Part shown: piece by piece, positions 1-64,000 of the stretch
Layout: the number at the start of each line of letters is the position of its first letter
Position numbering within the stretch: position 1 is the first letter of the stretch
Assembly: GCF_015354335.1 (NCBI RefSeq)
Contig: NZ_JADKYR010000004.1
Span: forward strand, 124,001 to 188,000
Reading direction: 5' to 3'
Source: Methylophilus sp. 13
GTDB taxonomy: Bacteria; Pseudomonadota; Gammaproteobacteria; Burkholderiales; Methylophilaceae
DNA length: 64,000 bases
Translations under genes and position numbers: made by a program
The notes under the pieces: generated by a model
Told to the model about the DNA's origin: nothing
The model's input: the letters and a program-made list of their open reading frames with translations, nothing else
The model's database searches: none

Positions 1-1
1 G

Positions 2-1768
2 GTGCTGGCACATCAAGAGACCGCGACCGATAGCGATTTTATGAGCGTGGAAGGCGTGATTGGTCACGAATACTTCCACAACTGGACGGGTAACCGCGTG
101 ACTTGCCGCGACTGGTTTCAATTGTCCTTGAAAGAAGGGTTTACTGTGTTCCGCGACCAGGAGTTTAGTGCAGACTTGAACTCGCGCGCCGTGCAGCGGA
201 TTGACGATGTGAATGGCTTGCGCCGTTTGCAGTTTCCTGAAGATGGCAGCCCGCTGGCGCATTCGGTGCAGCCGGACCAGTTTATCGAGATCAGCAACTT
301 TTACACCAAAACTATCTACGACAAAGGCGCTGAGCTGATTCGCATGCAGCATACCTTGCTTGGGCCACAGACTTTCCGCAAGGCCACCGATTTGTATTTT
401 GACCGTTTTGACGGTCAGGCGGTGACCTGTGATGATTTTGTGCAGTGCATGGCTGACGCTTCTGGCCGTGACATGACGCAGTTTTTCAGGTGGTATAAAC
501 AGGCAGGCACGCCGACCTTGGTCGCCAGCAGCCATTACGATGCGGCCCAGCAGCGTTATACGCTAAGCTTTAAACAATCGCAGCCGGAGACGCCGGGTCA
601 GACCGACAAGCAGCCCTTGCATATCCCGATTGCGGTGGGTTTACTGGCCGCGGACGGCAGTGAGATTGTGCCTACGCAAGTGCTGGAAATGACTGCCCGT
701 GAGCAATCATTCACTTTCGATGGCATTGCCGCCAAACCAGTGCCTTCGATCCTGCGTGGCTTCTCAGCACCGGTCAAACTGGAAACCGATTTAAGTGACG
801 ATGACTTGCGCCTGTTGCAGGTGCATGACACCGATGGCTTTAACAAATGGGAGGCCGGGCAGACGCTGGCGCTGCGCACCATACAGCGTGTGATGGCAGA
901 TCCGCAGGCGGATATCAGCCAGTTTATTGTCGATGTGGGCACCTTGATTGCGCAAGGCTTGAGCGGACAGGGTGACAAAGCCTTGCTGGCGCGCGCCTTG
1001 AGTTTGCCCATGATAGGTGTGATTGGCCAATATCTGCCGGTGATAGACCCGGCAGCCATTGATGCGGCGCGTAGCAGCATACTTACCCAGATCAAGCGTG
1101 CGCATAAAGACGCTTTGGCTGCGCTGTATGAGGCCAACGCCAATCCGGGCGAGTTCATCATTACCCCGCAAGCCATGGGCCGCCGTGCTTTACAGGCCGC
1201 CGTGTTAGAGATTCTGACCACCACCAATGGCACTGGTTGTGCCGCACGCGCCAAAGCGCATTATGACGCAGCAGATAATATGACGGATCGGGTGACTGCA
1301 TTGTCGTGCCTGTCTGACAGTACACAGCCGCAACGGGCCGAGGTGTTTGCAGACTTTTATACCCGCTTTGAAAAGTATCCGCTGGTGGTCGACAAGTGGT
1401 TCTCATTGCAAGCGATTGCCAACCGCGAGCAAATTTTTGATGACCTCGCCTTATTGCGCGCGCACCCCGATTTCAACATCAAAAATCCTAACCGCGTGCG
1501 TTCACTGTATAGCGCGTTTGCCATTAACAATCCGGTCAAGTTCCATGATCCTAGCGGCAAAGGGTATGCCTTTTTACGTGATGCAATTATCGAGCTCAAT
1601 AGCATCAACCCGCAAATTGCCGCGCGCCTTGTGACGCCGTTGCGTGAGTGGAAGCGCTACACACCTGCCTTGCAGGCGCAGATGAAAGCGGCGCTACAAG
1701 CGGTGCTGGATACGCCTAATTTGTCGGGTGATGTGTTTGAAGTGGTGAGTAAGAGCTTGGATGGCTAA
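2..1768 (+). CDS. pepN: Aminopeptidase N (M1 family zinc metallopeptidase), 5'-truncated by the window edge
   Basis: Removes N-terminal residues from peptides in the cytoplasm. The visible part opens just before the zinc site: HEYFH is at visible residues 22-26 and the third zinc ligand, Glu45, is 19 residues after the second His, in NWTGNRVTCRDWFQLSLKE, which is nearly invariant in bacterial PepN. The remaining ~540 residues correspond to the DUF3458 and C-terminal helical-repeat domains. Compared with the usual ~870 residues of the family, roughly 270-300 N-terminal residues lie outside the window, so the true start is not visible and the GTG at base 2 is not it. The gene ends in a hairpin shared with the convergent psd gene. 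Confidence 0.95.
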   Translation: MLAHQETATDSDFMSVEGVIGHEYFHNWTGNRVTCRDWFQLSLKEGFTVFRDQEFSADLNSRAVQRIDDVNGLRRLQFPEDGSPLAHSVQPDQFIEISNFYTKTIYDKGAELIRMQHTLLGPQTFRKATDLYFDRFDGQAVTCDDFVQCMADASGRDMTQFFRWYKQAGTPTLVASSHYDAAQQRYTLSFKQSQPETPGQTDKQPLHIPIAVGLLAADGSEIVPTQVLEMTAREQSFTFDGIAAKPVPSILRGFSAPVKLETDLSDDDLRLLQVHDTDGFNKWEAGQTLALRTIQRVMADPQADISQFIVDVGTLIAQGLSGQGDKALLARALSLPMIGVIGQYLPVIDPAAIDAARSSILTQIKRAHKDALAALYEANANPGEFIITPQAMGRRALQAAVLEILTTTNGTGCAARAKAHYDAADNMTDRVTALSCLSDSTQPQRAEVFADFYTRFEKYPLVVDKWFSLQAIANREQIFDDLALLRAHPDFNIKNPNRVRSLYSAFAINNPVKFHDPSGKGYAFLRDAIIELNSINPQIAARLVTPLREWKRYTPALQAQMKAALQAVLDTPNLSGDVFEVVSKSLDG

Positions 1769-1769
1769 T

Positions 1770-1799
1770 AAAAAAGCGGAGCTTAAACTCCGCTTTTTT
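1770..1799. terminator. Bidirectional intrinsic terminator between pepN and psd
   Basis: GCGGAG (1776-1781) pairs with CTCCGC (1788-1793) around a six-base loop, with A-run before and T-run after, so it can terminate transcription from both converging genes. Confidence 0.85.
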
Positions 1800-1815
1800 T
1801 AATGGTCTGTTCGCA

Positions 1816-2664
1816 CTATTTCCCCATGGCCTCGCCCAGGCGTATCGGTTTGCCTGGGTGCCAGCTGGCATTAAACTCCAGTACGTCTTTTTCAAATAAC
1901 ATCACCACGGTAGAACCCAACAGAAAACGACCCATTTCTTCGCCTTGTTTCAAGATGATGTGTTGGTTGCTGTAATCCCAATGGATGACTTTGCCCGGAC
2001 GTGGCGGGTTGATAATGTGGTCTTTGGCATCGTGCCAAACGGTCGCCATGCTGCCGACAATCGTCGCACCGACCAAAACCAGCACAAACTTGCCATGCTG
2101 GGCGGATTCAAACGTACAGACTACGCGCTCGTTACGCGCAAACAGGCCGGGCACATTGGCGGCTGTGAGTGGATTCACTGAGAATAAATCGCCAGGCACA
2201 TAGGTCATGCTCAGCAGTTTTCCAGCGCATGGCATATGGATGCGGTGATAATCTTTGGGGCTTAGATACAGGCAGGCAAAACGACCACTGTCAAAGTTTG
2301 CAGCTAAAGCAGCGTCGCCACCGACCAATGCCTGCGCTGTGTAATGATGGCCTTTAGCCTGAAAAATCTGGCCGTTTTCAACTTTGCCAAACTGGCTGAT
2401 GGCGCCATCCACCGGGCATACAAAGGCATTATTTGCCAAGGGCCGGGCATCCGGTTTGAGTGGGCGCGTGAAGAACAGGTTAAACGTTTTGTAGCTGCTG
2501 ATATCGCCGTTGAGTGCTTCTTCCATATTCACATGGTATTTGCGCACAAACCAGCCGATAAACGCCGTGGTCAGGCCACCCGCCTGCCAGTGCGCCAGTT
2601 TGCCGGCGGCGGCGGTGAGGAGTTGTTTGGGGGCAATGTATTGCAGCAGAATGGCGAGTTTCAC
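1816..2664 (-). CDS. psd: Phosphatidylserine decarboxylase proenzyme
   Basis: Converts phosphatidylserine to phosphatidylethanolamine at the inner membrane. The 282-residue protein carries the LGST self-cleavage motif at about residues 249-252; Ser251 would become the pyruvoyl group of the small alpha chain. The Asp of CPVDGAIS and the His of KDYHRIHMP match the Asp-His-Ser triad of the autocatalytic site. Length fits the E. coli-type enzyme (about 320) with a slightly short N-terminus. It is transcribed alone, downstream of the ilv operon terminator. Confidence 0.95.
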   Translation of the reverse strand: MKLAILLQYIAPKQLLTAAAGKLAHWQAGGLTTAFIGWFVRKYHVNMEEALNGDISSYKTFNLFFTRPLKPDARPLANNAFVCPVDGAISQFGKVENGQIFQAKGHHYTAQALVGGDAALAANFDSGRFACLYLSPKDYHRIHMPCAGKLLSMTYVPGDLFSVNPLTAANVPGLFARNERVVCTFESAQHGKFVLVLVGATIVGSMATVWHDAKDHIINPPRPGKVIHWDYSNQHIILKQGEEMGRFLLGSTVVMLFEKDVLEFNASWHPGKPIRLGEAMGK

Positions 2665-2741
2665 TTCTTTCCCTTATTGAGTAGCGCTTGGTTGTTGCAA
2701 GCACTTGTTTTTATCATGTCTATATTCATGATTTTACAAAT

Positions 2742-2777
2742 AAAAAAGCACAGGCGATACATCGGCCTGTGCTTTTT
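2742..2777 (-). terminator. Terminator of the ilvBHC operon
   Basis: GCACAGGC (2748-2755) and GCCTGTGC (2765-2772) form a perfect stem flanked by A6 and T5, immediately after ilvC on the minus strand. The symmetric flanks would work in either direction. Confidence 0.85.
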
Positions 2778-2837
2778 ACCTATGGCCGGATTAATTTGTC
2801 ATCAACCCAACCTTAGGTACTGATTCAAGGTCTAGAA

Positions 2838-3869
<1,032 letters not shown>

Positions 3870-3906
3870 TCAATACAAATGCTTTGTCTGTAAAAAATAA
3901 TTCCGG

Positions 3907-4398
3907 TTAAACCTTGAGGATGCGGTCGCCACGACCAATGCCGGAAGCACCCGTACGCACGGTTTCAAGAATCGCGCTGCGGTCTATGGCTTCAATAAAC
4001 GCATCCAGTTTGCTGCAAGAGCCGGTAAGCTCAATGGTGTAGCTATTGTCGGCCACATCGATAATACGGCCGCGGAAAATGTCGCACATGCGCTTCATTT
4101 CGTCTTTATGGACGCCGGTGGCTTTGACCTTGACCAGCATCAGTTCGCGCTCAATGTGCTTGCCATCGTTGAGATCCAGCACTTTGACCACGTCAATCAA
4201 CTTGTTGAGTTGCTTGATAATTTGTTCAATCACATCATCGGAGCCTGTGGTCACAATCGTCATGCGAGACAGGGTAGGGTCTTCGGTGACCGCCACCGTG
4301 AGTGATTCAATGTTGTAACCGCGTGCAGAAAACAGGCCGGCCACGCGTGACAGGGCGCCTGCTTCGTTTTCCATCAGCAGTGAAATAATGTGACGCAT
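3907..4398 (-). CDS. ilvH: Acetolactate synthase small (regulatory) subunit
   Basis: Regulatory partner of IlvB that confers valine feedback inhibition and stabilises the catalytic subunit. The N-terminal ACT domain (about residues 3-78) has the typical MENEAGALSRVAGLFSARGY start, followed by the ALS_ss_C domain; 163 residues is the IlvH-type length. Its ATG overlaps the ilvB stop codon by one base (TAATG), which implies translational coupling and matched subunit output. Confidence 0.96.
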   Translation of the reverse strand: MRHIISLLMENEAGALSRVAGLFSARGYNIESLTVAVTEDPTLSRMTIVTTGSDDVIEQIIKQLNKLIDVVKVLDLNDGKHIERELMLVKVKATGVHKDEMKRMCDIFRGRIIDVADNSYTIELTGSCSKLDAFIEAIDRSAILETVRTGASGIGRGDRILKV

Positions 4399-6161
4399 TA
4401 TTCTTCCCCTTTCAGGCGGCTGGCCGTGCGTGGGCTCAATACCATTTCTGACAAGCCCTTGCCGTTTTCAACCATCGGGAAGACGTTTTCTGTTTGGTCG
4501 GTTAAAAAGTCCATAAATACAAATTTGTCTTTTCTATCAAACGCTTCTTTGAGGGCGCCTTCTACATCCGCCGGATCGGTGATGCGCATGCCAACGTGGC
4601 CATAAGACTCTGCCAGTTTGACGAAGTCAGGCAGGCTATCCATGTAGGATTCTGAGTAGCGGTTCTCGTAGAAGAACTCCTGCCACTGACGCACCATGCC
4701 CAAATAACGGTTATTCAACAGAATGACCTTGATCGGCAGGCCGTATTGCGCACAGGTGGACAGCTCCTGGATGTTCATCTGGATACTGCCTTCGCCGGTC
4801 ACGCAGGCGACTTGTGCATTTTTGTCGGCAAACTGACAGCCCATGGCGTATGGCAAGCCCACGCCCATGGTGCCCAAGCCGCCGGAGTTGATCCAGCGAC
4901 GTGGCTTGTCGAACTTGTAGTATTGCGCCGCCCACATCTGGTGCTGGCCCACGTCAGAAGTCACATAGGCTTCGCCTTTGGTGACCTCCCATAATTTCTG
5001 GATCACGTACTGTGGCTTGATCACGGTGTCTGAATAGGCGTAATCCATCGACTGGATGCCGCGCCATTCATTGATTTGTGACCACCAGTCGGCGGTGTCT
5101 GTGCTCTGGTTTTCTTCTTGCGCCAGAATCTCGTTCATGTCAGACAGCACGGATTGCACGTCGCCAACAATCGGCACGTCAACCTTGACGCGTTTGGAGA
5201 TGCTGGACGGGTCGACATCAATATGAATGATGGTGCGTTTGTGGCTGCTAAAGTGCTTGGGATTGCCAATCACGCGGTCGTCAAAGCGCGCGCCAACCGC
5301 CAGTAACACGTCACAGTGCTGCATGGCCATATTGGCCTCATAAGACCCGTGCATGCCCAGCATGCCGACAAACTGTTTGTCAGTGGCAGGGTAGCCGCCC
5401 AACCCCATCAGGGTGTTGGTGACCGGGAAATTCAACGCTTTGGCCAACTTGACCAGCTCAGCCGCACCATTACCCAATACCAGGCCGCCGCCGGTGTAAA
5501 TCATCGGACGTTTTGCACCCAGCAGCAGCTTGACCGCTTTTTTGATCTGGCCGCTATGGCCTTTCAAAATCGGGTTGTAAGAACGCATCTCTACCGTTTT
5601 TGGGTAGATAAAGTCAGCAACGTGCGCCGTGATATCTTTAGGGATATCCACGACCACTGGACCTGGACGGCCGGTTTTGGCGATAAAGAAAGCTTTCTTT
5701 ATCGTAGGCGCAATATCCTTCACGTGCTTGACCAGGAAGTTGTGCTTTACACAGGGGCGGGTCACGCCGACCATGTCGACTTCCTGGAAGGCGTCCATGC
5801 CAATCGCTGGCACCGGGACCTGACCACTGATCACCACCAGTGGGATTGAATCCATATAGGCCGTGGCAATGCCGGTTACCGCATTGGTCGCACCTGGACC
5901 GCTGGTGACCAAGGCAACACCGACATCACCCGTTGCACGTGAATAGGCATCTGCCGCATGCACAGCCGCTTGCTCGTGACGCACCAGAATGTGCTTGAAG
6001 CCATTCTGTTTATATAAAGCATCATAGATATGCAAGACCGCACCACCTGGATAGCCAAAGACGAATTTGACTTTTTCTTCATTCAGGCAGGAGACAACAA
6101 TGTCCGCACCTGTCATGGATTTGGCGTGGGTGTCTGTCGCAGAGTGGGCTGAGGCGTCCAT
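4398..6161 (-). CDS. ilvB: Acetolactate synthase large (catalytic) subunit
   Basis: ThDP- and FAD-dependent condensation of pyruvate with pyruvate or 2-ketobutyrate, the first common step of branched-chain amino acid synthesis. Glu63 (VRHEQAAVHAADAY) is the ThDP-activating glutamate. The C-terminal ThDP-binding motif reads GEGSIQMNIQEL rather than the textbook GDG; GEG variants occur in this family. The protein has 587 residues with N-terminal, central and C-terminal TPP enzyme domains in order. First gene of the operon; a ~200 bp upstream gap separates it from the divergent gene at 6360 and must hold promoters for both. Confidence 0.96.
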   Translation of the reverse strand: MDASAHSATDTHAKSMTGADIVVSCLNEEKVKFVFGYPGGAVLHIYDALYKQNGFKHILVRHEQAAVHAADAYSRATGDVGVALVTSGPGATNAVTGIATAYMDSIPLVVISGQVPVPAIGMDAFQEVDMVGVTRPCVKHNFLVKHVKDIAPTIKKAFFIAKTGRPGPVVVDIPKDITAHVADFIYPKTVEMRSYNPILKGHSGQIKKAVKLLLGAKRPMIYTGGGLVLGNGAAELVKLAKALNFPVTNTLMGLGGYPATDKQFVGMLGMHGSYEANMAMQHCDVLLAVGARFDDRVIGNPKHFSSHKRTIIHIDVDPSSISKRVKVDVPIVGDVQSVLSDMNEILAQEENQSTDTADWWSQINEWRGIQSMDYAYSDTVIKPQYVIQKLWEVTKGEAYVTSDVGQHQMWAAQYYKFDKPRRWINSGGLGTMGVGLPYAMGCQFADKNAQVACVTGEGSIQMNIQELSTCAQYGLPIKVILLNNRYLGMVRQWQEFFYENRYSESYMDSLPDFVKLAESYGHVGMRITDPADVEGALKEAFDRKDKFVFMDFLTDQTENVFPMVENGKGLSEMVLSPRTASRLKGEE

Positions 6162-6311
6162 AAAACCTTGATTTTTCGGCTAATAAATGTTGAACCCTAT
6201 ACATTAACTTGCTTTACTAATTTGGTCAAGATTTCGCGCTGACCGTACCCGACTTTCAGTGATGCCGGGTTCAATATTGCAATCCCTGCAATCAATAGTT
6301 GACTTTATAAA

Positions 6312-6326
6312 TGAGAAACATTATCA
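6312..6326. promoter_or_regulatory. Fur-like box upstream of the 6360 gene
   Basis: TGAGAAACATTATCA matches the 7-1-7 Fur inverted repeat (TGATAATnATTATCA) at all but two positions and lies 34 bp before the ATG at 6360. Because a ribosomal-protein paralogue follows, a related Zur site is an alternative reading. Confidence 0.65.
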
Positions 6327-6359
6327 TTTGCATAACAGTTAACGAGAGGCATACACGCC

Positions 6360-6668
6360 ATGCAAAGTTTACAAGGCGCATCACCCAGTCAGTTGTTCGA
6401 TCCTGACTTGCCGACCGCAAGTGCGGTGCTGGTTTCGCTGAGTTGTGTGGCAACGCGCTATGCCATGAATCCTTCTGAGGATCTGGCCTTGTTGGGTTGC
6501 AGTCTGGCCCAGACCTTAAATGCGCCTGAGTATGCAGAGAGTGGTTTGATTACCTCGGCGGCCAGGCAATTGTTGCGTGAATGGCAGGAGTTGTTGCAAG
6601 CGCATCAAACCTTTGCCATGCAGCAGGCAGTGTCTGAATTTGTGACGCCGTCGGCCACCATGCAGTGA
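6360..6668 (+). CDS. Uncharacterised 102-residue protein, probably Fur-regulated
   Basis: I do not recognise this protein. It is soluble, mostly helical by composition (Ala/Leu/Gln rich), with no signal peptide or membrane segment and a single Cys pair context (SLSCVATRYAM, LGCSLAQTL). It starts at an ATG 34 bp after a Fur-like box and precedes the S4 paralogue by 84 bp in the same direction, so the two may be co-transcribed. The placement suggests a role in the metal-limitation response; function is unknown. Confidence 0.6.
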   Translation: MQSLQGASPSQLFDPDLPTASAVLVSLSCVATRYAMNPSEDLALLGCSLAQTLNAPEYAESGLITSAARQLLREWQELLQAHQTFAMQQAVSEFVTPSATMQ

Positions 6669-6752
6669 TAGGCGCAAGGGCGCAGGCGCTCGTTGCATTA
6701 AGTAGAGTACATCGCATACAAAAAACAAAAGATTAAGAAAGGCAGTATTGAA

Positions 6753-7370
6753 ATGGCAAGAACCACCGGACCTCGACTCAAGATTATGCGCGCCCTGGGC
6801 GTGGAGTTGCCAGGGTTGTCACGCAAGTCGATTGAAGATAGACCCAATCCGCCTGGCCAGCATGGTCAGCAGGCTTCGCGTCGTCGTCGCTCGGATTTTG
6901 CCGTGAAGTTGGTGGAGAAGCAGAAGATTCGTTTTAACTATGGTGTGAGCGAGAAGCAAATGCGCAAGCTGATGCTGGAAGCGCGTAAAGGTTCGGAGCC
7001 TACCGGTGACAAATTGATGTCTTTGCTTGAGCGCCGTCTGGATAACGTGGTGTTCAGGGCCGGTTTTGCGCCGACGGGCATTGCTGCGCGCCAGTTGGTC
7101 AATCACGGGCATGTGTTGTTAAACGGCAAGCCTGTCAATATTGCTTCCGTGCGTTTGAAAGTGGGCGATGTGGTCACGCTCAAAGAGAAAAGTCGCAAAA
7201 TTCCGATGGTGGCCGAGTCGATGGCGACGCCCAGTCTGACCATCCCCGAGTGGTTATCTGTGGATACGACGACCGCCTCGGCAAAAATTGGTCACTTGCC
7301 ATCCATTGAGGATGTGCCGTTCCCGATTGAAGTGCAGCAAGTGGTTGAATACTACGCTAACCGCGTTTAA
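6753..7370 (+). CDS. rpsD: 30S ribosomal protein S4 paralogue outside the alpha operon
   Basis: S4 nucleates 30S assembly by binding 16S rRNA. The 205-residue protein keeps the family architecture: an N-terminal domain starting MARTTGPRLKIMR with the PGQHG loop near residue 40, then the S4 RNA-binding domain (about residues 92-155; RRLDNVVFRAGF, ARQLVNHGHVLLNG). It differs from the usual proteobacterial S4 at many N-terminal positions and has no cysteine at all, so it cannot hold the ancestral zinc site. It is not next to rpsK, rpoA or rplQ but behind an unknown gene with a Fur-like box. It is therefore most likely a second, conditionally expressed S4; the standard copy is expected elsewhere in the genome. 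Confidence 0.85.
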   Translation: MARTTGPRLKIMRALGVELPGLSRKSIEDRPNPPGQHGQQASRRRRSDFAVKLVEKQKIRFNYGVSEKQMRKLMLEARKGSEPTGDKLMSLLERRLDNVVFRAGFAPTGIAARQLVNHGHVLLNGKPVNIASVRLKVGDVVTLKEKSRKIPMVAESMATPSLTIPEWLSVDTTTASAKIGHLPSIEDVPFPIEVQQVVEYYANRV

Positions 7371-7553
7371 TTTCGCGTGCAGGTGCAAGCCTGCAGGCCA
7401 ATGAATTTGAGTGGTGCTCCTAACCCCAACATGTCACTGCTCAAATAGGCGTGTTTTTAATGCGCCAAATTACCCCTGGTAAGGGTGTTCCTTGAAATCT
7501 GATGCCGCAGTGCGCAAGCATGTAAGTCGGCTTTTTTTTGGACTGGATTGTAG

Positions 7554-7772
7554 ATGACGAATCGCTTGCAGCCTGAGTTGAATCAAGGGCAAAATGCCGC
7601 CAACGCGACTCAGACCGGCGTGCCTGTGGTGGATGCCAATGAATTGCTGGGGAAGCGCGGCGTGGTAGCCATTATGCATGGTCGTGATGAGTACCGACTC
7701 ACCCGGACCAGGCAAAATAAATTGCTGCTGACCAAGTGTCAGGACAATATAGGGCATGGCGTCTCTTCATGA
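7554..7772 (+). CDS. hemP: Hemin uptake protein HemP
   Basis: Small 72-residue protein of the HemP/HmuP family, recognised by its C-terminal pattern LLGKRGVVAIMHGRDEYRLTRTRQNKLLLTK-like core (about residues 31-61). In other proteobacteria such proteins accompany heme receptors, and some act as co-activators of heme-uptake genes together with Irr or Fur. Here it precedes tonB by about 100 bp, at the head of the TonB/heme region. A GTAG just before the ATG leaves only a weak ribosome site; the first Met is the only in-frame choice that keeps the full domain. Confidence 0.85.
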   Translation: MTNRLQPELNQGQNAANATQTGVPVVDANELLGKRGVVAIMHGRDEYRLTRTRQNKLLLTKCQDNIGHGVSS

Positions 7773-7812
7773 TTAAGAGCGCGTTGGGTGTGGTGAAATA
7801 TCAATGTGAAGC

Positions 7813-7832
7813 AGGCAACCAGCAGGTTGCCT
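7813..7832. repeat. Hairpin between hemP and tonB
   Basis: AGGCAACC (7813-7820) and GGTTGCCT (7825-7832) form a perfect 8-bp stem with the loop AGCA. No T-run follows, so it is more likely an mRNA processing or stability element than a terminator. Confidence 0.4.
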
Positions 7833-7875
7833 TCAGCACTTTAATAAACAGTCTTTTTGTAGGAGATGGACGCTA

Positions 7876-8742
7876 ATGGCGCAACGTGAGTCTTTGCGTG
7901 GGTTGTCGTTGAAGCCCACCCGGATGTCGGCTACCAGCCTGCCTGAGTTGAGTTTGCATAAGCGGCAGTTGGGCGAGCTGGCGGGGGTGTTCCGCTGGTC
8001 AGTACTGGCGACTGAGCAGTTGCTCATGCGTGACCGCCGCCAGGGTTGGCACGCAGTGGGCATGCTGCTGGTGGTCGCGCTGCATGCGCTGGTGATCGCC
8101 AGTTTTCTGCTGTTTGAAGAGGAACTCATTGAGTTGCCCAAGCCAGAGCCGATAACGGTATCGTTGATTACCTTGCCTGCAAAAAAAGAGGAGGCGCCTG
8201 CGCCAGAGGTGGTGCCCATCATCAAGCAGCAGCCGGTGGTGAAACCGGTGATCAAACCAAAGGAAACGCCAGTCAAGCCCATAGAGCGCCCGGCACCAGT
8301 GGTGGAACGGATCACGGAAACCACGCCAGATCAGCCCAAGTTTGAAGCCAGCACCCAGCCCGCCGCGCCGCCGCTGGAAGCGCCGCAAGCGGCTGCCCCT
8401 AGCAAGCCCGCACCTGCACCTGCTGCGCCACCCAAGCACGAGGTGGAAGAAAAAGAGGAGCCGCCAAAGTTTGGTGTGGCTTACCTGAACAACCCGGCGC
8501 CGGAATACCCGCGGTTGTCACAGCGCGCCGGTGAAGAGGGGCGCGTGTTGCTCAGGGTGCTGGTGTCGGCAGAAGGTCACCCGGAGTCGGTAGAGATTTT
8601 TAAAAGCAGTGGCTATGAGCGGCTGGACAAGGCGGCACTCAATGCCGTCAAGCAATGGCGGTTTGAGCCAGCCCGCAAAGGCGGCAAGGCGCTCAGTGCT
8701 TTCGTCAATGTGCCATTGTCTTTCTCACTCACACAAAATTAA
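7876..8742 (+). CDS. tonB: Energy transducer TonB with a long cytoplasmic N-terminus
   Basis: Couples the proton-motive force gathered by ExbB-ExbD to outer-membrane receptors. There is a ~58-residue cytoplasmic leader, one membrane helix (about residues 59-80), a Pro/Lys/Glu/Ala-rich periplasmic spacer (about 85-200) and a C-terminal TonB domain (about 205-288) with YPRLSQRAGEEGRVLLRV and KQWRFEPA. GGAG 10 bases before the ATG supports this start; later in-frame Mets at residues 17 and 51 exist but have no better ribosome site. The leader is longer than in E. coli TonB, where the helix begins almost at once. First gene of tonB-exbB-exbD. Confidence 0.93.
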   Translation: MAQRESLRGLSLKPTRMSATSLPELSLHKRQLGELAGVFRWSVLATEQLLMRDRRQGWHAVGMLLVVALHALVIASFLLFEEELIELPKPEPITVSLITLPAKKEEAPAPEVVPIIKQQPVVKPVIKPKETPVKPIERPAPVVERITETTPDQPKFEASTQPAAPPLEAPQAAAPSKPAPAPAAPPKHEVEEKEEPPKFGVAYLNNPAPEYPRLSQRAGEEGRVLLRVLVSAEGHPESVEIFKSSGYERLDKAALNAVKQWRFEPARKGGKALSAFVNVPLSFSLTQN

Positions 8743-8769
8743 ATCAGTTTTTATTGAAAGGAACGTTTG

Positions 8770-9513
8770 ATGCAATCAACTAGTGGTTTGGCATTTATTA
8801 CCGAGGGTGGGGTTGTCTCGGTCATCGTGGCGCTGGTGCTGCTGACCATGTCGGTCATGAGCTGGTATTTTATTGTGGTCAAGGCTTGGCAAGTCTTCAA
8901 GCACAAGCGCGAAGTCACGGCTTATGTAAAGCAGTTCTGGCGCAAAGCGACTTTGCAAGAGGCCTTGCAGGATACGCAGATGCAATCACCAGCGTTCCGC
9001 CTGGCGCTGACTGCTGTGGAATCTACCCAGCACCATCAGCAACATGCCAGCCAGTCTCTGGGCGCGGCTTGCAGCCAGGATGAGTTTGTTGCACGCCAGT
9101 TGCGCCGTACCTTGTCGCAAGAGCAGGCAGGCATGGAGAGCGGGTTGTCTGTCCTTGCTTCTGTGGGCAGCGTGGCTCCATTTGTTGGTTTGTTCGGCAC
9201 GGTGTGGGGGATTTACCACGCGCTGACCGCGATTGGCCAATCCGGCGTGGCGACCATCGACAAGGTGGCCGGCCCGGTTGGTGAGGCTTTGATTATGACG
9301 GCGATTGGTCTGGCGGTGGCGATCCCGGCTGTGTTGGCCTATAACGCCTTTATCAAGGCGAATCGCAGTGTCATGGCCGAGCTCGAGAATTTTGCGCAAG
9401 ACTTGCATACCTTGCTGACCACGGGTGCGCCATTGATGATCAAGCAAGGTCAGAAACCTGCCAATGTGACTGAGCTGCACGCTAAAGTCGCAAGCAAAGG
9501 TGGCAACCTATGA
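8770..9513 (+). CDS. exbB: ExbB, proton-channel subunit of the TonB motor (MotA/TolQ/ExbB family)
   Basis: Forms the inner-membrane pentamer around ExbD. Three membrane segments are visible: near residues 15-35 (VIVALVLLTMSVMSWYFIV), about 135-157 (LASVGSVAPFVGLFGTVWGI) and about 172-195 (ALIMTAIGLAVAIPAVLAYN), with the family signature GLFGTVWGI. ATG 8770 follows AAAGGAACG, a good ribosome site. The stop overlaps the exbD start (ATGATG), indicating translational coupling. Confidence 0.94.
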   Translation: MQSTSGLAFITEGGVVSVIVALVLLTMSVMSWYFIVVKAWQVFKHKREVTAYVKQFWRKATLQEALQDTQMQSPAFRLALTAVESTQHHQQHASQSLGAACSQDEFVARQLRRTLSQEQAGMESGLSVLASVGSVAPFVGLFGTVWGIYHALTAIGQSGVATIDKVAGPVGEALIMTAIGLAVAIPAVLAYNAFIKANRSVMAELENFAQDLHTLLTTGAPLMIKQGQKPANVTELHAKVASKGGNL

Positions 9514-9929
9514 TGGGGCAAAATCCTTTTAGCGCGGGTGAACACACCCAGCCCATGAGTGAAATCAACACCACGCCACTGGTGGATGTGATGCTGGTCT
9601 TGCTGGTGATTTTTATCATTACTGCGCCCTTGCTGACGCATGCGGTCAAGATTGATTTGCCTCAGGCCACCTCGCAGCCACTGGAGGAAAAGCCGGAAGT
9701 GATTGACCTGGCGGTGGATGCAGACGGTAAGCTGTTCTGGAACGATAGCGAAATCCAGGCGCCAGAGTTGGCTGCCAAGTTGCAGGAAGAAGCAGGCAGG
9801 CAGCAACAGTCCGAGTTGCAGATTCGCGCCGATAAAAACACCCGCTATCAGGTGCTGGCCGAGGTGTTGGCCAAGGCGCAAACAGCGGGCATGAAAAAAA
9901 TTGGCTTTGTCAGCCAGCCGCAACCTTGA
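9510..9929 (+). CDS. exbD: ExbD, TonB motor subunit (TolR family)
   Basis: Single-pass inner-membrane protein with a short cytoplasmic N-terminus ending in EINTTPLVDVMLVLLVIFIIT, where the Asp in PLVDVML is the conserved protonatable residue of the channel. The periplasmic domain follows to residue 139. Start may be either of two tandem ATGs (9510 or 9513) overlapping the exbB stop. Confidence 0.94.
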   Translation: MMGQNPFSAGEHTQPMSEINTTPLVDVMLVLLVIFIITAPLLTHAVKIDLPQATSQPLEEKPEVIDLAVDADGKLFWNDSEIQAPELAAKLQEEAGRQQQSELQIRADKNTRYQVLAEVLAKAQTAGMKKIGFVSQPQP

Positions 9930-9958
9930 TTCAAATTCATCTGAGTTAACCATCGCAT

Positions 9959-11095
9959 ATGAAACAGCAAACCATCCGCCGCTGGGCATGGATCCATAAA
10001 TGGAGCAGTCTGGTCTGTACAGCATTCATGTTGCTGTTATGCCTGACCGGCCTGCCCCTGATTTTTATGCATGAGCTGCATCATCTGCTGGGTGACCAGA
10101 TTGAAACGCCTGTGATCAGCCATGCCGGGCCCAATGCCAGCATGGATAGCCTGATGGCGGCGGCCAAAGCCCGTTACCCCAAGCTGGTGCCGCAATATAT
10201 GTACCGCGAAGACGACGAGCCATTGCAGTGGGTGGTCCGCTTGGGTACGACGCCGACTGACATCACGAATACCCACAACGTGGTACTCGATGCGCGTACG
10301 GCACAGGTGCTGGGTGAGCCCAAGGATGACGAAGGCTTTTTATATGTGATGTTCAAGCTGCATGTTGATTTATTCGCGGGCTTGCCTGGCATGTTGTTCC
10401 TGGGTTTGATGGGCTTTTTGCTGTTGATTGCCCTTATTTCCGGCGTGGTGCTGTACGCGCCTTTCATGCGCAAACTGCCGTTTGGCGAGATCCGTCACCA
10501 GCGTGGCGACAAGCTCAAGCGCCTTGATATCCATAACTTTCTGGGCATCGTCACGCTCTGCTGGTTGCTGGTGGTGGGGGCGACCGGCGTGATCAATGCC
10601 TGGTCGGATTTGCTGATTAAATACTGGCAATTTGACCAAATGGCGCAAATGGTCGCGCCCTATAAAAACCTGCCTCCACCGACAGCGTTTGCCTCACTGC
10701 AGCAGTCTTTGCAAGTGGCGCAGCGTGCCGAACCCGAGATGCAATTAGGCTTTATCGCCTTTCCAGGCACGCCTTATACCAGCCGGCATCATTATGGCAT
10801 TTTCATGCGTGGCGATAGCCCGCTGACCAAGCGCCTGTTCAAGCCCGTGCTGGTCGATGCACAGACCGCACAGCTGACCGATAGTCGACCGCTGCCCTGG
10901 TATCTGGTGGGCTTGCTGGTGTCGCAGCCGTTGCATTTTGGCGATTATGGTGGCATGACTTTGAAGTGGATTTGGGCGGTGCTGGATGTATTGAGTATTG
11001 TGGTGTTGTGGACCGGGCTCAAGCTCTGGTGGAAAAAGCGCCACCAATATGTGCCGGATATTCAAACGCGCATCATACTGAGTGAGGCGAGCTGA
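9959..11095 (+). CDS. PepSY-associated transmembrane protein, probable ferric-siderophore or flavin-linked reductase family
   Basis: A 378-residue PepSY_TM protein with four or five hydrophobic helices: about 14-36, 140-165, 195-218 and 335-358. Conserved His residues lie at helix edges (WAWIHKW, MHELHHLL, HVDLFAG, HNFLGI, PLHFGDYGG), a pattern seen in heme-containing iron-regulated membrane proteins of the PiuB/FsrB type. The charged tail LKLWWKKR ends the last helix, as in the paralogue at 20004. It sits 29 bp after exbD and is likely in the same transcript. Role inferred: reductive release of iron from imported complexes. Confidence 0.8.
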   Translation: MKQQTIRRWAWIHKWSSLVCTAFMLLLCLTGLPLIFMHELHHLLGDQIETPVISHAGPNASMDSLMAAAKARYPKLVPQYMYREDDEPLQWVVRLGTTPTDITNTHNVVLDARTAQVLGEPKDDEGFLYVMFKLHVDLFAGLPGMLFLGLMGFLLLIALISGVVLYAPFMRKLPFGEIRHQRGDKLKRLDIHNFLGIVTLCWLLVVGATGVINAWSDLLIKYWQFDQMAQMVAPYKNLPPPTAFASLQQSLQVAQRAEPEMQLGFIAFPGTPYTSRHHYGIFMRGDSPLTKRLFKPVLVDAQTAQLTDSRPLPWYLVGLLVSQPLHFGDYGGMTLKWIWAVLDVLSIVVLWTGLKLWWKKRHQYVPDIQTRIILSEAS

Positions 11096-11198
11096 GCATC
11101 CGGTTTGATGAATAGCGTTTTTTGTGAATATCGACACTGTTTGTGAATTTAAATCTCTGGGGTTTCAACGGCGATGTCTCAATAGGCGAATATGAATC

Positions 11199-11438
11199 AT
11201 GGTTACACATCTGTTTATGCAAAATAAATCACTGTCACAAATCTTTTTATGGCCGCTGGTCATTGGCCTCATCACAGTGCTGGGCCTGGTCACCGCCTTG
11301 CTGGTAGATGATGCCCGCGAATTGTTGTCGGATGCAGCGGTGGCGCTGCCGATTGTGATCAGCCTTTATTACTATCTTTGCAAGCCGCGCTTGTCTGCCC
11401 GTTTTTTGCCCGGCCAGCCTGGGCGCGCCCGCAAGTAA
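11199..11438 (+). CDS. Small two-helix membrane protein of the iron region
   Basis: A 79-residue protein with two hydrophobic segments (about residues 16-36 and 45-60), an acidic turn (VDDARELLSD) between them and a basic C-terminal tail. I do not assign it to a family. Position after a PepSY gene suggests a membrane accessory of siderophore processing. An in-frame ATG at 11217 is an alternative start. Confidence 0.55.
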   Translation: MVTHLFMQNKSLSQIFLWPLVIGLITVLGLVTALLVDDARELLSDAAVALPIVISLYYYLCKPRLSARFLPGQPGRARK

Positions 11439-11453
11439 GTCTTTTTTTGATTG

Positions 11454-11471
11454 CCCCGGCAAGCTGCCGGG
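11454..11471. terminator. Possible terminator before the azurin leader
   Basis: CCCGGC and GCCGGG form a six-bp stem around AAGCT. The following T-run is interrupted, so termination is plausible but weak. Confidence 0.4.
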
Positions 11472-11485
11472 CCGTCTTTAGTTTA

Positions 11486-11543
11486 GCCAGCCACCGAGTC
11501 GTCACTCCAGTAGCCAGCCAGTTTTTAAATTGGATGATTGGAG
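11486..11543 (+). promoter_or_regulatory. Leader RNA element, copy A (azurin)
   Basis: Block one GCCAGCCACCGAG at 11486-11498 and block two CCAGTAGCCAGC at 11507-11518. CTCCA (11505-11509) can pair with TGGAG (11539-11543), which is the Shine-Dalgarno region five bases before the azurin ATG. Alternatively GAGT (11496-11499) can pair with ACTC (11504-11507) over a four-base loop. The two pairings exclude one another. No Fur box is seen upstream of this copy. Confidence 0.65.
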
Positions 11544-11548
11544 CATAG

Positions 11549-12064
11549 ATGAAACTCACTTTTAACCCCCGCCTTTCCGCGAGCCTGCCTTCTTTTTCAG
11601 CGCGCTTATTGTTAAAAGCCGCGCCGCTGGCCGTGGTTGCCAGCACTTTATTGCTACAAGCCTCTGCGCAGGCCGCAGATCATTGTGAAGTCACGGTAGA
11701 AGCCACGGATGCCATGACCTATAACGTCAAGGAAATTGCTGTGCCCAAAGCCTGCGCCTCTTTTGCCATTCGCTTGAAGCATACCGGCACCATGGCTAAA
11801 AACATCATGGGCCATAACCTGATAATCAGCAAACAGGCAGATGAACAGGGCGTATTGCAGGATGGCATGAAGGCAGGCATCGCCAAGTCTTTTGTCAAAC
11901 CGCAGGACAGTCGCGTGCTCGCCGCCACCCAGGTGATTGGCGGTGGTGAGAGTGCGGAGATCAGCCTGACGCCCAAGCAGCTGGATGCCTCCGCCAGTTA
12001 TGTCTTCTTTTGCTCATTCCCCGGCCATGCCTCGATGATGAAAGGCACGCTCAAGCTGATCTAG
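11549..12064 (+). CDS. Azurin (type 1 blue copper protein)
   Basis: Periplasmic one-electron carrier. An N-terminal export signal ends near residue 43 (LLLQASAQAA). The mature part shows every azurin landmark: disulphide cysteines Cys46 and Cys69, and copper ligands His89 (MGHN), Cys155, His160 and Met164 in CSFPGHASMMKG. The signal is longer than usual, with a Ser/Arg-rich leader before the hydrophobic stretch. A copper protein inside an iron-uptake region, and sharing a leader element with the siderophore receptors, is unusual. Partner redox enzyme unknown. Confidence 0.93.
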   Translation: MKLTFNPRLSASLPSFSARLLLKAAPLAVVASTLLLQASAQAADHCEVTVEATDAMTYNVKEIAVPKACASFAIRLKHTGTMAKNIMGHNLIISKQADEQGVLQDGMKAGIAKSFVKPQDSRVLAATQVIGGGESAEISLTPKQLDASASYVFFCSFPGHASMMKGTLKLI

Positions 12065-12203
12065 TCCTTGCAGAACCTGCCTGCACCGGTGGGTTCAAAT
12101 GGGCACAGGGCCCAGTTGCGGGTGATCACTTCGTTTCTTACTGGCAGTAAAAGCAAAGCGTTACCGCGGCTAAAACATGATGAGTGCGTTTGAGGAGAAC
12201 ACG

Positions 12204-12752
12204 ATGCAAGACACACAAAAATTACAGGCCGTTGGCACTGAAGCCAATGCGTTCCACCGGCAGTTTCAATCCCTGCAGTTAGCGACCACCAGTGATCAGG
12301 GATGGCCTGAAGCCAGCTATGCCACTTTTGTCGAGCACGAGCAGCGGTTTTATATTTATGTGAGTGAGTTGGCCGCCCATTGCGCCAATTTGCAACATCA
12401 CGGTCGTTGCTCGGTGATGTTTATCGAAAGCGAGCAGGCGGCCAGCCATCCATTTGCCAGAAAGCGTCTTGTGCTGCAATGCCAGGCGCAAGAAGTGCCT
12501 AGGGATGAAGCTACGTTTGTATTGGTGATGGATCAGTTTCATGCCAAATTTGGCAAATTTATGGAAGTGATCGCCAAACTGACGGACTTTCACCTGTATG
12601 CCTTAACACCGTTAGAGGGCAGCTATGTGGCTGGTTTTGCCAAAGCCTATCGCCTGACCGGCCAGGATTTATCTGAGGTGGCGCACCGTAACGAACAAGG
12701 CCATCGTGCGCCAGATAGCGCCAGTCAGGCGGATCTGGATGCGTTGGTTTGA
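12204..12752 (+). CDS. HugZ/HutZ-like heme utilisation protein (pyridoxamine oxidase-like split barrel)
   Basis: FMN-binding-like split-barrel fold; relatives (HugZ, HutZ) bind heme and degrade it or help release iron. The stretch EGSYVAGFAKAYRLTGQDL near the C-terminus is the family's heme-associated segment, and the early SLQLATTSDQGWPEASYA segment matches the barrel start. GAGGAG six bases before ATG 12204 favours that start over the upstream ATG at 12177. It immediately precedes the hmuTUV genes, with which it is probably co-transcribed. Catalytic activity is inferred from family and context. Confidence 0.75.
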   Translation: MQDTQKLQAVGTEANAFHRQFQSLQLATTSDQGWPEASYATFVEHEQRFYIYVSELAAHCANLQHHGRCSVMFIESEQAASHPFARKRLVLQCQAQEVPRDEATFVLVMDQFHAKFGKFMEVIAKLTDFHLYALTPLEGSYVAGFAKAYRLTGQDLSEVAHRNEQGHRAPDSASQADLDALV

Positions 12753-12786
12753 TGGCATGGATAAGCAGAAAACACGTATTCATGCC

Positions 12787-13683
12787 ATGAACGCTTCAGT
12801 GGCGGCCAGACGGCAATTTTTACAGCAAGCGGGTGCATTGGGAATCACAGCCCTATTGCCCCAGTCTTTGGTGTGGGCCGCAGACACCGGGCCCGCGAGC
12901 CAGCGCATCGTCAGTATCGGCGGTGCTCTGACAGAAATGATATATGCACTCGGTGCCAGCCAGACCTTGGTCGGTGTAGATACCACTTCGCTTTTTCCGG
13001 CGGCTGCCACCAGGTTACCCAGTGTTGGCTATGCACGCACCTTGTCCAGCGAAGGGATTCTGGCATTGGCGCCGACGCTGGTGGTCGCCACTGAGGATGC
13101 CGGGCCCCCGGCCGTACTAAGGCAAGTTCAGGCTGCAGGTGTGCCGCTAAGTATTCTGGCGGCGCATGACCGCTTTGAAGGCGTGGTAGATCGCATGCAA
13201 CAGCTTGGGCGTTTGCTTGATCGTACGCCAGCGGCGACGCAGTACGTAGACAAACTCAAAGCCGACTGGCAACGTGTGCGTGCGCCGATTCTGGCACGTA
13301 AAGGGCAGGGCTCACGTGTGCTGTTTGTGTTGTCACACGCCCCCGGCCAGGTCATGGTGGGAGGGCAGGGGAGCAGTGCCGAGGCCATGTTGCATTATGT
13401 GGGCGCACGCAATGCGGTACAGGGGTTTCAGGGCTTTAAACCGTTGACCCCCGAGGCCGTGATTGCGGCACAGCCAGAGATCGTTTTGTTCACAGAGCAA
13501 GGGCTGGCGGTGGTGGGTGGAGTCGAAGGCGCACTGCGGCTGCCTGGCCTGGCGCAGACGCCTGCCGGGGAGCATCGCCGGATTGTGGCGCTGGAAGCCA
13601 TGTTCATGCTAGGTTTTGGTCCACGATTGCCGCAGGCCGTCGCCGCACTTGATCAATTGCTCGGCAAGGCCATGACCCTATGA
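12787..13683 (+). CDS. hmuT: Hemin ABC transporter periplasmic binding protein
   Basis: Captures heme in the periplasm for HmuUV. The N-terminus has a twin-arginine-like signal (ARRQFLQQAGALGITAL) ending near VWA. The mature start RIVSIGGALTEMIYALGA and the motifs VGVDTTS, LPSVGYARTLSSEGILAL and AGPPAVL are typical of HmuT. The ORF is open further upstream; starts at 12757 or 12706 are possible, but none of the choices has a clear ribosome site and 12787 gives the normal signal length. Its stop overlaps the permease ATG (ATGA). Confidence 0.85.
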   Translation: MNASVAARRQFLQQAGALGITALLPQSLVWAADTGPASQRIVSIGGALTEMIYALGASQTLVGVDTTSLFPAAATRLPSVGYARTLSSEGILALAPTLVVATEDAGPPAVLRQVQAAGVPLSILAAHDRFEGVVDRMQQLGRLLDRTPAATQYVDKLKADWQRVRAPILARKGQGSRVLFVLSHAPGQVMVGGQGSSAEAMLHYVGARNAVQGFQGFKPLTPEAVIAAQPEIVLFTEQGLAVVGGVEGALRLPGLAQTPAGEHRRIVALEAMFMLGFGPRLPQAVAALDQLLGKAMTL

Positions 13684-14753
13684 TTAGCGCAACCGGCTGG
13701 CCGGTCTTCTGCGAGCGCCTAACCACCCGTTTTGCAACATATCCTTCCTGGGGTTTGGGTCTTGTCTTGCTCATCCTGCTCGCATTGTCGGCCTGGGCGG
13801 GGGCCGTCCCCGTGACGTTGGCTGACTGGCGCATCGGCTGGTTGAATGACTCCGCTCATCCGCTCACAGGCGGTGCTTATGTGCTGTGGAATCTGCGATT
13901 GCCGCGCATTCTGTTTGCGGCACTGGTTGGGGCTGCCTTGGGATTGTCGGGCGCGCTCACGCAAGGCCTGTTTCGTAACCCGCTGGCCGACCCGGGGTTG
14001 CTGGGGGTGAGTAGTGGTGCCGCCTGCGCGGCGGCGTTAACGATTGTGCTGCTGGCTGGCTCGGGAATAGAGATTCCCATCACTTTACGCTATTGGCTGT
14101 TACCACTGATGGCTTTTGTCGGTGCGGTAAGTGTCTGCTTTTTGCTGGATGGCGTGGCGCGCTGGCTCACGGCTGATTCGATTGCCGGATTGCTATTGAC
14201 TGGGATTGCACTCAATGCGCTGGCTACCGCCGTCATAGGCTTATGCACCTATCTGGCGACGGATGAACAGCTGCGTAGCCTCACATTCTGGACGTTAGGG
14301 TCGCTGGCGAGTGCCAGTTGGCGGCTGGTGGTGGTGTTGTCACTGTTGTTGATCGCCGCGTTGGCCTATATGCAACGGCTGGTGAATGCCATGAATGCAC
14401 TGGCGCTCGGCGAGGCGGCCGCCGCGCATGTCGGCATTCACGTGCGTCAATTACGCCGCCGTGTCATTGTGCTGGTGGCGCTATTAAGCGGATTTGCCGT
14501 CGCCTGGTGCGGCATGATCGGTTTTATCGGCTTGGTCGCCCCACATATTGTGCGTTTATTGATCGGGCCTGATCAGCGTCGTCTATCTCCCCTTGCCATG
14601 CTGGTTGGCGCCATCCTGTTGCTATTGGCTGATACCGCGGCCCGTACGCTGGCGATTCCCGCAGAAATTCCAGTTGGGATTTTTACGGCATTGCTGGGTG
14701 CGCCGTTCTTCTTGCTATTGCTCGGGAGCTTCAGAAAAGGCGGTCATCTATGA
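13680..14753 (+). CDS. hmuU: Hemin ABC transporter permease (FecCD family)
   Basis: A 357-residue multi-spanning permease, with about ten hydrophobic helices and the FecCD signatures WNLRLPRILFAALVGAALGLSGA and GMIGFIGLVAPHIVRLL. ATGA overlaps with both hmuT upstream and hmuV downstream show tight translational coupling. A short hydrophilic leader (about 20 residues) precedes the first helix. Confidence 0.92.
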   Translation: MISATGWPVFCERLTTRFATYPSWGLGLVLLILLALSAWAGAVPVTLADWRIGWLNDSAHPLTGGAYVLWNLRLPRILFAALVGAALGLSGALTQGLFRNPLADPGLLGVSSGAACAAALTIVLLAGSGIEIPITLRYWLLPLMAFVGAVSVCFLLDGVARWLTADSIAGLLLTGIALNALATAVIGLCTYLATDEQLRSLTFWTLGSLASASWRLVVVLSLLLIAALAYMQRLVNAMNALALGEAAAAHVGIHVRQLRRRVIVLVALLSGFAVAWCGMIGFIGLVAPHIVRLLIGPDQRRLSPLAMLVGAILLLLADTAARTLAIPAEIPVGIFTALLGAPFFLLLLGSFRKGGHL

Positions 14754-15583
14754 GCTATCGCACTGCACATTTGCTCGAGCTGCAAGCCGTGACGCTCAAA
14801 TTAGGCGGCCATGTTTTTGGTCCGTTTTCGATGACCGTGCAGCCAGGTGAACGGATTGCGGTGCTCGGACCCAGTGGCGCCGGTAAATCCACCTTGCTCA
14901 AGTTGCTCGCGCGCGAGTATTTGCCCAGCAGTGGCCAAGTCACGCTGCGTGAGCGCTGTTTGACAACGTGGTCACTGGTCGACTTAAGCCGCCAACGCGC
15001 CATCTTGCCACAGTCGCATGAGGTCGCCTTTGGGTTGCCCGTTGAACTGGTGATTGGTCTTGGCCGGGTCGCCAGAATGGTCGATCCTGATTTAAATGTG
15101 ATAGTGCGTCAGGCGGCAGAACTGGCGTGTGCCCGGCACTTGCTGCCGCGCCGGTTCGATACCCTGTCCGGTGGCGAAAAGGCGCGCGTCCATCTCGCCA
15201 GAGTCTTTGCGCAATTGTGGGATATCGAGCAAGGCCTGTTGCTGGTGGATGAGCCGATGGCGGCGCTCGACCCGGGCTTGCAGTGGCAACTGATGGCCGC
15301 CATGGATCAGTTTGCCCGCCAGCGTGGGCATGCGATTTTCGCCATCTTGCATGATATCAATCAGGCCTTGCAGGGATTCGACCGGCTCGTGCTGATTAAA
15401 GATGGGCGTCTCATGGGTGATTATCCGCGCAGGCAAATTGCCCTGTCGACGTTGGCTGCTTTGTACGATGTCCATTTGGTCAGTGCGGTCACTGAGCAAG
15501 GGCAAATGCTGGTTGCTCCCGAGGCGGCCCTAGTCACTTCTGTTGATTTTATGAATGATAATTGTTATCATTCAATGTATTAA
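14750..15583 (+). CDS. hmuV: Hemin ABC transporter ATP-binding protein
   Basis: Drives heme import. Walker A GPSGAGKST is at residues 40-48, signature LSGGE at 139-143, Walker B LLLVDEP at 163-169 and the H-loop in AILHDINQAL. At 277 residues it is slightly longer than average; the last ~20 codons overlap a Fur box used by the next gene, and the tail (VDFMNDNCYHSMY) is therefore partly dictated by the operator. Confidence 0.93.
   Translation: MSYRTAHLLELQAVTLKLGGHVFGPFSMTVQPGERIAVLGPSGAGKSTLLKLLAREYLPSSGQVTLRERCLTTWSLVDLSRQRAILPQSHEVAFGLPVELVIGLGRVARMVDPDLNVIVRQAAELACARHLLPRRFDTLSGGEKARVHLARVFAQLWDIEQGLLLVDEPMAALDPGLQWQLMAAMDQFARQRGHAIFAILHDINQALQGFDRLVLIKDGRLMGDYPRRQIALSTLAALYDVHLVSAVTEQGQMLVAPEAALVTSVDFMNDNCYHSMY
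15556..15570. promoter_or_regulatory. Fur box within the 3' end of hmuV, for the 15642 receptor
   Basis: TGATAATTGTTATCA matches the 7-1-7 Fur consensus at 14 of 15 positions. It lies inside the last hmuV codons, 71 bp before the receptor start, and ends 14 bp before leader element copy B. Confidence 0.85.
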
Positions 15584-15584
15584 T

Positions 15585-15634
15585 GCAAGCCAACGAGTCC
15601 TTTATCTCCTGTAGCCAGCGATTGTTTACTGGAG
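15585..15634 (+). promoter_or_regulatory. Leader RNA element, copy B (siderophore receptor 15642)
   Basis: Block one GCAAGCCAACGAG at 15585-15597, block two CCTGTAGCCAGC at 15608-15619. CTCC (15606-15609) can pair with GGAG (15631-15634), the ribosome site seven bases before ATG 15642. GAG (15595-15597) can pair with CTC (15606-15608) instead. The element begins right after a Fur box, so close to the expected mRNA 5' end. Confidence 0.65.
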
Positions 15635-15641
15635 TTTTTGT

Positions 15642-17735
15642 ATGTACTCGTTTCGTATCCCTGCAATCCCGCTCGTATTTGTGATTGCTCTCCCAGCAAT
15701 AGCTTCCAGTGAGGAAGTAGCACCCAAAGTTGAAACCGATACCTTATCTGAGGTGTCTGTGAGCGCGAAAAAAAGTAGTAAAAGAGATAAATTCATTACC
15801 CAAGACCGTGCGACTTCAGTGGGTAAAAGCCCCGTTTCAGTGCAAGATATGCCTCAGTCCGTCACTGTTGTGGATGTCGAGCAGGCACGAGAAATGGGGG
15901 CTTTGAATATTCAGGATGCTCTGACTTACAGTGCTGGCGTCTATGCTGGTAACTTTGGATTTGATACCAGAATAGACTCTGCCTCAGTTCGCGGCTTAAC
16001 CCCATCTATGTTCCAAGATGGTTTGCGTAATTTGTATGGCTCCTACAATAACACCAGAACGGATATCTATATGCTTGAACGCATAGAAGTCTTGAAGGGG
16101 CCTTCTTCATCTGTGTTCGGGCAGTCAGATTTGGGTGGGATTGTGAATAGCGTTTCCAAACGCCCCAAAAAAGTAGCCGCACGTGAAGTGAATCTGCAAT
16201 ATGGTATGTATGACCGTAAGCAACTGGGTATCGACTTTACAGGTCCTCTGAGTGAGGATGGCGAATGGCTTTATCGACTGGTGGCTTTAAAGCGAGACAG
16301 TGGTACACAGGTTGATTATGTGAAAGATGATGCCGTGGTGTTTATGCCCTCGGTGACTTGGCAGCCAAGTGATAAAACCAGTATCACTATGCAGTATGTG
16401 CATCAGGAAACTGATAGTACGGTTTCAGCACAGTTTTTGCCTTCTCGAGGAACGATCCTTCCAGGACCATTAGGTCGAATATCCAGCCGGACCTTTGTCG
16501 GGGAGCCTGGCTGGGATCGCTACGACACCAAAAAAGACGAAGTGTCATTGTTCGTAGATCAGGCGATTACTGACCAAATTAAACTTGTGGCAAATTTGAG
16601 AAAAGTTAACTCAGATACGATCACACGGGAACACTGGACTCGAGTTGGAGCTAACCCTGATAGCACAGGCAATATACAGCGTACCATTCACGCTGCTGAC
16701 CGCAGTACCAATGTATTTTCAAGCGATACACGCTTGCAGGGCAATTTTGCGTTAGGACCGACCAAGCATTTGGTGTCTTTAGGAATGGATTACCAAGATG
16801 CATTATGGACAGAGCGTAATTACACCTCTACAACCTCTGCATTTGGCATCAATGTTTATAACCCGGTATATGGCAATGTCGATTATGGTGCATTAGTCGG
16901 CGCTGAACGGGACAATAACAAAATCGTGCAGACGGGCTTTTACTTGACCGAACATATGGAATGGGGCCCCTGGGTTGTTTCTGGAGCTCTGCGTCGAGAT
17001 CATGCGACAAATACCTTGCTCAAGGTTGGTGCTACGCCAGATGTTGATGCGCGTAATTCAGTAACCACGGGACGCTTGGGTCTGATGTATCGGTTCGAGA
17101 GTGGAGTCTCACCTTATGTTAACTACTCTGAAGCATTTGTGCCGAATTTGGGTACTGATGGGAATAATGGTGTGCTAAAACCTACTGAAGGAGAACAACG
17201 CGAAGCTGGGATGAAATATTACTCTCCAGATGGCAACACATCAGCAGCGTTTGCTTGGTTTGAGATTGAGCAACTCAATAGAGTTATTCAAGGGAACACC
17301 CCGGGTGGTTTGCAACAAACCGGTGCATTAACCAGAGGTTGGGAGGTCGAGGCCAAGCATCGAATGGGTGATTGGGAGCTGCTTGGCAACTACAGTCGCA
17401 TGAATGCGTTTAACGACACCACCAAAATTAGGTTGCCATATGTCGCAGAAAAATTGGGTTCAGCCTGGGCACAATACAAAATCAACTCAAATTGGCGCGC
17501 TGGGGTGGGGGTGCGTTATTTAGGTGACAACGTCGGGTTTGGTGGTTTGCCCACAGTGCCATCAGTTACCTTGTTCGATGCCATGGTTGGATTTAACTAT
17601 GGGAAATGGGACTTGCGCGCCACGATTAGAAATATCGCTGATAAGGAGTTTATTTCCTGGTGTCGCGGCAATGGTCAAGATTGTGGATATGGCGAACGCC
17701 AGAATGCTGTCCTCTCTGCAAACTATACCTTTTAA
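15642..17735 (+). CDS. TonB-dependent siderophore receptor (ferrichrome/hydroxamate FhuA-like class)
   Basis: Outer-membrane receptor of 697 residues. Signal peptide about residues 1-22 (ending AIASS). A TonB-box-like DTLSEVSV segment precedes the plug domain (about 50-165; SPVSVQDMPQSVTVVD, then IEVLKGPSSSVFGQSDLGGIVNSVSKRP) and the barrel ends in the aromatic ANYTF. Two Cys near the end (SWCRGNGQDCGYGERQ) match the disulphide loop of FhuA-type hydroxamate receptors. Control by the Fur box at 15556 and by the leader element is likely. Exact ligand cannot be read from sequence. Confidence 0.9.
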   Translation: MYSFRIPAIPLVFVIALPAIASSEEVAPKVETDTLSEVSVSAKKSSKRDKFITQDRATSVGKSPVSVQDMPQSVTVVDVEQAREMGALNIQDALTYSAGVYAGNFGFDTRIDSASVRGLTPSMFQDGLRNLYGSYNNTRTDIYMLERIEVLKGPSSSVFGQSDLGGIVNSVSKRPKKVAAREVNLQYGMYDRKQLGIDFTGPLSEDGEWLYRLVALKRDSGTQVDYVKDDAVVFMPSVTWQPSDKTSITMQYVHQETDSTVSAQFLPSRGTILPGPLGRISSRTFVGEPGWDRYDTKKDEVSLFVDQAITDQIKLVANLRKVNSDTITREHWTRVGANPDSTGNIQRTIHAADRSTNVFSSDTRLQGNFALGPTKHLVSLGMDYQDALWTERNYTSTTSAFGINVYNPVYGNVDYGALVGAERDNNKIVQTGFYLTEHMEWGPWVVSGALRRDHATNTLLKVGATPDVDARNSVTTGRLGLMYRFESGVSPYVNYSEAFVPNLGTDGNNGVLKPTEGEQREAGMKYYSPDGNTSAAFAWFEIEQLNRVIQGNTPGGLQQTGALTRGWEVEAKHRMGDWELLGNYSRMNAFNDTTKIRLPYVAEKLGSAWAQYKINSNWRAGVGVRYLGDNVGFGGLPTVPSVTLFDAMVGFNYGKWDLRATIRNIADKEFISWCRGNGQDCGYGERQNAVLSANYTF

Positions 17736-17754
17736 CACCAACTTTTATATATAC

Positions 17755-17784
17755 AACCAAGCACCGCTTACGTGCTTGGTTTTT
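17755..17784 (+). terminator. Intrinsic terminator between two receptor genes
   Basis: AACCAAGCAC (17755-17764) pairs with GTGCTTGGTT (17772-17781) and is followed by a T-run. It would end or attenuate the 15642 transcript before the receptor at 17806. Confidence 0.75.
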
Positions 17785-17805
17785 AACTTTTTGAGGTTAT
17801 CAAAC

Positions 17806-19986
17806 ATGAACGCTTATAAAAAAGTCCTGATTGCAGTCATGTATGCAACGGTTTTTATGGATGCTTCCGCTGAAGAGTCTGAATTAGACACTTTGGGCGA
17901 GGTGAAAGTGAAAGCTTCTGCTGATGCGAATGCTAAAGGCCTGATGAAGCCTTATGCTGGCGGACAGGTTGCGAAAGGCGGGCGGGTTGGCGTGCTTGGC
18001 AATAAAGATGCCATGGATACCCCATTTTCAATCAACGCATATACCAATGAGTTGATCCAGAACCAACAGGCAAAAAGTGTAGGGGATGTGTTACTAAATG
18101 ATCCTTCCGTACGCGTTGCCCGTGGCTTTGGCAACTTTCAGGAGTCATATTTTATTCGTGGTTTTCAACTGTATTCCGATAGTGTTGCATATAACGGGTT
18201 GTATGGAATACTTCCAAGACAGTATATTGCGGCCGAGCTCTTTGAGCGTGTTGAGGTTCTGCGTGGTGCCTCCGCATTCTTAAATGGGACAAGCCCGAAT
18301 GGGGATGCCATTGGAGGCTCGATTTCTTTACTGCCAAAGCGAGCACCAAATGAGCCATTGAGCGTAGTAAATGCTGGCTGGAGTTCTGGTAACCAACAAC
18401 TTATTTCTGCAGATGTGGCAAGACGTTTTGGCCCGGATGACAGTGCCGGTATTCGGTTGAATGTGTCTAGGCGTGATGGCGGTACTGCAGTTGATAAAGA
18501 ACATGCTGAAGTTGATCTGATTTCGCTGGCATTAGATTGGCGCGGCGAGAATTTGCGGTTGTCTGGGGATATCGGGTATCAGGATAATCATCTGAAGCAA
18601 ACGCGCACAAACGTCACGCTTGCTGCGTCGACAGGTGTACCGCGAGCGCCTAGTAGTGATTCAAACTGGGCGCAGCCATGGTCTTACTCTAATGAGCGGG
18701 ACACCTTCGGGACTTTGCGTGGTGAATACGATTTAACTGACAAAGTGACAGCTTACTTTGCCGGAGGCTTCCGTGAGTCACATGAAGCTAACTCGTTAGC
18801 AAATTTGACAGTCAACAACTCTGCGACTGGCACGGGTACTTTCTATCGTTTTGACAATACCAGAGAAGACTCGGTAAGAACCGGTGAAGTTGGCCTAAAA
18901 GGTAAGTTTGAAACGGGTTCTATCAGCCATGACGTTGTATTAAATGCAAACTTATATCATTTTGAGAAAAAAGCAGCGTATACGTTTGATTCTGGTAATC
19001 AGCTCAATACCAACTTATATGCCCCAACTTATTATGCCCTGCCTGCATTTACTGCAGGCGCAGGTTCAGGTGGTGTGTTGGATAATCCGAATACGACAGG
19101 TAGAACGATTTTACGTAGCCTTGCCATAGGTGACACACTGGCCATGTTAGATAATCAGTTGTTGTTGACGCTAGGGGTGAGAAGTCAGCAAATAGCTGCG
19201 ACAACCTATGATTACAATGGCGTGTTTAGTAGTGCGTACGACAAGACGAAGCTGAGCCCTGTGTTGGGTGCGGTAGTAAAACCCTGGGACGGCATCTCTC
19301 TCTATGCTAATTACATTGAAGGCTTGTCACAAGGGGCAACAGCTCCAGGAACCACCGCTAATCGAGGTGAGACGCTTGCCCCCTATGTCTCAAAACAGAA
19401 AGAAGTGGGAGCCAAGTTTGATTTTGGTAAGGTTCGGGTGACTACTGCTTACTTTACCACTGAGAAACCACGCGGTTTTATCAATGCGGCGAATGTATTT
19501 ACTTCGCAAGGGAAAGAAGAACACCAAGGGGTTGAACTGATGACTTATGGTCAGATTTCGCCCAGTTTGCGGGTGTTGGGGGGGATTACCTGGTTGGATG
19601 CCAAACAGAAGAATACGGGCAATGCCTCGACGGAAGATAAGCAAACGATTGGTATTCCAGATCAACAAGCTAACCTGGGTCTAGAGTGGGATGCATTTAT
19701 GGTGCCTGGTTTAACATTTGATGCGCGTGTGATTACTACTGGCCATGTGTATGGTAATGGCACAAACACTCAAAGACTGCCAGGTTGGACCCGTTTAGAT
19801 ATCGGCGCAAGATATGCGACTGAGATTGAAGGGCATTTATTAACCGTTCGTGGCCGTATTGATAACATCACAGATCGTGATTATTGGGCCTCTGCAGGTG
19901 GTTATGCAGGGCTAACCTCTAATTCCGGCTATCTGGTGTTGGGTGCGCCACGGACTATCACCGTCAGCGCCCAGCTTGATTTTTAA
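17806..19986 (+). CDS. TonB-dependent siderophore receptor (FcuA/FhuE-like)
   Basis: A 726-residue outer-membrane receptor. ATG 17806 gives a signal peptide ending near MDASA, while an upstream open frame is only overlap with the previous gene. The TonB box (about LDTLGEVKVKA), plug (about residues 65-180, with FERVEVLRGASAFLNGTSPNGDAIGGSISLLPKR) and a barrel ending in ISVSAQLDF-like terminal Phe (VSAQLDF) are visible. Unlike three neighbouring receptors it has neither Fur box nor leader element, so it may be expressed by read-through from 15642 or translationally paired with the PepSY gene 17 bp downstream. Confidence 0.9.
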   Translation: MNAYKKVLIAVMYATVFMDASAEESELDTLGEVKVKASADANAKGLMKPYAGGQVAKGGRVGVLGNKDAMDTPFSINAYTNELIQNQQAKSVGDVLLNDPSVRVARGFGNFQESYFIRGFQLYSDSVAYNGLYGILPRQYIAAELFERVEVLRGASAFLNGTSPNGDAIGGSISLLPKRAPNEPLSVVNAGWSSGNQQLISADVARRFGPDDSAGIRLNVSRRDGGTAVDKEHAEVDLISLALDWRGENLRLSGDIGYQDNHLKQTRTNVTLAASTGVPRAPSSDSNWAQPWSYSNERDTFGTLRGEYDLTDKVTAYFAGGFRESHEANSLANLTVNNSATGTGTFYRFDNTREDSVRTGEVGLKGKFETGSISHDVVLNANLYHFEKKAAYTFDSGNQLNTNLYAPTYYALPAFTAGAGSGGVLDNPNTTGRTILRSLAIGDTLAMLDNQLLLTLGVRSQQIAATTYDYNGVFSSAYDKTKLSPVLGAVVKPWDGISLYANYIEGLSQGATAPGTTANRGETLAPYVSKQKEVGAKFDFGKVRVTTAYFTTEKPRGFINAANVFTSQGKEEHQGVELMTYGQISPSLRVLGGITWLDAKQKNTGNASTEDKQTIGIPDQQANLGLEWDAFMVPGLTFDARVITTGHVYGNGTNTQRLPGWTRLDIGARYATEIEGHLLTVRGRIDNITDRDYWASAGGYAGLTSNSGYLVLGAPRTITVSAQLDF

Positions 19987-20003
19987 ATACGAGGTAATTT
20001 GTT

Positions 20004-21284
20004 TTGCGTTCGTCTTTATTATTGGTACATCGGTGGTTAGGCATGGCTAGTGCTTTGTTTCTAATGATCACCGGGCTCACTGGTGCCATTATTTCATGGG
20101 ATCACGAGATTGATACGTTACTGAATCCAGCGTGGATGCATAGCAAGTCACAAGGTGCGCATCAGTCGACATTAGTGCTTGCAAAACAGGTGTCAGAGCG
20201 CTATCCACAAGTTCAGGTCAGTTCGATTCCGCTGAGTGTTGAAGAGGGGCATACGCTGACCATTGGCGTCAGGCCATTATCTAATCCACCGGATGGCATG
20301 GTGCCTGTTAAATTTAACCAGGTGTTTATTGACCCCGTCACCGGCCAGGAGCTAGGCAAGCGGGAGTGGGGCGCCGTGTGGCCGGTAGATCGGACCAATG
20401 TCGTCTCTTTTTTGTATAAGTTGCATTACAGTTTGCACCTGCCCGAAATGTGGGGAATCGACCGCTGGGGACTATGGTTGTTAGGCGGCGTTGCGCTGAT
20501 TTGGCTGATTGATAGTTTTGTTGGTTTTTATCTTACCTTGCCCAAGTTTGCCAACACCCCAAAAACCAAATTGCACAAAGTACAACAGAACACCCAAGCC
20601 TCGTTCTGGAAGCGCTGGTGGCCTGCATGGAAAATGCGCTGGAACAGCAGTACGCACAAACGTTACTTTGATATGCATCGTGCTTTTGGCTTATGGACAT
20701 GGATATTGCTGATGATTCTGGCATTTTCTGCCTTTGCCCTTAATTTACGCCGTGAAGTCTTTATGCCAGTCATGAAGTCTGCGTTCACACTGACGCCCAC
20801 TCCTTCAGATATACGTCCGCGCTTACCGGTCTCACAACAATTACCACCGCAGGTAGATTATGGAAAAGTGCTGGCGATGGCGATCAAGGAGGCGCGTAGG
20901 CAAGGCTGGCATGAGCCAGCAGGACGCATATCTTATAGCGCGGCATACCAGTTGTTTAATGTGGATTTTTATTATCCTGATGCCGATCATGGTGTGGCAG
21001 GTGCCGGCCATAAACGTTTGTATTACGATAGCTTGGATGCACATTATGTTGGCAAACGTATTCCTTGGGAAGGCACAGCAGGTGATGTGATTGTGCAAGC
21101 CCAATTCCCCCTGCATTCTGGCCGTATCTTGGGCCTGCCCGGCAGGATTATGATTTCTGTCATGGGAATGGTGGTGGCCACGCTTTCTGCAACGGGCGTG
21201 TATTTATGGTGGAAAAAGCGCAAGGCACGAAGCATTTCTGAGGGAATGCTGCGCATGAATTCGTTGCGTACGCATCGTTCATGA
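20004..21284 (+). CDS. PepSY-associated transmembrane protein (second copy), TTG start
   Basis: A 426-residue inner-membrane protein of the PepSY_TM family. Helices lie at about residues 12-34, 155-178, 228-250 and 378-400, with the family features LLVHRWLGMASALFLMITGLTGA, HYSLHLP, MHRAFGLWTW and PLHSGRILGLPGR. GAGGT eight bases before TTG 20004 and the conserved RSSLLLVHRWLG beginning support TTG over the ATG at 20043. It follows the receptor at 17806 by 17 bp. Likely function is ferric-siderophore reduction or processing; inferred. Confidence 0.82.
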   Translation: MRSSLLLVHRWLGMASALFLMITGLTGAIISWDHEIDTLLNPAWMHSKSQGAHQSTLVLAKQVSERYPQVQVSSIPLSVEEGHTLTIGVRPLSNPPDGMVPVKFNQVFIDPVTGQELGKREWGAVWPVDRTNVVSFLYKLHYSLHLPEMWGIDRWGLWLLGGVALIWLIDSFVGFYLTLPKFANTPKTKLHKVQQNTQASFWKRWWPAWKMRWNSSTHKRYFDMHRAFGLWTWILLMILAFSAFALNLRREVFMPVMKSAFTLTPTPSDIRPRLPVSQQLPPQVDYGKVLAMAIKEARRQGWHEPAGRISYSAAYQLFNVDFYYPDADHGVAGAGHKRLYYDSLDAHYVGKRIPWEGTAGDVIVQAQFPLHSGRILGLPGRIMISVMGMVVATLSATGVYLWWKKRKARSISEGMLRMNSLRTHRS

Positions 21285-21413
21285 GCGCTTTAGCCACACT
21301 TACGTGGCGTTATTAAAACGCCAACCTCTTAGCAATCCGGTATGTTTACTGGCCCCTGGCAGGGAGGGGTGCTGAGGGTGTTGAAAATAAAAATCAGATT
21401 GATCTTGTTGTTT

Positions 21414-21462
21414 GCCAGCCATCGAGTTACGCACTCCAGTAGCCAGCTTTATTTAATGGGAG
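21414..21462 (+). promoter_or_regulatory. Leader RNA element, copy C (siderophore receptor 21469)
   Basis: Block one GCCAGCCATCGAG at 21414-21426, block two CCAGTAGCCAGC at 21436-21447. CACTCC (21432-21437) forms a perfect six-bp pairing with GGAGTG (21459-21464), which includes the ribosome site of GTG 21469. The competing pairing is GAGT (21424-21427) with ACTC (21433-21436). No Fur box is visible upstream. Confidence 0.65.
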
Positions 21463-21468
21463 TGTTGT

Positions 21469-23625
21469 GTGACCGTGATTCGATTAAAAACAGTTTATTT
21501 GTCGTTGTTGTTAGCCTTGCCGATGTCGGCTGTTTGGGCGCAGGGGGAGGCTGAGAAGACTGCTTCTGCGCCAGCTGCAACAAACACTGATGACGATCAG
21601 CAAACTCTGGGGGAAGTTGAGGTATCGACCAGCCGTCGCCAGAGTTTTCACTCAAACACGGTACAGGTCGGGACTTTCAGAGACATGAATCCGCTGGACG
21701 TGCCCTTGACCGTGAACACGGTGACGCGTGAGGTGTTGGATGCGCAAGCGACCAACTCATTGTTTGGCGCATTGCGGAACACCGCGGGGGTTTCGCGCTC
21801 GCAATTGAGTGGCTCGACCTATGACAATATTGCGATCCGCGGCATTCTGGTCGAGAACCGCGGAAACTACCGGCTCAATGGTTCGTTGCCGATTATTAAC
21901 CTGATTGATACGCCGCTAGAAAACAAAGAGCGGGTAGAAGTGCTCAAAGGGGCTTCGTCTCTGTATTACGGCTTGGTGCCGCCCTCTGGCATTATCAACC
22001 TGGTGACCAAGCGGGCTGGTCAGGTTGAAAACAAAAGCCTGACGCTGTCTACCAATGAATTTGGCACGCGTAGCGCCCATGTGGACTATGGCAAGCGCTT
22101 TGGCGCTGATCAGCAGTTTGGTGCACGCTTTAACGTGGTCACTGGCAGTGAAGATATTGGCATTGACCATTATGACGGCAGCCGTGGTCTGGTCTCAGCC
22201 GCATTGGATTGGCGTGCAAACGATAAATTGTCTTTCAAGCTTGACCTTGAGCATTACCGCAAAGATGTTTCAGAGCAGGCTGCGATTGTAGTGCCTAATG
22301 CTGTCAACGGTAAGATCACGCTGCCGCCTGTGCCAGCAGCGACACAAAACCTGGCGGGCAAATGGCAGCACTATGATGCTGAGGCAACCAATATTCTGTT
22401 CAGGACCGATTATGCCTTGAGTGATGACTGGAGTTGGTTGTTTGAAGCTGGACGAGCTAAGACGGAGCGCGACCGTAACTTTTCACAGTTTCAGAACTTT
22501 AACCCGCTTACGGGTGAAGGAGAGTTGCAAATTTCATTTACACGGAATCAAGTGTTTACCAACACCAACTTTAGAACCGAGTTGCTTGGTTTGCTGGAGA
22601 CAGGCCCGATCAAGCATCAGCTCACCTTGGGATACACCAGCAATCAGCGTGAGGGCGTGACACCTATGTTTGCAACTCGTACATTGACTCAAAACTATTT
22701 TAATCCCAGAGTCGTTCCTGTGCTTGCGGCGGTTTCCAATAACCGTTTATCTGACCAGACAATTCTGGATCGAGGCCTGTATGTATTTGATCAAATGGCG
22801 TTGACAGACCAATGGACCCTCATGGCAGGTGCGCGGCAAAGTCGTTATGACACTGAGACCATTGCCACCAATGCAGGCACGGCAACGACTACGCGCTTCA
22901 ACGCCAAAAAAGTCATTCCCTCCGTGGCGCTGATGTACAAAGTTCAGCCAAATATTTCTCTCTACGCCAGCTACATTGAAGGTTTTGAGGACAGTGGGCA
23001 AGTTCCGACTAGATGGTCAAATGCTGGCGAGTTACTCAATCCTGCGAAATCAAGACAAAAAGAAATTGGTGCAAAGGCGCAAGTGTTTGATCGTTTTTTG
23101 CTGCAATTGGCCTATTTTGATATTGAGCGTGCCGCCGCATTTGGTTATCCGAGTACTAATATCTATAAGATTAACGGTGACGCAAATTATCAAGGCTTGG
23201 AATTTGCTGCTACTGGCGAGTTGACGGAGAGGCTGTCTGTTGCCGCCTCTTTCCTGCTGATGGATGCGACCTTGAAAACACCTGACGCGGCCAGCAATGG
23301 CAATATGCCAGAGAATACGCCAGAGAAAACTGCCAGTCTGTTTGGCGAATACCAGATTGCGCAGGTCCCAGGCCTGTTTTTGAGCGCGGGCTTGTTTTAT
23401 AGCGGCAAGCAACAGGTGAATGCATTTAATCAAGCTAGCATAGATGGCTACACGATTGGGTCGGTAGGGGCCAGATACAAGACCCTGCTGGGCAAGCAAA
23501 AAGCCACTTTTCAGGTCGTGGTCGACAATGTCACGGATAAAGACTACTGGAGTACCGCAGGGAACAGCCTGTTAGGCGTCGGCCGACCAAGAACCTTGCA
23601 GGCCAATCTGCGCCTGGATTTTTAA
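21469..23625 (+). CDS. TonB-dependent siderophore receptor, GTG start
   Basis: A 718-residue outer-membrane receptor. The signal peptide ends at VWAQG (about residue 24). The TonB box is near TLGEVEVSTS, and the plug spans about residues 60-175 (PLDVPLTVNTVTREVLDA, then VEVLKGASSLYYGLVPPSGIINLVTKRAG). The barrel ends in LQANLRLDF. GGAG six bases before GTG 21469 fixes the start. The plug style resembles FhuE/FpvA-like receptors with a PPSG loop. The gene stands alone after a 184-bp gap and ends 302 bp before the next receptor. Confidence 0.9.
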   Translation: MTVIRLKTVYLSLLLALPMSAVWAQGEAEKTASAPAATNTDDDQQTLGEVEVSTSRRQSFHSNTVQVGTFRDMNPLDVPLTVNTVTREVLDAQATNSLFGALRNTAGVSRSQLSGSTYDNIAIRGILVENRGNYRLNGSLPIINLIDTPLENKERVEVLKGASSLYYGLVPPSGIINLVTKRAGQVENKSLTLSTNEFGTRSAHVDYGKRFGADQQFGARFNVVTGSEDIGIDHYDGSRGLVSAALDWRANDKLSFKLDLEHYRKDVSEQAAIVVPNAVNGKITLPPVPAATQNLAGKWQHYDAEATNILFRTDYALSDDWSWLFEAGRAKTERDRNFSQFQNFNPLTGEGELQISFTRNQVFTNTNFRTELLGLLETGPIKHQLTLGYTSNQREGVTPMFATRTLTQNYFNPRVVPVLAAVSNNRLSDQTILDRGLYVFDQMALTDQWTLMAGARQSRYDTETIATNAGTATTTRFNAKKVIPSVALMYKVQPNISLYASYIEGFEDSGQVPTRWSNAGELLNPAKSRQKEIGAKAQVFDRFLLQLAYFDIERAAAFGYPSTNIYKINGDANYQGLEFAATGELTERLSVAASFLLMDATLKTPDAASNGNMPENTPEKTASLFGEYQIAQVPGLFLSAGLFYSGKQQVNAFNQASIDGYTIGSVGARYKTLLGKQKATFQVVVDNVTDKDYWSTAGNSLLGVGRPRTLQANLRLDF

Positions 23626-23827
23626 CTGGCCCCTGTCACACGCAGCTACTTTGATATTTGAATCAGGCTGGTTGCCCTGATGTGGTCTGTACCCAGAGCA
23701 CAGGCCGCACCTAATTACATTTAAACGTCACCGCTCAATTATGTTTGCAAATATGACGCTTGGGTTGCCACCCGTATTTACATTTGCACAAATAAATGTT
23801 CGCACAACCTTTCATTGCTTGTAAAAA

Positions 23828-23842
23828 TGAGAATTGTTATCA
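23828..23842. promoter_or_regulatory. Fur box for the 23928 receptor
   Basis: TGAGAATTGTTATCA matches the 7-1-7 Fur consensus at 13 of 15 positions. It ends 18 bp before leader element copy D, so the element should start near the transcription start. Confidence 0.8.
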
Positions 23843-23860
23843 TTCGTGCTTATTCAATTT

Positions 23861-23920
23861 GCAAGCCAACGAGCATTGTTTCCAGTAGCCAGCAATTAAC
23901 TCATTCAATCAATGACGGGA
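23861..23920 (+). promoter_or_regulatory. Leader RNA element, copy D (siderophore receptor 23928)
   Basis: Block one GCAAGCCAACGAG at 23861-23873, block two CCAGTAGCCAGC at 23882-23893. GTTTCC (23878-23883) pairs with GGGAAC (23917-23922), the ribosome site of ATG 23928, over six positions with one G-U. The bases differ from copy C (CACTCC/GGAGTG) yet pairing is kept. GAG (23871-23873) can pair with TTC (23880-23882) instead, only weakly. Confidence 0.65.
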
Positions 23921-23927
23921 ACTATTT

Positions 23928-26150
23928 ATGCCATCCGGCTTTAATAAAAAAACAATGACGATAGCGCTGATGATGGCGCTTCCAGCAATTGCGATCGCGG
24001 CAGATGAAGAGAAAAAAACTGCAGACGCGACTCAGACCATGACCGAGGTGAAGGTCAAAACGCAACGAATTCAAGATGCGCCTAATAAAGGCTATCAAGC
24101 GACCAAGACCCGCGTCGGTAAAACCTATCAGGATCCGCAAGATGTGCCGCAGGCAGTCACTACGCTAACCAGAGAATTGCTGCATGATCAGCAAGTGGGC
24201 TCACTACGTGAAGCCTTGCGGAATGTGGTTGGCTTATCAGTCAATGCGGCTGAAGGGGGCCGTGCTGGCGATAACTTTAACCTGCGCGGTTTTTATACCT
24301 TTGGCGATATTTACCTGGATAACATGCGTGACACCGCACAGTACAACCGCGAGACATTTAACCTGGAGCAGGTGGATGTACTGCGTGGTTCTGCGGCGAT
24401 GTTGTTTGGGCGTGGTCAGGCGGGTGGTGTGATTAACCAGGTCACCAAGATGGCTGAGTTAAATGACAAAAATACCGTGACAGGTAGCTTGGGCAATTAT
24501 GATTACCATCAGGCGACAGGCGACTTCAACAAGAAGCTGACAGACACTGCCGCGATTCGCGTGAATGTGATGGATCGTTACGAAGAAACGTATCGTAAGA
24601 ATCCAACGACAGGTGACCGCCCATCATTTGACCGTCAGGGGATTGCAATTAGCTTTGGAGCGGGCATAGGCACGGAAAATGAGTTTTTCTTAAATCACGT
24701 CTACACACAAACAAGAGATGTTCCAGACTTCGGTATCCGCTTTTTTAATAAGCGTCCTCAAAGTGATGCCTCAAATGGTGCGAGTGATAAAACATTCTGG
24801 GGTGCCAAAAACAACTTTGATGATAGTGATACACGCATTACGACGGGTATTTTTACTCACAAGTTTGATGATGATACGCAACTAAGAACACAACTTCGCC
24901 ATGCAAGTTACCAGCGTGCATACTGGGCTAAATTACCTCCTAATAACACAGCAACTCCAGCCTTTCCAACTGAAAATAGTAGCGTAGGGTCTAATCAAGC
25001 GCGCTATTTAAATTATGAAACAGTTAATTTGCAATCGGATTTCAGTACTAAATTTGAGCTAGGGGGCATGAAACACAGTCTCTTGTCTGGCGTTGAGTAT
25101 TTGCATGAAAACTCTTATCGTGCGAACTTGGTGGATCTGGATAGCTCTTCAGGGTTTTATTATCGCCGTCATGCTTATGATAAAAGCAACCCAACGAAAT
25201 TTGACGCTGACAACTATGCTGTCTATCTTCAAGATAGTGTTGAGTTTATTCCAAACTGGACAGCATTGGCTGGTATTCGTCGCGATGAAATGAAGGCCAA
25301 CTACTCTGCTGCGACATCACCCAAACTAGATTTTGGCGAGAACAGTTACCGGACGGGCTTGTCGTGGCAGCCAAATACCGATAGGCATTACTACCTCACT
25401 TTTAGTGATTCATTTAGTCCAACAGCGGACCTATATCAGTTTACGACGGTAAGGCAGCCTGCTGAGCGGGCCAGGACTCTAGAGCTTGGCTCTAAATGGT
25501 TGTTTATGGATGGGGATCTGGCCGTTAGAACTGCGTTGTTTACGACAACCAAAGATTGGGAACGTAATACGGATTTGTTAACAGCAGTGAATAATCCAAT
25601 TCTGACCAAGCGTCGCCGTACCAATGGTTTTGAGTTTGAAGTGACAGGCAAAGTGACCGATCGTTGGGATGTTTTCGCCGGGATTGCCCTGCTGGATGCC
25701 AAGATCATTAACCCGGCAGTTAATATTTGTGCGCAAATTGCTAATGGGTGTTCGACAGTTGGGCAGGTTAATGTTGCTGATCCGCGCTTTGCTGGAGAAC
25801 GTGCAAGAAACACTCCTATAGGCACATTTAATTTGTGGACTACCTATGCGCTGACCGATGCCTGGAAGATTGGTGGTGGAGTTGAAGCCAAGGGTGAGCG
25901 TTATGCATATGTTCCTTCTGCTACTGATGCGGGTACAAACTTTGTCAATGGTGTGTTTAAACCAAACGCTGCCCCTGGCTATGCAAGAGTGGATTTTATG
26001 GCAACGTATGAACAACCAAAATGGGCGGTCAGGCTAAATGTCAAAAACCTGCTTGATAAGGTATATTACGATGCAGTCTATGATAACGGTGGTTTAGTGG
26101 TTCCAGGCAACCGTCGTCAGGCTATCGTCACTACTGAGTACAAGTTTTAG
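23928..26150 (+). CDS. TonB-dependent catecholate siderophore receptor (Fiu-like)
   Basis: A 740-residue outer-membrane receptor. The signal peptide ends near AIAIAA. The plug (about residues 55-175) contains the Fiu-type run TYQDPQDVPQAVTTLTRELL and LEQVDVLRGSAAMLFGRGQAGGVINQVTK; the barrel ends in the aromatic YKF. It is followed at 8 bp by a PiuC-like gene, the same pairing as fiu-ybiX in E. coli, supporting a catecholate or monomeric catechol ligand. Preceded by a Fur box and leader element D. Confidence 0.92.
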   Translation: MPSGFNKKTMTIALMMALPAIAIAADEEKKTADATQTMTEVKVKTQRIQDAPNKGYQATKTRVGKTYQDPQDVPQAVTTLTRELLHDQQVGSLREALRNVVGLSVNAAEGGRAGDNFNLRGFYTFGDIYLDNMRDTAQYNRETFNLEQVDVLRGSAAMLFGRGQAGGVINQVTKMAELNDKNTVTGSLGNYDYHQATGDFNKKLTDTAAIRVNVMDRYEETYRKNPTTGDRPSFDRQGIAISFGAGIGTENEFFLNHVYTQTRDVPDFGIRFFNKRPQSDASNGASDKTFWGAKNNFDDSDTRITTGIFTHKFDDDTQLRTQLRHASYQRAYWAKLPPNNTATPAFPTENSSVGSNQARYLNYETVNLQSDFSTKFELGGMKHSLLSGVEYLHENSYRANLVDLDSSSGFYYRRHAYDKSNPTKFDADNYAVYLQDSVEFIPNWTALAGIRRDEMKANYSAATSPKLDFGENSYRTGLSWQPNTDRHYYLTFSDSFSPTADLYQFTTVRQPAERARTLELGSKWLFMDGDLAVRTALFTTTKDWERNTDLLTAVNNPILTKRRRTNGFEFEVTGKVTDRWDVFAGIALLDAKIINPAVNICAQIANGCSTVGQVNVADPRFAGERARNTPIGTFNLWTTYALTDAWKIGGGVEAKGERYAYVPSATDAGTNFVNGVFKPNAAPGYARVDFMATYEQPKWAVRLNVKNLLDKVYYDAVYDNGGLVVPGNRRQAIVTTEYKF

Positions 26151-26158
26151 GAGTTAAT

Positions 26159-26839
26159 TTGCTGTTAAGTTTACCGGGGGTTTTGCTTGAAGAAGAGCTG
26201 CATACTATCCGTTCCTTGCTGAAGCAGGCGCAATGGGTGGATGGCCGCACAACCGCCGGTATTCAGGCAGCCAGCGTTAAAAACAACCAGCAACTGGCCG
26301 AAGACGACCCGTTGCTGGCACAAATCCGCAGGATCGTTTTGCAGGCATTGCAGCGCGATCCTTTATTTTTTTCGGCCGCTTTGCCAGACAAAATCTTGCC
26401 GCCTTTTGTGAATCGTTATGCGGGTGAGACCAATGCCTATGGATTTCACGTCGATAGTGCCATGCGTCATATGCCGGATGGCAGTGCGCGGGTACGGGCA
26501 GATGTTTCGGCTACCTTGTTTTTTAACGACCCGGATGAATATGAAGGCGGTGAGCTGGTGGTGCAGGATGTGTTTGGTGACCAGCGCATCAAGCTCAAAG
26601 CGGGTGCTATCGTCATTTATCCTTCCAGCTCGGTGCATGCGGTGACGCCGGTCACGCGTGGTGAGCGCTTGGCCAGCTTTATGTTTATTCAGAGCATGGT
26701 GCGCGACGCCGCGCAACGGCGCATGCTGTTTGATATGGATATGGCCTTGGTTCGCTTGCGCCAGCAACAAGGTGAAACGCCAGAAGTGGTGCAGTTAACC
26801 GGCATTTACCATAATCTGTTGCGCCAGTGGGCGCTCTAA
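26159..26839 (+). CDS. PKHD-type Fe(II)/2-oxoglutarate dioxygenase (PiuC/YbiX family), TTG start
   Basis: A 226-residue cytosolic oxygenase that accompanies Fiu-type receptors. The iron ligands are His97 and Asp99 (FHVDSAM) and His160 (SSVHAVTPV); Arg170 would bind 2-oxoglutarate. TAGGAG at the receptor stop, about six bases before TTG 26159, fixes the start and couples the two genes. The in vivo substrate of the family is not known; a siderophore-related role is inferred from its constant link to iron-regulated receptors. Confidence 0.9.
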   Translation: MLLSLPGVLLEEELHTIRSLLKQAQWVDGRTTAGIQAASVKNNQQLAEDDPLLAQIRRIVLQALQRDPLFFSAALPDKILPPFVNRYAGETNAYGFHVDSAMRHMPDGSARVRADVSATLFFNDPDEYEGGELVVQDVFGDQRIKLKAGAIVIYPSSSVHAVTPVTRGERLASFMFIQSMVRDAAQRRMLFDMDMALVRLRQQQGETPEVVQLTGIYHNLLRQWAL

Positions 26840-26843
26840 GCGA

Positions 26844-27890
26844 ATGCAGTCCTTACCTTTGCTCTCCTATTTTGCACAGCAAGCGCAAGCCAAATTGCCA
26901 GCTGATGTCTGGCATTATTTGCAGTCAGATGCCGGGAACGGGTTGCAATTGCAGGTCAACGAAGCTGGTTGGCAAAGCAAGAAAGTTTGCCCACGTCCAC
27001 TCCAGCCCCTCCATCAGCCCAACACAAGTTGTAGCATTTTTGGCGAGCAATGGGCGCATCCCATCCTGCTGGCGCCAGTGGCTTATCAGCGCTTGTTTCA
27101 TGCCGATGGCGAGATTGGCACCGCTGTCGCTTGCAATGCCCAGCAGGGGCAGATGATGGTGAGCAGTCTGGCCAGTCAACCCGTGAGCGAGATTGTGATG
27201 CAGGCGCAACAACCGCTCTGGTTTCAGCTCTATTGGCAAGGTGATCGTGAACGTACCCAAGCGTTATTGCATAAAGCCGTGGCAGCTGGCATTAGCGCAG
27301 CCGTGTTCACTGTCGATGCGCCAGTCAAGCAAGCTTTGATCGATTTACCCGAGGGCATTTCCGCGGTCAACCTGGCGCAGCCATTGGCGATGCGACCCTT
27401 GCAAACAGGCCAAAGCGCGGTGTTCGATGGCTGGATGACGCAGGCGCCGACCTGGGACGATGTGGCCTGGCTCAGGCAGCAAGTGAAACTCCCCCTGTTA
27501 CTGAAAGGCCTGATGCATGTAGAGGATGCCCAACGGGCGGTGGAATGCGGCTGTGACGGCGTGGTCATTTCCAATCACGGTGGCCGCGTGCTTGATAGCA
27601 CTCCGTCTGTGGCGGCAGTGCTGCCAACGATCGTGGCTGCCGTGGGTAGTCAATGTAAAATCCTGGTGGATAGTGGTGTCCGCTCCGGGCAAGATGTGTT
27701 TAAAGCGCTGGCGATGGGCGCCGATGCCGTTTGTATTGGTCGCCCTTACATCTGGGGCCTGGCTGCAGAAGGCGCCATGGGCGTGGCAAAAGTGATCCGC
27801 ACTTTGCGCGATGAGCTGGAAATGACCATGGCGTTGACTGGCGTTTCGAATTTGGCAGAGCTGCGCCAGGTAGAATTGTTTGAATCATGA
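26844..27890 (+). CDS. FMN-dependent alpha-hydroxy acid dehydrogenase/oxidase
   Basis: TIM-barrel enzyme of the lactate/glycolate oxidase family, 348 residues. Visible active-site elements: Tyr130 (WFQLYWQ), Lys221 (LLKGL) and SNHGGR at 243-248 with the catalytic base His245 and substrate Arg248, then the FMN phosphate region DSGVRSGQDV and GADAVCIGRPYIWGLA. No membrane-anchoring loop is evident, so it is probably soluble. It follows the PiuC-like gene by 5 bp. An oxidase in a siderophore operon is unusual; it may act on a hydroxycarboxylate ligand. That role is inference. Confidence 0.85.
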   Translation: MQSLPLLSYFAQQAQAKLPADVWHYLQSDAGNGLQLQVNEAGWQSKKVCPRPLQPLHQPNTSCSIFGEQWAHPILLAPVAYQRLFHADGEIGTAVACNAQQGQMMVSSLASQPVSEIVMQAQQPLWFQLYWQGDRERTQALLHKAVAAGISAAVFTVDAPVKQALIDLPEGISAVNLAQPLAMRPLQTGQSAVFDGWMTQAPTWDDVAWLRQQVKLPLLLKGLMHVEDAQRAVECGCDGVVISNHGGRVLDSTPSVAAVLPTIVAAVGSQCKILVDSGVRSGQDVFKALAMGADAVCIGRPYIWGLAAEGAMGVAKVIRTLRDELEMTMALTGVSNLAELRQVELFES

Positions 27891-27903
27891 AAAGGACGTT
27901 TTG

Positions 27904-28182
27904 ATGAAAAAAATTGGTTTTTCACTCTTGTTGGCAATTGGCCTGTTGCATGCACAAGCTGCGTTGGCCGCGGCGGATTGCAAATCCTATCCAAAAGAGG
28001 AGTGGGCTTCAGAAGATACCCTTAAAGAAGCACTGGAAGCAGAAGGCTATACCATCAAAAAATTTAAACTAGACGGTAATTGCTACGAAATTTATGGCCG
28101 TAACAAAGAGGGTAAGAAGGTTGAGATTTACTTCGACATGAAAACCCTGGCGATCGTCAAAGCCATCGGCTTGAAAGACTAA
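27904..28182 (+). CDS. Small periplasmic PepSY-like protein
   Basis: A 92-residue secreted protein. AAGGA seven bases before ATG 27904 sets the start; the upstream in-frame TTG lies in the previous gene. The signal peptide ends near AALAAA. The mature ~70 residues (EALEAEGYTIKKFKLDGNCYEIYGRN, then VEIYFDMKTLAIVKAI) resemble a single PepSY fold. Two Cys (Cys in AADCKSY and in GNCYEIY) could form a disulphide. It is followed by cytochrome b561, a pairing common for small PepSY proteins. Confidence 0.8.
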   Translation: MKKIGFSLLLAIGLLHAQAALAAADCKSYPKEEWASEDTLKEALEAEGYTIKKFKLDGNCYEIYGRNKEGKKVEIYFDMKTLAIVKAIGLKD

Positions 28183-28190
28183 GTGGCGAG

Positions 28191-28724
28191 ATGTTGCAGC
28201 CATCCGCAATGCTTTGGCCCTGGTGGGTGCGTCTGAGTCACTGGCTGGTGGCAGCCGGGGTGATGGCATTGTGGCTGATGAGCCATGTCTGGTATGAAAC
28301 GGATGCGCTGCATCGCATGGTTGGCTACACTGTGCTGGCAATCATTATGATCCGCATCATGGCCGGGTGTTTTAGCGCATACCCAAGTGCGCGCTTTCAT
28401 CTGCCCGGCCTGCGTGACATCCGCTTGCACATTGCAGATGTGCGTCAAGCAACCCTGCCTGTGCATGCCGGGCACAATCCGCTAGGCCAATGGGCCGTGT
28501 ATGTCATCTGGATGCTGATTGCCTTGCTGGCGCTGACTGGCTGGTTAAGCCGCACCGATGCCTTTTGGGGCGAAGAGGGGCCGGTTGTGATTCATGCGCT
28601 GTTGAGTTGGTTACTGATGGCCGAGATTGCATTGCATATTGTTGCGGTGATCTGGATTGGACGCTTGTCCAAGCAGCATTTAGTGCGGCAAATGTGGCAT
28701 GGCCGCATTCACTTACGCAAATAA
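28191..28724 (+). CDS. Cytochrome b561 family protein
   Basis: Four-helix di-heme or mono-heme b-type cytochrome of the inner membrane, 177 residues. Hydrophobic helices lie at about 12-32, 44-62, 100-120 and 132-156. Candidate heme ligands are His in RLSHWLV, ALHRMVGY, VIHALLSW and ALHIVAV. It is 8 bp after the PepSY gene and probably passes electrons to or from periplasmic redox partners of this region. Confidence 0.88.
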   Translation: MLQPSAMLWPWWVRLSHWLVAAGVMALWLMSHVWYETDALHRMVGYTVLAIIMIRIMAGCFSAYPSARFHLPGLRDIRLHIADVRQATLPVHAGHNPLGQWAVYVIWMLIALLALTGWLSRTDAFWGEEGPVVIHALLSWLLMAEIALHIVAVIWIGRLSKQHLVRQMWHGRIHLRK

Positions 28725-28739
28725 GCGGGCCTTGCGCCT

Positions 28740-30530
28740 TTAATCTACTTCAATCGGTGGGGCAACCTTGAGCACTTCGTCTACGGTTGTCAGGCCTGCC
28801 GCAATTTTCTCAGCACCGTTTAACATCAAAGGTTGCATCCCCGCTTGCGTGGCGGCTTGTCTGAGCTGGATCAAATCGGTTTCAGGCGTGATCAGTTTGC
28901 GTAAGGTCGGTGTGAGTGTCAGCATCTCATAAATGCCGGTGCGACCACGGTAACCCGTGTTGCGGCACTCCTTGCAGCCCACGGCTTTCATGATTTTTGC
29001 CGGTATGGCGGCCTTGAACGGGCGCGTAACGCTGGCCCATTCTGCCTCAGAAATGGTGGCTTCTGTTTTGCAATGCGGGCACAAGGTGCGCACCAGCCGC
29101 TGCGCCATAATCCCCAGCAGGCTGGAATGTATCAGGTAGGCTGGCACGCCTAAATCCAGCAAGCGTGTGACAGCCGATGGCGCATCGTTGGTGTGCAGCG
29201 TGGATAGTACCAGGTGGCCGGTCAGTGCGGCCTGAATCGCCATATCGGCAGTTTCCTGATCGCGGATCTCGCCGACCATGATAATGTCCGGGTCCTGGCG
29301 CATCAGCGTGCGTATGCCTTCGGCAAAACCCAAGCCGATATTCTGTGTCACCTGCATCTGGTTAAAGGCCGGCTCTATCATCTCAATCGGGTCTTCTACC
29401 GTACATACATTGACTTCATCGGTCGCCAATTGCTTGAGTGTGGTATACAGCGTGGTGGTTTTGCCCGAGCCGGTTGGCCCGGTGACCAGAATGATGCCGT
29501 TGGGCTGGTGAGTCCACTGCGCCCATTGCTCGCCCTGACGCTTGGAAAAACCGAGTAACTGAAAATCCTGTACCAGCACGTCTGGCTTGAAAATCCGCAT
29601 CACCAGTTTTTCGCCAAACGCGGTCGGCATGGTCGATAAGCGTAATTCAACCTCCTTGCCATCAGTGTCTACGGTTTTGACACGACCATCCTGCGGGCGG
29701 CGTTTCTCCACCATGTCCATCCGCCCCAGTAGCTTGATGCGGCTGGTAATCGCATTCATGATATTGCTCGGCAGCTGATACACCTGATGCAAGACGCCGT
29801 CGATACGAAAACGCATCAAGCCCAGATTGCGGCGCGGTTCCAGGTGGATATCACTGGCGCGCTGTTCAAACGCATATTTAAACAACCAGTCGACAATGCT
29901 CACCACGTGCTGTTCATTCGCATCCAGTTGGCGGTCTTTGCCCAGCTCAATCAACTGTTCAAAGTTTTGTACGCCGACAATTTGCCCGGCCTTGGCGGCA
30001 TTGGCAGATTGAATCGCTGCAGAAAGCTGATACACCTCGGGCAAATAACGCTGCAAGTCCAGCGGATTCACCATGACCACTTCAATGCGCAACTTCAGCA
30101 TACGCTCCAGATCATGCAGCCAGGTCTGGTGGAACGGATCGGCCGTCGCAATTGTGGCCACCCCATTCTTGACCGTAATCGGCATGATGCGCAGGCGCTC
30201 GGCATAGGCTTGCGACACAATTTGCGCCGCGGCACTAAAGTCCAGTTTTAGGGGGTCGATTTGATAATAAGGCACTGCAGCCTGCTCTGCCACAAAGCGG
30301 CTCAGGGCCTCTACAGTCAATAATTGATTGGGGTTTTGTAAATCCGGCCATTTTTGCTCGGCCACAATCACAACCGGGTGAATTTTGGAGCTGTCCCGCT
30401 TGCGATCTTTATAAAGCTTTTCAGCCTGGACTTTATCTGCATGCCCATGAGCAACCAGCATGCGTAACAAATCCGAGAGCCGCAGGCTCTCTATGGTTTT
30501 GGGTAAGGAAACAGGGATTGGACTATTCAT
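28740..30530 (-). CDS. GspE/PilB-type secretion or pilus assembly ATPase
   Basis: Cytosolic hexameric ATPase that powers type II secretion or type IV pilus extension. It has an N-terminal MshEN-like domain (about residues 15-160), then the T2SSE core with Walker A GPTGSGKTTTLY, the Asp box TVEDPIEMIEPAFNQ, Walker B (DPDIIMVGEIRDQETADMA) and His box LVLSTLHTNDAPSAVTRL. Four Cys in CPHC and CKEC form the zinc site typical of GspE/PilB. 596 residues is full length. No other secretion genes are adjacent, so it is an orphan here; its partners must lie elsewhere. Confidence 0.88.
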   Translation of the reverse strand: MNSPIPVSLPKTIESLRLSDLLRMLVAHGHADKVQAEKLYKDRKRDSSKIHPVVIVAEQKWPDLQNPNQLLTVEALSRFVAEQAAVPYYQIDPLKLDFSAAAQIVSQAYAERLRIMPITVKNGVATIATADPFHQTWLHDLERMLKLRIEVVMVNPLDLQRYLPEVYQLSAAIQSANAAKAGQIVGVQNFEQLIELGKDRQLDANEQHVVSIVDWLFKYAFEQRASDIHLEPRRNLGLMRFRIDGVLHQVYQLPSNIMNAITSRIKLLGRMDMVEKRRPQDGRVKTVDTDGKEVELRLSTMPTAFGEKLVMRIFKPDVLVQDFQLLGFSKRQGEQWAQWTHQPNGIILVTGPTGSGKTTTLYTTLKQLATDEVNVCTVEDPIEMIEPAFNQMQVTQNIGLGFAEGIRTLMRQDPDIIMVGEIRDQETADMAIQAALTGHLVLSTLHTNDAPSAVTRLLDLGVPAYLIHSSLLGIMAQRLVRTLCPHCKTEATISEAEWASVTRPFKAAIPAKIMKAVGCKECRNTGYRGRTGIYEMLTLTPTLRKLITPETDLIQLRQAATQAGMQPLMLNGAEKIAAGLTTVDEVLKVAPPIEVD

Positions 30531-30749
30531 GTCACATGCTGGCTAGACTAGCTGCAAATGATGCAAGAGTCATGCCATCAGGAGGTGGCAGAAATGGTCA
30601 TATTGGTTAGATTTGAAATGTGTTTAGCCCGGGGTGTCTAAAGGTTTTTAATTTGAATCTGTCACTTATTGTTGAGCGTTATTAAGTTTTGATTTGGGGA
30701 AAATCTTGATGGATGTTTCTTAAAGAGATATTTTTTGCCTCTAGGCGAG

Positions 30750-30781
30750 TTGCTTTCTGGTGCTTTTCTACCAGAAAGCAA
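30750..30781. repeat. Perfect 12-bp inverted repeat
   Basis: TTGCTTTCTGGT (30750-30761) and ACCAGAAAGCAA (30770-30781) with an eight-base loop. No T-run on either side, so it does not look like a simple terminator; it may be a protein-binding palindrome or a scar of a mobile element. Confidence 0.5.
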
Positions 30782-31131
30782 TCTAAGAGGAGGATACTCA
30801 GCCATCACGCCCTTACGGCTTCCTTGCGTTGCTTGCAGCTAAAGCAAGCATAGTGGATGTGAGCATAAAAGATGATCGTTTCTATAAAAAACGTAGATTT
30901 ATTTTGCGGTCTTGCATCAGGGTCAGCTATCACAAATTGGCAAAAGGTGAAGATGATCAGTGGTAACGCCTATAACCTTTTTTCATTATGAGTTAGCTCA
31001 ATATCATTCTTTCCCTGAAAGCCATTTATTTCGAACACAGTAGTGTTTTACGAGCGTGTTAACTTTATCCAAGAACAGATTTCTTGCTGCGCGGTTCCAA
31101 AGTTGCAGTGCAAGACGATCAGGTATATGTC

Positions 31132-31560
31132 TCAAGTTTTCAGGCAAAATTGATTTGAAGTTTTATTGCTCCATTCTGATGGGCTACATCCGATTTCCTC
31201 CATGAACATACATGTAAAAGCTGAAACAGATGCGTAGCCTAAGTCATTGATATCTCTGTAGTACAGTAATTCGTTGATAACTTGCCCAATGTGAAAAATG
31301 CCTTAAATTTTCTTTTCCGTTGCCTGTTGTTTAAGCCAACCTCTGACTTAAATTTACGAGTCATTCTGTTAGCACTTGTCCCTAATAATTTTCCCCACTC
31401 ATTGATAGAGCGATCTTCCGCTGATTTTCCGCAAGATATTTTTACTGCATATTTTAAGGAAAATCGATAAAGAGGATGGTTGCCAAAGAGAGGCTTAATA
31501 CTGCATAAAATAGAACTTGCAAAAATGTGATAGTTGTTTGTGGGTGATAGCGAGAAACTA
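31132..31560 (-). pseudogene. Degraded AraC-family transcriptional regulator
   Basis: Read on the minus strand, one frame gives DRSINEWGKLLGTSANRM then TRKFKSEVGL, the first helix-turn-helix of AraC proteins. After a frameshift near 31280 a second frame gives INDLGYASVSAFTCMF then MEEIGCSPSEW, the second helix-turn-helix and C-terminal signature, ending at a TGA (31132-31134). The N-terminal effector domain is mostly lost. This is the remnant of a regulator once divergent from the amine oxidase gene; the intact AraC protein at 35902 may have replaced it. Confidence 0.75.
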
Positions 31561-31648
31561 CGTGTAACTCTGTTGCTCTAGAAATTTCTCGATTTCGAAT
31601 TGTCGAGTGGCAGGTGATTCATTATTGATTATTCACAAAGGTACTATC

Positions 31649-33631
31649 ATGAAATCAAATGACACTGTCCAAGCGTTACATCCTTTGGATCCTTTATCAA
31701 CTAAGGAGATAGCGCTAGCTAGCCAAATCCTTCGTCAGAGTAAAGGTCTAGGGAGTCAATGTCGCTTTCCCTATTTGTACTTGCAAGAGCCAAGTAAAGA
31801 CGAAGTGATTGATTACATTCCAGGGCAACCAATGACTCGTCGAGCCTTTTCTTTAATCTTGGATAAGGCAACGGGAGACACTTTTGAAGCCGTGGTGGAT
31901 TTACGTTCTCAAGAGATTATTTCATGGGAAAAATTGGACATTGAAACACGCGGGCATGCACCTATTATTCTTGAGGAGTTCGATACCTGTGTAGAAATTG
32001 TACAGAATGATCCTGACTGGCGAGCGGCACTAAAAGCACGCGGACTGAATGATGCGGATATCGAAAATATTCAGATTGATCCTTGGTCTTATGGCCACTT
32101 CTTTGAGAATAAACCAGACTATAAGCATCGCCGGCTAATGCGTGGCGTTGCTTTTGTGAGAGACAAGTTAACTGACAATGGCTATGCGCGTCCGATAGAG
32201 GGCCTGGTTGCAATTATTGACCTCAACGAAGGTCGAGTGATTGAGTTGCTTGATGATGGTGTGGATATTCCGGTACCTCAAAGAGTAATCAACTACGACA
32301 CGCCATCCCTTGGCAAACCGAGAGAAGGGTTAAAGCCGCTGCATATTATTCAGCCTGAAGGGGTTAGTTTTACTGTTGATGATGATTGGAAAGTCTCTTG
32401 GCAAAACTGGGAGTTTAGAGTCGGCTTTACACCGCGTGAGGGGTTGGTGCTTCACCAATTAGGATACGCCGATAAAGGTAAAGTGCGCCCTATCATCTAC
32501 AGAGCCAGTATTACAGACATGGGGGTTCCTTACTCTGATGAAGCGTTAAATCATTATTGGAAATGTGCATTTGATGGTGGAGAGTATGGCTTGGGTCGTC
32601 TGGCAAATCAACTTGAACTAGGGTGTGACTGCTTAGGCGCCATTCGCTATTTTGATATACCCACAGTGAATGACTTGGGCGAACCCATCGTCATGAAGAA
32701 TGCAATTTGTATGCATGAGGAGGACTACGGAACACTTTGGAAACACTATGAATTCCGCTCAGGTGTTTATGAAATCCGTCGTTCGAGAAGGTTGGTTATT
32801 AGCTTCTTCTGTACTGTGGCGAATTATGACTATGGATTCTATTGGTATTTGTATCAGGATGGCACTATTCAGCTAGAAGCCAAGTTAACTGGCATCATTC
32901 AAACTGGTGCTGTTAAGCCTGGAGAAAAGCCGTCAGGAGGCATGGTGACTCCTGAGTTGTATGGGCCAACGCATCAGCACTTCTTTAGTGCGAGGTTGCA
33001 TATGATGGTTGATGGGGAGCGTAACTCAGTCACCGAAACCAATTTTTATCCGCGCCCGATTGGAGAGGGAAATCAATATGGCAATGTATTTAATACCGAG
33101 ACGATTACCTTCGCCAATGAATTAGATGCCTGCCGTGAAGCCAATGGGCAAAGTGGTAGATTTTGGAAGGTAATCAATCCAAATATTAAAAACTCAGTCG
33201 GCAATCATCCTGGCTACAAGCTTGTCGCAGAGCATAATCCAGTCATTCTTGCCCAGCCAGAGAGCCAAACCGGACGTCGCGCTGGATTTGCGCGTAATCA
33301 TCTATGGGTGACTCCATATTCCCCAGATGAGCGATATGGGTCAGGCGAGTATCCCAATCAGCACTATGGCGATGGCTTACCTGTATGGGTTAAACAGAAT
33401 CGCCCGATTTCCAACAGCGACATTGTTGTCTGGCATACGTTTGGGCACACGCATGTTTGCAAGCCAGAAGATTTTCCAGTTATGCCAACGATGTATGTGG
33501 GATTCAAACTACAGCCAAATAACTTCTTTGAGCTAAATCCGGCAATGGATTTACCAGCAGGGGCAGACACAGCAAGTGTTGCTGATGGGGAGGGTCATTC
33601 GGCGCCATGCTGTCAACATAATCCTCTCTAA
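31649..33631 (+). CDS. Copper-containing primary amine oxidase (topaquinone enzyme)
   Basis: Oxidises primary amines to aldehyde, ammonia and hydrogen peroxide (EC 1.4.3.21 class). The 660-residue protein has small N2/N3-like domains and the large catalytic domain. Tyr393 in VANYDYG is the residue converted to topaquinone, Asp309 (FDGGEYGLG) is the catalytic base, and the copper ligands are His442 and His444 (THQHFF) and His602 (HTHVCKPEDFPVMP). AAAGGT before ATG 31649 supports this start over the upstream GTG at 31607. No signal peptide is seen, so it is probably cytoplasmic, as in Arthrobacter enzymes. A multi-gene amine block follows. Substrate not determinable; tyramine or phenylethylamine types are closest in length. 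Confidence 0.93.
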   Translation: MKSNDTVQALHPLDPLSTKEIALASQILRQSKGLGSQCRFPYLYLQEPSKDEVIDYIPGQPMTRRAFSLILDKATGDTFEAVVDLRSQEIISWEKLDIETRGHAPIILEEFDTCVEIVQNDPDWRAALKARGLNDADIENIQIDPWSYGHFFENKPDYKHRRLMRGVAFVRDKLTDNGYARPIEGLVAIIDLNEGRVIELLDDGVDIPVPQRVINYDTPSLGKPREGLKPLHIIQPEGVSFTVDDDWKVSWQNWEFRVGFTPREGLVLHQLGYADKGKVRPIIYRASITDMGVPYSDEALNHYWKCAFDGGEYGLGRLANQLELGCDCLGAIRYFDIPTVNDLGEPIVMKNAICMHEEDYGTLWKHYEFRSGVYEIRRSRRLVISFFCTVANYDYGFYWYLYQDGTIQLEAKLTGIIQTGAVKPGEKPSGGMVTPELYGPTHQHFFSARLHMMVDGERNSVTETNFYPRPIGEGNQYGNVFNTETITFANELDACREANGQSGRFWKVINPNIKNSVGNHPGYKLVAEHNPVILAQPESQTGRRAGFARNHLWVTPYSPDERYGSGEYPNQHYGDGLPVWVKQNRPISNSDIVVWHTFGHTHVCKPEDFPVMPTMYVGFKLQPNNFFELNPAMDLPAGADTASVADGEGHSAPCCQHNPL

Positions 33632-33683
33632 CCACTCGTTTTGTGATCCGCTCATGTAGTGCATGAGCGGGCAGGGATCGTAT

Positions 33684-34451
33684 ATGCGTGATCAAATCAT
33701 GATGAATCATCAGATTAGCTGGGAGTTAATGGCAATTGCAGTTTTTGCGTTATTGTTAATTAATAATCGAAAAGCGTGTAGAGCCTCTCCAGGCTTAATG
33801 ATTACGGCCATTACAACGATGGTTATAGGATTAATGCCTCAATTAGATATTCTGGCTAGACATTCCGTATGGCTTCATTGCTTGCAGAGTGCGCTCATTC
33901 ATCATGTAGCGCCGATGCTACTACTCATGGCAGAGTTAAAGTTACCATCAAAACTTAACAAGCCCTTTGCTCAGATTTTAGCGTCTCCATTAGCAAGCTC
34001 CCTGATCATGCTTTCCTTTTTAGCCATGAGTGTGATGTGGGTCTGGCCAGAACTACATATCCAGTTAATGCATGATGGAAGTTTGTACAGAGCAATGAAA
34101 TGGGCAATGGCGATCAGCGGTGTTTTGTTGTGTTATGCAGCAGCGATTCTTTATCAGCAGGGTTTCATATCCTCGCTTAGATTTTGGGTATTTCATTTGG
34201 CAATTACGGTGCCTCAGGTCTTGGTCGGCATATTGTTAATGATGGCCGCTCCTCTATACCCAATGCCGCAGTGTTTATCAAAGACGAATGGATTGGTTGG
34301 CGTATTAATTAAGTTAGGTCAATCTCTGGACCCTAGGGCTGACCAAGCATTGGGAGGAGCTTTATTGTTAATTTCCGCAACACTTTTTTTTGTACTATCA
34401 AACAGATTCTGTGACTTTTTACGTGTATCAGCGAATCCTGTCCATAGATGA
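33684..34451 (+). CDS. CtaG-like (caa3-type oxidase assembly) membrane protein
   Basis: A 255-residue integral membrane protein with six or seven hydrophobic helices. The first ~60% resembles the caa3_CtaG fold: WLHCLQSALIHHVAPMLLLM aligns with the conserved His-containing helix of CtaG, and HLAITVPQVLVGILLMMAAPLYP matches a later helix. AGGGA seven bases before ATG 33684 selects this start. CtaG proteins are linked to copper-site assembly, and lying between a copper enzyme gene and amt it may help copper delivery to the amine oxidase. That role is inference; family assignment itself is moderate. Confidence 0.65.
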   Translation: MRDQIMMNHQISWELMAIAVFALLLINNRKACRASPGLMITAITTMVIGLMPQLDILARHSVWLHCLQSALIHHVAPMLLLMAELKLPSKLNKPFAQILASPLASSLIMLSFLAMSVMWVWPELHIQLMHDGSLYRAMKWAMAISGVLLCYAAAILYQQGFISSLRFWVFHLAITVPQVLVGILLMMAAPLYPMPQCLSKTNGLVGVLIKLGQSLDPRADQALGGALLLISATLFFVLSNRFCDFLRVSANPVHR

Positions 34452-34473
34452 TTGATCATGAAAGTTTACTATT

Positions 34474-35793
34474 ATGAATTTAAAAATACATACTCTTCTC
34501 TGGGCATTTTTGATAATAGCCCTTGAATTCCCTTTAACGGTGTTGGCGGATACCTCTACGGTAATTGATACTGGAGCAACTGCGTGGATGCTTACTGCAT
34601 CCACGCTACTTGCTATGATGTATTTACCCGGGTTAGCAATGTTTTATGGCGGGATGGTACGCTCAAAAAACGTACTTTCTATCTTCACGCAGTTAATTCT
34701 GTCTGCTGGCATTATTGGCGTATTGTTTGTCGTGTATGGATATAGCCTGATGCTTGATATGACTGGAGCAAGCCCTGGGCACATTACGATTAGGAGCTTT
34801 ATCGGCGGGCTGGATAAAGCATTTCTTGCTGGCATTGATACTGGTGCTGGAGCCATTCCTGAAGGCGTAATGATTATGTTTTTAATGATGTTCGCTATTA
34901 TTTCTCCCGCTGTGGTAGTTGGGGGTTTTGCTGAGCGCATCAAATTTTCTTCAGCAATATTATTCCTCATTTTATGGTTCACATTTGCCTATTTGCCAAT
35001 GGCTCACATGGTTTGGGCCGGACCTGGTGCATTGTTGGCCGATTGGGGCGCGTTGGATTTTGCTGGAGGTACTGCCGTCCATATCAATACAGGTGTGGCT
35101 GCATTGGTGGCTGCAATCATGGTCGGCAAACGTAAATACTATCTTAAGGCTGCCATGCCGCCCCATAACCTCGTGATGACATTGGTGGGAGGTGGTCTGC
35201 TCTGGGTGGGCTGGTTTGCTTTCAATGTCGGGTCAGGTATGGCTGTGGATGCAAAAGTAGGCACGACCTTACTAAATACGCAATTAGGTGCATGCGGAGG
35301 GGTGATTGCATGGGCAATAATTGAACGAGTCAAACTTGGACATGTGAGTGCTTTAGGGGTGATATCAGGGGCAATTGCAGGCTTGGTCGGGATTACTCCT
35401 GGCTGTGCATTTGTTGGTACATTTGGAGCAATACTGATTGGAATGTCTGCAGGGGTGGTATGTTTTATTGGGGTGACTTCGATTAAACAAAAATTTGGAT
35501 ATGATGATACGCTGGATGTGTTTGGAATTCATGGTTTGGGGGGGATTGTTGGGGCGTTGATGACTGGGATTCTAGCCTCGGACAAGTTGGGAGGGCATAT
35601 TGTGAATATGAACATTACCCATCAGTTTTTAGCGCAGTCTGCAAGTGTGTTGTTTACTATTTTTTATAGCGTCATCATTACCTGGATCATTCTTAAATTG
35701 ATTGATTTAACTGTAGGTCTAAGGGATTCTGATGAAGTTGAAGAGCAAGGTTTGGATATTTCTCAACACAATGAGCGTGCTTACAATCCCTAA
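34474..35793 (+). CDS. amt: Ammonium transporter (Amt family)
   Basis: Inner-membrane ammonium channel. It has a cleavable-looking signal (ending near VLADT), then eleven helices. Family features: ATAWMLTASTLLAMMYLPGLAMFYGGMVRSKNVLS at the first helices, AHMVWAGPGALLADWGALDFAGGTAVHINTG with the first pore His, and FGIHGLGGIVGALMTGI with the second. At 439 residues it is full length. No glnK is adjacent, which is unusual for amt; here it sits behind the amine oxidase and CtaG-like genes (22 bp gap), so its role may be recapture of amine-derived ammonium. Confidence 0.93.
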   Translation: MNLKIHTLLWAFLIIALEFPLTVLADTSTVIDTGATAWMLTASTLLAMMYLPGLAMFYGGMVRSKNVLSIFTQLILSAGIIGVLFVVYGYSLMLDMTGASPGHITIRSFIGGLDKAFLAGIDTGAGAIPEGVMIMFLMMFAIISPAVVVGGFAERIKFSSAILFLILWFTFAYLPMAHMVWAGPGALLADWGALDFAGGTAVHINTGVAALVAAIMVGKRKYYLKAAMPPHNLVMTLVGGGLLWVGWFAFNVGSGMAVDAKVGTTLLNTQLGACGGVIAWAIIERVKLGHVSALGVISGAIAGLVGITPGCAFVGTFGAILIGMSAGVVCFIGVTSIKQKFGYDDTLDVFGIHGLGGIVGALMTGILASDKLGGHIVNMNITHQFLAQSASVLFTIFYSVIITWIILKLIDLTVGLRDSDEVEEQGLDISQHNERAYNP

Positions 35794-35816
35794 AATTTAA
35801 AGGTGTTTATTTTTTC

Positions 35817-35846
35817 GGGTGCCAGGTCTTCTGGTGCCCGTTTTTT
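35817..35846 (+). terminator. Terminator after amt
   Basis: GGGTGCCAG (35817-35825) pairs with CTGGTGCCC (35831-35839), with two G-U pairs, followed by a T-run. Ends the amine oxidase-ctaG-amt transcript. Confidence 0.8.
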
Positions 35847-35901
35847 ATTGCAAGGTATTTGTGGATTGAAGGAGGTGACGAATTGCAAATTAACTCAACC
35901 G

Positions 35902-36831
35902 TCACCATTTACGATGGTCGGAAGGCCTTTTTCCAAATAGTTTTCTATACTCTCGCCCGAAGTGGCTGGAATGAGTAAAACCATAATGGTGTGCGATGTC
36001 GGTTAATGCCCAATCGGGGGAGTCTCTAAGGCCTCTATCTGCAGCATTCAGCCTGACTGCTCTTAGGTAGTTGTTCGGTGATACACCGGTCACCCTCTCA
36101 AATGCATAAGCCAGAGTGCGTCTTGGTATCCGCAATTCATTACAAAGTGTCAGTATGCTGATTTGACCTTTCTCATTTAAAATTCTGTCATGGCAGTATC
36201 GGACAAGATAGTGATGGTTGGATTCCAAATTTCTGATCCTTGATCGTTGACCTGCTACATCCATTCCTTGTAAAAGGTAATTAATCACTTCATCTCTAAA
36301 AAGCGCTTGCACACGCCCTTTTAAATTGCCGGCTAGATCAGGCGTTCTATCGTCTAAAACATGTTTGCACAATGATTGCAGGGCACATAAAGCGGATTCA
36401 TCGCATCTTAGGGAGTATCCTTTTGGATATTTCAAAAAGGTATCAAAGTCTTCTGGGACAAGCATTTTCTCTAAAAAAGACTCATCTAGAGAAATAACTA
36501 CATAGTCAGTTTCTCCTTGTGTACAGAGAAAGAACTCTGCACTTGAGGGGATTAATGTAAAGCAGTCGGGTCGTAATGTATGATTGCTAAGCTTAGTATC
36601 TTGCGTGCCACGAATAGGAATAATAAGATTGAATGTATTTTTGGGGGCCATGGTATGTTGAACAACGCTGCAGTTCATATACTCACGAAAAATTCGCATA
36701 CTCGGTAATTGTACGTCTTGCAAAAAGCCTCTAAATTCACCTGGCGTTAATTGGTCGTAGTGCTGGGACCAGCCATTTAAGGCTGCTGCGTGAAAAACGA
36801 TATCATCAAACTTTTGCGTTTCTGACAGCAT
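35902..36831 (-). CDS. AraC-family regulator, EutR/FeaR-like
   Basis: A 309-residue DNA-binding regulator. The N-terminal ~200 residues form an AraC-binding-like domain without recognisable ligand motif; the C-terminal HTH_18 domain (about 215-309) shows LCNELRIPRRTLAYAFERVTGVSPNNYLRAVRLNAA, close to EutR/FeaR-type regulators of amine utilisation. It is convergent with the amine block, and is the obvious candidate sensor of amine or aldehyde; FeaR regulates an amine oxidase in E. coli. Target sites are not identified. Confidence 0.82.
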   Translation of the reverse strand: MLSETQKFDDIVFHAAALNGWSQHYDQLTPGEFRGFLQDVQLPSMRIFREYMNCSVVQHTMAPKNTFNLIIPIRGTQDTKLSNHTLRPDCFTLIPSSAEFFLCTQGETDYVVISLDESFLEKMLVPEDFDTFLKYPKGYSLRCDESALCALQSLCKHVLDDRTPDLAGNLKGRVQALFRDEVINYLLQGMDVAGQRSRIRNLESNHHYLVRYCHDRILNEKGQISILTLCNELRIPRRTLAYAFERVTGVSPNNYLRAVRLNAADRGLRDSPDWALTDIAHHYGFTHSSHFGREYRKLFGKRPSDHRKW

Positions 36832-37231
36832 GTGATTAATGACTATATTTAAAATGAATTAAAGTCTTACTTTTGTGAGCAAGCAAAAAACATTCCATTT
36901 TTACCATTTTTTTTACATCGCTAATATAGCCGTTATCGTTATTTTTAGAGAGACGTTCAAGCGAGCTTGCTGAATAACACCTGCGTTGTAAAGCCTAAGC
37001 AGTTTCATAAATAGTTTCCTGTTAATTGCGCTATTGAATTCCTTTATTATTCCGAAGGTTCTTAGGAGTAATGGCGCATGCCATAAAGCAGATGCATTGC
37101 ACCGTAAGGGGGCGCATGCATCCTTTGTTGCACTCGGGGTCATGCGTGCGGAAAATGTACCCGCCGCCTTAAATGCTGGATGGATTTGTCCGAATTTTGT
37201 GGGAGGTGAAAAGGGCTTGCTTAGTGAAGTA
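36832..37231. other. 400-bp gap between the AraC regulator and nadC
   Basis: Overlapping short ORFs exist on both strands but none has a recognisable family or good ribosome site. The sequence is AT-rich near the regulator and GC-richer from 37070 to 37180. It marks the boundary of the amine block and may contain decayed mobile DNA; I cannot support a gene. Confidence 0.5.
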
Positions 37232-38122
37232 TTAAGTCTTATTAAGTTTTTGAAATGGCATTTCAATTCGCATACTCAAATCCAACGCCTGTATATTTTT
37301 AGTCAGCGCGCCAATCGAAATCCGGTCTACGCCTGTTTCCGCAATCGCCCGCACCGTCGTTAAATCCACATTGCCCGATGCTTCCAGTAATGCTTGCTTT
37401 TGATTGATTGCGACAGCTTTACGCAGGTCTTCCAGCGTGAAATTATCGAGCAAGATACTGGTGGCGCCGGCATCTAGCGCTTGCTGCAATTCATCCAGTG
37501 TTTCCACTTCGATCTGAATATTATCCGTGCTGCGCATGGCAAAGGCGGCTTCAAGCACGGCGGCAATCGAGCCTGCGGCGGCGATATGGTTTTCCTTGAT
37601 CAGGATACCGTCGTACAAGGCCAGCCGTTGGTTGGCGCCACCGCCAGCGAGCACGGCATATTTTTGTGCCAGGCGCAGGCCAGGCAGGGTCTTGCGCGTA
37701 TCGAGAATTTGCGCTGGCAAACCGACAATGGCGTCCACATAGCGGCGGGTGTGAGTGGCTACTGCAGAAAGCGTTTGCAAAAAGTTGAGGGCCGGGCGTT
37801 CGGCACTGAGCATGGCGCGAGCGTCGCCATGAATATGGACCAGCGCTTGATTGGGGACGACGCGGTCACCGTCTTTTACCAGCCATTCGAGCTGGATGCT
37901 GCGATCCAACTGCGCAAAGCACTGTTGCGCCCAGGCACAGCCGCAGAGAATGGCAGCCTCACGGCTGATGATGGTCGCGCTGGCCTGGGTGCCGGCAGGG
38001 ATCAGTGCAGCGGTCAGGTCGCCTTTGCCCAGGTCTTCTGCCAGGGCCGATTGCACTTGCGCCGCTATCAGATCGGCATTTAAGTAGTCGGGCAAGTGTT
38101 GGTAAAGTGATGCAGTAGTCAT
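37232..38122 (-). CDS. nadC: Nicotinate-nucleotide pyrophosphorylase (carboxylating)
   Basis: Makes nicotinate mononucleotide from quinolinate and PRPP in NAD synthesis. A 296-residue protein; N-terminal domain with ALAEDLGKGDLTAALI, then HTRRYVDA, the phosphate/substrate Arg-Lys motif DTRKTLPGLRLAQKYAVLAGGG and IKENHI. The C-terminus GVDRISIGALTKNIQALDLSMRI closes the barrel. The ATG at 38122 precedes MTTASLYQHLP; the longer open frame upstream lacks family residues. Confidence 0.95.
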   Translation of the reverse strand: MTTASLYQHLPDYLNADLIAAQVQSALAEDLGKGDLTAALIPAGTQASATIISREAAILCGCAWAQQCFAQLDRSIQLEWLVKDGDRVVPNQALVHIHGDARAMLSAERPALNFLQTLSAVATHTRRYVDAIVGLPAQILDTRKTLPGLRLAQKYAVLAGGGANQRLALYDGILIKENHIAAAGSIAAVLEAAFAMRSTDNIQIEVETLDELQQALDAGATSILLDNFTLEDLRKAVAINQKQALLEASGNVDLTTVRAIAETGVDRISIGALTKNIQALDLSMRIEMPFQKLNKT

Positions 38123-38286
38123 GAGCAGCTCAGTCAATTTAAAATTTATGCAGATGAGCGTTCTAAGCCCATGGCAAAAGCTATTATAATAAAAGCACCC
38201 CAAGACCAGCGAGTTTTGTACCATCGTATTGCGTCATGGGGTATTTTTTCGGTAAAAGTACTCTTCAATCCGGCTCACATCACACT

Positions 38287-38910
38287 ATGCAGCTTTTATA
38301 TACGGTTAACAGTCCCTATGCACGTAAAGTGCGTATCGTCGCCATTGAGAAACATATTGACCTGACTTTGACGGAGGTCGTGCTGTCTGCGCCGGATTGT
38401 CCCGTGAGCCAGCACAACCCGTTGGGTAAGGTTCCGGTGCTGGTGCTGGATGATGGCGACGCCTTGTATGATTCACGCGTGATTGTCGAGTATCTGGATC
38501 ATCGTACGCCGGTGGCCCACCTGATTCCGCAAGACCACTCAGCCAAAATCAAGGTCCGTCGCTGGGAGTCACTTGCCGATGGTGTGTGCGATGCTGCCGT
38601 GGCGGTGATCTTGGAACAACGCAAGCCAGAGGTGCAGCAGTCTGCGCCATGGATAGAAAAGCAATTTGCCAAGGTGACGGCTGGCCTGACCGTGCTTGAT
38701 AATGACTTGCTAAAGAAAAAGTGGTGTGTCAACGAAACGTTCAGTCTGGCAGACATTGCCCTGGGCACCGCGCTGGGCTACATAGACTTGCGTTTTAAAA
38801 ATGTGCAATGGGAAGGCAAATACTGGCAAGAGAAGTTTCCTAATCTGGCCAAACATTACGGGGTGCTGGTAAAGCGTCCCAGCTTCAAGCAAACCATACC
38901 ACAGCCTTAA
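38287..38910 (+). CDS. Glutathione S-transferase family protein
   Basis: A 207-residue thioredoxin-fold plus helical-domain protein. MQLLYTVNSPYARKVRIVAIEK is the N-terminal GST fold with the active Ser, NPLGKVPVLVLDDGDALYDSRVIVEYLD the glutathione-binding loop with cis-Pro, and FSLADIALGTALGYIDLRF the C-terminal domain signature. ATG 38287 is used because homology begins there; an upstream in-frame ATG (38236) adds unrelated residues. It is divergent from nadC. Substrate unknown; a stress or small-molecule detoxification role is typical. Confidence 0.9.
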   Translation: MQLLYTVNSPYARKVRIVAIEKHIDLTLTEVVLSAPDCPVSQHNPLGKVPVLVLDDGDALYDSRVIVEYLDHRTPVAHLIPQDHSAKIKVRRWESLADGVCDAAVAVILEQRKPEVQQSAPWIEKQFAKVTAGLTVLDNDLLKKKWCVNETFSLADIALGTALGYIDLRFKNVQWEGKYWQEKFPNLAKHYGVLVKRPSFKQTIPQP

Positions 38911-39104
38911 GGCACCTTATCTCAGCATTCCGTCCTAAGCTGTCGGGATGCTGTCTTGATTTTCTCCAGTTGATCTTCAGCCGTTCACCTTGTGATGCGG
39001 CGCTTTCCCCTTGTCTACCTTCTCTTTCATTCTGCCTTTTGGCCTCACTGCATCTATCTACTTACGCTTAATCAGAGATCATATTTTTACGTTGCAAAAC
39101 TAAA

Positions 39105-39119
39105 TGATAATTGTTATCA
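39105..39119. promoter_or_regulatory. Fur box upstream of the 39155 gene
   Basis: TGATAATTGTTATCA matches the 7-1-7 Fur consensus at 14 of 15 positions and is flanked by extra palindromic bases (AAA/TTT). It lies 35 bp before ATG 39155. Confidence 0.85.
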
Positions 39120-39154
39120 TTTAAGAATACTCAAAAACATGATCAATACATGCT

Positions 39155-39352
39155 ATGCAGGCAATGAATGCACCCGTCAAAAAAAGATTGCTAGAACTGC
39201 TGGATGAGCTCATCGCTCATGATGGCTTTGGTAGCATCAAAGTGGATATACGCCTGCTCAAGCGGGGACAGAAAGAAGTTATTATTGATTGCGGCAAGCA
39301 GTACCGCTATGTGGTTGATTTTGAGTCCAGGCAGGAGAAGCAAGGCGCCTGA
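39155..39352 (+). CDS. Small Fur-controlled protein of unknown function
   Basis: A 65-residue basic protein, no signal or membrane segment, with a helix-rich N-terminus (KKRLLELLDELIAHDGFG) and a strand-rich core (IKVDIRLLKRGQKEVIIDCGKQYRYVVDF). I cannot assign a family. Start may be ATG 39155 or 39164. Preceded by a near-perfect Fur box, so it should be induced under iron limitation; a PEP-CTERM protein and a heme-type receptor follow. Confidence 0.6.
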   Translation: MQAMNAPVKKRLLELLDELIAHDGFGSIKVDIRLLKRGQKEVIIDCGKQYRYVVDFESRQEKQGA

Positions 39353-39528
39353 CCATGCGTGATTAAAACAACATCACTTTTATTTTTTAATTTCAATTTT
39401 ATTGCCATGCGCAAAGCGTGGCGATTGAAATACTCAACGGTGTGGGTCCGTGAGACTTCATTTTAAAAAAATGGCGCGATGGCCTTCGAGAGGAAGGGGC
39501 ACAAGCGCTCGTTGAGGAGAAATAAATC

Positions 39529-40185
39529 ATGAAATTTTCAGCTTTGGCATTCACCTTAGGCATGCTGTTCAATAGTTCCGCGTTTGCGACCCAGGCAGTA
39601 TGGGACACCGCCAATCCCTGGGGGAGTCTGACACCAGCGAGTTATGCTGAGTGGAACGTCTTTAACAGCACCAATGACAATACACCAGATGTCGCTGTGA
39701 CTGCCGGGATCACCGCTTCTGTGCAAGAAACTACAGGCGGTGCTTTTATCACTGGCGGGGGCAATATTTATAGTTTCTCTGGTGCTACGGCCTTCACCGC
39801 GACCTTGAGCGGTGCCAGCACAGGCCTGTTTGATGTCTATCTGCGTATTGCAACCTTGGGCACCCTGGCCAACAGTTCAGCAACCTTGAATGGCGTTACA
39901 GCGACTTCCGTGTTGCAGTTTAACGAAGATCAAGGCACCGTGATGGGAGGGGCAACTGCTGAACAAGAGTTGTATTGGAAATGGAGCAATGTCGCCGCTT
40001 CCAGCCTGTATACCTTTAAATTCAATGCCAATTCATCCAGTATGAGTTTGGATCAATTGGCATTGGCCGCCGTGTCCGTGCCTACTGTGACACCGGTGCC
40101 TGAACCTGAGGCCTTTAGTCTGATGGGCTTGGGACTGGGTTTGATGGCATTTGTCGCGCGCCGCAACGCAAAAAAACAAGCCTGA
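39529..40185 (+). CDS. PEP-CTERM sorting-domain secreted protein
   Basis: A 218-residue exported protein. Signal peptide ends near SAFAT (residue 21). The middle is a beta-rich Thr/Ser/Gly/Ala domain (about 25-180) with no assigned fold. The C-terminus has the PEP-CTERM layout: VPEPEAF, a hydrophobic helix (SLMGLGLGLMAFV) and the basic tail ARRNAKKQA, which exosortase would process. GAGGAG nine bases before ATG 39529 is a strong ribosome site. Surface or exopolysaccharide-linked location is inferred; no exosortase lies in this window. Confidence 0.85.
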   Translation: MKFSALAFTLGMLFNSSAFATQAVWDTANPWGSLTPASYAEWNVFNSTNDNTPDVAVTAGITASVQETTGGAFITGGGNIYSFSGATAFTATLSGASTGLFDVYLRIATLGTLANSSATLNGVTATSVLQFNEDQGTVMGGATAEQELYWKWSNVAASSLYTFKFNANSSSMSLDQLALAAVSVPTVTPVPEPEAFSLMGLGLGLMAFVARRNAKKQA

Positions 40186-40207
40186 TTCCCATTCGGCTGA
40201 CCATGGC

Positions 40208-40229
40208 AAAGGGGCTGTTTAGCCCCTTT
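40208..40229 (+). terminator. Probable terminator after the PEP-CTERM gene
   Basis: AAAGGGGCT pairs with AGCCCCTTT around GTTT. T-run is short (TTTCTT), so efficiency is uncertain. Confidence 0.6.
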
Positions 40230-40255
40230 CTTGCGCGCCTACTTATTTTCTTTAA

Positions 40256-42634
40256 ATGAACATCACCGGTTTAAAGCGGGCTCGCTCTCTTGCGATCCTC
40301 TCCAGTTGCCTGCCTGAAAAAAGCTTCATTCGCACAAGGTTAACCTTGTTTGTGGGGCTGTGTTGGCTCGCCTGTTTTTTTTGGCCTCACGCCGCCTGGG
40401 CTGAGCAGACCATACCAGACGTGGAGGCAACTGACGTGCAAACGCCCCCTGCGTCTCCAGCACCCACGATAAAACAGCCAGGGGCCGAGGAGGTGGATAC
40501 GCTGCCTGAGGTCACCATCCAGGAAAAAAAACAAAAAGCGCCCGAGACTGGGATCAATCCAACCTTGCCGGTTACCACCATTACCAGCGAACAATTGCAA
40601 CGTGCCCAGCCCAGCAATATTTTTGATGCGGTCAGAGCCGTGCCAGGGGTGTCTATCTCTGGCGGACCACGGCCGAGTGGCATGACGTTTGGGATTCGCG
40701 GCTACGTGGACAATGAAGACGTGCTGGTGAAAGTGGATGGCGTGCCCAAAGGATTTGAGAAATACCGCATGGGCGGCACGTTTATCGAGCCTGAGTTATT
40801 GAAAAGCATAGAAGTACAACGTGGGCCGCAGATTGCGAGTGGCTCAGGTTCATTGGGAGGCACTGTCAATGCGACGACAAAAAATGCCGAAGACTTTTTA
40901 AAGCCCGGTCAGAAGTATGGTGGCAAGGCCAAGTTTGGCTATGGCAATAACAGCGATGAATATTCACGCTCCTATCTGCTGTATGCGCGCCCCGATGAAC
41001 GCGTGGATATTTTGTATAACTATTCCAATCGGCAGGCCAATAATTTGACCTTGGGCGATGGCTCCAAGCTACAAAGTTCTGCGATTGAATCTATTTCACA
41101 GTTGCTCAAGGTCAGTGTGTTTCCAACCGAAGACTTGCAGTTGGTGACCTCGGTGGTGAAGTTTGAGGATACCGGGCTACAACCCTATGATGCGACAGGC
41201 GGACAACCCGGTTTCTTTGGCAATGTGGTGCGTTCGGTGGATGATCTCACCTGGTCAGAGACAGTGAACTACGATCCTCAACACCCGTGGATCAACTTTA
41301 AGGGCACTATCGGCGCCGGGCATACGCATTTGCAAGATGTGATTGGTCAGGGTGCGCCGTTCAATTCCACGTTTAATGCCTTGCAAAGGCAGTGTCAGGG
41401 TGTCATCAATACGACAAATCCCGCGGATACCACGACTTGCCGCGGCAATTTGACGGATACGTACGAATATAAAACAAACACCGTAGACCTGAGCAACCGG
41501 GCAATCTTTGCTGAGAAAGATCTATGGTCTGTTTCGTTACTGACGGGCTACCAATACAACGCCAGCGAACGTGAAATTACCCGCTTCTTCGACAATCGGA
41601 AGACCGCGTTACAAGCGCTTTATCCCGATGGCTTTAATGCCTCAGCGCCGCCAGGGCGCAAGTCATTTCATGCCGTTTATGTGCAACCAAAGTTTGAGTT
41701 CGGCGCATTTTCAGTGATCCCGGGCTATCGCCAGGACCGTTATCAAGTAGAGACTGATGGAGGGACTTTGGCCTTGCTCGCCCCGTATGGCCAGGCAAGC
41801 ACCATCAAATTCAAACAAGAGACCTGGAGTCTGGGCCTTGCCTATGATGCCTTCGCCAAACAAAACCCCGACAAACTAACCTTTTACAGCAATTACGGGC
41901 AAGGCTTCAGGCCGCCCCTGATTGATGAATATTTTACGCAGGGGCCGTTCAGCCGTTGTCGTGCGCAAGTCATGACAACCAAGGGGCCGAAGTCGCAGAT
42001 TTGTGGGGATTTGTATGTGCCGCAGCGCTCTGAAACCACCGAGGCCGGGGTGAGTTATCAAACACCGCACTTGTTCAATAGCACTATCTGGTTTTCAGGC
42101 AAGCTGAATTTTTATCACACCTATACCTCGCATTTGCTGACCTCATTGCGTGAAGATGCCAATGGCAATCTTGCGCAAGATGGTTGGGAGCGCAGAAACG
42201 GGGTTGAGGTTGAAAGCTTTTTGCAATATCGTGGGTGGTATCTGCGTAGTGCGTATTCCAGAATCAATGGTGGGATTAATACCGGGCTGGTCAGTGCGCC
42301 GTTGTATACCGCGCCAGGCAATGCCTTCAATGTGCAGCTGGGCGCCGTGCTCTCAGAGGCAGTCGATCTGAACCTCAGTTACCGCAAGGTTTCTGACCGG
42401 GATATCCTGTTAAGTGGGGATGGCACCACCGCCAGCCCTTACCGGTTTGGGACACAGGACGGCTATGCGCTTTGGAATGCAGGTGCCCGTTGGCAGGCGA
42501 GTAAACATGTGACGTTACGACTGATCGGTGAAAATCTCAAAAATACGCTGTATCGCCTGGATGGCACCATGGGCGGCCTGGGTATGTACGGCCCGGGCCG
42601 GAATGTGAAATTTCAGGTTGAACTGACCTACTAG
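40256..42634 (+). CDS. TonB-dependent receptor, heme/hemoglobin class
   Basis: A 792-residue outer-membrane receptor. Long N-terminus with a hydrophobic signal at about residues 28-48 (ending AAWAE), a Pro-rich spacer, TonB box near EVDTLPEVTIQE, plug (about 90-200; FDAVRAVPGVSISGG, SIEVQRGPQIASGSGSLGG) and barrel with YSNYGQGFRPPLIDEYF, the FRAP-like segment seen in heme and hemophore receptors. C-terminus ends in FQVELTY. Heme-type class is inferred from that motif. No clear ribosome site precedes ATG 40256, so the start is uncertain. Confidence 0.85.
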   Translation: MNITGLKRARSLAILSSCLPEKSFIRTRLTLFVGLCWLACFFWPHAAWAEQTIPDVEATDVQTPPASPAPTIKQPGAEEVDTLPEVTIQEKKQKAPETGINPTLPVTTITSEQLQRAQPSNIFDAVRAVPGVSISGGPRPSGMTFGIRGYVDNEDVLVKVDGVPKGFEKYRMGGTFIEPELLKSIEVQRGPQIASGSGSLGGTVNATTKNAEDFLKPGQKYGGKAKFGYGNNSDEYSRSYLLYARPDERVDILYNYSNRQANNLTLGDGSKLQSSAIESISQLLKVSVFPTEDLQLVTSVVKFEDTGLQPYDATGGQPGFFGNVVRSVDDLTWSETVNYDPQHPWINFKGTIGAGHTHLQDVIGQGAPFNSTFNALQRQCQGVINTTNPADTTTCRGNLTDTYEYKTNTVDLSNRAIFAEKDLWSVSLLTGYQYNASEREITRFFDNRKTALQALYPDGFNASAPPGRKSFHAVYVQPKFEFGAFSVIPGYRQDRYQVETDGGTLALLAPYGQASTIKFKQETWSLGLAYDAFAKQNPDKLTFYSNYGQGFRPPLIDEYFTQGPFSRCRAQVMTTKGPKSQICGDLYVPQRSETTEAGVSYQTPHLFNSTIWFSGKLNFYHTYTSHLLTSLREDANGNLAQDGWERRNGVEVESFLQYRGWYLRSAYSRINGGINTGLVSAPLYTAPGNAFNVQLGAVLSEAVDLNLSYRKVSDRDILLSGDGTTASPYRFGTQDGYALWNAGARWQASKHVTLRLIGENLKNTLYRLDGTMGGLGMYGPGRNVKFQVELTY

Positions 42635-42667
42635 CCAAGATGGGGCATTGGCGGTTGACGACTGCTG

Positions 42668-42997
42668 CTAGAGTGGGCCCAAATCGTCATCGCCCAGCAA
42701 ATGCAGCTTGTTTTTGTGACGCAAGGTTTGACGCTCGTTCAAGCGTTTTTGTGCGGGGCTCGGGAAGTCGGTAAAGCTGATCAGGTTACGCTCAATCAAA
42801 ATGCCAATCAGGTCTTCAAGCACGCGCGCGAGCTGAATGTCACTCTCACGGAAGGTGTGGTGCCTTTTGAGTTCGTCATCCAGAAAACACAAATACTCTG
42901 TGTCGGTATTATCTATTTCCACCCAGTCCGCAGCCACTTGCGTATCTGGGCTGGCCGCAATAATCGCACCTTGGTTATTTTTTAAGACGTAGGCCAT
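42668..42997 (-). CDS. Conserved hypothetical, 109 residues
   Basis: An acidic soluble protein of 109 residues; no signal or membrane segment. The segment LARVLEDLIGILIERNLISFTDFPSPAQKRL is like a family of small proteobacterial proteins sometimes mislabelled as tryptophan-synthase-like; I assign no function. Convergent with the heme receptor. Confidence 0.65.
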   Translation of the reverse strand: MAYVLKNNQGAIIAASPDTQVAADWVEIDNTDTEYLCFLDDELKRHHTFRESDIQLARVLEDLIGILIERNLISFTDFPSPAQKRLNERQTLRHKNKLHLLGDDDLGPL

Positions 42998-43091
42998 CAG
43001 GTGTCATTCCTTGTCACTTGGCAGTGTATTTTGATTAAATGGTGTAAACAAAAGCAATAACCATGCCTCGCGCTTGCGATCTCAACCCGGG

Positions 43092-44186
43092 TTAAAGCGC
43101 ACCCGTGATGATGCCGCCGCCCAGACAGACGTTGCTTTCGTAAACGACCACACTTTGCCCCGGTGTGATGGCCCATTGATGCTGACCAAAGCGAATTGTC
43201 GCTTCTTCTGCATTCACCGCATCGACCTCGCAAGGCGCATCCGGCTGACGATAACGGGTTTTGGCCGCATATACCCAGTTGGTACGCGGCTCTTCGCCAC
43301 TAATCCAGTGCAGTTGTCCCGCTTTCAGCCCGTCGGATTTCAGAAGCGGGTGATCATGGCCTTGTACCACAATCAGCTCGTTATCGGCCATATGCTTGGC
43401 GGCGACAAACCACGGCTCGCCATTGCTTTCACGGCTACCGCCTATCTTGAGCCCCTGGCGCTGACCAATGGTGTAATACATCAAGCCTTCATGCTCGCCC
43501 ACCACTTTGCCTTCGGGCGTACGCATCACGCCAGGATGACGCGGCAGGTAGCGCTGTAAAAACTCCTGAAACGGCCGCTCGCCAATAAAGCAGATACCAG
43601 TTGAATCCTTTTTCTCGGCATTGGCCAAGCCATATTCACGCGCGATTTCGCGTACTTCGCGCTTGAGATATTTGCCTAACGGAAACAGCGTTTTTGACAA
43701 CTGCGCCTGATTCAGGCGTGACAAAAAGTAACTCTGGTCTTTGCTGCCATCATCGGCTTTAAGCAGTTGAAAATTGCCCGGCTGAATCGGGTTTTCACGC
43801 ACTTGAGCATAATGCCCCGTGGCGATTAAGTCTGCGCCCATACCCATAGCATGGTCCAAAAACGCCTTGAACTTGATCTCGGCGTTACACAGAATATCCG
43901 GGTTCGGGGTACGGCCAGCTTGGTATTCCTGTAAAAAGTTAGCGAACACTCGCTCTTTATACTCGGCGCTAAAATTCACGGTTTCAATGTCAATGCCAAT
44001 TCTATCGGCCGCAGAAACCGCATCAATCAGGTCCTGGCGAGAAGAGCAATACTCATCCGTATCATCGTCTTCCCAGTTCTTCATGAATAAACCGGTGACC
44101 TGATAACCTTGCTGTTTTAACAACAAAGCGGTCACGGAAGAATCAACACCGCCGGACAACCCGACGATCACATGTGGCTTACTCAT
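43092..44186 (-). CDS. mnmA: tRNA 2-thiouridylase MnmA
   Basis: Transfers sulphur to U34 of tRNA Lys, Glu and Gln wobble positions. PP-loop SGGVDS at residues 11-16; catalytic Cys100 (NPDILC) and Cys199 (STGICF), the pair that carries the persulphide. 364 residues, normal length. Its ATG overlaps the upstream nudJ stop (ATGA), the same gene order as in E. coli nudJ-mnmA. Confidence 0.96.
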
Positions 44187-44674
44187 AATGCTTGGCCCAA
44201 ATGCTTCAAAATGTCTAAAGAATAACGTTTACCTGCGAGGTAGTCTTGCACACACAGCAATACTTGCGGACTGCGCATCAACTCGCCTTCGGCCGCAATC
44301 TCGGCTTCGGTTTTCCACACTGTGCGGAGAATACCATCATCCAAAGCCTGCTCTGGATAATGCGCACCCAATTTGCCAGTAAAGGCAAAACGCAAATAGG
44401 TTATGCCATTAAGCGGATGCTGCCAGTGATAAATGCCCACAATCGCTTCTGGCGTGAAATCGTAAGCCGTCTCTTCCAGCGTCTCCCGAACCGCCGCAGC
44501 AATAATGGTCTCGTTTTCTTCCAGATGCCCGGCGGGCTGGTTAAAGCGATTGCCTCTGTCCGTGGTTTCTTCCACTAACAGAAACTTGCCATTTTGCTCG
44601 ATGATGGCCGCAACGGTGACGTTAGGCTTCCACTGATGCGACGATTTGGAGGGTTGCAGAACAGAAGAATTCAA
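44183..44674 (-). CDS. nudJ: NUDIX hydrolase, NudJ-like
   Basis: A 163-residue Nudix hydrolase, likely a nucleotide/thiamine-pyrophosphate-type phosphatase. The Nudix box reads [20 protein letters not shown], matching GX5EX7REUXEEXGU in the key residues. Position before mnmA mirrors E. coli nudJ. Substrate not determined. Confidence 0.85.
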
Positions 44675-44821
44675 GATTGGCGGGTTTCGTTAAAAACGCT
44701 ATTTTACCGCTAAGTGATTGATTGGGGGAGGGTTAATTCAGACTTGGAAGCTATCATAAGATTAATCTGACTTGTGCAGTGATGACTAATTATCTTTAGC
44801 ATGAGTTCTGCTTTGCAGTAG

Positions 44822-45343
44822 TTAGCTGCAAAAATCTTGAGTAAGAGTGATTTTTTTATTTTTCTTTGTGGATGTATATAGTGAAATAGACACTTCGACT
44901 TTTTCTAAATCTATATTTTTAAGTGCTCCGTTACAAAGGAATGGTTTGATGGCACTCAAACTATCTGAATTCGCTAATAAGTTGGTATTCTGCTGATCAG
45001 ATTCCAAATTTACAATCAGTAGTAATTTTGTATCAGAGGTTTTGATGGTTGAAACTATCCATGGATTTCCATATTCAGATTCAATCTGAGTTTTGGACGA
45101 TGTTTTTACTTCTTTTTTTTCTGTAAGGAGGTCCTTCAAGACAAAAAATAAAAGAAGAGTAGTCAATAAAGCTAGAGCGATTATATACCTATATGCTTCA
45201 AGAAATTTTCGATATTTCTGAGGGATTGAATTGTATATGTATACAAAGGGTAGCGATATAGCCTCAGATAATCCACTGAATATTGCACTAATCACCGCGC
45301 AAACAATTAAGAAGCTAACAATCCAAAGTGCTAAATGAATCAT
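44822..45343 (-). CDS. Hypothetical membrane protein
   Basis: A 173-residue protein, AT-rich and unlike its neighbours. Two N-terminal hydrophobic helices (about residues 5-25 and 50-70) then a hydrophilic C-terminus with two Cys (FLCNGAL, DFCS). No family recognised. It lies next to the TA module and a marC remnant, in a segment that looks acquired. Confidence 0.55.
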   Translation of the reverse strand: MIHLALWIVSFLIVCAVISAIFSGLSEAISLPFVYIYNSIPQKYRKFLEAYRYIIALALLTTLLLFFVLKDLLTEKKEVKTSSKTQIESEYGNPWIVSTIKTSDTKLLLIVNLESDQQNTNLLANSDSLSAIKPFLCNGALKNIDLEKVEVSISLYTSTKKNKKITLTQDFCS

Positions 45344-45414
45344 AAATTTTTAAGTCTTCTCAAACTTGATTGGTTGGTGTGATTAATGCTCTAAGTTTTG
45401 AAATTCTATACTAC

Positions 45415-45496
45415 TTATCCTGCTAATTGTGGGAATAAGCCTTCTAAGCCATGTGCAATAAATTCCACTGCCATGGCCGCCAGCCCGCGTAGCCCT
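45415..45496 (-). pseudogene. Remnant of a marC 3' end
   Basis: On the minus strand this encodes LAAMAVEFIAHGLEGLF then PQLAG and a stop, the C-terminus of a MarC protein, and aligns with the intact marC end at 46923 (LAAMSVEFIAHGLEGLF, PKLFG). The rest of the gene is absent. The remnant and the intact copy bracket the TA module and the 46305 gene, which suggests that segment was inserted next to marC. Confidence 0.8.
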
Positions 45497-45526
45497 CATT
45501 CACCAAACTAATGGATTGTTTTATTT

Positions 45527-45546
45527 TGTAGCACAAATGTGCTACA
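45527..45546. promoter_or_regulatory. Palindromic operator of TA module 1
   Basis: TGTAGCACAAATGTGCTACA, a perfect inverted repeat with nine-base arms, 31 bp before the antitoxin ATG. Ribbon-helix-helix antitoxins usually repress their own promoter at such sites. Confidence 0.75.
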
Positions 45547-45577
45547 TTTGGGTTTGGTTTTATATTTGGGGTGCATC

Positions 45578-45862
45578 ATGACAACCACCACTATTCGATT
45601 ACCTGATGAGCTGAAAGCACGCGTGTCAGAAGCAGCGAAACGCGCGGGGACAACGACACACGGGTTTATTCTAGAAGCGATTGCTGAAAAGACCGCCCTT
45701 GATGAAAGACGTGCAGACTTTAGAGCAGAAGCTGAAGCGCGTTATGCGAAAGTGATTGCATCAGGGGAGTCCATCGCTTGGGATGACATGAAAAACTATC
45801 TCAAAGCCAACATTGCCAACCAGGAAACTCCTTTACCCAAAAGCCGCAAGCTTGTGCGCTAG
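45578..45862 (+). CDS. Ribbon-helix-helix antitoxin (CopG/ParD-like), module 1
   Basis: A 94-residue protein. TTTTIRLPDELKARVSEAAKRAG is the N-terminal ribbon-helix-helix DNA-binding unit; the acidic/charged C-terminus would cover the toxin. ATG 45578 is chosen since the domain starts there and an upstream open stretch is the operator. It is 2 bp before the toxin gene. Autorepression via the palindrome at 45527 is likely. Confidence 0.85.
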   Translation: MTTTTIRLPDELKARVSEAAKRAGTTTHGFILEAIAEKTALDERRADFRAEAEARYAKVIASGESIAWDDMKNYLKANIANQETPLPKSRKLVR

Positions 45863-45864
45863 TC

Positions 45865-46164
45865 ATGGCAACGATAGAACTCGCGCCCGAAGTGGGCGAG
45901 GACTTTCAGCGGATACTGGAACACTTGAGTGCGTTTCAGGTTGAAAAACCACAGCAACGCATTCAGCAAATCATCCATGCGATCGACATCCTCACCCACA
46001 GCCCACTGATCGGTCGTCCTGCCGATTCTGGACTTCGTGAGCTGATCATAGGACGGCGTTCACATGGATACGTCGCACTTTATCGCTATATTTCAGAGAT
46101 TGATACCGTTTTTATTTTAGCCATCAGGAGCCAAAATGAGGCTGGCTATGCTGAGCGCGATTGA
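45865..46164 (+). CDS. RelE/ParE superfamily toxin, module 1
   Basis: A 99-residue plasmid-stabilisation toxin. The family pattern is visible: N-terminal beta strand and helices, then HSPLIGRPADSGLRELIIGRRSHGYVALYRY and a C-terminal strand (TVFILAIRSQNE). Pairs with the antitoxin just upstream. Target (gyrase for ParE, ribosome for RelE) cannot be assigned. Confidence 0.85.
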   Translation: MATIELAPEVGEDFQRILEHLSAFQVEKPQQRIQQIIHAIDILTHSPLIGRPADSGLRELIIGRRSHGYVALYRYISEIDTVFILAIRSQNEAGYAERD

Positions 46165-46304
46165 AGCTATGCCTGAGTCCGTAACGGTTTTGTGGAGGTT
46201 AGCGAGTGTAGGGCATCTCTTTACGGTGCGCCTTATAAGCTATAAACGAGTAAGCATCTGCGAGGGCTCCTGACAATGACAATTTGCTTAAGGTTGTTTA
46301 AACA

Positions 46305-46889
46305 ATGAGCCCAGCTGACCTAGATGAAGTTCGCAACCGAATCGGCCGCTTATTACAAGCTGTGCAACATGCGGCAGGCGATAGCTACGAAACTTCATAT
46401 AAGGCCACAGGAGCTGACTTCTTGACTCACTTCCGTGTGATTGGTGTGAAAGCACCTGAGCAACTTCAGGATGACTTTCTTAATCTCTTTGTTTGGACTT
46501 GGAGTTTAAAGGACTACATAAAGGAGTACTGCAAAGTAAAAGGGCTATCGATGCAAAAGATCGAGGATGTTGCGAATAAATCTAAATCGTTGCAATACGT
46601 GGCTGATATCGCGAATCGTGCAAAGCATGGTACTTTGCGCGAAAGTCGTTCGGGAGAGTTCGCGGAGCTAGTAGGTTTTGGTTTCAATATTCCAAAGGAG
46701 TCAATCGCTCGAATTTCTTGTGCTGGTCCAGAAGTGGTTCTTCATGTGGAGGAGAATAAATTAATACAAATCCTAGCCACCGTCCGGACTAACCAAGGAA
46801 AAGAGTTTGATGCGCTGGTTGTTTTAAAAGATGCAATAGGCAAATGGGAAAATCAAGCGTTTGAAATAGTGCAACTTAATAGAAGTTAG
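46305..46889 (+). CDS. Uncharacterised protein next to the TA module
   Basis: A 194-residue soluble protein, not recognised. N-terminal half is helical with NRAKHGTL near residue 107, loosely like the R-x-x-H sites of HEPN proteins but not diagnostic; the C-terminal half is strand-rich. It lies inside the segment bracketed by the marC remnant and marC, so it is probably acquired; a defence or toxin role is possible but unproven. Confidence 0.55.
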   Translation: MSPADLDEVRNRIGRLLQAVQHAAGDSYETSYKATGADFLTHFRVIGVKAPEQLQDDFLNLFVWTWSLKDYIKEYCKVKGLSMQKIEDVANKSKSLQYVADIANRAKHGTLRESRSGEFAELVGFGFNIPKESIARISCAGPEVVLHVEENKLIQILATVRTNQGKEFDALVVLKDAIGKWENQAFEIVQLNRS

Positions 46890-46922
46890 GTTGGGGTGGA
46901 TAGTCGGCTATGCACTGCCGTT

Positions 46923-47558
46923 TTATCCGAATAATTTAGGAAACAACCCCTCCAGCCCATGCGCAATAAACTCCACCGACATCGCCGCCAAAATCAAGCC
47001 CATTAAGCGGGTGACGATATTAATCCCGATCTTGCCCAGGTAGTGGGTAATGCCATCAGCCAGTTGTAACAATCCCCAGATAAATAATGAGATCAAGGCA
47101 ATTGGTAACATCAGGCTCAGGTGCCCCCAAAAGCCGGGATGTTGCTGTGCGGTGAGAATCATGCTGGAAATGGCGCCGGGGCCAGCCAATAGCGGGATGC
47201 TGAGTGGGACGATGGCGATGACTTCACGTTCGCTTAAGTCTTGCGCTTCTTCAGGGGTTTGGCGTGTGGCGCTTTGTTTGCCGTGCATCATGGAGATGGA
47301 GATCAGTAACAGCAAAATACCGCCACCGACCTGAAAGGAGGGGATGGTAATGCCAAAAAAGTCCAGAATCAGGTCACCAAAAAAGGCTGAGACACCCAGC
47401 ACAATCATGACGGTGATGGCGACAGTGCGGGCGGTGCGTGAGCGCTCCGCTTTGCTCCAGCCACTGGTGGCGCTGATGAAAATCGGCAGGCAACCGATGG
47501 GGTTGACGATGGCGATGAGGGCGATGGCCACTTTAATCAGGTATGCGTAATCGGTCAT
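46923..47558 (-). CDS. MarC family integral membrane protein
   Basis: A 211-residue six-helix inner-membrane protein. Typical MarC features: LIKVAIALIAIVNPIGCLPIFIS at the start and LPIALISLFIWGLL later; ends VEFIAHGLEGLFPKLFG. Function of the family remains unclear, with transport suggested. A second copy of its last ~24 codons sits at 45415. Confidence 0.9.
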   Translation of the reverse strand: MTDYAYLIKVAIALIAIVNPIGCLPIFISATSGWSKAERSRTARTVAITVMIVLGVSAFFGDLILDFFGITIPSFQVGGGILLLLISISMMHGKQSATRQTPEEAQDLSEREVIAIVPLSIPLLAGPGAISSMILTAQQHPGFWGHLSLMLPIALISLFIWGLLQLADGITHYLGKIGINIVTRLMGLILAAMSVEFIAHGLEGLFPKLFG

Positions 47559-47603
47559 GCTTTTTCAGACTCCCAAGTGCGGCTGGTGGCGTTGAGCAGG
47601 GGC

Positions 47604-49538
47604 TTATGCCGGACGTTTATCGAAAAATGTGATCGGCTGCGGCGGCGGGATTTGCAAAATATGTTTTCGCACTTTGCCCATCACATGCATTTCGCACGGT
47701 TTGCAGTCGAATTTGAGTGTATACCTGTCGTTACCGCTAATCAGTGTCATTGGCTCAGCCGTCACCGTGCCTTGTACACCGATGACACCTTTGGCTTCTT
47801 TGGGGCACAGGCCATGGCTAAAGCGCAGGCAGTGCTTGGTGATCATCACCGGCACTTCGTCTAGCGTTTCATTCGCTTCATACGCACTGGCGATGAGTTT
47901 GACGCCGTGCTTGTGGTAAAACTCGCGTGCTTTCTGGTTATAGACGTTAGCCAGATAACTCAGACTGTCTTGCGGATAAAGTGCAGGCGGTTCCGCGGCT
48001 GCTCTTAATGCCGGGCGCTCATAGCCCAAGGTGCGGACGGCTTGTAATTGGTCGATGGCTTCACGGCGTAATTGGTTGACGACTGAGGCGGGCAGAAACC
48101 AGAGTTGGGTCAATTCCAGGCCAATGTCATTGGCGACGAAGTCGGTATTGCCCAGTTTGGAAAGGTTTTCACGCAGGGAGGCGGCGGCTTTTTCTGCATC
48201 GTTGGCAGGCTGTTTTTCGGCGGCACATTGCGCAGTGGCGCTAAAGCCTTGTTCATCGGTGAGGGTCAGTGCAAAACCGTCACGGGTTTCATACAGCACA
48301 GCATCGAGGGCGATTTTGCGTGTTGCCGATTCTTTTTCCAGCAGTCGCATAAACGCATGGTCGCGGTTGCGGTATAGCTGCGTGTTGTTGCGGATATCCG
48401 CTGGCATTTCATTGGGGAATAACCGTTGTGTGTATTTGTCCAGGCTTTGCACAGTATTAACGCGCAGGCCGACGAGCTCTTTATGCACGTCAAAAAAGCA
48501 CACGCCGTCACCGTTGTGTAGCGCGATGTCGGTCGCCACATCAATAAAGTCTTTGCCCACTTTACGCACTTTGCCCAGTTCTTCCCCGGCAAATTTGGGC
48601 GTATCAAACGCGCCAATATCGGCCTGTCTGCCATTGGCAAAATAATCGGTGGCGCTGCGGTTAAAGGTTTTTTCCGGTTGCGGGGTGAAGGTGTACGTCG
48701 CATGTCCGGCCGAAGATTTGCTGTATTCCGGCATCTCTTCCAGAATCTCGTCCAGCAATTGCCGATAATGCGCGGTGGCGTTTTTCACATAAGGCAGGTC
48801 TTTGTAGCGGCCCTCGATTTTAAAGCTGCTGACGCCTGCTGCAATCAAGGCGCGCAGGTTAGCGCTCTGGTCGTTGTCTTTCATCGACAAATAATGTTTA
48901 TCTTTGCCGATAATGCGGCCTTTCTGGTCCTCCAGCGTGTAGGGCAGGCGGCACTCTTGCGAGCACTCACCCCGGTTGGCGCTGCGGCCAGTATGCGCAT
49001 GGCTGATAAAACACTGGCCACTAAATGCCACGCACAAGGCGCCGTGGATAAAGTACTCCAGGTTGGCGGTGGTGGCATCGGCAATTTTCTTTACCGTTGC
49101 AATATCCAGTTCGCGCGCCAGCACCAGTTGGCTAAAGCCGACCTGGTCTAAAAATTGTGCTTTTTCGACGGTACGGATATCGGTTTGCGTACTGGCATGC
49201 AGCTGAATAGGCGGCAAGTCCATCTCCAGCAAGCCCATGTCCTGCACGATCAGCGCATCGACGCCGCAGTCATACAATTGATGCACCAGCTGGCGCACGC
49301 CTTCAAGCTCGTTGTCATGAAAAATCGTATTGAGCGCGACAAACACCTCGGCATGAAAGCGATGTGCATGCTGCACCAGTCGAGCAATGTCTGCCACCGT
49401 ATTTGGGGCTTTGGCGCGGGCACCAAACGCCGGGCCACCAATATAGACGGCATCGGCGCCATGGTTGATGGCTTCGATGCCAAAATCAGCATTTTTGGCC
49501 GGGGCCAGCAGTTCAAGGTGTTTGCGGGTTTTTTGCAT
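47604..49538 (-). CDS. rlhA: U32 family 23S rRNA hydroxylase (RlhA/YdcP-like)
   Basis: A 644-residue peptidase-U32 family protein. E. coli RlhA/YdcP (about 650 residues) hydroxylates C2501 of 23S rRNA; this has matching length and architecture: N-terminal barrel LELLAPAKNADFGIEAINHGADAVYIGG, Cys cluster in CVAFSGQC, GECSQECR (Fe-S-like), then the long C-terminal U32 extension with CPKEAK and CKPCEM. Assigned by length and motif layout; other U32 proteins are shorter. Confidence 0.82.
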   Translation of the reverse strand: MQKTRKHLELLAPAKNADFGIEAINHGADAVYIGGPAFGARAKAPNTVADIARLVQHAHRFHAEVFVALNTIFHDNELEGVRQLVHQLYDCGVDALIVQDMGLLEMDLPPIQLHASTQTDIRTVEKAQFLDQVGFSQLVLARELDIATVKKIADATTANLEYFIHGALCVAFSGQCFISHAHTGRSANRGECSQECRLPYTLEDQKGRIIGKDKHYLSMKDNDQSANLRALIAAGVSSFKIEGRYKDLPYVKNATAHYRQLLDEILEEMPEYSKSSAGHATYTFTPQPEKTFNRSATDYFANGRQADIGAFDTPKFAGEELGKVRKVGKDFIDVATDIALHNGDGVCFFDVHKELVGLRVNTVQSLDKYTQRLFPNEMPADIRNNTQLYRNRDHAFMRLLEKESATRKIALDAVLYETRDGFALTLTDEQGFSATAQCAAEKQPANDAEKAAASLRENLSKLGNTDFVANDIGLELTQLWFLPASVVNQLRREAIDQLQAVRTLGYERPALRAAAEPPALYPQDSLSYLANVYNQKAREFYHKHGVKLIASAYEANETLDEVPVMITKHCLRFSHGLCPKEAKGVIGVQGTVTAEPMTLISGNDRYTLKFDCKPCEMHVMGKVRKHILQIPPPQPITFFDKRPA

Positions 49539-49607
49539 GGATTATGCATATAAATCAATAAGATGCGCACTATAGCACAAAGCAGCATTTGACAGGTAAA
49601 GGTTGTG

Positions 49608-49625
49608 GTGTTACTTTGGTAACAC
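49608..49625. promoter_or_regulatory. Palindromic operator of TA module 2
   Basis: GTGTTAC and GTAACAC arms (seven bp) separated by TTTG, 24 bp before the antitoxin ATG. Sequence differs from the module 1 operator, so the two modules should be repressed separately. Confidence 0.7.
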
Positions 49626-49648
49626 TTTTTCGGTTTGAGGGGAAAATC

Positions 49649-49933
49649 ATGGCAACCACCAGCTTAAAGTTACCCGATAGTTTAAAAGATAGAGTGAGTA
49701 ACTTAGTGTCAAACACAGACAAAACTGCTCACGCATTTATGGTAGAAGCCATTGCAGAAAAGGCCGCACGTGAAGAACAAGAACGCGCATTTATGGCACG
49801 GGCTGAGGCATCTTTACAGCATTATCGTGAAACTGGTATTTCTTATGCGGCTGAGGACGTGCACGCGTATGTACGAGCAAAGTTGAATGGCCAGCCTCTG
49901 CCCGACTTGATTCCAGTAAAAGATAAAAAATGA
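49649..49933 (+). CDS. Ribbon-helix-helix antitoxin, module 2
   Basis: A 94-residue protein: TTSLKLPDSLKDRVSNLVSNTDK forms the ribbon-helix-helix unit and the C-terminus is charged. It resembles the module 1 antitoxin in length and layout but is not nearly identical. GAGGGGAAAA before the ATG is the ribosome site. Its stop overlaps the toxin ATG (ATGA). Confidence 0.85.
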   Translation: MATTSLKLPDSLKDRVSNLVSNTDKTAHAFMVEAIAEKAAREEQERAFMARAEASLQHYRETGISYAAEDVHAYVRAKLNGQPLPDLIPVKDKK

Positions 49934-50229
49934 GCCAGCAACTCTGCCGAGTGGAATATGCGCTTGATGCGCGAGAAGATTTGATTCGGCTCAGCATGTT
50001 GCATCAAGATCATCTCGAGTTGGCGAATCACATTTTGTTTGTGATCAGTGATGGGATTGATTTGTTAAAAAAGCATCCTTTAGTTGGCAGGCAGCTACCA
50101 AACGGTTTAAGAGAGTTAGTGATTTCGCATGGCAGCACAGGCTATTTGGCGCGCTATCAATATGATGAGCTCGCAAATTTAGTGCTGGTGCTAGCGATTA
50201 AACACCAAAGAGAAGTGGATTACCATTGA
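49930..50229 (+). CDS. RelE/ParE superfamily toxin, module 2
   Basis: A 99-residue toxin with HPLVGRQLPNGLRELVISHGSTGYLARYQY and the closing strand LVLVLAIKHQRE, parallel to the module 1 toxin. Its stop overlaps the TTG start of bioA, so expression of bioA may be coupled to this module. Confidence 0.83.
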   Translation: MSQQLCRVEYALDAREDLIRLSMLHQDHLELANHILFVISDGIDLLKKHPLVGRQLPNGLRELVISHGSTGYLARYQYDELANLVLVLAIKHQREVDYH

Positions 50230-51539
50230 ACAACCCTGAGTTATTACAACGCTCCCTGCGTGCCGTCTGGCACCCTTGCACGCAAATGAAGCATCATGAG
50301 CGTTATCCTCTGGTGCCGATTGCACGTGGCGAAGGGGCCTGGTTGTTTGATAGTGAAGGCAAGGGTTACCTCGACGCCGTCAGCAGTTGGTGGGTCAATT
50401 TATTCGGGCATAACCAGCCCGTCATCAAAGAGGCGATTAAATCCCAGCTTGATCAGTTAGAGCATGTGATGCTGGCCGGATTTACGCACGAACCCGTGGT
50501 GACGCTTTCAGAACAGCTGTCGGCACTAACTGGCTTGGGTCACGCTTTTTATGGCTCGGATGGTGCCAGTGCGACGGAGATTGCACTGAAGATGAGTTTT
50601 CATTATTGGCGCAATATCGGACAACCGGAAAAAAACAAATTCATTAGCTTGCAAAACAGCTATCACGGCGAGACGCTGGGTGCACTCAGCGTGACCGATG
50701 TCGCCATTTTTAAAGACACGTATGCACCCCTGATTTTGCAGTCAGCTCAAATGCCTAGTCCGGATAGCCGACTGGCGGAGCCTGGTGAAACGGAAGAGGC
50801 ATATGCCTTGCGTTGTGCTGAGGCGCTGGAAGCTTATGTGGCCGAGCATCATGCCGTACTGGCCGCGTTTATTATCGAGCCCTTGGTGCAAGGCGCAGCA
50901 GGTATGGCGATGTATCACCCGGTATATTTGCAGCGGGCGCGTGAAATTTGTAGTCGTTATCAGGTGCATTTAATTGCCGATGAAATTGCTGTCGGTTTTG
51001 GCCGCACTGGTACGCTGTTTGCCTGCGAACAGGCGGGTGAAAAAGTGAGTGAGATTGCTGATTTTATTTGCCTGTCTAAAGGCATCACCGGCGGTTACTT
51101 ACCTTTGTCCGTGGTGTTGACCACCGATGATGTGTATGGGGCGTTCTATCATGACCAGACCGTCAAAGGCTTTTTACATAGCCATAGTTATACCGGTAAT
51201 CCGCTGGCTTGTAGTGCCGCGTTGGCCACATTGGCGCTGTTTGAAGCTTCGGATGTGCTGGGGCAAAACCGTGAGACAGCGCAGACTTTGCTGAGCGCCG
51301 TTGAGCGCTATGATTTTGCCATGCAACATGTGCGCCAGCGCGGCATGATTACGGCTTTTGAGGTCGTGACGCAAAACCCGCAGTTCGCGCGGGATTGTTA
51401 TGCCGCGGCCTTGAAGCATGGCCTGCTGTTGCGGCCAATCGGCAATACCGTGTACTGGATGCCACCCTATTGCCTGACGCAATCAGATCAGCAGCATCTG
51501 GTGGAAGCTACACGGGCAGCGGTGATGGAGAGCATGTAA
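50226..51539 (+). CDS. bioA: Adenosylmethionine-8-amino-7-oxononanoate aminotransferase, TTG start
   Basis: PLP enzyme of biotin synthesis converting KAPA to DAPA with SAM as amino donor. The start (RSLRAVWHPCTQMK) is typical. Asp252 (LIADEIAVGFGRTG) supports the PLP ring nitrogen and Lys285 (CLSKGITGGYLPL) forms the Schiff base. TTG 50226 overlaps the toxin stop by four bases; no ATG keeps the WHPCTQMK start. 437 residues, normal length. Its stop overlaps the dacB start (TAATG). Confidence 0.93.
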   Translation: MNNPELLQRSLRAVWHPCTQMKHHERYPLVPIARGEGAWLFDSEGKGYLDAVSSWWVNLFGHNQPVIKEAIKSQLDQLEHVMLAGFTHEPVVTLSEQLSALTGLGHAFYGSDGASATEIALKMSFHYWRNIGQPEKNKFISLQNSYHGETLGALSVTDVAIFKDTYAPLILQSAQMPSPDSRLAEPGETEEAYALRCAEALEAYVAEHHAVLAAFIIEPLVQGAAGMAMYHPVYLQRAREICSRYQVHLIADEIAVGFGRTGTLFACEQAGEKVSEIADFICLSKGITGGYLPLSVVLTTDDVYGAFYHDQTVKGFLHSHSYTGNPLACSAALATLALFEASDVLGQNRETAQTLLSAVERYDFAMQHVRQRGMITAFEVVTQNPQFARDCYAAALKHGLLLRPIGNTVYWMPPYCLTQSDQQHLVEATRAAVMESM

Positions 51540-52948
51540 TGCGCTGGTGGCTACTGTTTGCCAGTCTGTGGCCGGCGCTGGCGCAGGCGGCCTTGCCCGC
51601 CAGTTTGCAAGACGCACTCGCCAAAGCGCAGCTGCCGCTTGAGAGTGTAGCAATTGTTGTACAGCCGGTGGAAGGCGGGCCGCCTTTGATCAGCCATCAT
51701 GCGTCCAAAGCCATGAACCCCGCCAGTGTCATGAAGCTGGTCACCACCTATGCTGCGCTAGAGGCGCTGACGCCTGCCTATCGCTGGAAAACCGAGGTCT
51801 ATCGCAATGGGCCGCTCAATCAAGGCGTGCTCGAGGGTGATTTGATCATCAAAGGCGCAGGTGACCCGGCACTCAATGTTGCAGAGTTCTGGCGCTTGTT
51901 GCAACAAATACAGCAACAAGGCGTGCGCCAGATCAAAGGCAATCTGCTACTCGATTTAACCCTGTATGCGCCTGAAGTCAGCCAACGGCCCGTGCTGGAT
52001 GATGAACCTTGGCGCGCCTACAACGCCAACCCCAGTGCGCTATTGCTCAATGGCCGTAATACCAGCTTCCGTTTTTCGGTCAGCAGTCAGGCGAATAAAC
52101 CCGCCGTGCTCATCGCGCAAGAATTTGAGTTGCCGAATATTCATATCATCAACACCATGCAAGTGCGCAAAGGGGCGTGCAATGACTGGCGCAGTGACTT
52201 GCATTACAGCGTCACCCCGCAGACGGATGGGGTCACCGTGGCCTTTAGTGGCACACTGCCCGAGCAATGTGATGAGCGCTACCTTGAGTTGAGCGTGCTG
52301 TCTGATACGCACTATGTGTATGCCACGTTTAAAAAACTGTGGGCGCAATTGGGCGGGCAGTTTAACGGACAATTGGCACTGGCTCCGGTCACGGATGCGG
52401 CGATCCCGCTCACGACCTGGTCATCGCCACCGCTGGATTCGGTGGTGCGCGACATCAATAAGTGGAGCAACAATGTCATGGCGCGCCAGGTGATGCTGAC
52501 GATTGCGCAAGATGCCGGGTTTACGCCCGCGGATGAAGCCGGAGCTGCCTTGGTACTCAAGCAAGTTTTGCGTCAGCGTGGGTTGGTGTTTTCTGAACTG
52601 GTGCTTGAAAATGGGTCTGGGTTATCGCGCAATGAGCGTATCAGTGCGGAACATTTGGCGCAGTTGCTCGTCACAGCCTATCAGCGTCCGGTGATGCCGG
52701 TGTTTATGGCTTCTTTGCCTATCTTAGGCATGGATGGCACCACCAAAAAGCGACTGGCCGATAGCACGAGCAAAGGCATGGCTTATCTCAAAACTGGCTC
52801 GCTTGAAGGCGTGAGCAGTCTGGCTGGCTATGTGCAGGATCAGGCGGGCAAGCGCTATGTGCTGGTGATCGTCGCTAACCATGCGCGGGCATCGGCCGTG
52901 CGTGCGGTGCAGGATCTGTTATTAAAACAACTGATAGAAGGTTATTGA
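51539..52948 (+). CDS. dacB: D-alanyl-D-alanine carboxypeptidase/endopeptidase (PBP4, DacB)
   Basis: Periplasmic peptidoglycan-trimming enzyme. A 469-residue protein with a signal ending at ALAQA (residue 17). Active-site motifs in order: SVMK (SxxK, residues 63-66), SNN (SxN) in KWSNNVMARQ and KTG in YLKTGSLEGV. ATG 51539 overlaps the bioA stop. The final TGA coincides with one copy of a 3-bp target duplication at the boundary of a MITE-like element (52949-53121). Confidence 0.93.
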   Translation: MRWWLLFASLWPALAQAALPASLQDALAKAQLPLESVAIVVQPVEGGPPLISHHASKAMNPASVMKLVTTYAALEALTPAYRWKTEVYRNGPLNQGVLEGDLIIKGAGDPALNVAEFWRLLQQIQQQGVRQIKGNLLLDLTLYAPEVSQRPVLDDEPWRAYNANPSALLLNGRNTSFRFSVSSQANKPAVLIAQEFELPNIHIINTMQVRKGACNDWRSDLHYSVTPQTDGVTVAFSGTLPEQCDERYLELSVLSDTHYVYATFKKLWAQLGGQFNGQLALAPVTDAAIPLTTWSSPPLDSVVRDINKWSNNVMARQVMLTIAQDAGFTPADEAGAALVLKQVLRQRGLVFSELVLENGSGLSRNERISAEHLAQLLVTAYQRPVMPVFMASLPILGMDGTTKKRLADSTSKGMAYLKTGSLEGVSSLAGYVQDQAGKRYVLVIVANHARASAVRAVQDLLLKQLIEGY

Positions 52949-53121
52949 ACCCAGATTTTCCATTAGGCGATTTTCAATCTACTTGAATGCCAACTTGTCC
53001 ATTTTGCGTCTTTTTTGCGTAAATTTTCGGCCAATAGAATGACTATTACCCTCAAATTTCCGTAAAAAATCCATCAAACTGTCCTTCGTTGTCATTTCAA
53101 GTCCTAATAGAAAATCTGGGT
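52949..53121. mobile_element. MITE-like element (about 173 bp)
   Basis: Ends are near-perfect 19-bp inverted repeats: 52949-52967 (starting ACCCAG) and 53103-53121 (ending CTGGGT) with one mismatch. A sub-terminal repeat ACTTGAATG (52981-52989) matches CATTTCAAGT (53093-53102) with one extra base. No ORF lies inside. Flanks are TGA (52946-52948) and TGA (53122-53124), consistent with a 3-bp target duplication. Mobilising IS not identified. Confidence 0.7.
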
Positions 53122-53190
53122 TGAGCAACACGCTAAAGAATTTGTGGGCAAAAGCGCGTAAAATGATGGACGTTTTCTGGGAGAAAATAC

Positions 53191-53655
53191 ATGAAATCTG
53201 GAATGAAATTAATCGGTTGCAGCTTGTTGATGCTGTTGACCATGACGGGTTGCCAGGCGCAATCTAACTCTGCGAATACAAAGGAAGCTACGCAAATGTC
53301 TGCCAAGGTGACTGAATTACAAAAAATTGATACGGTGGTAGGCACTGGTCGCGAGGCTGAAGTTGGTTTTAATGTCACTGTGCATTACACCGGTTGGCTT
53401 TATGACGCCAACAAAGCCGATCATAAAGGCCAGAAGTTCGATAGTAGCCTGGATCGCAATTCGCCGTTTAACTTTTTTCTTGGTGGTGGCCAAGTGATTG
53501 AAGGTTGGGATACGGGGGTGCAGGGCATGAAAGTGGGCGGCAAGCGCACCTTGATTATCCCTTCTGAGATGGGCTACGGTGCCCGTGGTGCAGGTGGTGT
53601 GATTCCGCCGAATGCGCCGTTGGTGTTTGATGTTGAGTTGCTGGGCGTGAAATAA
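53191..53655 (+). CDS. FKBP-type peptidyl-prolyl isomerase, lipoprotein
   Basis: A 154-residue folding helper. Lipobox LTMTGC (Cys at about 21) suggests a lipid-anchored periplasmic protein. The FKBP domain (about 50-154) has [52 protein letters not shown] and [28 protein letters not shown] before ATG 53191 supports the start. Confidence 0.9.
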
Positions 53656-53708
53656 ATAATACCCGGGTCGGTGTCATACGTTTTTATCCTTGTGAAATGA
53701 GAGTTTAG

Positions 53709-54134
53709 ATGCAAGTCCAGGTGAAGTGGATAGATGGGGTCAGTTTTGTCGGTGAGTCTGAAACAGGCCATGCCGTGGTACTCGATGGTGCGCCAGAAAA
53801 TGGTGGCCGTAATATTGGCATGCGTCCCATGGAGATGCTGCTGATCGGGATGGGCGCATGCACTTCATTTGACGTGGTGACGATCCTGAAGAAAGCCCGT
53901 CAGCCCATTGTGGATTGTGTCGCGCAGATTCAGGCCGAGCGCGCTGATACGGTGCCCAAGGTGTTTACCAAAATTCATGTGCATTTTGTGGTGACGGGTG
54001 AAGGCCTGAATGCGTCCCAAGTGGAGCGTGCGGTAAAACTGTCTGCCGAAAAATATTGCTCGGCCAGCATCATGCTGCAAAAAGCCTGCGAGATCACACA
54101 CGGGTTCGAAATCAAGGCGCCGACCTTTGACTAA
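53709..54134 (+). CDS. OsmC family protein
   Basis: A 141-residue OsmC/Ohr-fold protein. Two Cys typical of the fold: GACTSFDVV near residue 51 and KYCSASIM near 113, which may reduce organic peroxides. RPMEMLLIGMGACTSFD is the core signature. Ohr-type peroxidase activity is likely but substrate is not assigned. Confidence 0.88.
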   Translation: MQVQVKWIDGVSFVGESETGHAVVLDGAPENGGRNIGMRPMEMLLIGMGACTSFDVVTILKKARQPIVDCVAQIQAERADTVPKVFTKIHVHFVVTGEGLNASQVERAVKLSAEKYCSASIMLQKACEITHGFEIKAPTFD

Positions 54135-54182
54135 TCTACGCATGATGACACTGGCTGGCATGATCAATCAACGGAGCGTGGC

Positions 54183-54590
54183 ATGAGTATTCCAAAAGGC
54201 ATGATAGGCATTCGTCACGTCGCGCTGTTTATCAAGGAGCTGGAGTCAGCCGTGGATTTTTACACGCGGGTGGTGGGCATGCAAATCGAGTGGCAGCCCG
54301 ACCCTGACAATGTGTATTTGACCAATCATGGCGATGTGTTTGCCTTGCACCGCGTCAGTTATACACCGGACCCGATGCAACGGCTGGATCATATTGGCTT
54401 TGTGCTGACAGATGCGCAGGCGGTGGATGACTGGTATGCGCATATGGTGGCGCATGATGTGCGCATTACAGAAGCACCAAAAAGCCATCGGGACGGCTCA
54501 CGTGGCTTTTATTGCCTCGACAGCGTCGGCCATTTGCTCGAGTTTATCTATCACCCGCCTATCGTCCGGCATCTCTCGGCGATTGCGTGA
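54183..54590 (+). CDS. VOC/glyoxalase superfamily protein
   Basis: A 135-residue vicinal-oxygen-chelate protein. IRHVALFIKELESAVDFYTRVVGM and RLDHIGFVLTDAQAVDDWYAHM are the two beta-alpha-beta modules; His and Glu in RHVALF, LDHIGF and HLLEFIYHP may hold metal. Activity not assigned. Confidence 0.85.
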   Translation: MSIPKGMIGIRHVALFIKELESAVDFYTRVVGMQIEWQPDPDNVYLTNHGDVFALHRVSYTPDPMQRLDHIGFVLTDAQAVDDWYAHMVAHDVRITEAPKSHRDGSRGFYCLDSVGHLLEFIYHPPIVRHLSAIA

Positions 54591-54599
54591 CTGGACATT

Positions 54600-54629
54600 A
54601 AAAAAGCCTCTAGTGTTAGAGGCTTTTTT
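54600..54629. terminator. Bidirectional terminator
   Basis: AAAAAAGCCTCT pairs with AGAGGCTTTTTT around AGTGTT. Serves the VOC gene and the convergent DUF2322 gene. Confidence 0.85.
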
Positions 54630-54637
54630 GTTTGGCG

Positions 54638-54955
54638 CTACTCGGTAATGAGCTTGATATTGAGCGTTAGCTCTTTATCTAACACATTGAGCAAGCGGTC
54701 AATATTGGGATGCTTGCCTGGATGATCTTCCGCATCCTCGGTATGTTCGGCGTATAAGGCCAATCCCTCTACCGCTGCATCGGTGTTAATTTCACCAAAG
54801 ACTTTGAACAGATGATGGTAAATCTTGATGGAGCCTTGGGTGCCAGGTTTGTTCTCGATGATCCCGGCAGGCTGATTGCTTTCATCATACAGTTCAATGC
54901 GTTTAACGTGATCCGCACTGTCCAGCATCAGAAGATTGTCACTAAATTTTTGCAT
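54638..54955 (-). CDS. DUF2322 family protein
   Basis: A 105-residue conserved betaproteobacterial protein of unknown function. FSDNLLMLDSADHVKRIEL and ALYAEHTEDAEDHPGKHPN are the hallmarks of the DUF2322 family. ATG 54955 gives the usual length; the open frame further upstream overlaps coq7 and is not real. Confidence 0.85.
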   Translation of the reverse strand: MQKFSDNLLMLDSADHVKRIELYDESNQPAGIIENKPGTQGSIKIYHHLFKVFGEINTDAAVEGLALYAEHTEDAEDHPGKHPNIDRLLNVLDKELTLNIKLITE

Positions 54956-54981
54956 GGTTGACTCTAGGTTACTACAAATCA

Positions 54982-55623
54982 TTACAAGTGATACGCGGTG
55001 CGCGTCATCACTTTTGAAGCCAGCCGCATGGCCAGTTTGACTGGCGCTGGCAACCTGGCGCCGCCCAGTTGCTCTGCGGTATGGGCGTGGTGCTCTTCGT
55101 CTTCTTTCATTTGCGCCACAATCGCTTTGGATGCGGTATCGTGAGCCGGGAGCTGTTGCAGGTGACTTTGCAAATGCGCAGAGACTTGATGTTCTGTTTC
55201 CGCCAGAAAGCCCAGATTCCACTTGTCGCCAAGCAGGCCGGCTGTGATACCCATGCCAAAACTGGCACCGTACCAGAGTGGATTGAGCAGACTCTTGCGC
55301 CCCCCCAACTCTTGAATCCGTTGTTCGCACCAGGCAAGATGATCCACCTCTTCACGAGACGCTTGTTTAAGCGCCTCTACATTGGCCGGATCACGTGAAA
55401 CCAGGGCTTGGCCACTGTACAAGGCTTGTGCGCAGACTTCGCCGACATGATTGATGCGCATGAGTGCCGCAGCATGTCTGCGTTCACGGTCACTTAACGT
55501 GTCGGGGGTGGTTTCCGCGGGTGGGTAAGGGCGGCTGGAGACTGCCGGGCTGAACACCGTACGCAAACCCATATCCATGACGGCGATGGCTTTGTCTAGT
55601 GTCAGCGGCGGCAAGTTCAGCAT
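54982..55623 (-). CDS. coq7: 2-nonaprenyl-3-methyl-6-methoxy-1,4-benzoquinol hydroxylase (Coq7)
   Basis: Di-iron hydroxylase of ubiquinone synthesis. 213 residues. Carboxylate/His ligands lie in [43 protein letters not shown] and [16 protein letters not shown]. Membrane-associated helix pair in the middle is typical. Normal length. Confidence 0.94.
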
Positions 55624-55677
55624 AGTGGTGTCTCAAGTAAGGCCTGTTTACACCTGCGGGTGCAAACAGGCAGAACA

Positions 55678-57105
55678 TTATGGTTTGGTTGCGCTTACTT
55701 TAGCAGGTTCTGGCGCTTTTTGAACAGGCAAGCCTTTGAGTAAGTTCATAGCCTGAACAAACTGGAAGTCATCCTGAGTGGCTGGCTCAATCGGGCCACG
55801 TGTTTCAGCATGTTTTTCTTCCTTGAGTTTTTCAGCAGCGGCGCGTGATTTCGCCTCGTCAACGGATTTGCTGTCAGTCGCATTCTTGCCGTCGGTCGGG
55901 TTGGACAAGTGGCGCTTCAAGTCTGCTTCATGCAGGCTCAGGCTAGGATCGGAACCATCATCCACCGTCACGTCCGGCACAATGCCCTTGGCTTGAATCG
56001 AACGGCCATTTGGCGTGAAATAGCGCGCTGTGGTCAGTTTGATTGCGCTGCCATTGTTCATTGGCAATATGGTTTGCACAGAGCCCTTGCCAAAGCTTTG
56101 GATGCCCATAATGGTTGCGCGTTTGTGGTCTTGCAACGCCCCAGCCACAATCTCTGAAGCAGAGGCTGAGCCGGCATTGATCAGCACGACGATAGGCACC
56201 GATTTAAACTCTTCTGGCAAATCTTTAAGGTAATCAGACTTGCCGCGACGCGCATAATCCAGAGGGGTTGCATTCAGGCGCATCTTGGAATCAGCAACAC
56301 GACCTTCGGTGTACACAACCAAGTCATCCTTGGGCAGGAACGCGGCAGAGACGCCTACGGCCGCATCCAGCAAACCGCCTGGGTTGTTACGCAGGTCGAG
56401 CACCAAGCCTTTGAGCGGACCTTTATTTTCTGCACGCAAGTTTTTGAGCGCTCTGGCCAAATCTTCACCAGTGCGTTCCTGGAACTGGGTGATGCGAACA
56501 TAGCCGTAACCTTGTTCAATCCATTTGTTCTTCACGCTTTGTGACTTGATAATGGCGCGTGTCAGGGTGAAGGTCAGCGGTTTGTCCTCGCCTTTACGAA
56601 TCACGGTCAATGTGATTTTTGTGTCTGGAACGCCACGCATGCGTTTAACCGCATCATTCAGCGTCATGCCACGTACTTGGGCATCATCCAGTTTCATGAT
56701 CAGGTCACCAGACTTGAGACCTGCTTTATAAGCCGGGCTATCTTCAATTGGCGTAACTACTTTGACCAAGCCGTCTTCCATGGCGACTTCAATTCCTAGT
56801 CCGCCAAACTCACCTTGCGTACCTGCTTGCAGCTCTTTATAAGCATCGGCATCCATAAAGGTTGAGTGAGGGTCCAGGCCTTGCAGCATGCCGGACAAAG
56901 CTTCGTTGATCAGCTTCTTATCCTCTACAGGCTCAACGTAATCAGATTTTACTTTGGCAAAGACTTCGGCGAAGACGCGTAATTCATCAATGGGTAATTG
57001 AGAGACTGAGGTCCGGTCTGCCCATGCAGAAATATTGATACTGACCAGAATCCCTACAAATACGCCTGCACCCAGCAAGCCGAACTTTTCTAATTTGGAA
57101 CGCAT
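55678..57105 (-). CDS. ctpA: S41 family C-terminal processing peptidase
   Basis: Periplasmic tail-specific protease. A 475-residue protein with one N-terminal membrane segment or uncleaved signal (LLGAGVFVGILVSINISAWA), a PDZ domain (about 85-170) and the S41 catalytic domain with the nucleophile Ser in NAGSASASEIVAGAL and the Lys in IQSFGKGSVQT. The C-terminal ~80 residues are charged (Lys/Glu/Ala). Confidence 0.94.
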   Translation of the reverse strand: MRSKLEKFGLLGAGVFVGILVSINISAWADRTSVSQLPIDELRVFAEVFAKVKSDYVEPVEDKKLINEALSGMLQGLDPHSTFMDADAYKELQAGTQGEFGGLGIEVAMEDGLVKVVTPIEDSPAYKAGLKSGDLIMKLDDAQVRGMTLNDAVKRMRGVPDTKITLTVIRKGEDKPLTFTLTRAIIKSQSVKNKWIEQGYGYVRITQFQERTGEDLARALKNLRAENKGPLKGLVLDLRNNPGGLLDAAVGVSAAFLPKDDLVVYTEGRVADSKMRLNATPLDYARRGKSDYLKDLPEEFKSVPIVVLINAGSASASEIVAGALQDHKRATIMGIQSFGKGSVQTILPMNNGSAIKLTTARYFTPNGRSIQAKGIVPDVTVDDGSDPSLSLHEADLKRHLSNPTDGKNATDSKSVDEAKSRAAAEKLKEEKHAETRGPIEPATQDDFQFVQAMNLLKGLPVQKAPEPAKVSATKP

Positions 57106-57277
57106 ACCATGCCTTGTGTGATCAAATAAGCGAAGAATATTACTTCATTCAGAATCAGGATGCATCAGTTGATGTCAGCCTGTTGCAGAGAGTAGATAGA
57201 ACGCTGTTAAGTTCATTTTCCGCTATTTCAATAAAATTGACTATACTCTTCTAGCAAATAATTGTTTAGAGAAAAAC

Positions 57278-57565
57278 ATGCAAAAGCCTATCGTAGAAAT
57301 CGAGTTTTGTACACAGTGCCGATGGTTGTTGCGGGCTGCCTGGCTGGCGCAGGAGCTGTTAACCACGTTTGACGGCGATTTGAAGTCAGTCAATCTCGTC
57401 CCTGGAACGGGCGGTATTTTGGAGGTGCGCTGTGATGGTATGGTGATTTTTTCACGCAAAGCCGCGGGACGCTTTCCAGAAGCCAAGGAGTTGAAACAGC
57501 TGATCCGTGATGTGATTGATCCCGAGCGGTCGCTCGGGCACAGCGACACGCCAGTCAGTCCTTAA
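57278..57565 (+). CDS. SelT/SelW/SelH (Rdx) family protein
   Basis: A 95-residue thioredoxin-like redox protein. CTQC (residues 11-14) in IEFCTQCRWLLRAAWLAQELL is the selenoprotein-W type motif with Cys in place of Sec; EVRCDGMVIFSRKAAGRFPEAKELK is the second signature. Redox role inferred. Confidence 0.88.
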   Translation: MQKPIVEIEFCTQCRWLLRAAWLAQELLTTFDGDLKSVNLVPGTGGILEVRCDGMVIFSRKAAGRFPEAKELKQLIRDVIDPERSLGHSDTPVSP

Positions 57566-57609
57566 GCGGGCTAGGAGGGGATACAAGCCGTCTATATAAT
57601 TGACGACGG

Positions 57610-58164
57610 TTATTGAGACGCTTCTACCTCAAGTCGCTTGGCACCGTTATAGCGCGATTTCCAGTAGCGCTCATCCATGTTTTCAATGCGTACCTTTGCC
57701 CCCGCGCGTGGCGCGTGAATAAACTGGTTATTGCCGACATAAATGCCTACATGCGAAAACGCAGATTTAAGGGTGTTGAAAAAGACCAGGTCGCCGGGTT
57801 GCAATTCCTCACGTTTGACGGTGTTGCCCATTTCGCTAATGGTACGGGCTGAAGGGGGGAGCGCAATCTGTGCAGCGTTCATGAACACATACTGTACAAA
57901 ACCGCTGCAGTCAAAGCCGGTTTCAGGGCTGCGTCCACCATATTTGTAATTGACCCCGGTCAGACTTAAGGCGCGGATCATGATTTCCTCGACCTTTTCA
58001 GACCAGCTGCCAGAGACGCCGGACTGACTCTCCATCACCTGCGCTTGAGAGTAGCTGTAGGCGTTTTGCCAGCGCTTGTCATCCCCGGGCGCAGCAACGC
58101 TTTTGCACTGGCAGAGCAGTACACTCACGAGTAAGGCTGCCAGCCGGAAAATGGATTTATTCAT
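57610..58164 (-). CDS. NlpC/P60 family cell-wall endopeptidase, lipoprotein
   Basis: A 184-residue periplasmic peptidoglycan hydrolase. Lipobox-like LLCQC near residue 20. NlpC/P60 domain: GVNYKYGGRSPETGFDCSGFVQYVF with the catalytic Cys, then SHVGIYVGNNQFIHAPRAG with the catalytic His. ATG 58164 is used; the TTG upstream adds three residues only. Confidence 0.9.
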   Translation of the reverse strand: MNKSIFRLAALLVSVLLCQCKSVAAPGDDKRWQNAYSYSQAQVMESQSGVSGSWSEKVEEIMIRALSLTGVNYKYGGRSPETGFDCSGFVQYVFMNAAQIALPPSARTISEMGNTVKREELQPGDLVFFNTLKSAFSHVGIYVGNNQFIHAPRAGAKVRIENMDERYWKSRYNGAKRLEVEASQ

Positions 58165-58338
58165 CACAATCAAGGGCTTGTTATATTGAATTTGAAGCGG
58201 TTTAAAAAGTTTTACAGGCTAAACCATGCCACATTTTATATTGATATGCAAGTATTTGGCGCCTTTTGTACGTTGCTTGACTGAGTGAAAGTCGCAAAAG
58301 TGCTGTCTGTTTTGGCGATGCTCATGGGATAATTACGC

Positions 58339-60285
58339 ATGTCTTTAGCGCAGCAAGTCAGTTCGGCATTTTCAGAAAACGGGTCTTTGGCACAAGCCAT
58401 GCCCGATTTCCGCAGCCGCCCGCAGCAACAGGAAATGGCGCTGGCCATCGCCGAAGCGATTGAGCAGCAACAGCAGTTGGTCGCCGAGGCGGGCACCGGC
58501 ACCGGTAAAACCTATGCTTATCTGGTGCCTGCGCTGTTGTCGGGGGGCAAGGTCATTATTTCTACCGGCACCAAAACCCTGCAAGATCAGCTCTTTCAGC
58601 GGGATTTGCCAGCGGTACGCGAAGCGCTCAAAGTGCCTGTATCTGTTGCCATGCTCAAAGGGCGCGCCAACTATCTCTGCCATTATCACTTACAACGTGC
58701 CAGCCAAGAAGGGCGCTTTCAGTCGCGCGAGGACGCACAATATATTCCTATCCTGCAAAGCTTTGCTGAACATAGCCAGACTGGCGATAAAGCAGAATTG
58801 GTCGAAGTACCGGAACAAGCGACCGTTTGGCAACAAGTGACCTCCACCCGCGACAACTGTGTCGGCCAGGATTGCCAGTTTTACAAGCAATGTTTTGTCA
58901 TGGAAGCACGCAAGCAGGCATTGGCAGCCGATGTGGTCGTGGTCAACCATCATTTGTTTTTTGCTGATGTCATGTTGCGCGATGAGGGTGTGGCCGAGTT
59001 GTTACCCAGCGCCAATACCGTGGTGTTTGACGAGGCGCATCAATTGCCTGAGGTGGCTGGGCTCTTTTTTGGCGAGGATATCTCCACCTCACAGTTGATG
59101 GATCTGGCGCGGGATAGTCAGATGGCTTACTTGAGCCTGGCCAAGGATTGTGTTGCGCTGAGTGAAGCGGTGCCGCCGTTGGAAAAGGCATGCCGTGATT
59201 TCAGGCTGGTGTTCCAGTTTGAAGGTTCGCGTATGCCAGCACAAAAGGCGCAAACCATGAAAAATTTTGATGAGGCTTTTCAGCGGATGCTGGAAACGCT
59301 CGCCGCCCTGACCGCGGTACTAGAAACCCAAGCCGGTCGTGATCCGCAACTGGAAAAGTGCTGGCAACGCGGTGAAGCATTGCTGGCTCTGCTGCAAGCC
59401 TGGTTAAAAGGCAATCACGCCAATCTTGTGCGCTGGGTCGAGGTGTTTAGCCAAAGTGTGCAGTTACATGCGACCCCCCTCAGTGTGGCGGATGGCTTTG
59501 GCAAGCAACTCAATGCGCAGCCGCGTGCCTGGATTTTTACCTCTGCCACGTTGGCCGTCAAAAGTGATTTTAGCCATTATCAGAGCCAGATGGGCTTGCT
59601 GGCAGCGCAAACCCGGCATTGGCAAAGTCCGTTTGATTACGGTCAGCAAGCGTTGCTATATGTGCCTACGGGTATGCCTGAACCGAATAGCAGTGCTTAT
59701 GCCGCTGCCGTCGCCGCTGTCAGTTTGCCTGTGCTGCAAGCCAGCCGTGGCCGCGCGTTTGTGCTGTGTACTTCACTTAAGGCCATGCGCGAAGTGCATG
59801 CGTTGCTCAAAAATGCGTTTGAAGAACTTGGCCTCAATTACCCCCTGCTGATGCAAGGCGAGAGCAATCGCACCGAATTGCTGGACCGTTTCCGCAGTCA
59901 TGGCAATGCCGTCCTCGTCGGCTCGCAAAGCTTTTGGGAGGGCGTGGATGTGCGCGGCGAGGCATTGTCCTGCGTCATTATCGACAAGCTACCGTTTGCG
60001 CCGCCCGATGATCCGGTCCTGGCCGCCCGCATCGACAAAATGAACGCCGAAGGCAAGAATGCCTTTATGGAGTACCAGTTGCCCTATGCTGTGATTACCC
60101 TCAAGCAGGGCGCCGGGCGTTTGATTCGGGATGAGCAGGATGTCGGCGTATTGATGATTTGCGATCCGCGCTTGGTGGATAAACCTTATGGACGCCGTAT
60201 CTGGCAAAGTCTGCCTCCATTCAAACGCACGCGTGTGCAACAAGAGGTGGAAGACTTCTTTGCAGTGATCAATGGGGTTTCTTGA
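58339..60285 (+). CDS. DinG/YoaA-type ATP-dependent DNA helicase (XPD-like)
   Basis: A 648-residue superfamily 2 helicase. GTGTGKT (Walker A) at residues 52-58; DEAH at 231-234; four Cys (Cys114, Cys174, Cys179, Cys185) mark the XPD/DinG iron-sulphur domain. C-terminal helicase half has SQSFWEGVDVRGE and GAGRLIRDEQDVGV. Length and layout fit YoaA (about 636) better than DinG (about 716). DNA repair role. Confidence 0.9.
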   Translation: MSLAQQVSSAFSENGSLAQAMPDFRSRPQQQEMALAIAEAIEQQQQLVAEAGTGTGKTYAYLVPALLSGGKVIISTGTKTLQDQLFQRDLPAVREALKVPVSVAMLKGRANYLCHYHLQRASQEGRFQSREDAQYIPILQSFAEHSQTGDKAELVEVPEQATVWQQVTSTRDNCVGQDCQFYKQCFVMEARKQALAADVVVVNHHLFFADVMLRDEGVAELLPSANTVVFDEAHQLPEVAGLFFGEDISTSQLMDLARDSQMAYLSLAKDCVALSEAVPPLEKACRDFRLVFQFEGSRMPAQKAQTMKNFDEAFQRMLETLAALTAVLETQAGRDPQLEKCWQRGEALLALLQAWLKGNHANLVRWVEVFSQSVQLHATPLSVADGFGKQLNAQPRAWIFTSATLAVKSDFSHYQSQMGLLAAQTRHWQSPFDYGQQALLYVPTGMPEPNSSAYAAAVAAVSLPVLQASRGRAFVLCTSLKAMREVHALLKNAFEELGLNYPLLMQGESNRTELLDRFRSHGNAVLVGSQSFWEGVDVRGEALSCVIIDKLPFAPPDDPVLAARIDKMNAEGKNAFMEYQLPYAVITLKQGAGRLIRDEQDVGVLMICDPRLVDKPYGRRIWQSLPPFKRTRVQQEVEDFFAVINGVS

Positions 60286-60304
60286 TTTGTGAGGATTGTG
60301 CGCC

Positions 60305-60706
60305 ATGCTTGAGATTGCCGCTCACGAATATACCCTCACTGCTATTCGCGCCCAAGGCGCAGGCGGTCAAAACGTCAATAAAGTTTCGTCTGCCATCCAT
60401 TTGCGGTTTGATATCCAAGCCTCCAGCCTCAGTGAGGCCGTGAAAGCCCGCTTGCTCAGTCGCAAAGACCAGCGCATCAGTGCAGAAGGTGTGCTGGTAA
60501 TCAAGGCGCAACAATACCGCACGCAAGAAGCAAATAAACGCGATGCGATTGCCCGGTTGCATGCGATTGTCGAAGCGGCGAGTCATGTGAACGCGGTACG
60601 CCATGCGACCCGGCCAACACTGGCTTCGAAAAAAAGACGGGTGACCGGGAAGTTGTTACGTGGGGTCGTTAAACAGGGCAGGGGCAAGGTGCTGGATGAG
60701 GCATAA
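60305..60706 (+). CDS. arfB: Alternative ribosome-rescue factor ArfB (peptidyl-tRNA hydrolase)
   Basis: A 133-residue release-factor-like protein that frees stalled ribosomes. GAGGQNVNKV at about residues 20-29 is the GGQ catalytic motif. The basic C-terminal tail (RRVTGKLLRGVVKQGRGK) would lie in the empty mRNA channel. ATG 60305 chosen; the upstream in-frame codon adds three residues only. Confidence 0.92.
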   Translation: MLEIAAHEYTLTAIRAQGAGGQNVNKVSSAIHLRFDIQASSLSEAVKARLLSRKDQRISAEGVLVIKAQQYRTQEANKRDAIARLHAIVEAASHVNAVRHATRPTLASKKRRVTGKLLRGVVKQGRGKVLDEA

Positions 60707-60767
60707 GCAAGACATGCCTTTGCTTGGCCGCTGTATGGGTTGAAAGCGTTTTTTGCGTGCGCAAAAT

Positions 60768-60812
60768 AAAAAAGCCATCACAACGCATGGGAAGGCGTGT
60801 GATGGCTTTTTT
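60768..60812. terminator. Bidirectional terminator between arfB and argJ
   Basis: GCCATCACAACGC and GCGTGTGATGGC form a long stem (one mismatch) flanked by A- and T-runs. A second hairpin (GACTGCCTCAT and ATGAGGCAGTC, about 60818-60844) follows on the argJ side. Confidence 0.85.
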
Positions 60813-60853
60813 ATTGTGACTGCCTCATTACCGATGAGGCAGTCAGCTAACTA

Positions 60854-62080
60854 TCAGGATCTATAGTCGGCATTGATCTTTACATAGTCATAAGAAAAGT
60901 CGCAGGTCCATACAGTCGCATTCGCCGCGCCGCGATTCAATACCACACGCACCAGGATGTCACTTTCTTTCATGACTGCCGCGCCTTGTTCTTCGACATA
61001 GCTGGCTGCACGGCCGCCTTTTTCGGCAACCAAAACATCGCCCAGATAAAGTTGCATGGTGTTGACATCAAGGTCTTCAATGCCCGCGTAGCCGATGGCG
61101 GCCAGAATCCGGCCCAGATTAGGGTCTGAGGCAAAGAAGGCTGTTTTGATCAACGGGGAGTGGGCAATCGCATAAGCCACTTTACGGCATTCCGCTTCAT
61201 CTTTGCCTGCTTCAACCTGAATCGTCATGAATTTGGTGGCGCCTTCGCCATCACGCACAATCGCTTGTGCCAGTTCAATCGCAACGTCGGTCAGGGCGGT
61301 TTGCAAAGCCGCAAACTCAGGGCTTTGTTCTGTGATCATGGCATTGCCAGCCTCGCCGGTAGCCATCAGAATCAGGCTGTCGTTGGTGCTGGTATCGCCA
61401 TCGACGGTGATGCAGTTAAATGATTTGTTCACAGCATGTTGAATGATGCTGTCAAGGGCTGATTGTGCGATGGCCGCATCGGTCGCGATATAACCGAGCA
61501 TGGTTGCCATGTTGGGGTGGATCATGCCAGAGCCCTTGCTGATGCCAGTGATGGTGATCGGCTTGCCGTCTATGGTCAGTTGGCGGGAAGTACCCTTGGC
61601 CACAATGTCGGTGGTCATGATCGCTTCGGCGGCATTTAACCAGTTATCTTCCTGCAAGTTGGCGACTGCATTCGGGATGCCACCTAACAAGCGGTCCAAC
61701 GGCAGCGTCTCCAGAATCACGCCAGTCGAAAACGGCAGCACTTGTTCCGGGCTGATATTGAGCGCCTGCGCCACACCGATGCAGCTGGCGAGTGCATCAT
61801 CCAGCCCTTGCTGGCCTGTGCCTGCATTGGCACAGCCGGTATTCACCAACAGGGCGCGAATGCCTTTGTTGAGTGTCAGATGCGTTTTACACACCGTCAC
61901 TGGCGCCGCACAAAACCGGTTCAGGGTAAACACCCCTGAGACGCTGCTGCCTTCAGGCAGGGTCATTACCAGAATGTCTTTACGGTTGGGCTTGCGGATA
62001 TGTGCCTGAGCAAAGCCAAGTTTGACGCCTTTGACAGGCAGTAGGGTCCCGGCAGCGGGAGCAGTCAGTTTAACGGGCAT
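60854..62080 (-). CDS. argJ: Bifunctional glutamate N-acetyltransferase/ornithine acetyltransferase
   Basis: Arginine synthesis enzyme that recycles acetyl from acetylornithine. A 408-residue proenzyme; self-cleavage before Thr193 in the NMATMLGY motif yields alpha and beta chains, with Thr193 as nucleophile. KGSGMIHPN before it and GDTSTNDSL later are family motifs. Length normal. Confidence 0.95.
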
Positions 62081-62117
62081 CCAAGTTCCTTCGTGATTGC
62101 TAATGAGTTGTTTTTAA

Positions 62118-63479
62118 TCAGGCACGACGCCAGGTGGTGCCTTGAGGCGTATCTTCCAGAATCACGCCTGCTTCAGACAGGGCTTTGCGAATCCGGTCGG
62201 CCTCGGCATAGTTCTTGGCTGTTTTGGCGGCGATGCGTGCACTGATCATGCCTTCAATATCCAGGCTAGTGCTACCGGTGTCGCCTTGCATAAAGCTTTC
62301 CGGGTCACGTTGTAGCAAGCCGATAATCGCAGCCAATTGTTTCAGTAATGCGGCGGTGGTCGCAGATTTATCTTTATTGAGATCGTTGGCAAGTTCAAAC
62401 AAGGCGGCAATCGCCTCTGGGGTGTTGAAGTCGTCATTCATGGCTGCCTGGAATTTGGCCGCTTGCGGTTGTTGCCAGTCGATCTCACATGCATCGACCT
62501 TAATCCCGCGCAAGGCCGTGTACAGGCGGGTCAACGAGGCTTTGGCATCATCCAAGTGCTTGTCAGAGTAATTAAGCGGGCTGCGGTAATGGGCGCGCAG
62601 AATAAAGAAACGTACGACCTCTGGATCATATTTTTCCAGCACTTCACGGATGGTGAAAAAGTTGCCCAGCGATTTGGACATTTTTTCGTCATCGACCCGC
62701 ACAAAGCCATTGTGCATCCAGTAGTTGGCCATGGTGCAGTCGTGGGTGGCTTCGGATTGGGCAATTTCATTTTCATGGTGCGGGAACTGCAGATCCTGCC
62801 CGCCACCATGAATATCAAAGTGCTGGCCGAGATGGGCGGCACTCATGACCGAGCATTCAATATGCCAGCCGGGACGGCCATTGCCCCAGGGGGATTCCCA
62901 GTAGGGTTCGCCAGGTTTGACGGACTTCCACAACACAAAGTCTAGCGGGTCTTGTTTAAAGCTATCGACTTCAACGCGTTCACCCGCACGCAGGTCTTCC
63001 AGGCTTTTGCCGGAGAGCTTGCCGTAATCATTAAATCTGCGCACTTTGTAAAATACATCACCATTTTGTGCCTGGTAAGCAAAGCCTTTGTCTATGAGTT
63101 TGCTGATCATGTCCAGCATGCCCTGCACATGTTCGGTTGCGCGTGGTTCAAGGTCAGGGCGCAAAATGCCAAGCTTGGCCGAGTCCTCGTCCATGGCGGT
63201 AATAAAACGCTGCGTTAGACTTTGGATGGTTTCATTGTTTTCGTTGGCACGCTTGATGATTTTGTCGTCAATATCGGTGATATTGCGTACATATGTCACT
63301 TGATAGCCAGTGGCACGCAGCCAACGCGCCACCATGTCAAACACCACCATGACGCGGGCATGTCCCAAGTGGCAAAAGTCATACACGGTCATGCCGCAGA
63401 CGTACATCTTTACCTGGTTGGGCTGAATCGGCTTGAAATCTTGCTTGCTGCGTGTAAGGGTGTTGTAAAGTTTTAGCAT
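62118..63479 (-). CDS. cysS: Cysteinyl-tRNA synthetase
   Basis: Class I aminoacyl-tRNA synthetase, 453 residues. HIGH-like HLGH at 37-40, KMSKS later ([10 protein letters not shown]), zinc site Cys28 with [13 protein letters not shown] and [15 protein letters not shown] 63479 begins [13 protein letters not shown]; the longer ORF upstream has no family residues. Confidence 0.96.
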
Positions 63480-63745
63480 GCGAATGAAATTGAAGAAGGA
63501 TGGATGCGTGATAAAATTAGCAGAAATAGTCTGGTGTTTAATTGGTGTTAAGCAGGCAGGCTGTATGTTTTGCCTAAAACAGTCTACAAACAATCCCTTG
63601 CTTGATCAGCTTGTTGTGGTTGAGGCGACGCCAAACACAAAATGATGTGTAATTCGTCTGCATATTCACCTAATTTTGCACTGTCTCTAGTACAATCCGA
63701 GTATAACATACTGATAAAAATCAACGATTACCCAGGTAATAGCTC

Positions 63746-64000
63746 ATGAACGCAACATTAAAAAAATATTTACTCGTGCTTGGCGTCTTTTTAAGCCAGG
63801 CGGCCTTCTCCGATACCGTGCTGGCCGGTCAAACAAATGTCGAGTTGCGCGAAATCAACCAGCTCTCTGAGCAGGGGAATCAGGCAGCAGCGCTGGATCG
63901 GGTGAACAATTATCTGGCAGCCAACCCGAAAAATGCCGAAGCCATGTTTATGCGTGGCGTGATTCTGGTCGAGCTGGGCAAGCGGGACGAAGCGATCAAG
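63746..64000 (+). CDS. Tetratricopeptide-repeat exported protein, 3'-truncated by the window edge
   Basis: The first 85 residues are visible. Signal peptide ends near VLAGQ (about 28). Then TPR-like helices (ELREINQLSEQGNQAAALDRV, NAEAMFMRGVILVELGKRDEAI). AGGTAA before ATG 63746 supports the start. Probable periplasmic protein-interaction scaffold; family not determinable from this part. Confidence 0.75.
   Translation, partial: MNATLKKYLLVLGVFLSQAAFSDTVLAGQTNVELREINQLSEQGNQAAALDRVNNYLAANPKNAEAMFMRGVILVELGKRDEAIK

Follow-up and report, generated by a model that had tools for sequence, protein, structure and literature searches.

Leaders of iron-acquisition genes in Methylophilus and its relatives carry a conserved two-block element of about 33 nt that, in many copies, lies immediately behind a Fur box with a predicted promoter built into it. 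The element recurs across the family Methylophilaceae with a short covarying stem, which points to a leader RNA. We hypothesise that it could work as a translational switch set by a trans-acting factor, a proposal to which we give an even chance of being correct.

The element and its copies in the window

The window, which is the whole 64 kb stretch of DNA analysed here, belongs to a 3.11-Mb genome. Within it, the element consists of block one (GCAAGCCAACGAG), a spacer and block two (CTCCwGTAGCCAGC or a TTCC variant). Both blocks contain an AGCCA-type sequence outside the 3-bp stem P1 described below, which is plainest in L195/L221, L196/L222 and the azurin copies. Searching the window's own genome with the two-block pattern returned solely four matches, copies A to D:

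11486–11518, + strand: copy A element, without a Fur box, ahead of the azurin gene at 11549–12064 (TIGR02695)
15585–15619, + strand: copy B, whole element, two-block pattern
15585–15597, + strand: block one of copy B (GCAAGCCAACGAG), with GAG at 15595–15597 as the 5' strand of the predicted stem P1
15606–15619, + strand: block two of copy B (CTCCTGTAGCCAGC), with CTC at 15606–15608 as the 3' strand of P1, also complementary to the Shine-Dalgarno sequence
15631–15634, + strand: Shine-Dalgarno sequence GGAG of the copy B gene, a receptor gene starting at 15642
15642–17735, + strand: TonB-dependent siderophore receptor, the copy B gene
21414–21447, + strand: copy C element, without a Fur box, ahead of the TonB-dependent receptor gene at 21469–23625 (GTG start)
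23861–23893, + strand: copy D element, GCAAGCCAACGAG-cattgt-TTCCAGTAGCCAGC
23917–23921, + strand: Shine-Dalgarno sequence GGGAA of the copy D gene, complementary to the TTCC of copy D; the receptor gene begins at 23928
23928–26150, + strand: TonB-dependent receptor, the copy D gene

The surroundings of these copies have features of their own. A tonB-exbB-exbD-PepSY_TM cluster with a short ORF (~79 codons) occupies 7876–11439 ahead of copy A, and in most of the relatives examined the element likewise follows these cluster genes. Just 5' of copy A, at 11455–11471, a GC-rich hairpin (CCCGGC-AAGCT-GCCGGG) followed by CCGTCTTT was noticed by eye and is absent from the consensus scan; a terminator or processing site at this position would bear on the transcription of copy A. 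The last part of the copy B receptor gene is overlapped by a second receptor ORF (17524–19986), before which there is no separate element.

Recurrence among Methylophilaceae

The search for further copies used a sequence-only model derived from 29 distinct copies and covered 299 relatives, with copies taken from among the matches listed and with filters that lose weak matches. Re-searching 23 sources with the model gave 43 rows, which correspond to 41 copies once L225 186 and 2517, which repeat L164 copies because the stretches overlap, are removed. Ten weak two-block matches with 2–3 mismatches had been left out by eye on the basis of their flanks, and none of them returned in the model search. 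The 41 copies are distributed over 21 Methylophilaceae genomes, comprising 15 of the 21 searched genomes of the window's own genus and six from elsewhere in the family. A divergent 42nd copy in L318, a 22nd genome, is located ~100 bp after its Fur box. In the loci examined, the copies mostly reside in gene regions adjoining tonB-exbB-exbD. Since the first copies were found by pattern, the conservation of the blocks in part reflects the search itself, and the looser model later added copies that diverge more. A spread of the element beyond the Methylophilaceae was considered and rejected for nine genomes of the same order, in which the pattern matches were judged to be chance from the matched strings alone; a wider pattern scan matched at least 116 contig stretches.

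All 41 copies precede a start codon in the same orientation at a distance of 21–38 nt, measured to start codons that, like those of the control receptors used below, were picked by a simple score and may in some cases be wrong. The genes behind the element encode TonB-dependent receptors in 35 cases and azurin in six; 13 of the 35 receptors were confirmed by Pfam, whereas L194 (cut by the contig end) was named from its N-terminus and the others by tblastn and N-termini. In the window's own genome, three of the 28 receptor genes carry the element, which rules out that it is a general feature of TonB-dependent receptor genes.

A predicted promoter inside the Fur box

Fur boxes over the promoters of siderophore receptor genes are ordinary. 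Those of copies B and D are near-perfect 19-bp sites that end 12 and 16 bp 5' of the element:

15543–15548, + strand: predicted -35 hexamer TTGATT of copy B, 17 bp from TATCAT
15554–15572, + strand: Fur box of copy B (AATGATAATTGTTATCATT), within the final codons of the ABC-transporter ORF 14750–15583 and holding the predicted -10 TATCAT (15566–15571)
23826–23844, + strand: Fur box of copy D (AATGAGAATTGTTATCATT), with a predicted -35 TTGCTT at 23815–23820 and a predicted -10 TATCAT at 23838–23843

The original prediction had placed 15-bp Fur cores at 15556–15570 and 23828–23842; both lie inside these boxes and, as proposed, end 14 and 18 bp before the GCAAGCC at 15585 and 23861. The window holds four Fur-box-like sites at ≤3 mismatches against 0.02 expected from shuffles, and the genome encodes two Fur-family proteins. 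A Fur box (≤2 mismatches) accompanies 26 of the 41 copies and ends 9–24 bp before the element, so that the spacing between box and element is a conserved arrangement.

The promoter shows an equally regular geometry. A TTG located 11 bp before the start of the box, and thus 17 bp before the in-box TATCAT, is found in 25 of the 26 Fur-box copies; among the other offsets scanned (22 in all), none had TTG in more than four of them. This fixed offset suggests a sigma-70 promoter merged with the Fur site, and the expectation that the Fur sites overlap the promoter is likely to be right on this evidence. A consensus promoter scan recovered TTGATT-17-TATCAT with a TG extension at 15543–15571 for copy B; the copy D site was not among its matches in the region, in which it returned 12 promoter-like sites compared with 13.5 in shuffles, and thus no excess.

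Transcription typically starts ~7 nt after the -10 hexamer. The predicted starts are about 15577–15579 for copy B and 23848–23852 for copy D, 6 to 13 nt 5' of the element. With the start placed in this way, the element is predicted to begin at ~+4 to +19 in the Fur-box copies. The suggestion that the element would be the first thing transcribed therefore fits copies such as B and D and does not hold as a rule, since a Fur box is missing from 15 of the 41 copies and the 42nd is ~100 bp away from its own. Twelve of the 15 boxless copies are located in the cluster behind tonB-exbB-exbD (six azurin copies and six ahead of receptors); the remaining three are window copy C, L155 12021 and L217 18139. 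Given these boxless copies and the distant 42nd, the element is, by its placement, to be regarded as separate from the Fur promoter and as neither a Fur part nor a promoter part. The Fur box of copy B lies within the last codons of the ABC gene, so read-through from the upstream ABC-gene operon is possible for this copy.

Elsewhere in the window, a perfect Fur box at 39103–39121 with TTGCAA at the -35 offset has no element after it; a 218-aa ORF (39529) and a TonB-dependent receptor gene lie downstream.

A covarying stem supports an RNA

The two blocks can pair through stem P1, in which GAG of block one meets CTC of block two over 3 bp. In an alignment of 42 copies (40 distinct sequences), 95.8% of the 119 cells in P1 are paired. 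Double changes are seen in two of the three pairs, a result matched by 4 of 500 shuffles, and the covariation score is matched by 0 of 500; these shuffles ignore relatedness among the copies. Pair 13/22 occurs as GC, AU, UA and GU, and pair 12/23 has GC for AU once. Of the 39 distinct sequences that have letters at the third pair, 13/22, five do not maintain the pairing. Sliding the partners against each other leaves 44–61% of cells paired, and slide -2 (61%) has a covariation of 0.194 versus 0.187 for P1. An extension of P1 to four pairs was rejected, the fourth pair being without support.

The spacer before GTAGCC ranges from 8 to 13 nt across the 41 copies. This variable length, together with the covariation of P1, suggests that the element behaves as a leader RNA rather than as a DNA site. 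A leader peptide was discarded as an explanation, as the spacer differences are not multiples of three and block two has no fixed frame. Rfam release 15 gave no match at gathering score in the 64 kb and none at E up to 10 in 11000–24200.

Possible pairing of block two with the Shine-Dalgarno sequence

Block two is also able to pair with the Shine-Dalgarno region. In 38 non-redundant copies out of the 41, matched block-two/Shine-Dalgarno duplexes had a mean of -8.97 kcal/mol versus -7.80 kcal/mol when the Shine-Dalgarno regions were permuted, and one in 10,000 permutations was as low, with relatedness ignored. Compensated examples include AAAACTCC/GGAGTTTT, GTCTCC/GGAGAC and TCCTGTA/TACAGGA. 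The copy's own duplex was no better than the mean with Shine-Dalgarno regions of other classes in 12 of the 38 copies, including copy B (-7.2 vs a mean of -8.6), and the azurin-type block two pairs better with the Shine-Dalgarno regions of the B class (-11.6) than with its own (-8.4). The median unpaired probability of the Shine-Dalgarno sequence was 0.20 in 40 of the 41 element leaders versus 0.35 in a comparison set of 24 further receptor leaders from the window's own genome (one-sided p=0.003). Folding z-scores are unremarkable for copies B (-1.0) and D (+0.33), and ten leaders range from -3.57 to +1.08. Support for a putative alternative helix that would occlude the Shine-Dalgarno sequence comes from the set taken as a whole and is weak in the window's copies B and D. 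P1 and the block-two/Shine-Dalgarno helix both need the CTC and are mutually exclusive; as both helices use the same three nucleotides, a switch is the most economical reading.

A model for the leader and its alternatives

Placement, promoter geometry, recurrence and P1 covariation are directly apparent in the genomes compared; we infer Shine-Dalgarno occlusion and a switch and, on the basis of RNA covariation and Shine-Dalgarno complementarity, post-transcriptional control of the receptors. In our model, a cis-acting leader RNA of ~33 nt would be common to several transcription units within a single iron-acquisition region of Methylophilus and its relatives. For copies B and D, transcription would proceed from a sigma-70 promoter with its -10 inside the Fur box, which iron-loaded Fur would block, and the element would begin about 6–13 nt after the predicted start. 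Block two (CTCCwG) lying on the Shine-Dalgarno sequence would keep translation low, while its CTC lying on the GAG of block one (P1) would leave the Shine-Dalgarno sequence free. A trans-acting factor reading the AGCCA-type sequences that flank P1 would pick between the two forms, the main options being a protein or a short-seed sRNA.

The element could instead be a common site for a base-pairing sRNA with short seeds, as in Caulobacter receptor mRNAs, with P1 being secondary. The genome encodes Hfq, two blocks with a common AGCCA could meet two seeds, and receptor mRNAs are known targets of SisA/CrfA (PMC12559287) and RusT (PMC11005374). However, the covariation of P1 would be unexpected for a plain target site, and none of 10 distinct Fur-type sites (≤3 mismatches) in the window's own genome clearly heads an sRNA gene when inspected by eye. 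A long complement would also appear as an opposite-strand match to the model, yet the 12 matches opened among those listed (2 in the own genome at E≤1 and 10 partial ones in relatives) all overlap open frames of ≥80 aa. Among these opened matches a long antisense sRNA is thereby rejected, and long complements only, so that short seeds may still act; on balance we consider the sRNA site unlikely as an explanation. A DNA operator or promoter part over the start region, such as the site of a second regulator or an ECF sigma factor, would agree with the position of the B and D elements directly 3' of the predicted promoter. Such a site is difficult to reconcile with a spacer of 8 to 13 nt, an orientation relative to the start codon that is constant in all 41 copies, the 15 copies without an adjacent Fur promoter and the 42nd at ~100 bp from its box, or a covarying P1, and we regard it as improbable. 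Equally improbable in our judgement are leaders that merely represent duplications, carried along with the receptor genes through gene conversion and devoid of a regulatory role. Copies do occur in syntenic gene regions and many come from close relatives, but the blocks are common to azurin and several receptor types whose flanks look little alike by eye, and they are kept in other genera, in which the receptors are down to 22–35% identical to those of the window; moreover, compensatory changes in P1 imply selection.

An S4 paralog behind a Fur box in the same region

The region also encodes a paralog of ribosomal protein S4 upstream of tonB:

6753–7370: S4 paralog of 205 aa with 0 Cys, upstream of tonB in the same region

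The paralog shares 42% identity with the other S4 of the genome over residues 24–202. A Fur box at 6310–6328, with TTGACT 17 bp before TATCAT, is followed by a 102-aa ORF without known function and the S4 paralog (to 7370). Thirty loci were taken from the 56 genomes with the paralog, and a start could be placed in 28 of them. A Fur box with ≤4 mismatches precedes the operon in 27 of these 28 loci (relatives and own genome), and the -35 offset carries TTGAC(A/T) in 24 and TTTAC in 4, which is the same geometry as in the element copies.

S4 regulates translation on its own operon mRNA. A speculative candidate for the trans-acting factor could be the putatively Fur-controlled, cysteine-free S4 paralog, which would bind the GCAAGCCAAC-P1-GUAGCCAGC leader and switch the translation of receptors and azurin. 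The paralog is encoded upstream in the same region, its operon has the Fur box just described, and it is present in 21 of the 22 element-bearing genomes. Against this, G011 has a strict element without the paralog, and in G016 the paralog is ~163 kb from the element. The paralog occurs in 56 of 180 family genomes, and the element was detected in 21 of those 56 among the matches listed (G299 being outside the element search). Furthermore, the paralog type is the sole S4 found in some genomes, so that a role as a normal ribosomal protein is within its reach. Mimicry of 16S rRNA did no better than shuffles: a resemblance of block two to helix 18 of 16S rRNA was considered, but local alignment of six of the 41 copies to the 3.3-kb own 16S locus was equalled by 74 to 262 of 300 shuffles, and mimicry was rejected. 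We therefore see the S4 paralog as a very improbable regulator of these leaders; if true, an alternative ribosomal protein would be serving as an iron-starvation mRNA regulator.

In G021, G030, G036, G049, G061, G070 and G086, the single S4 found is of the paralog type (66–68% identity to the window paralog), and it may have replaced the canonical S4 in these genomes.

PMC3087516 describes zinc and non-zinc forms of S4, with Methylobacillus flagellatus carrying two C-(IV) S4 copies, and reports no Zur sites near S4 paralogs. These forms bear on the cysteine-free paralog of the window. Whereas Zur sites were sought in that work, and "Fur" is absent as a whole word from its main text, here the paralog operon, which lies upstream of tonB-exbBD, has a Fur box ahead of it. 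With this box in front of the S4 paralog, the part that alternative ribosomal proteins may play under iron limitation becomes a question accessible to experiment.

Comparison with known systems and implications

The promoters of copies B and D are reminiscent of Fur-repressed siderophore receptor promoters, in which a palindromic Fur box covers a sigma-70 promoter ahead of TonB-dependent receptor genes. They differ in that a conserved RNA-like element follows the box, an element that is also found boxless. Our proposed switch resembles the Caulobacter systems, where the sRNAs SisA/CrfA and RusT control TonB-dependent receptors (PMC12559287, PMC11005374): a set of receptor mRNAs is controlled via 5' leaders, in our case by proposal. 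However, SisA/CrfA and RusT act in trans, whereas the leaders described here contain a conserved element in cis whose stem covaries, and the opened matches and Fur-type sites revealed no clear sRNA. A further parallel is btuB of E. coli, for which PMC11162775 describes a cobalamin riboswitch together with OmrA/OmrB. There, as in our proposal, cis control in the leader of a receptor mRNA is combined with further RNA regulators; in contrast to btuB, the present element spans ~33 nt and has no cobalamin or other Rfam match. No paper was recognised as describing the element among the matches listed, subscription journals being outside the search.

If the translational switch is right, the leader would be a compact element (~33 nt) outside every family of Rfam release 15, and it could be tested by point mutations. 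The RNA-level gate would be common to several receptors and the copper protein azurin. It would place a second, RNA-level gate on iron uptake directly behind the Fur gate in these methylotrophs.
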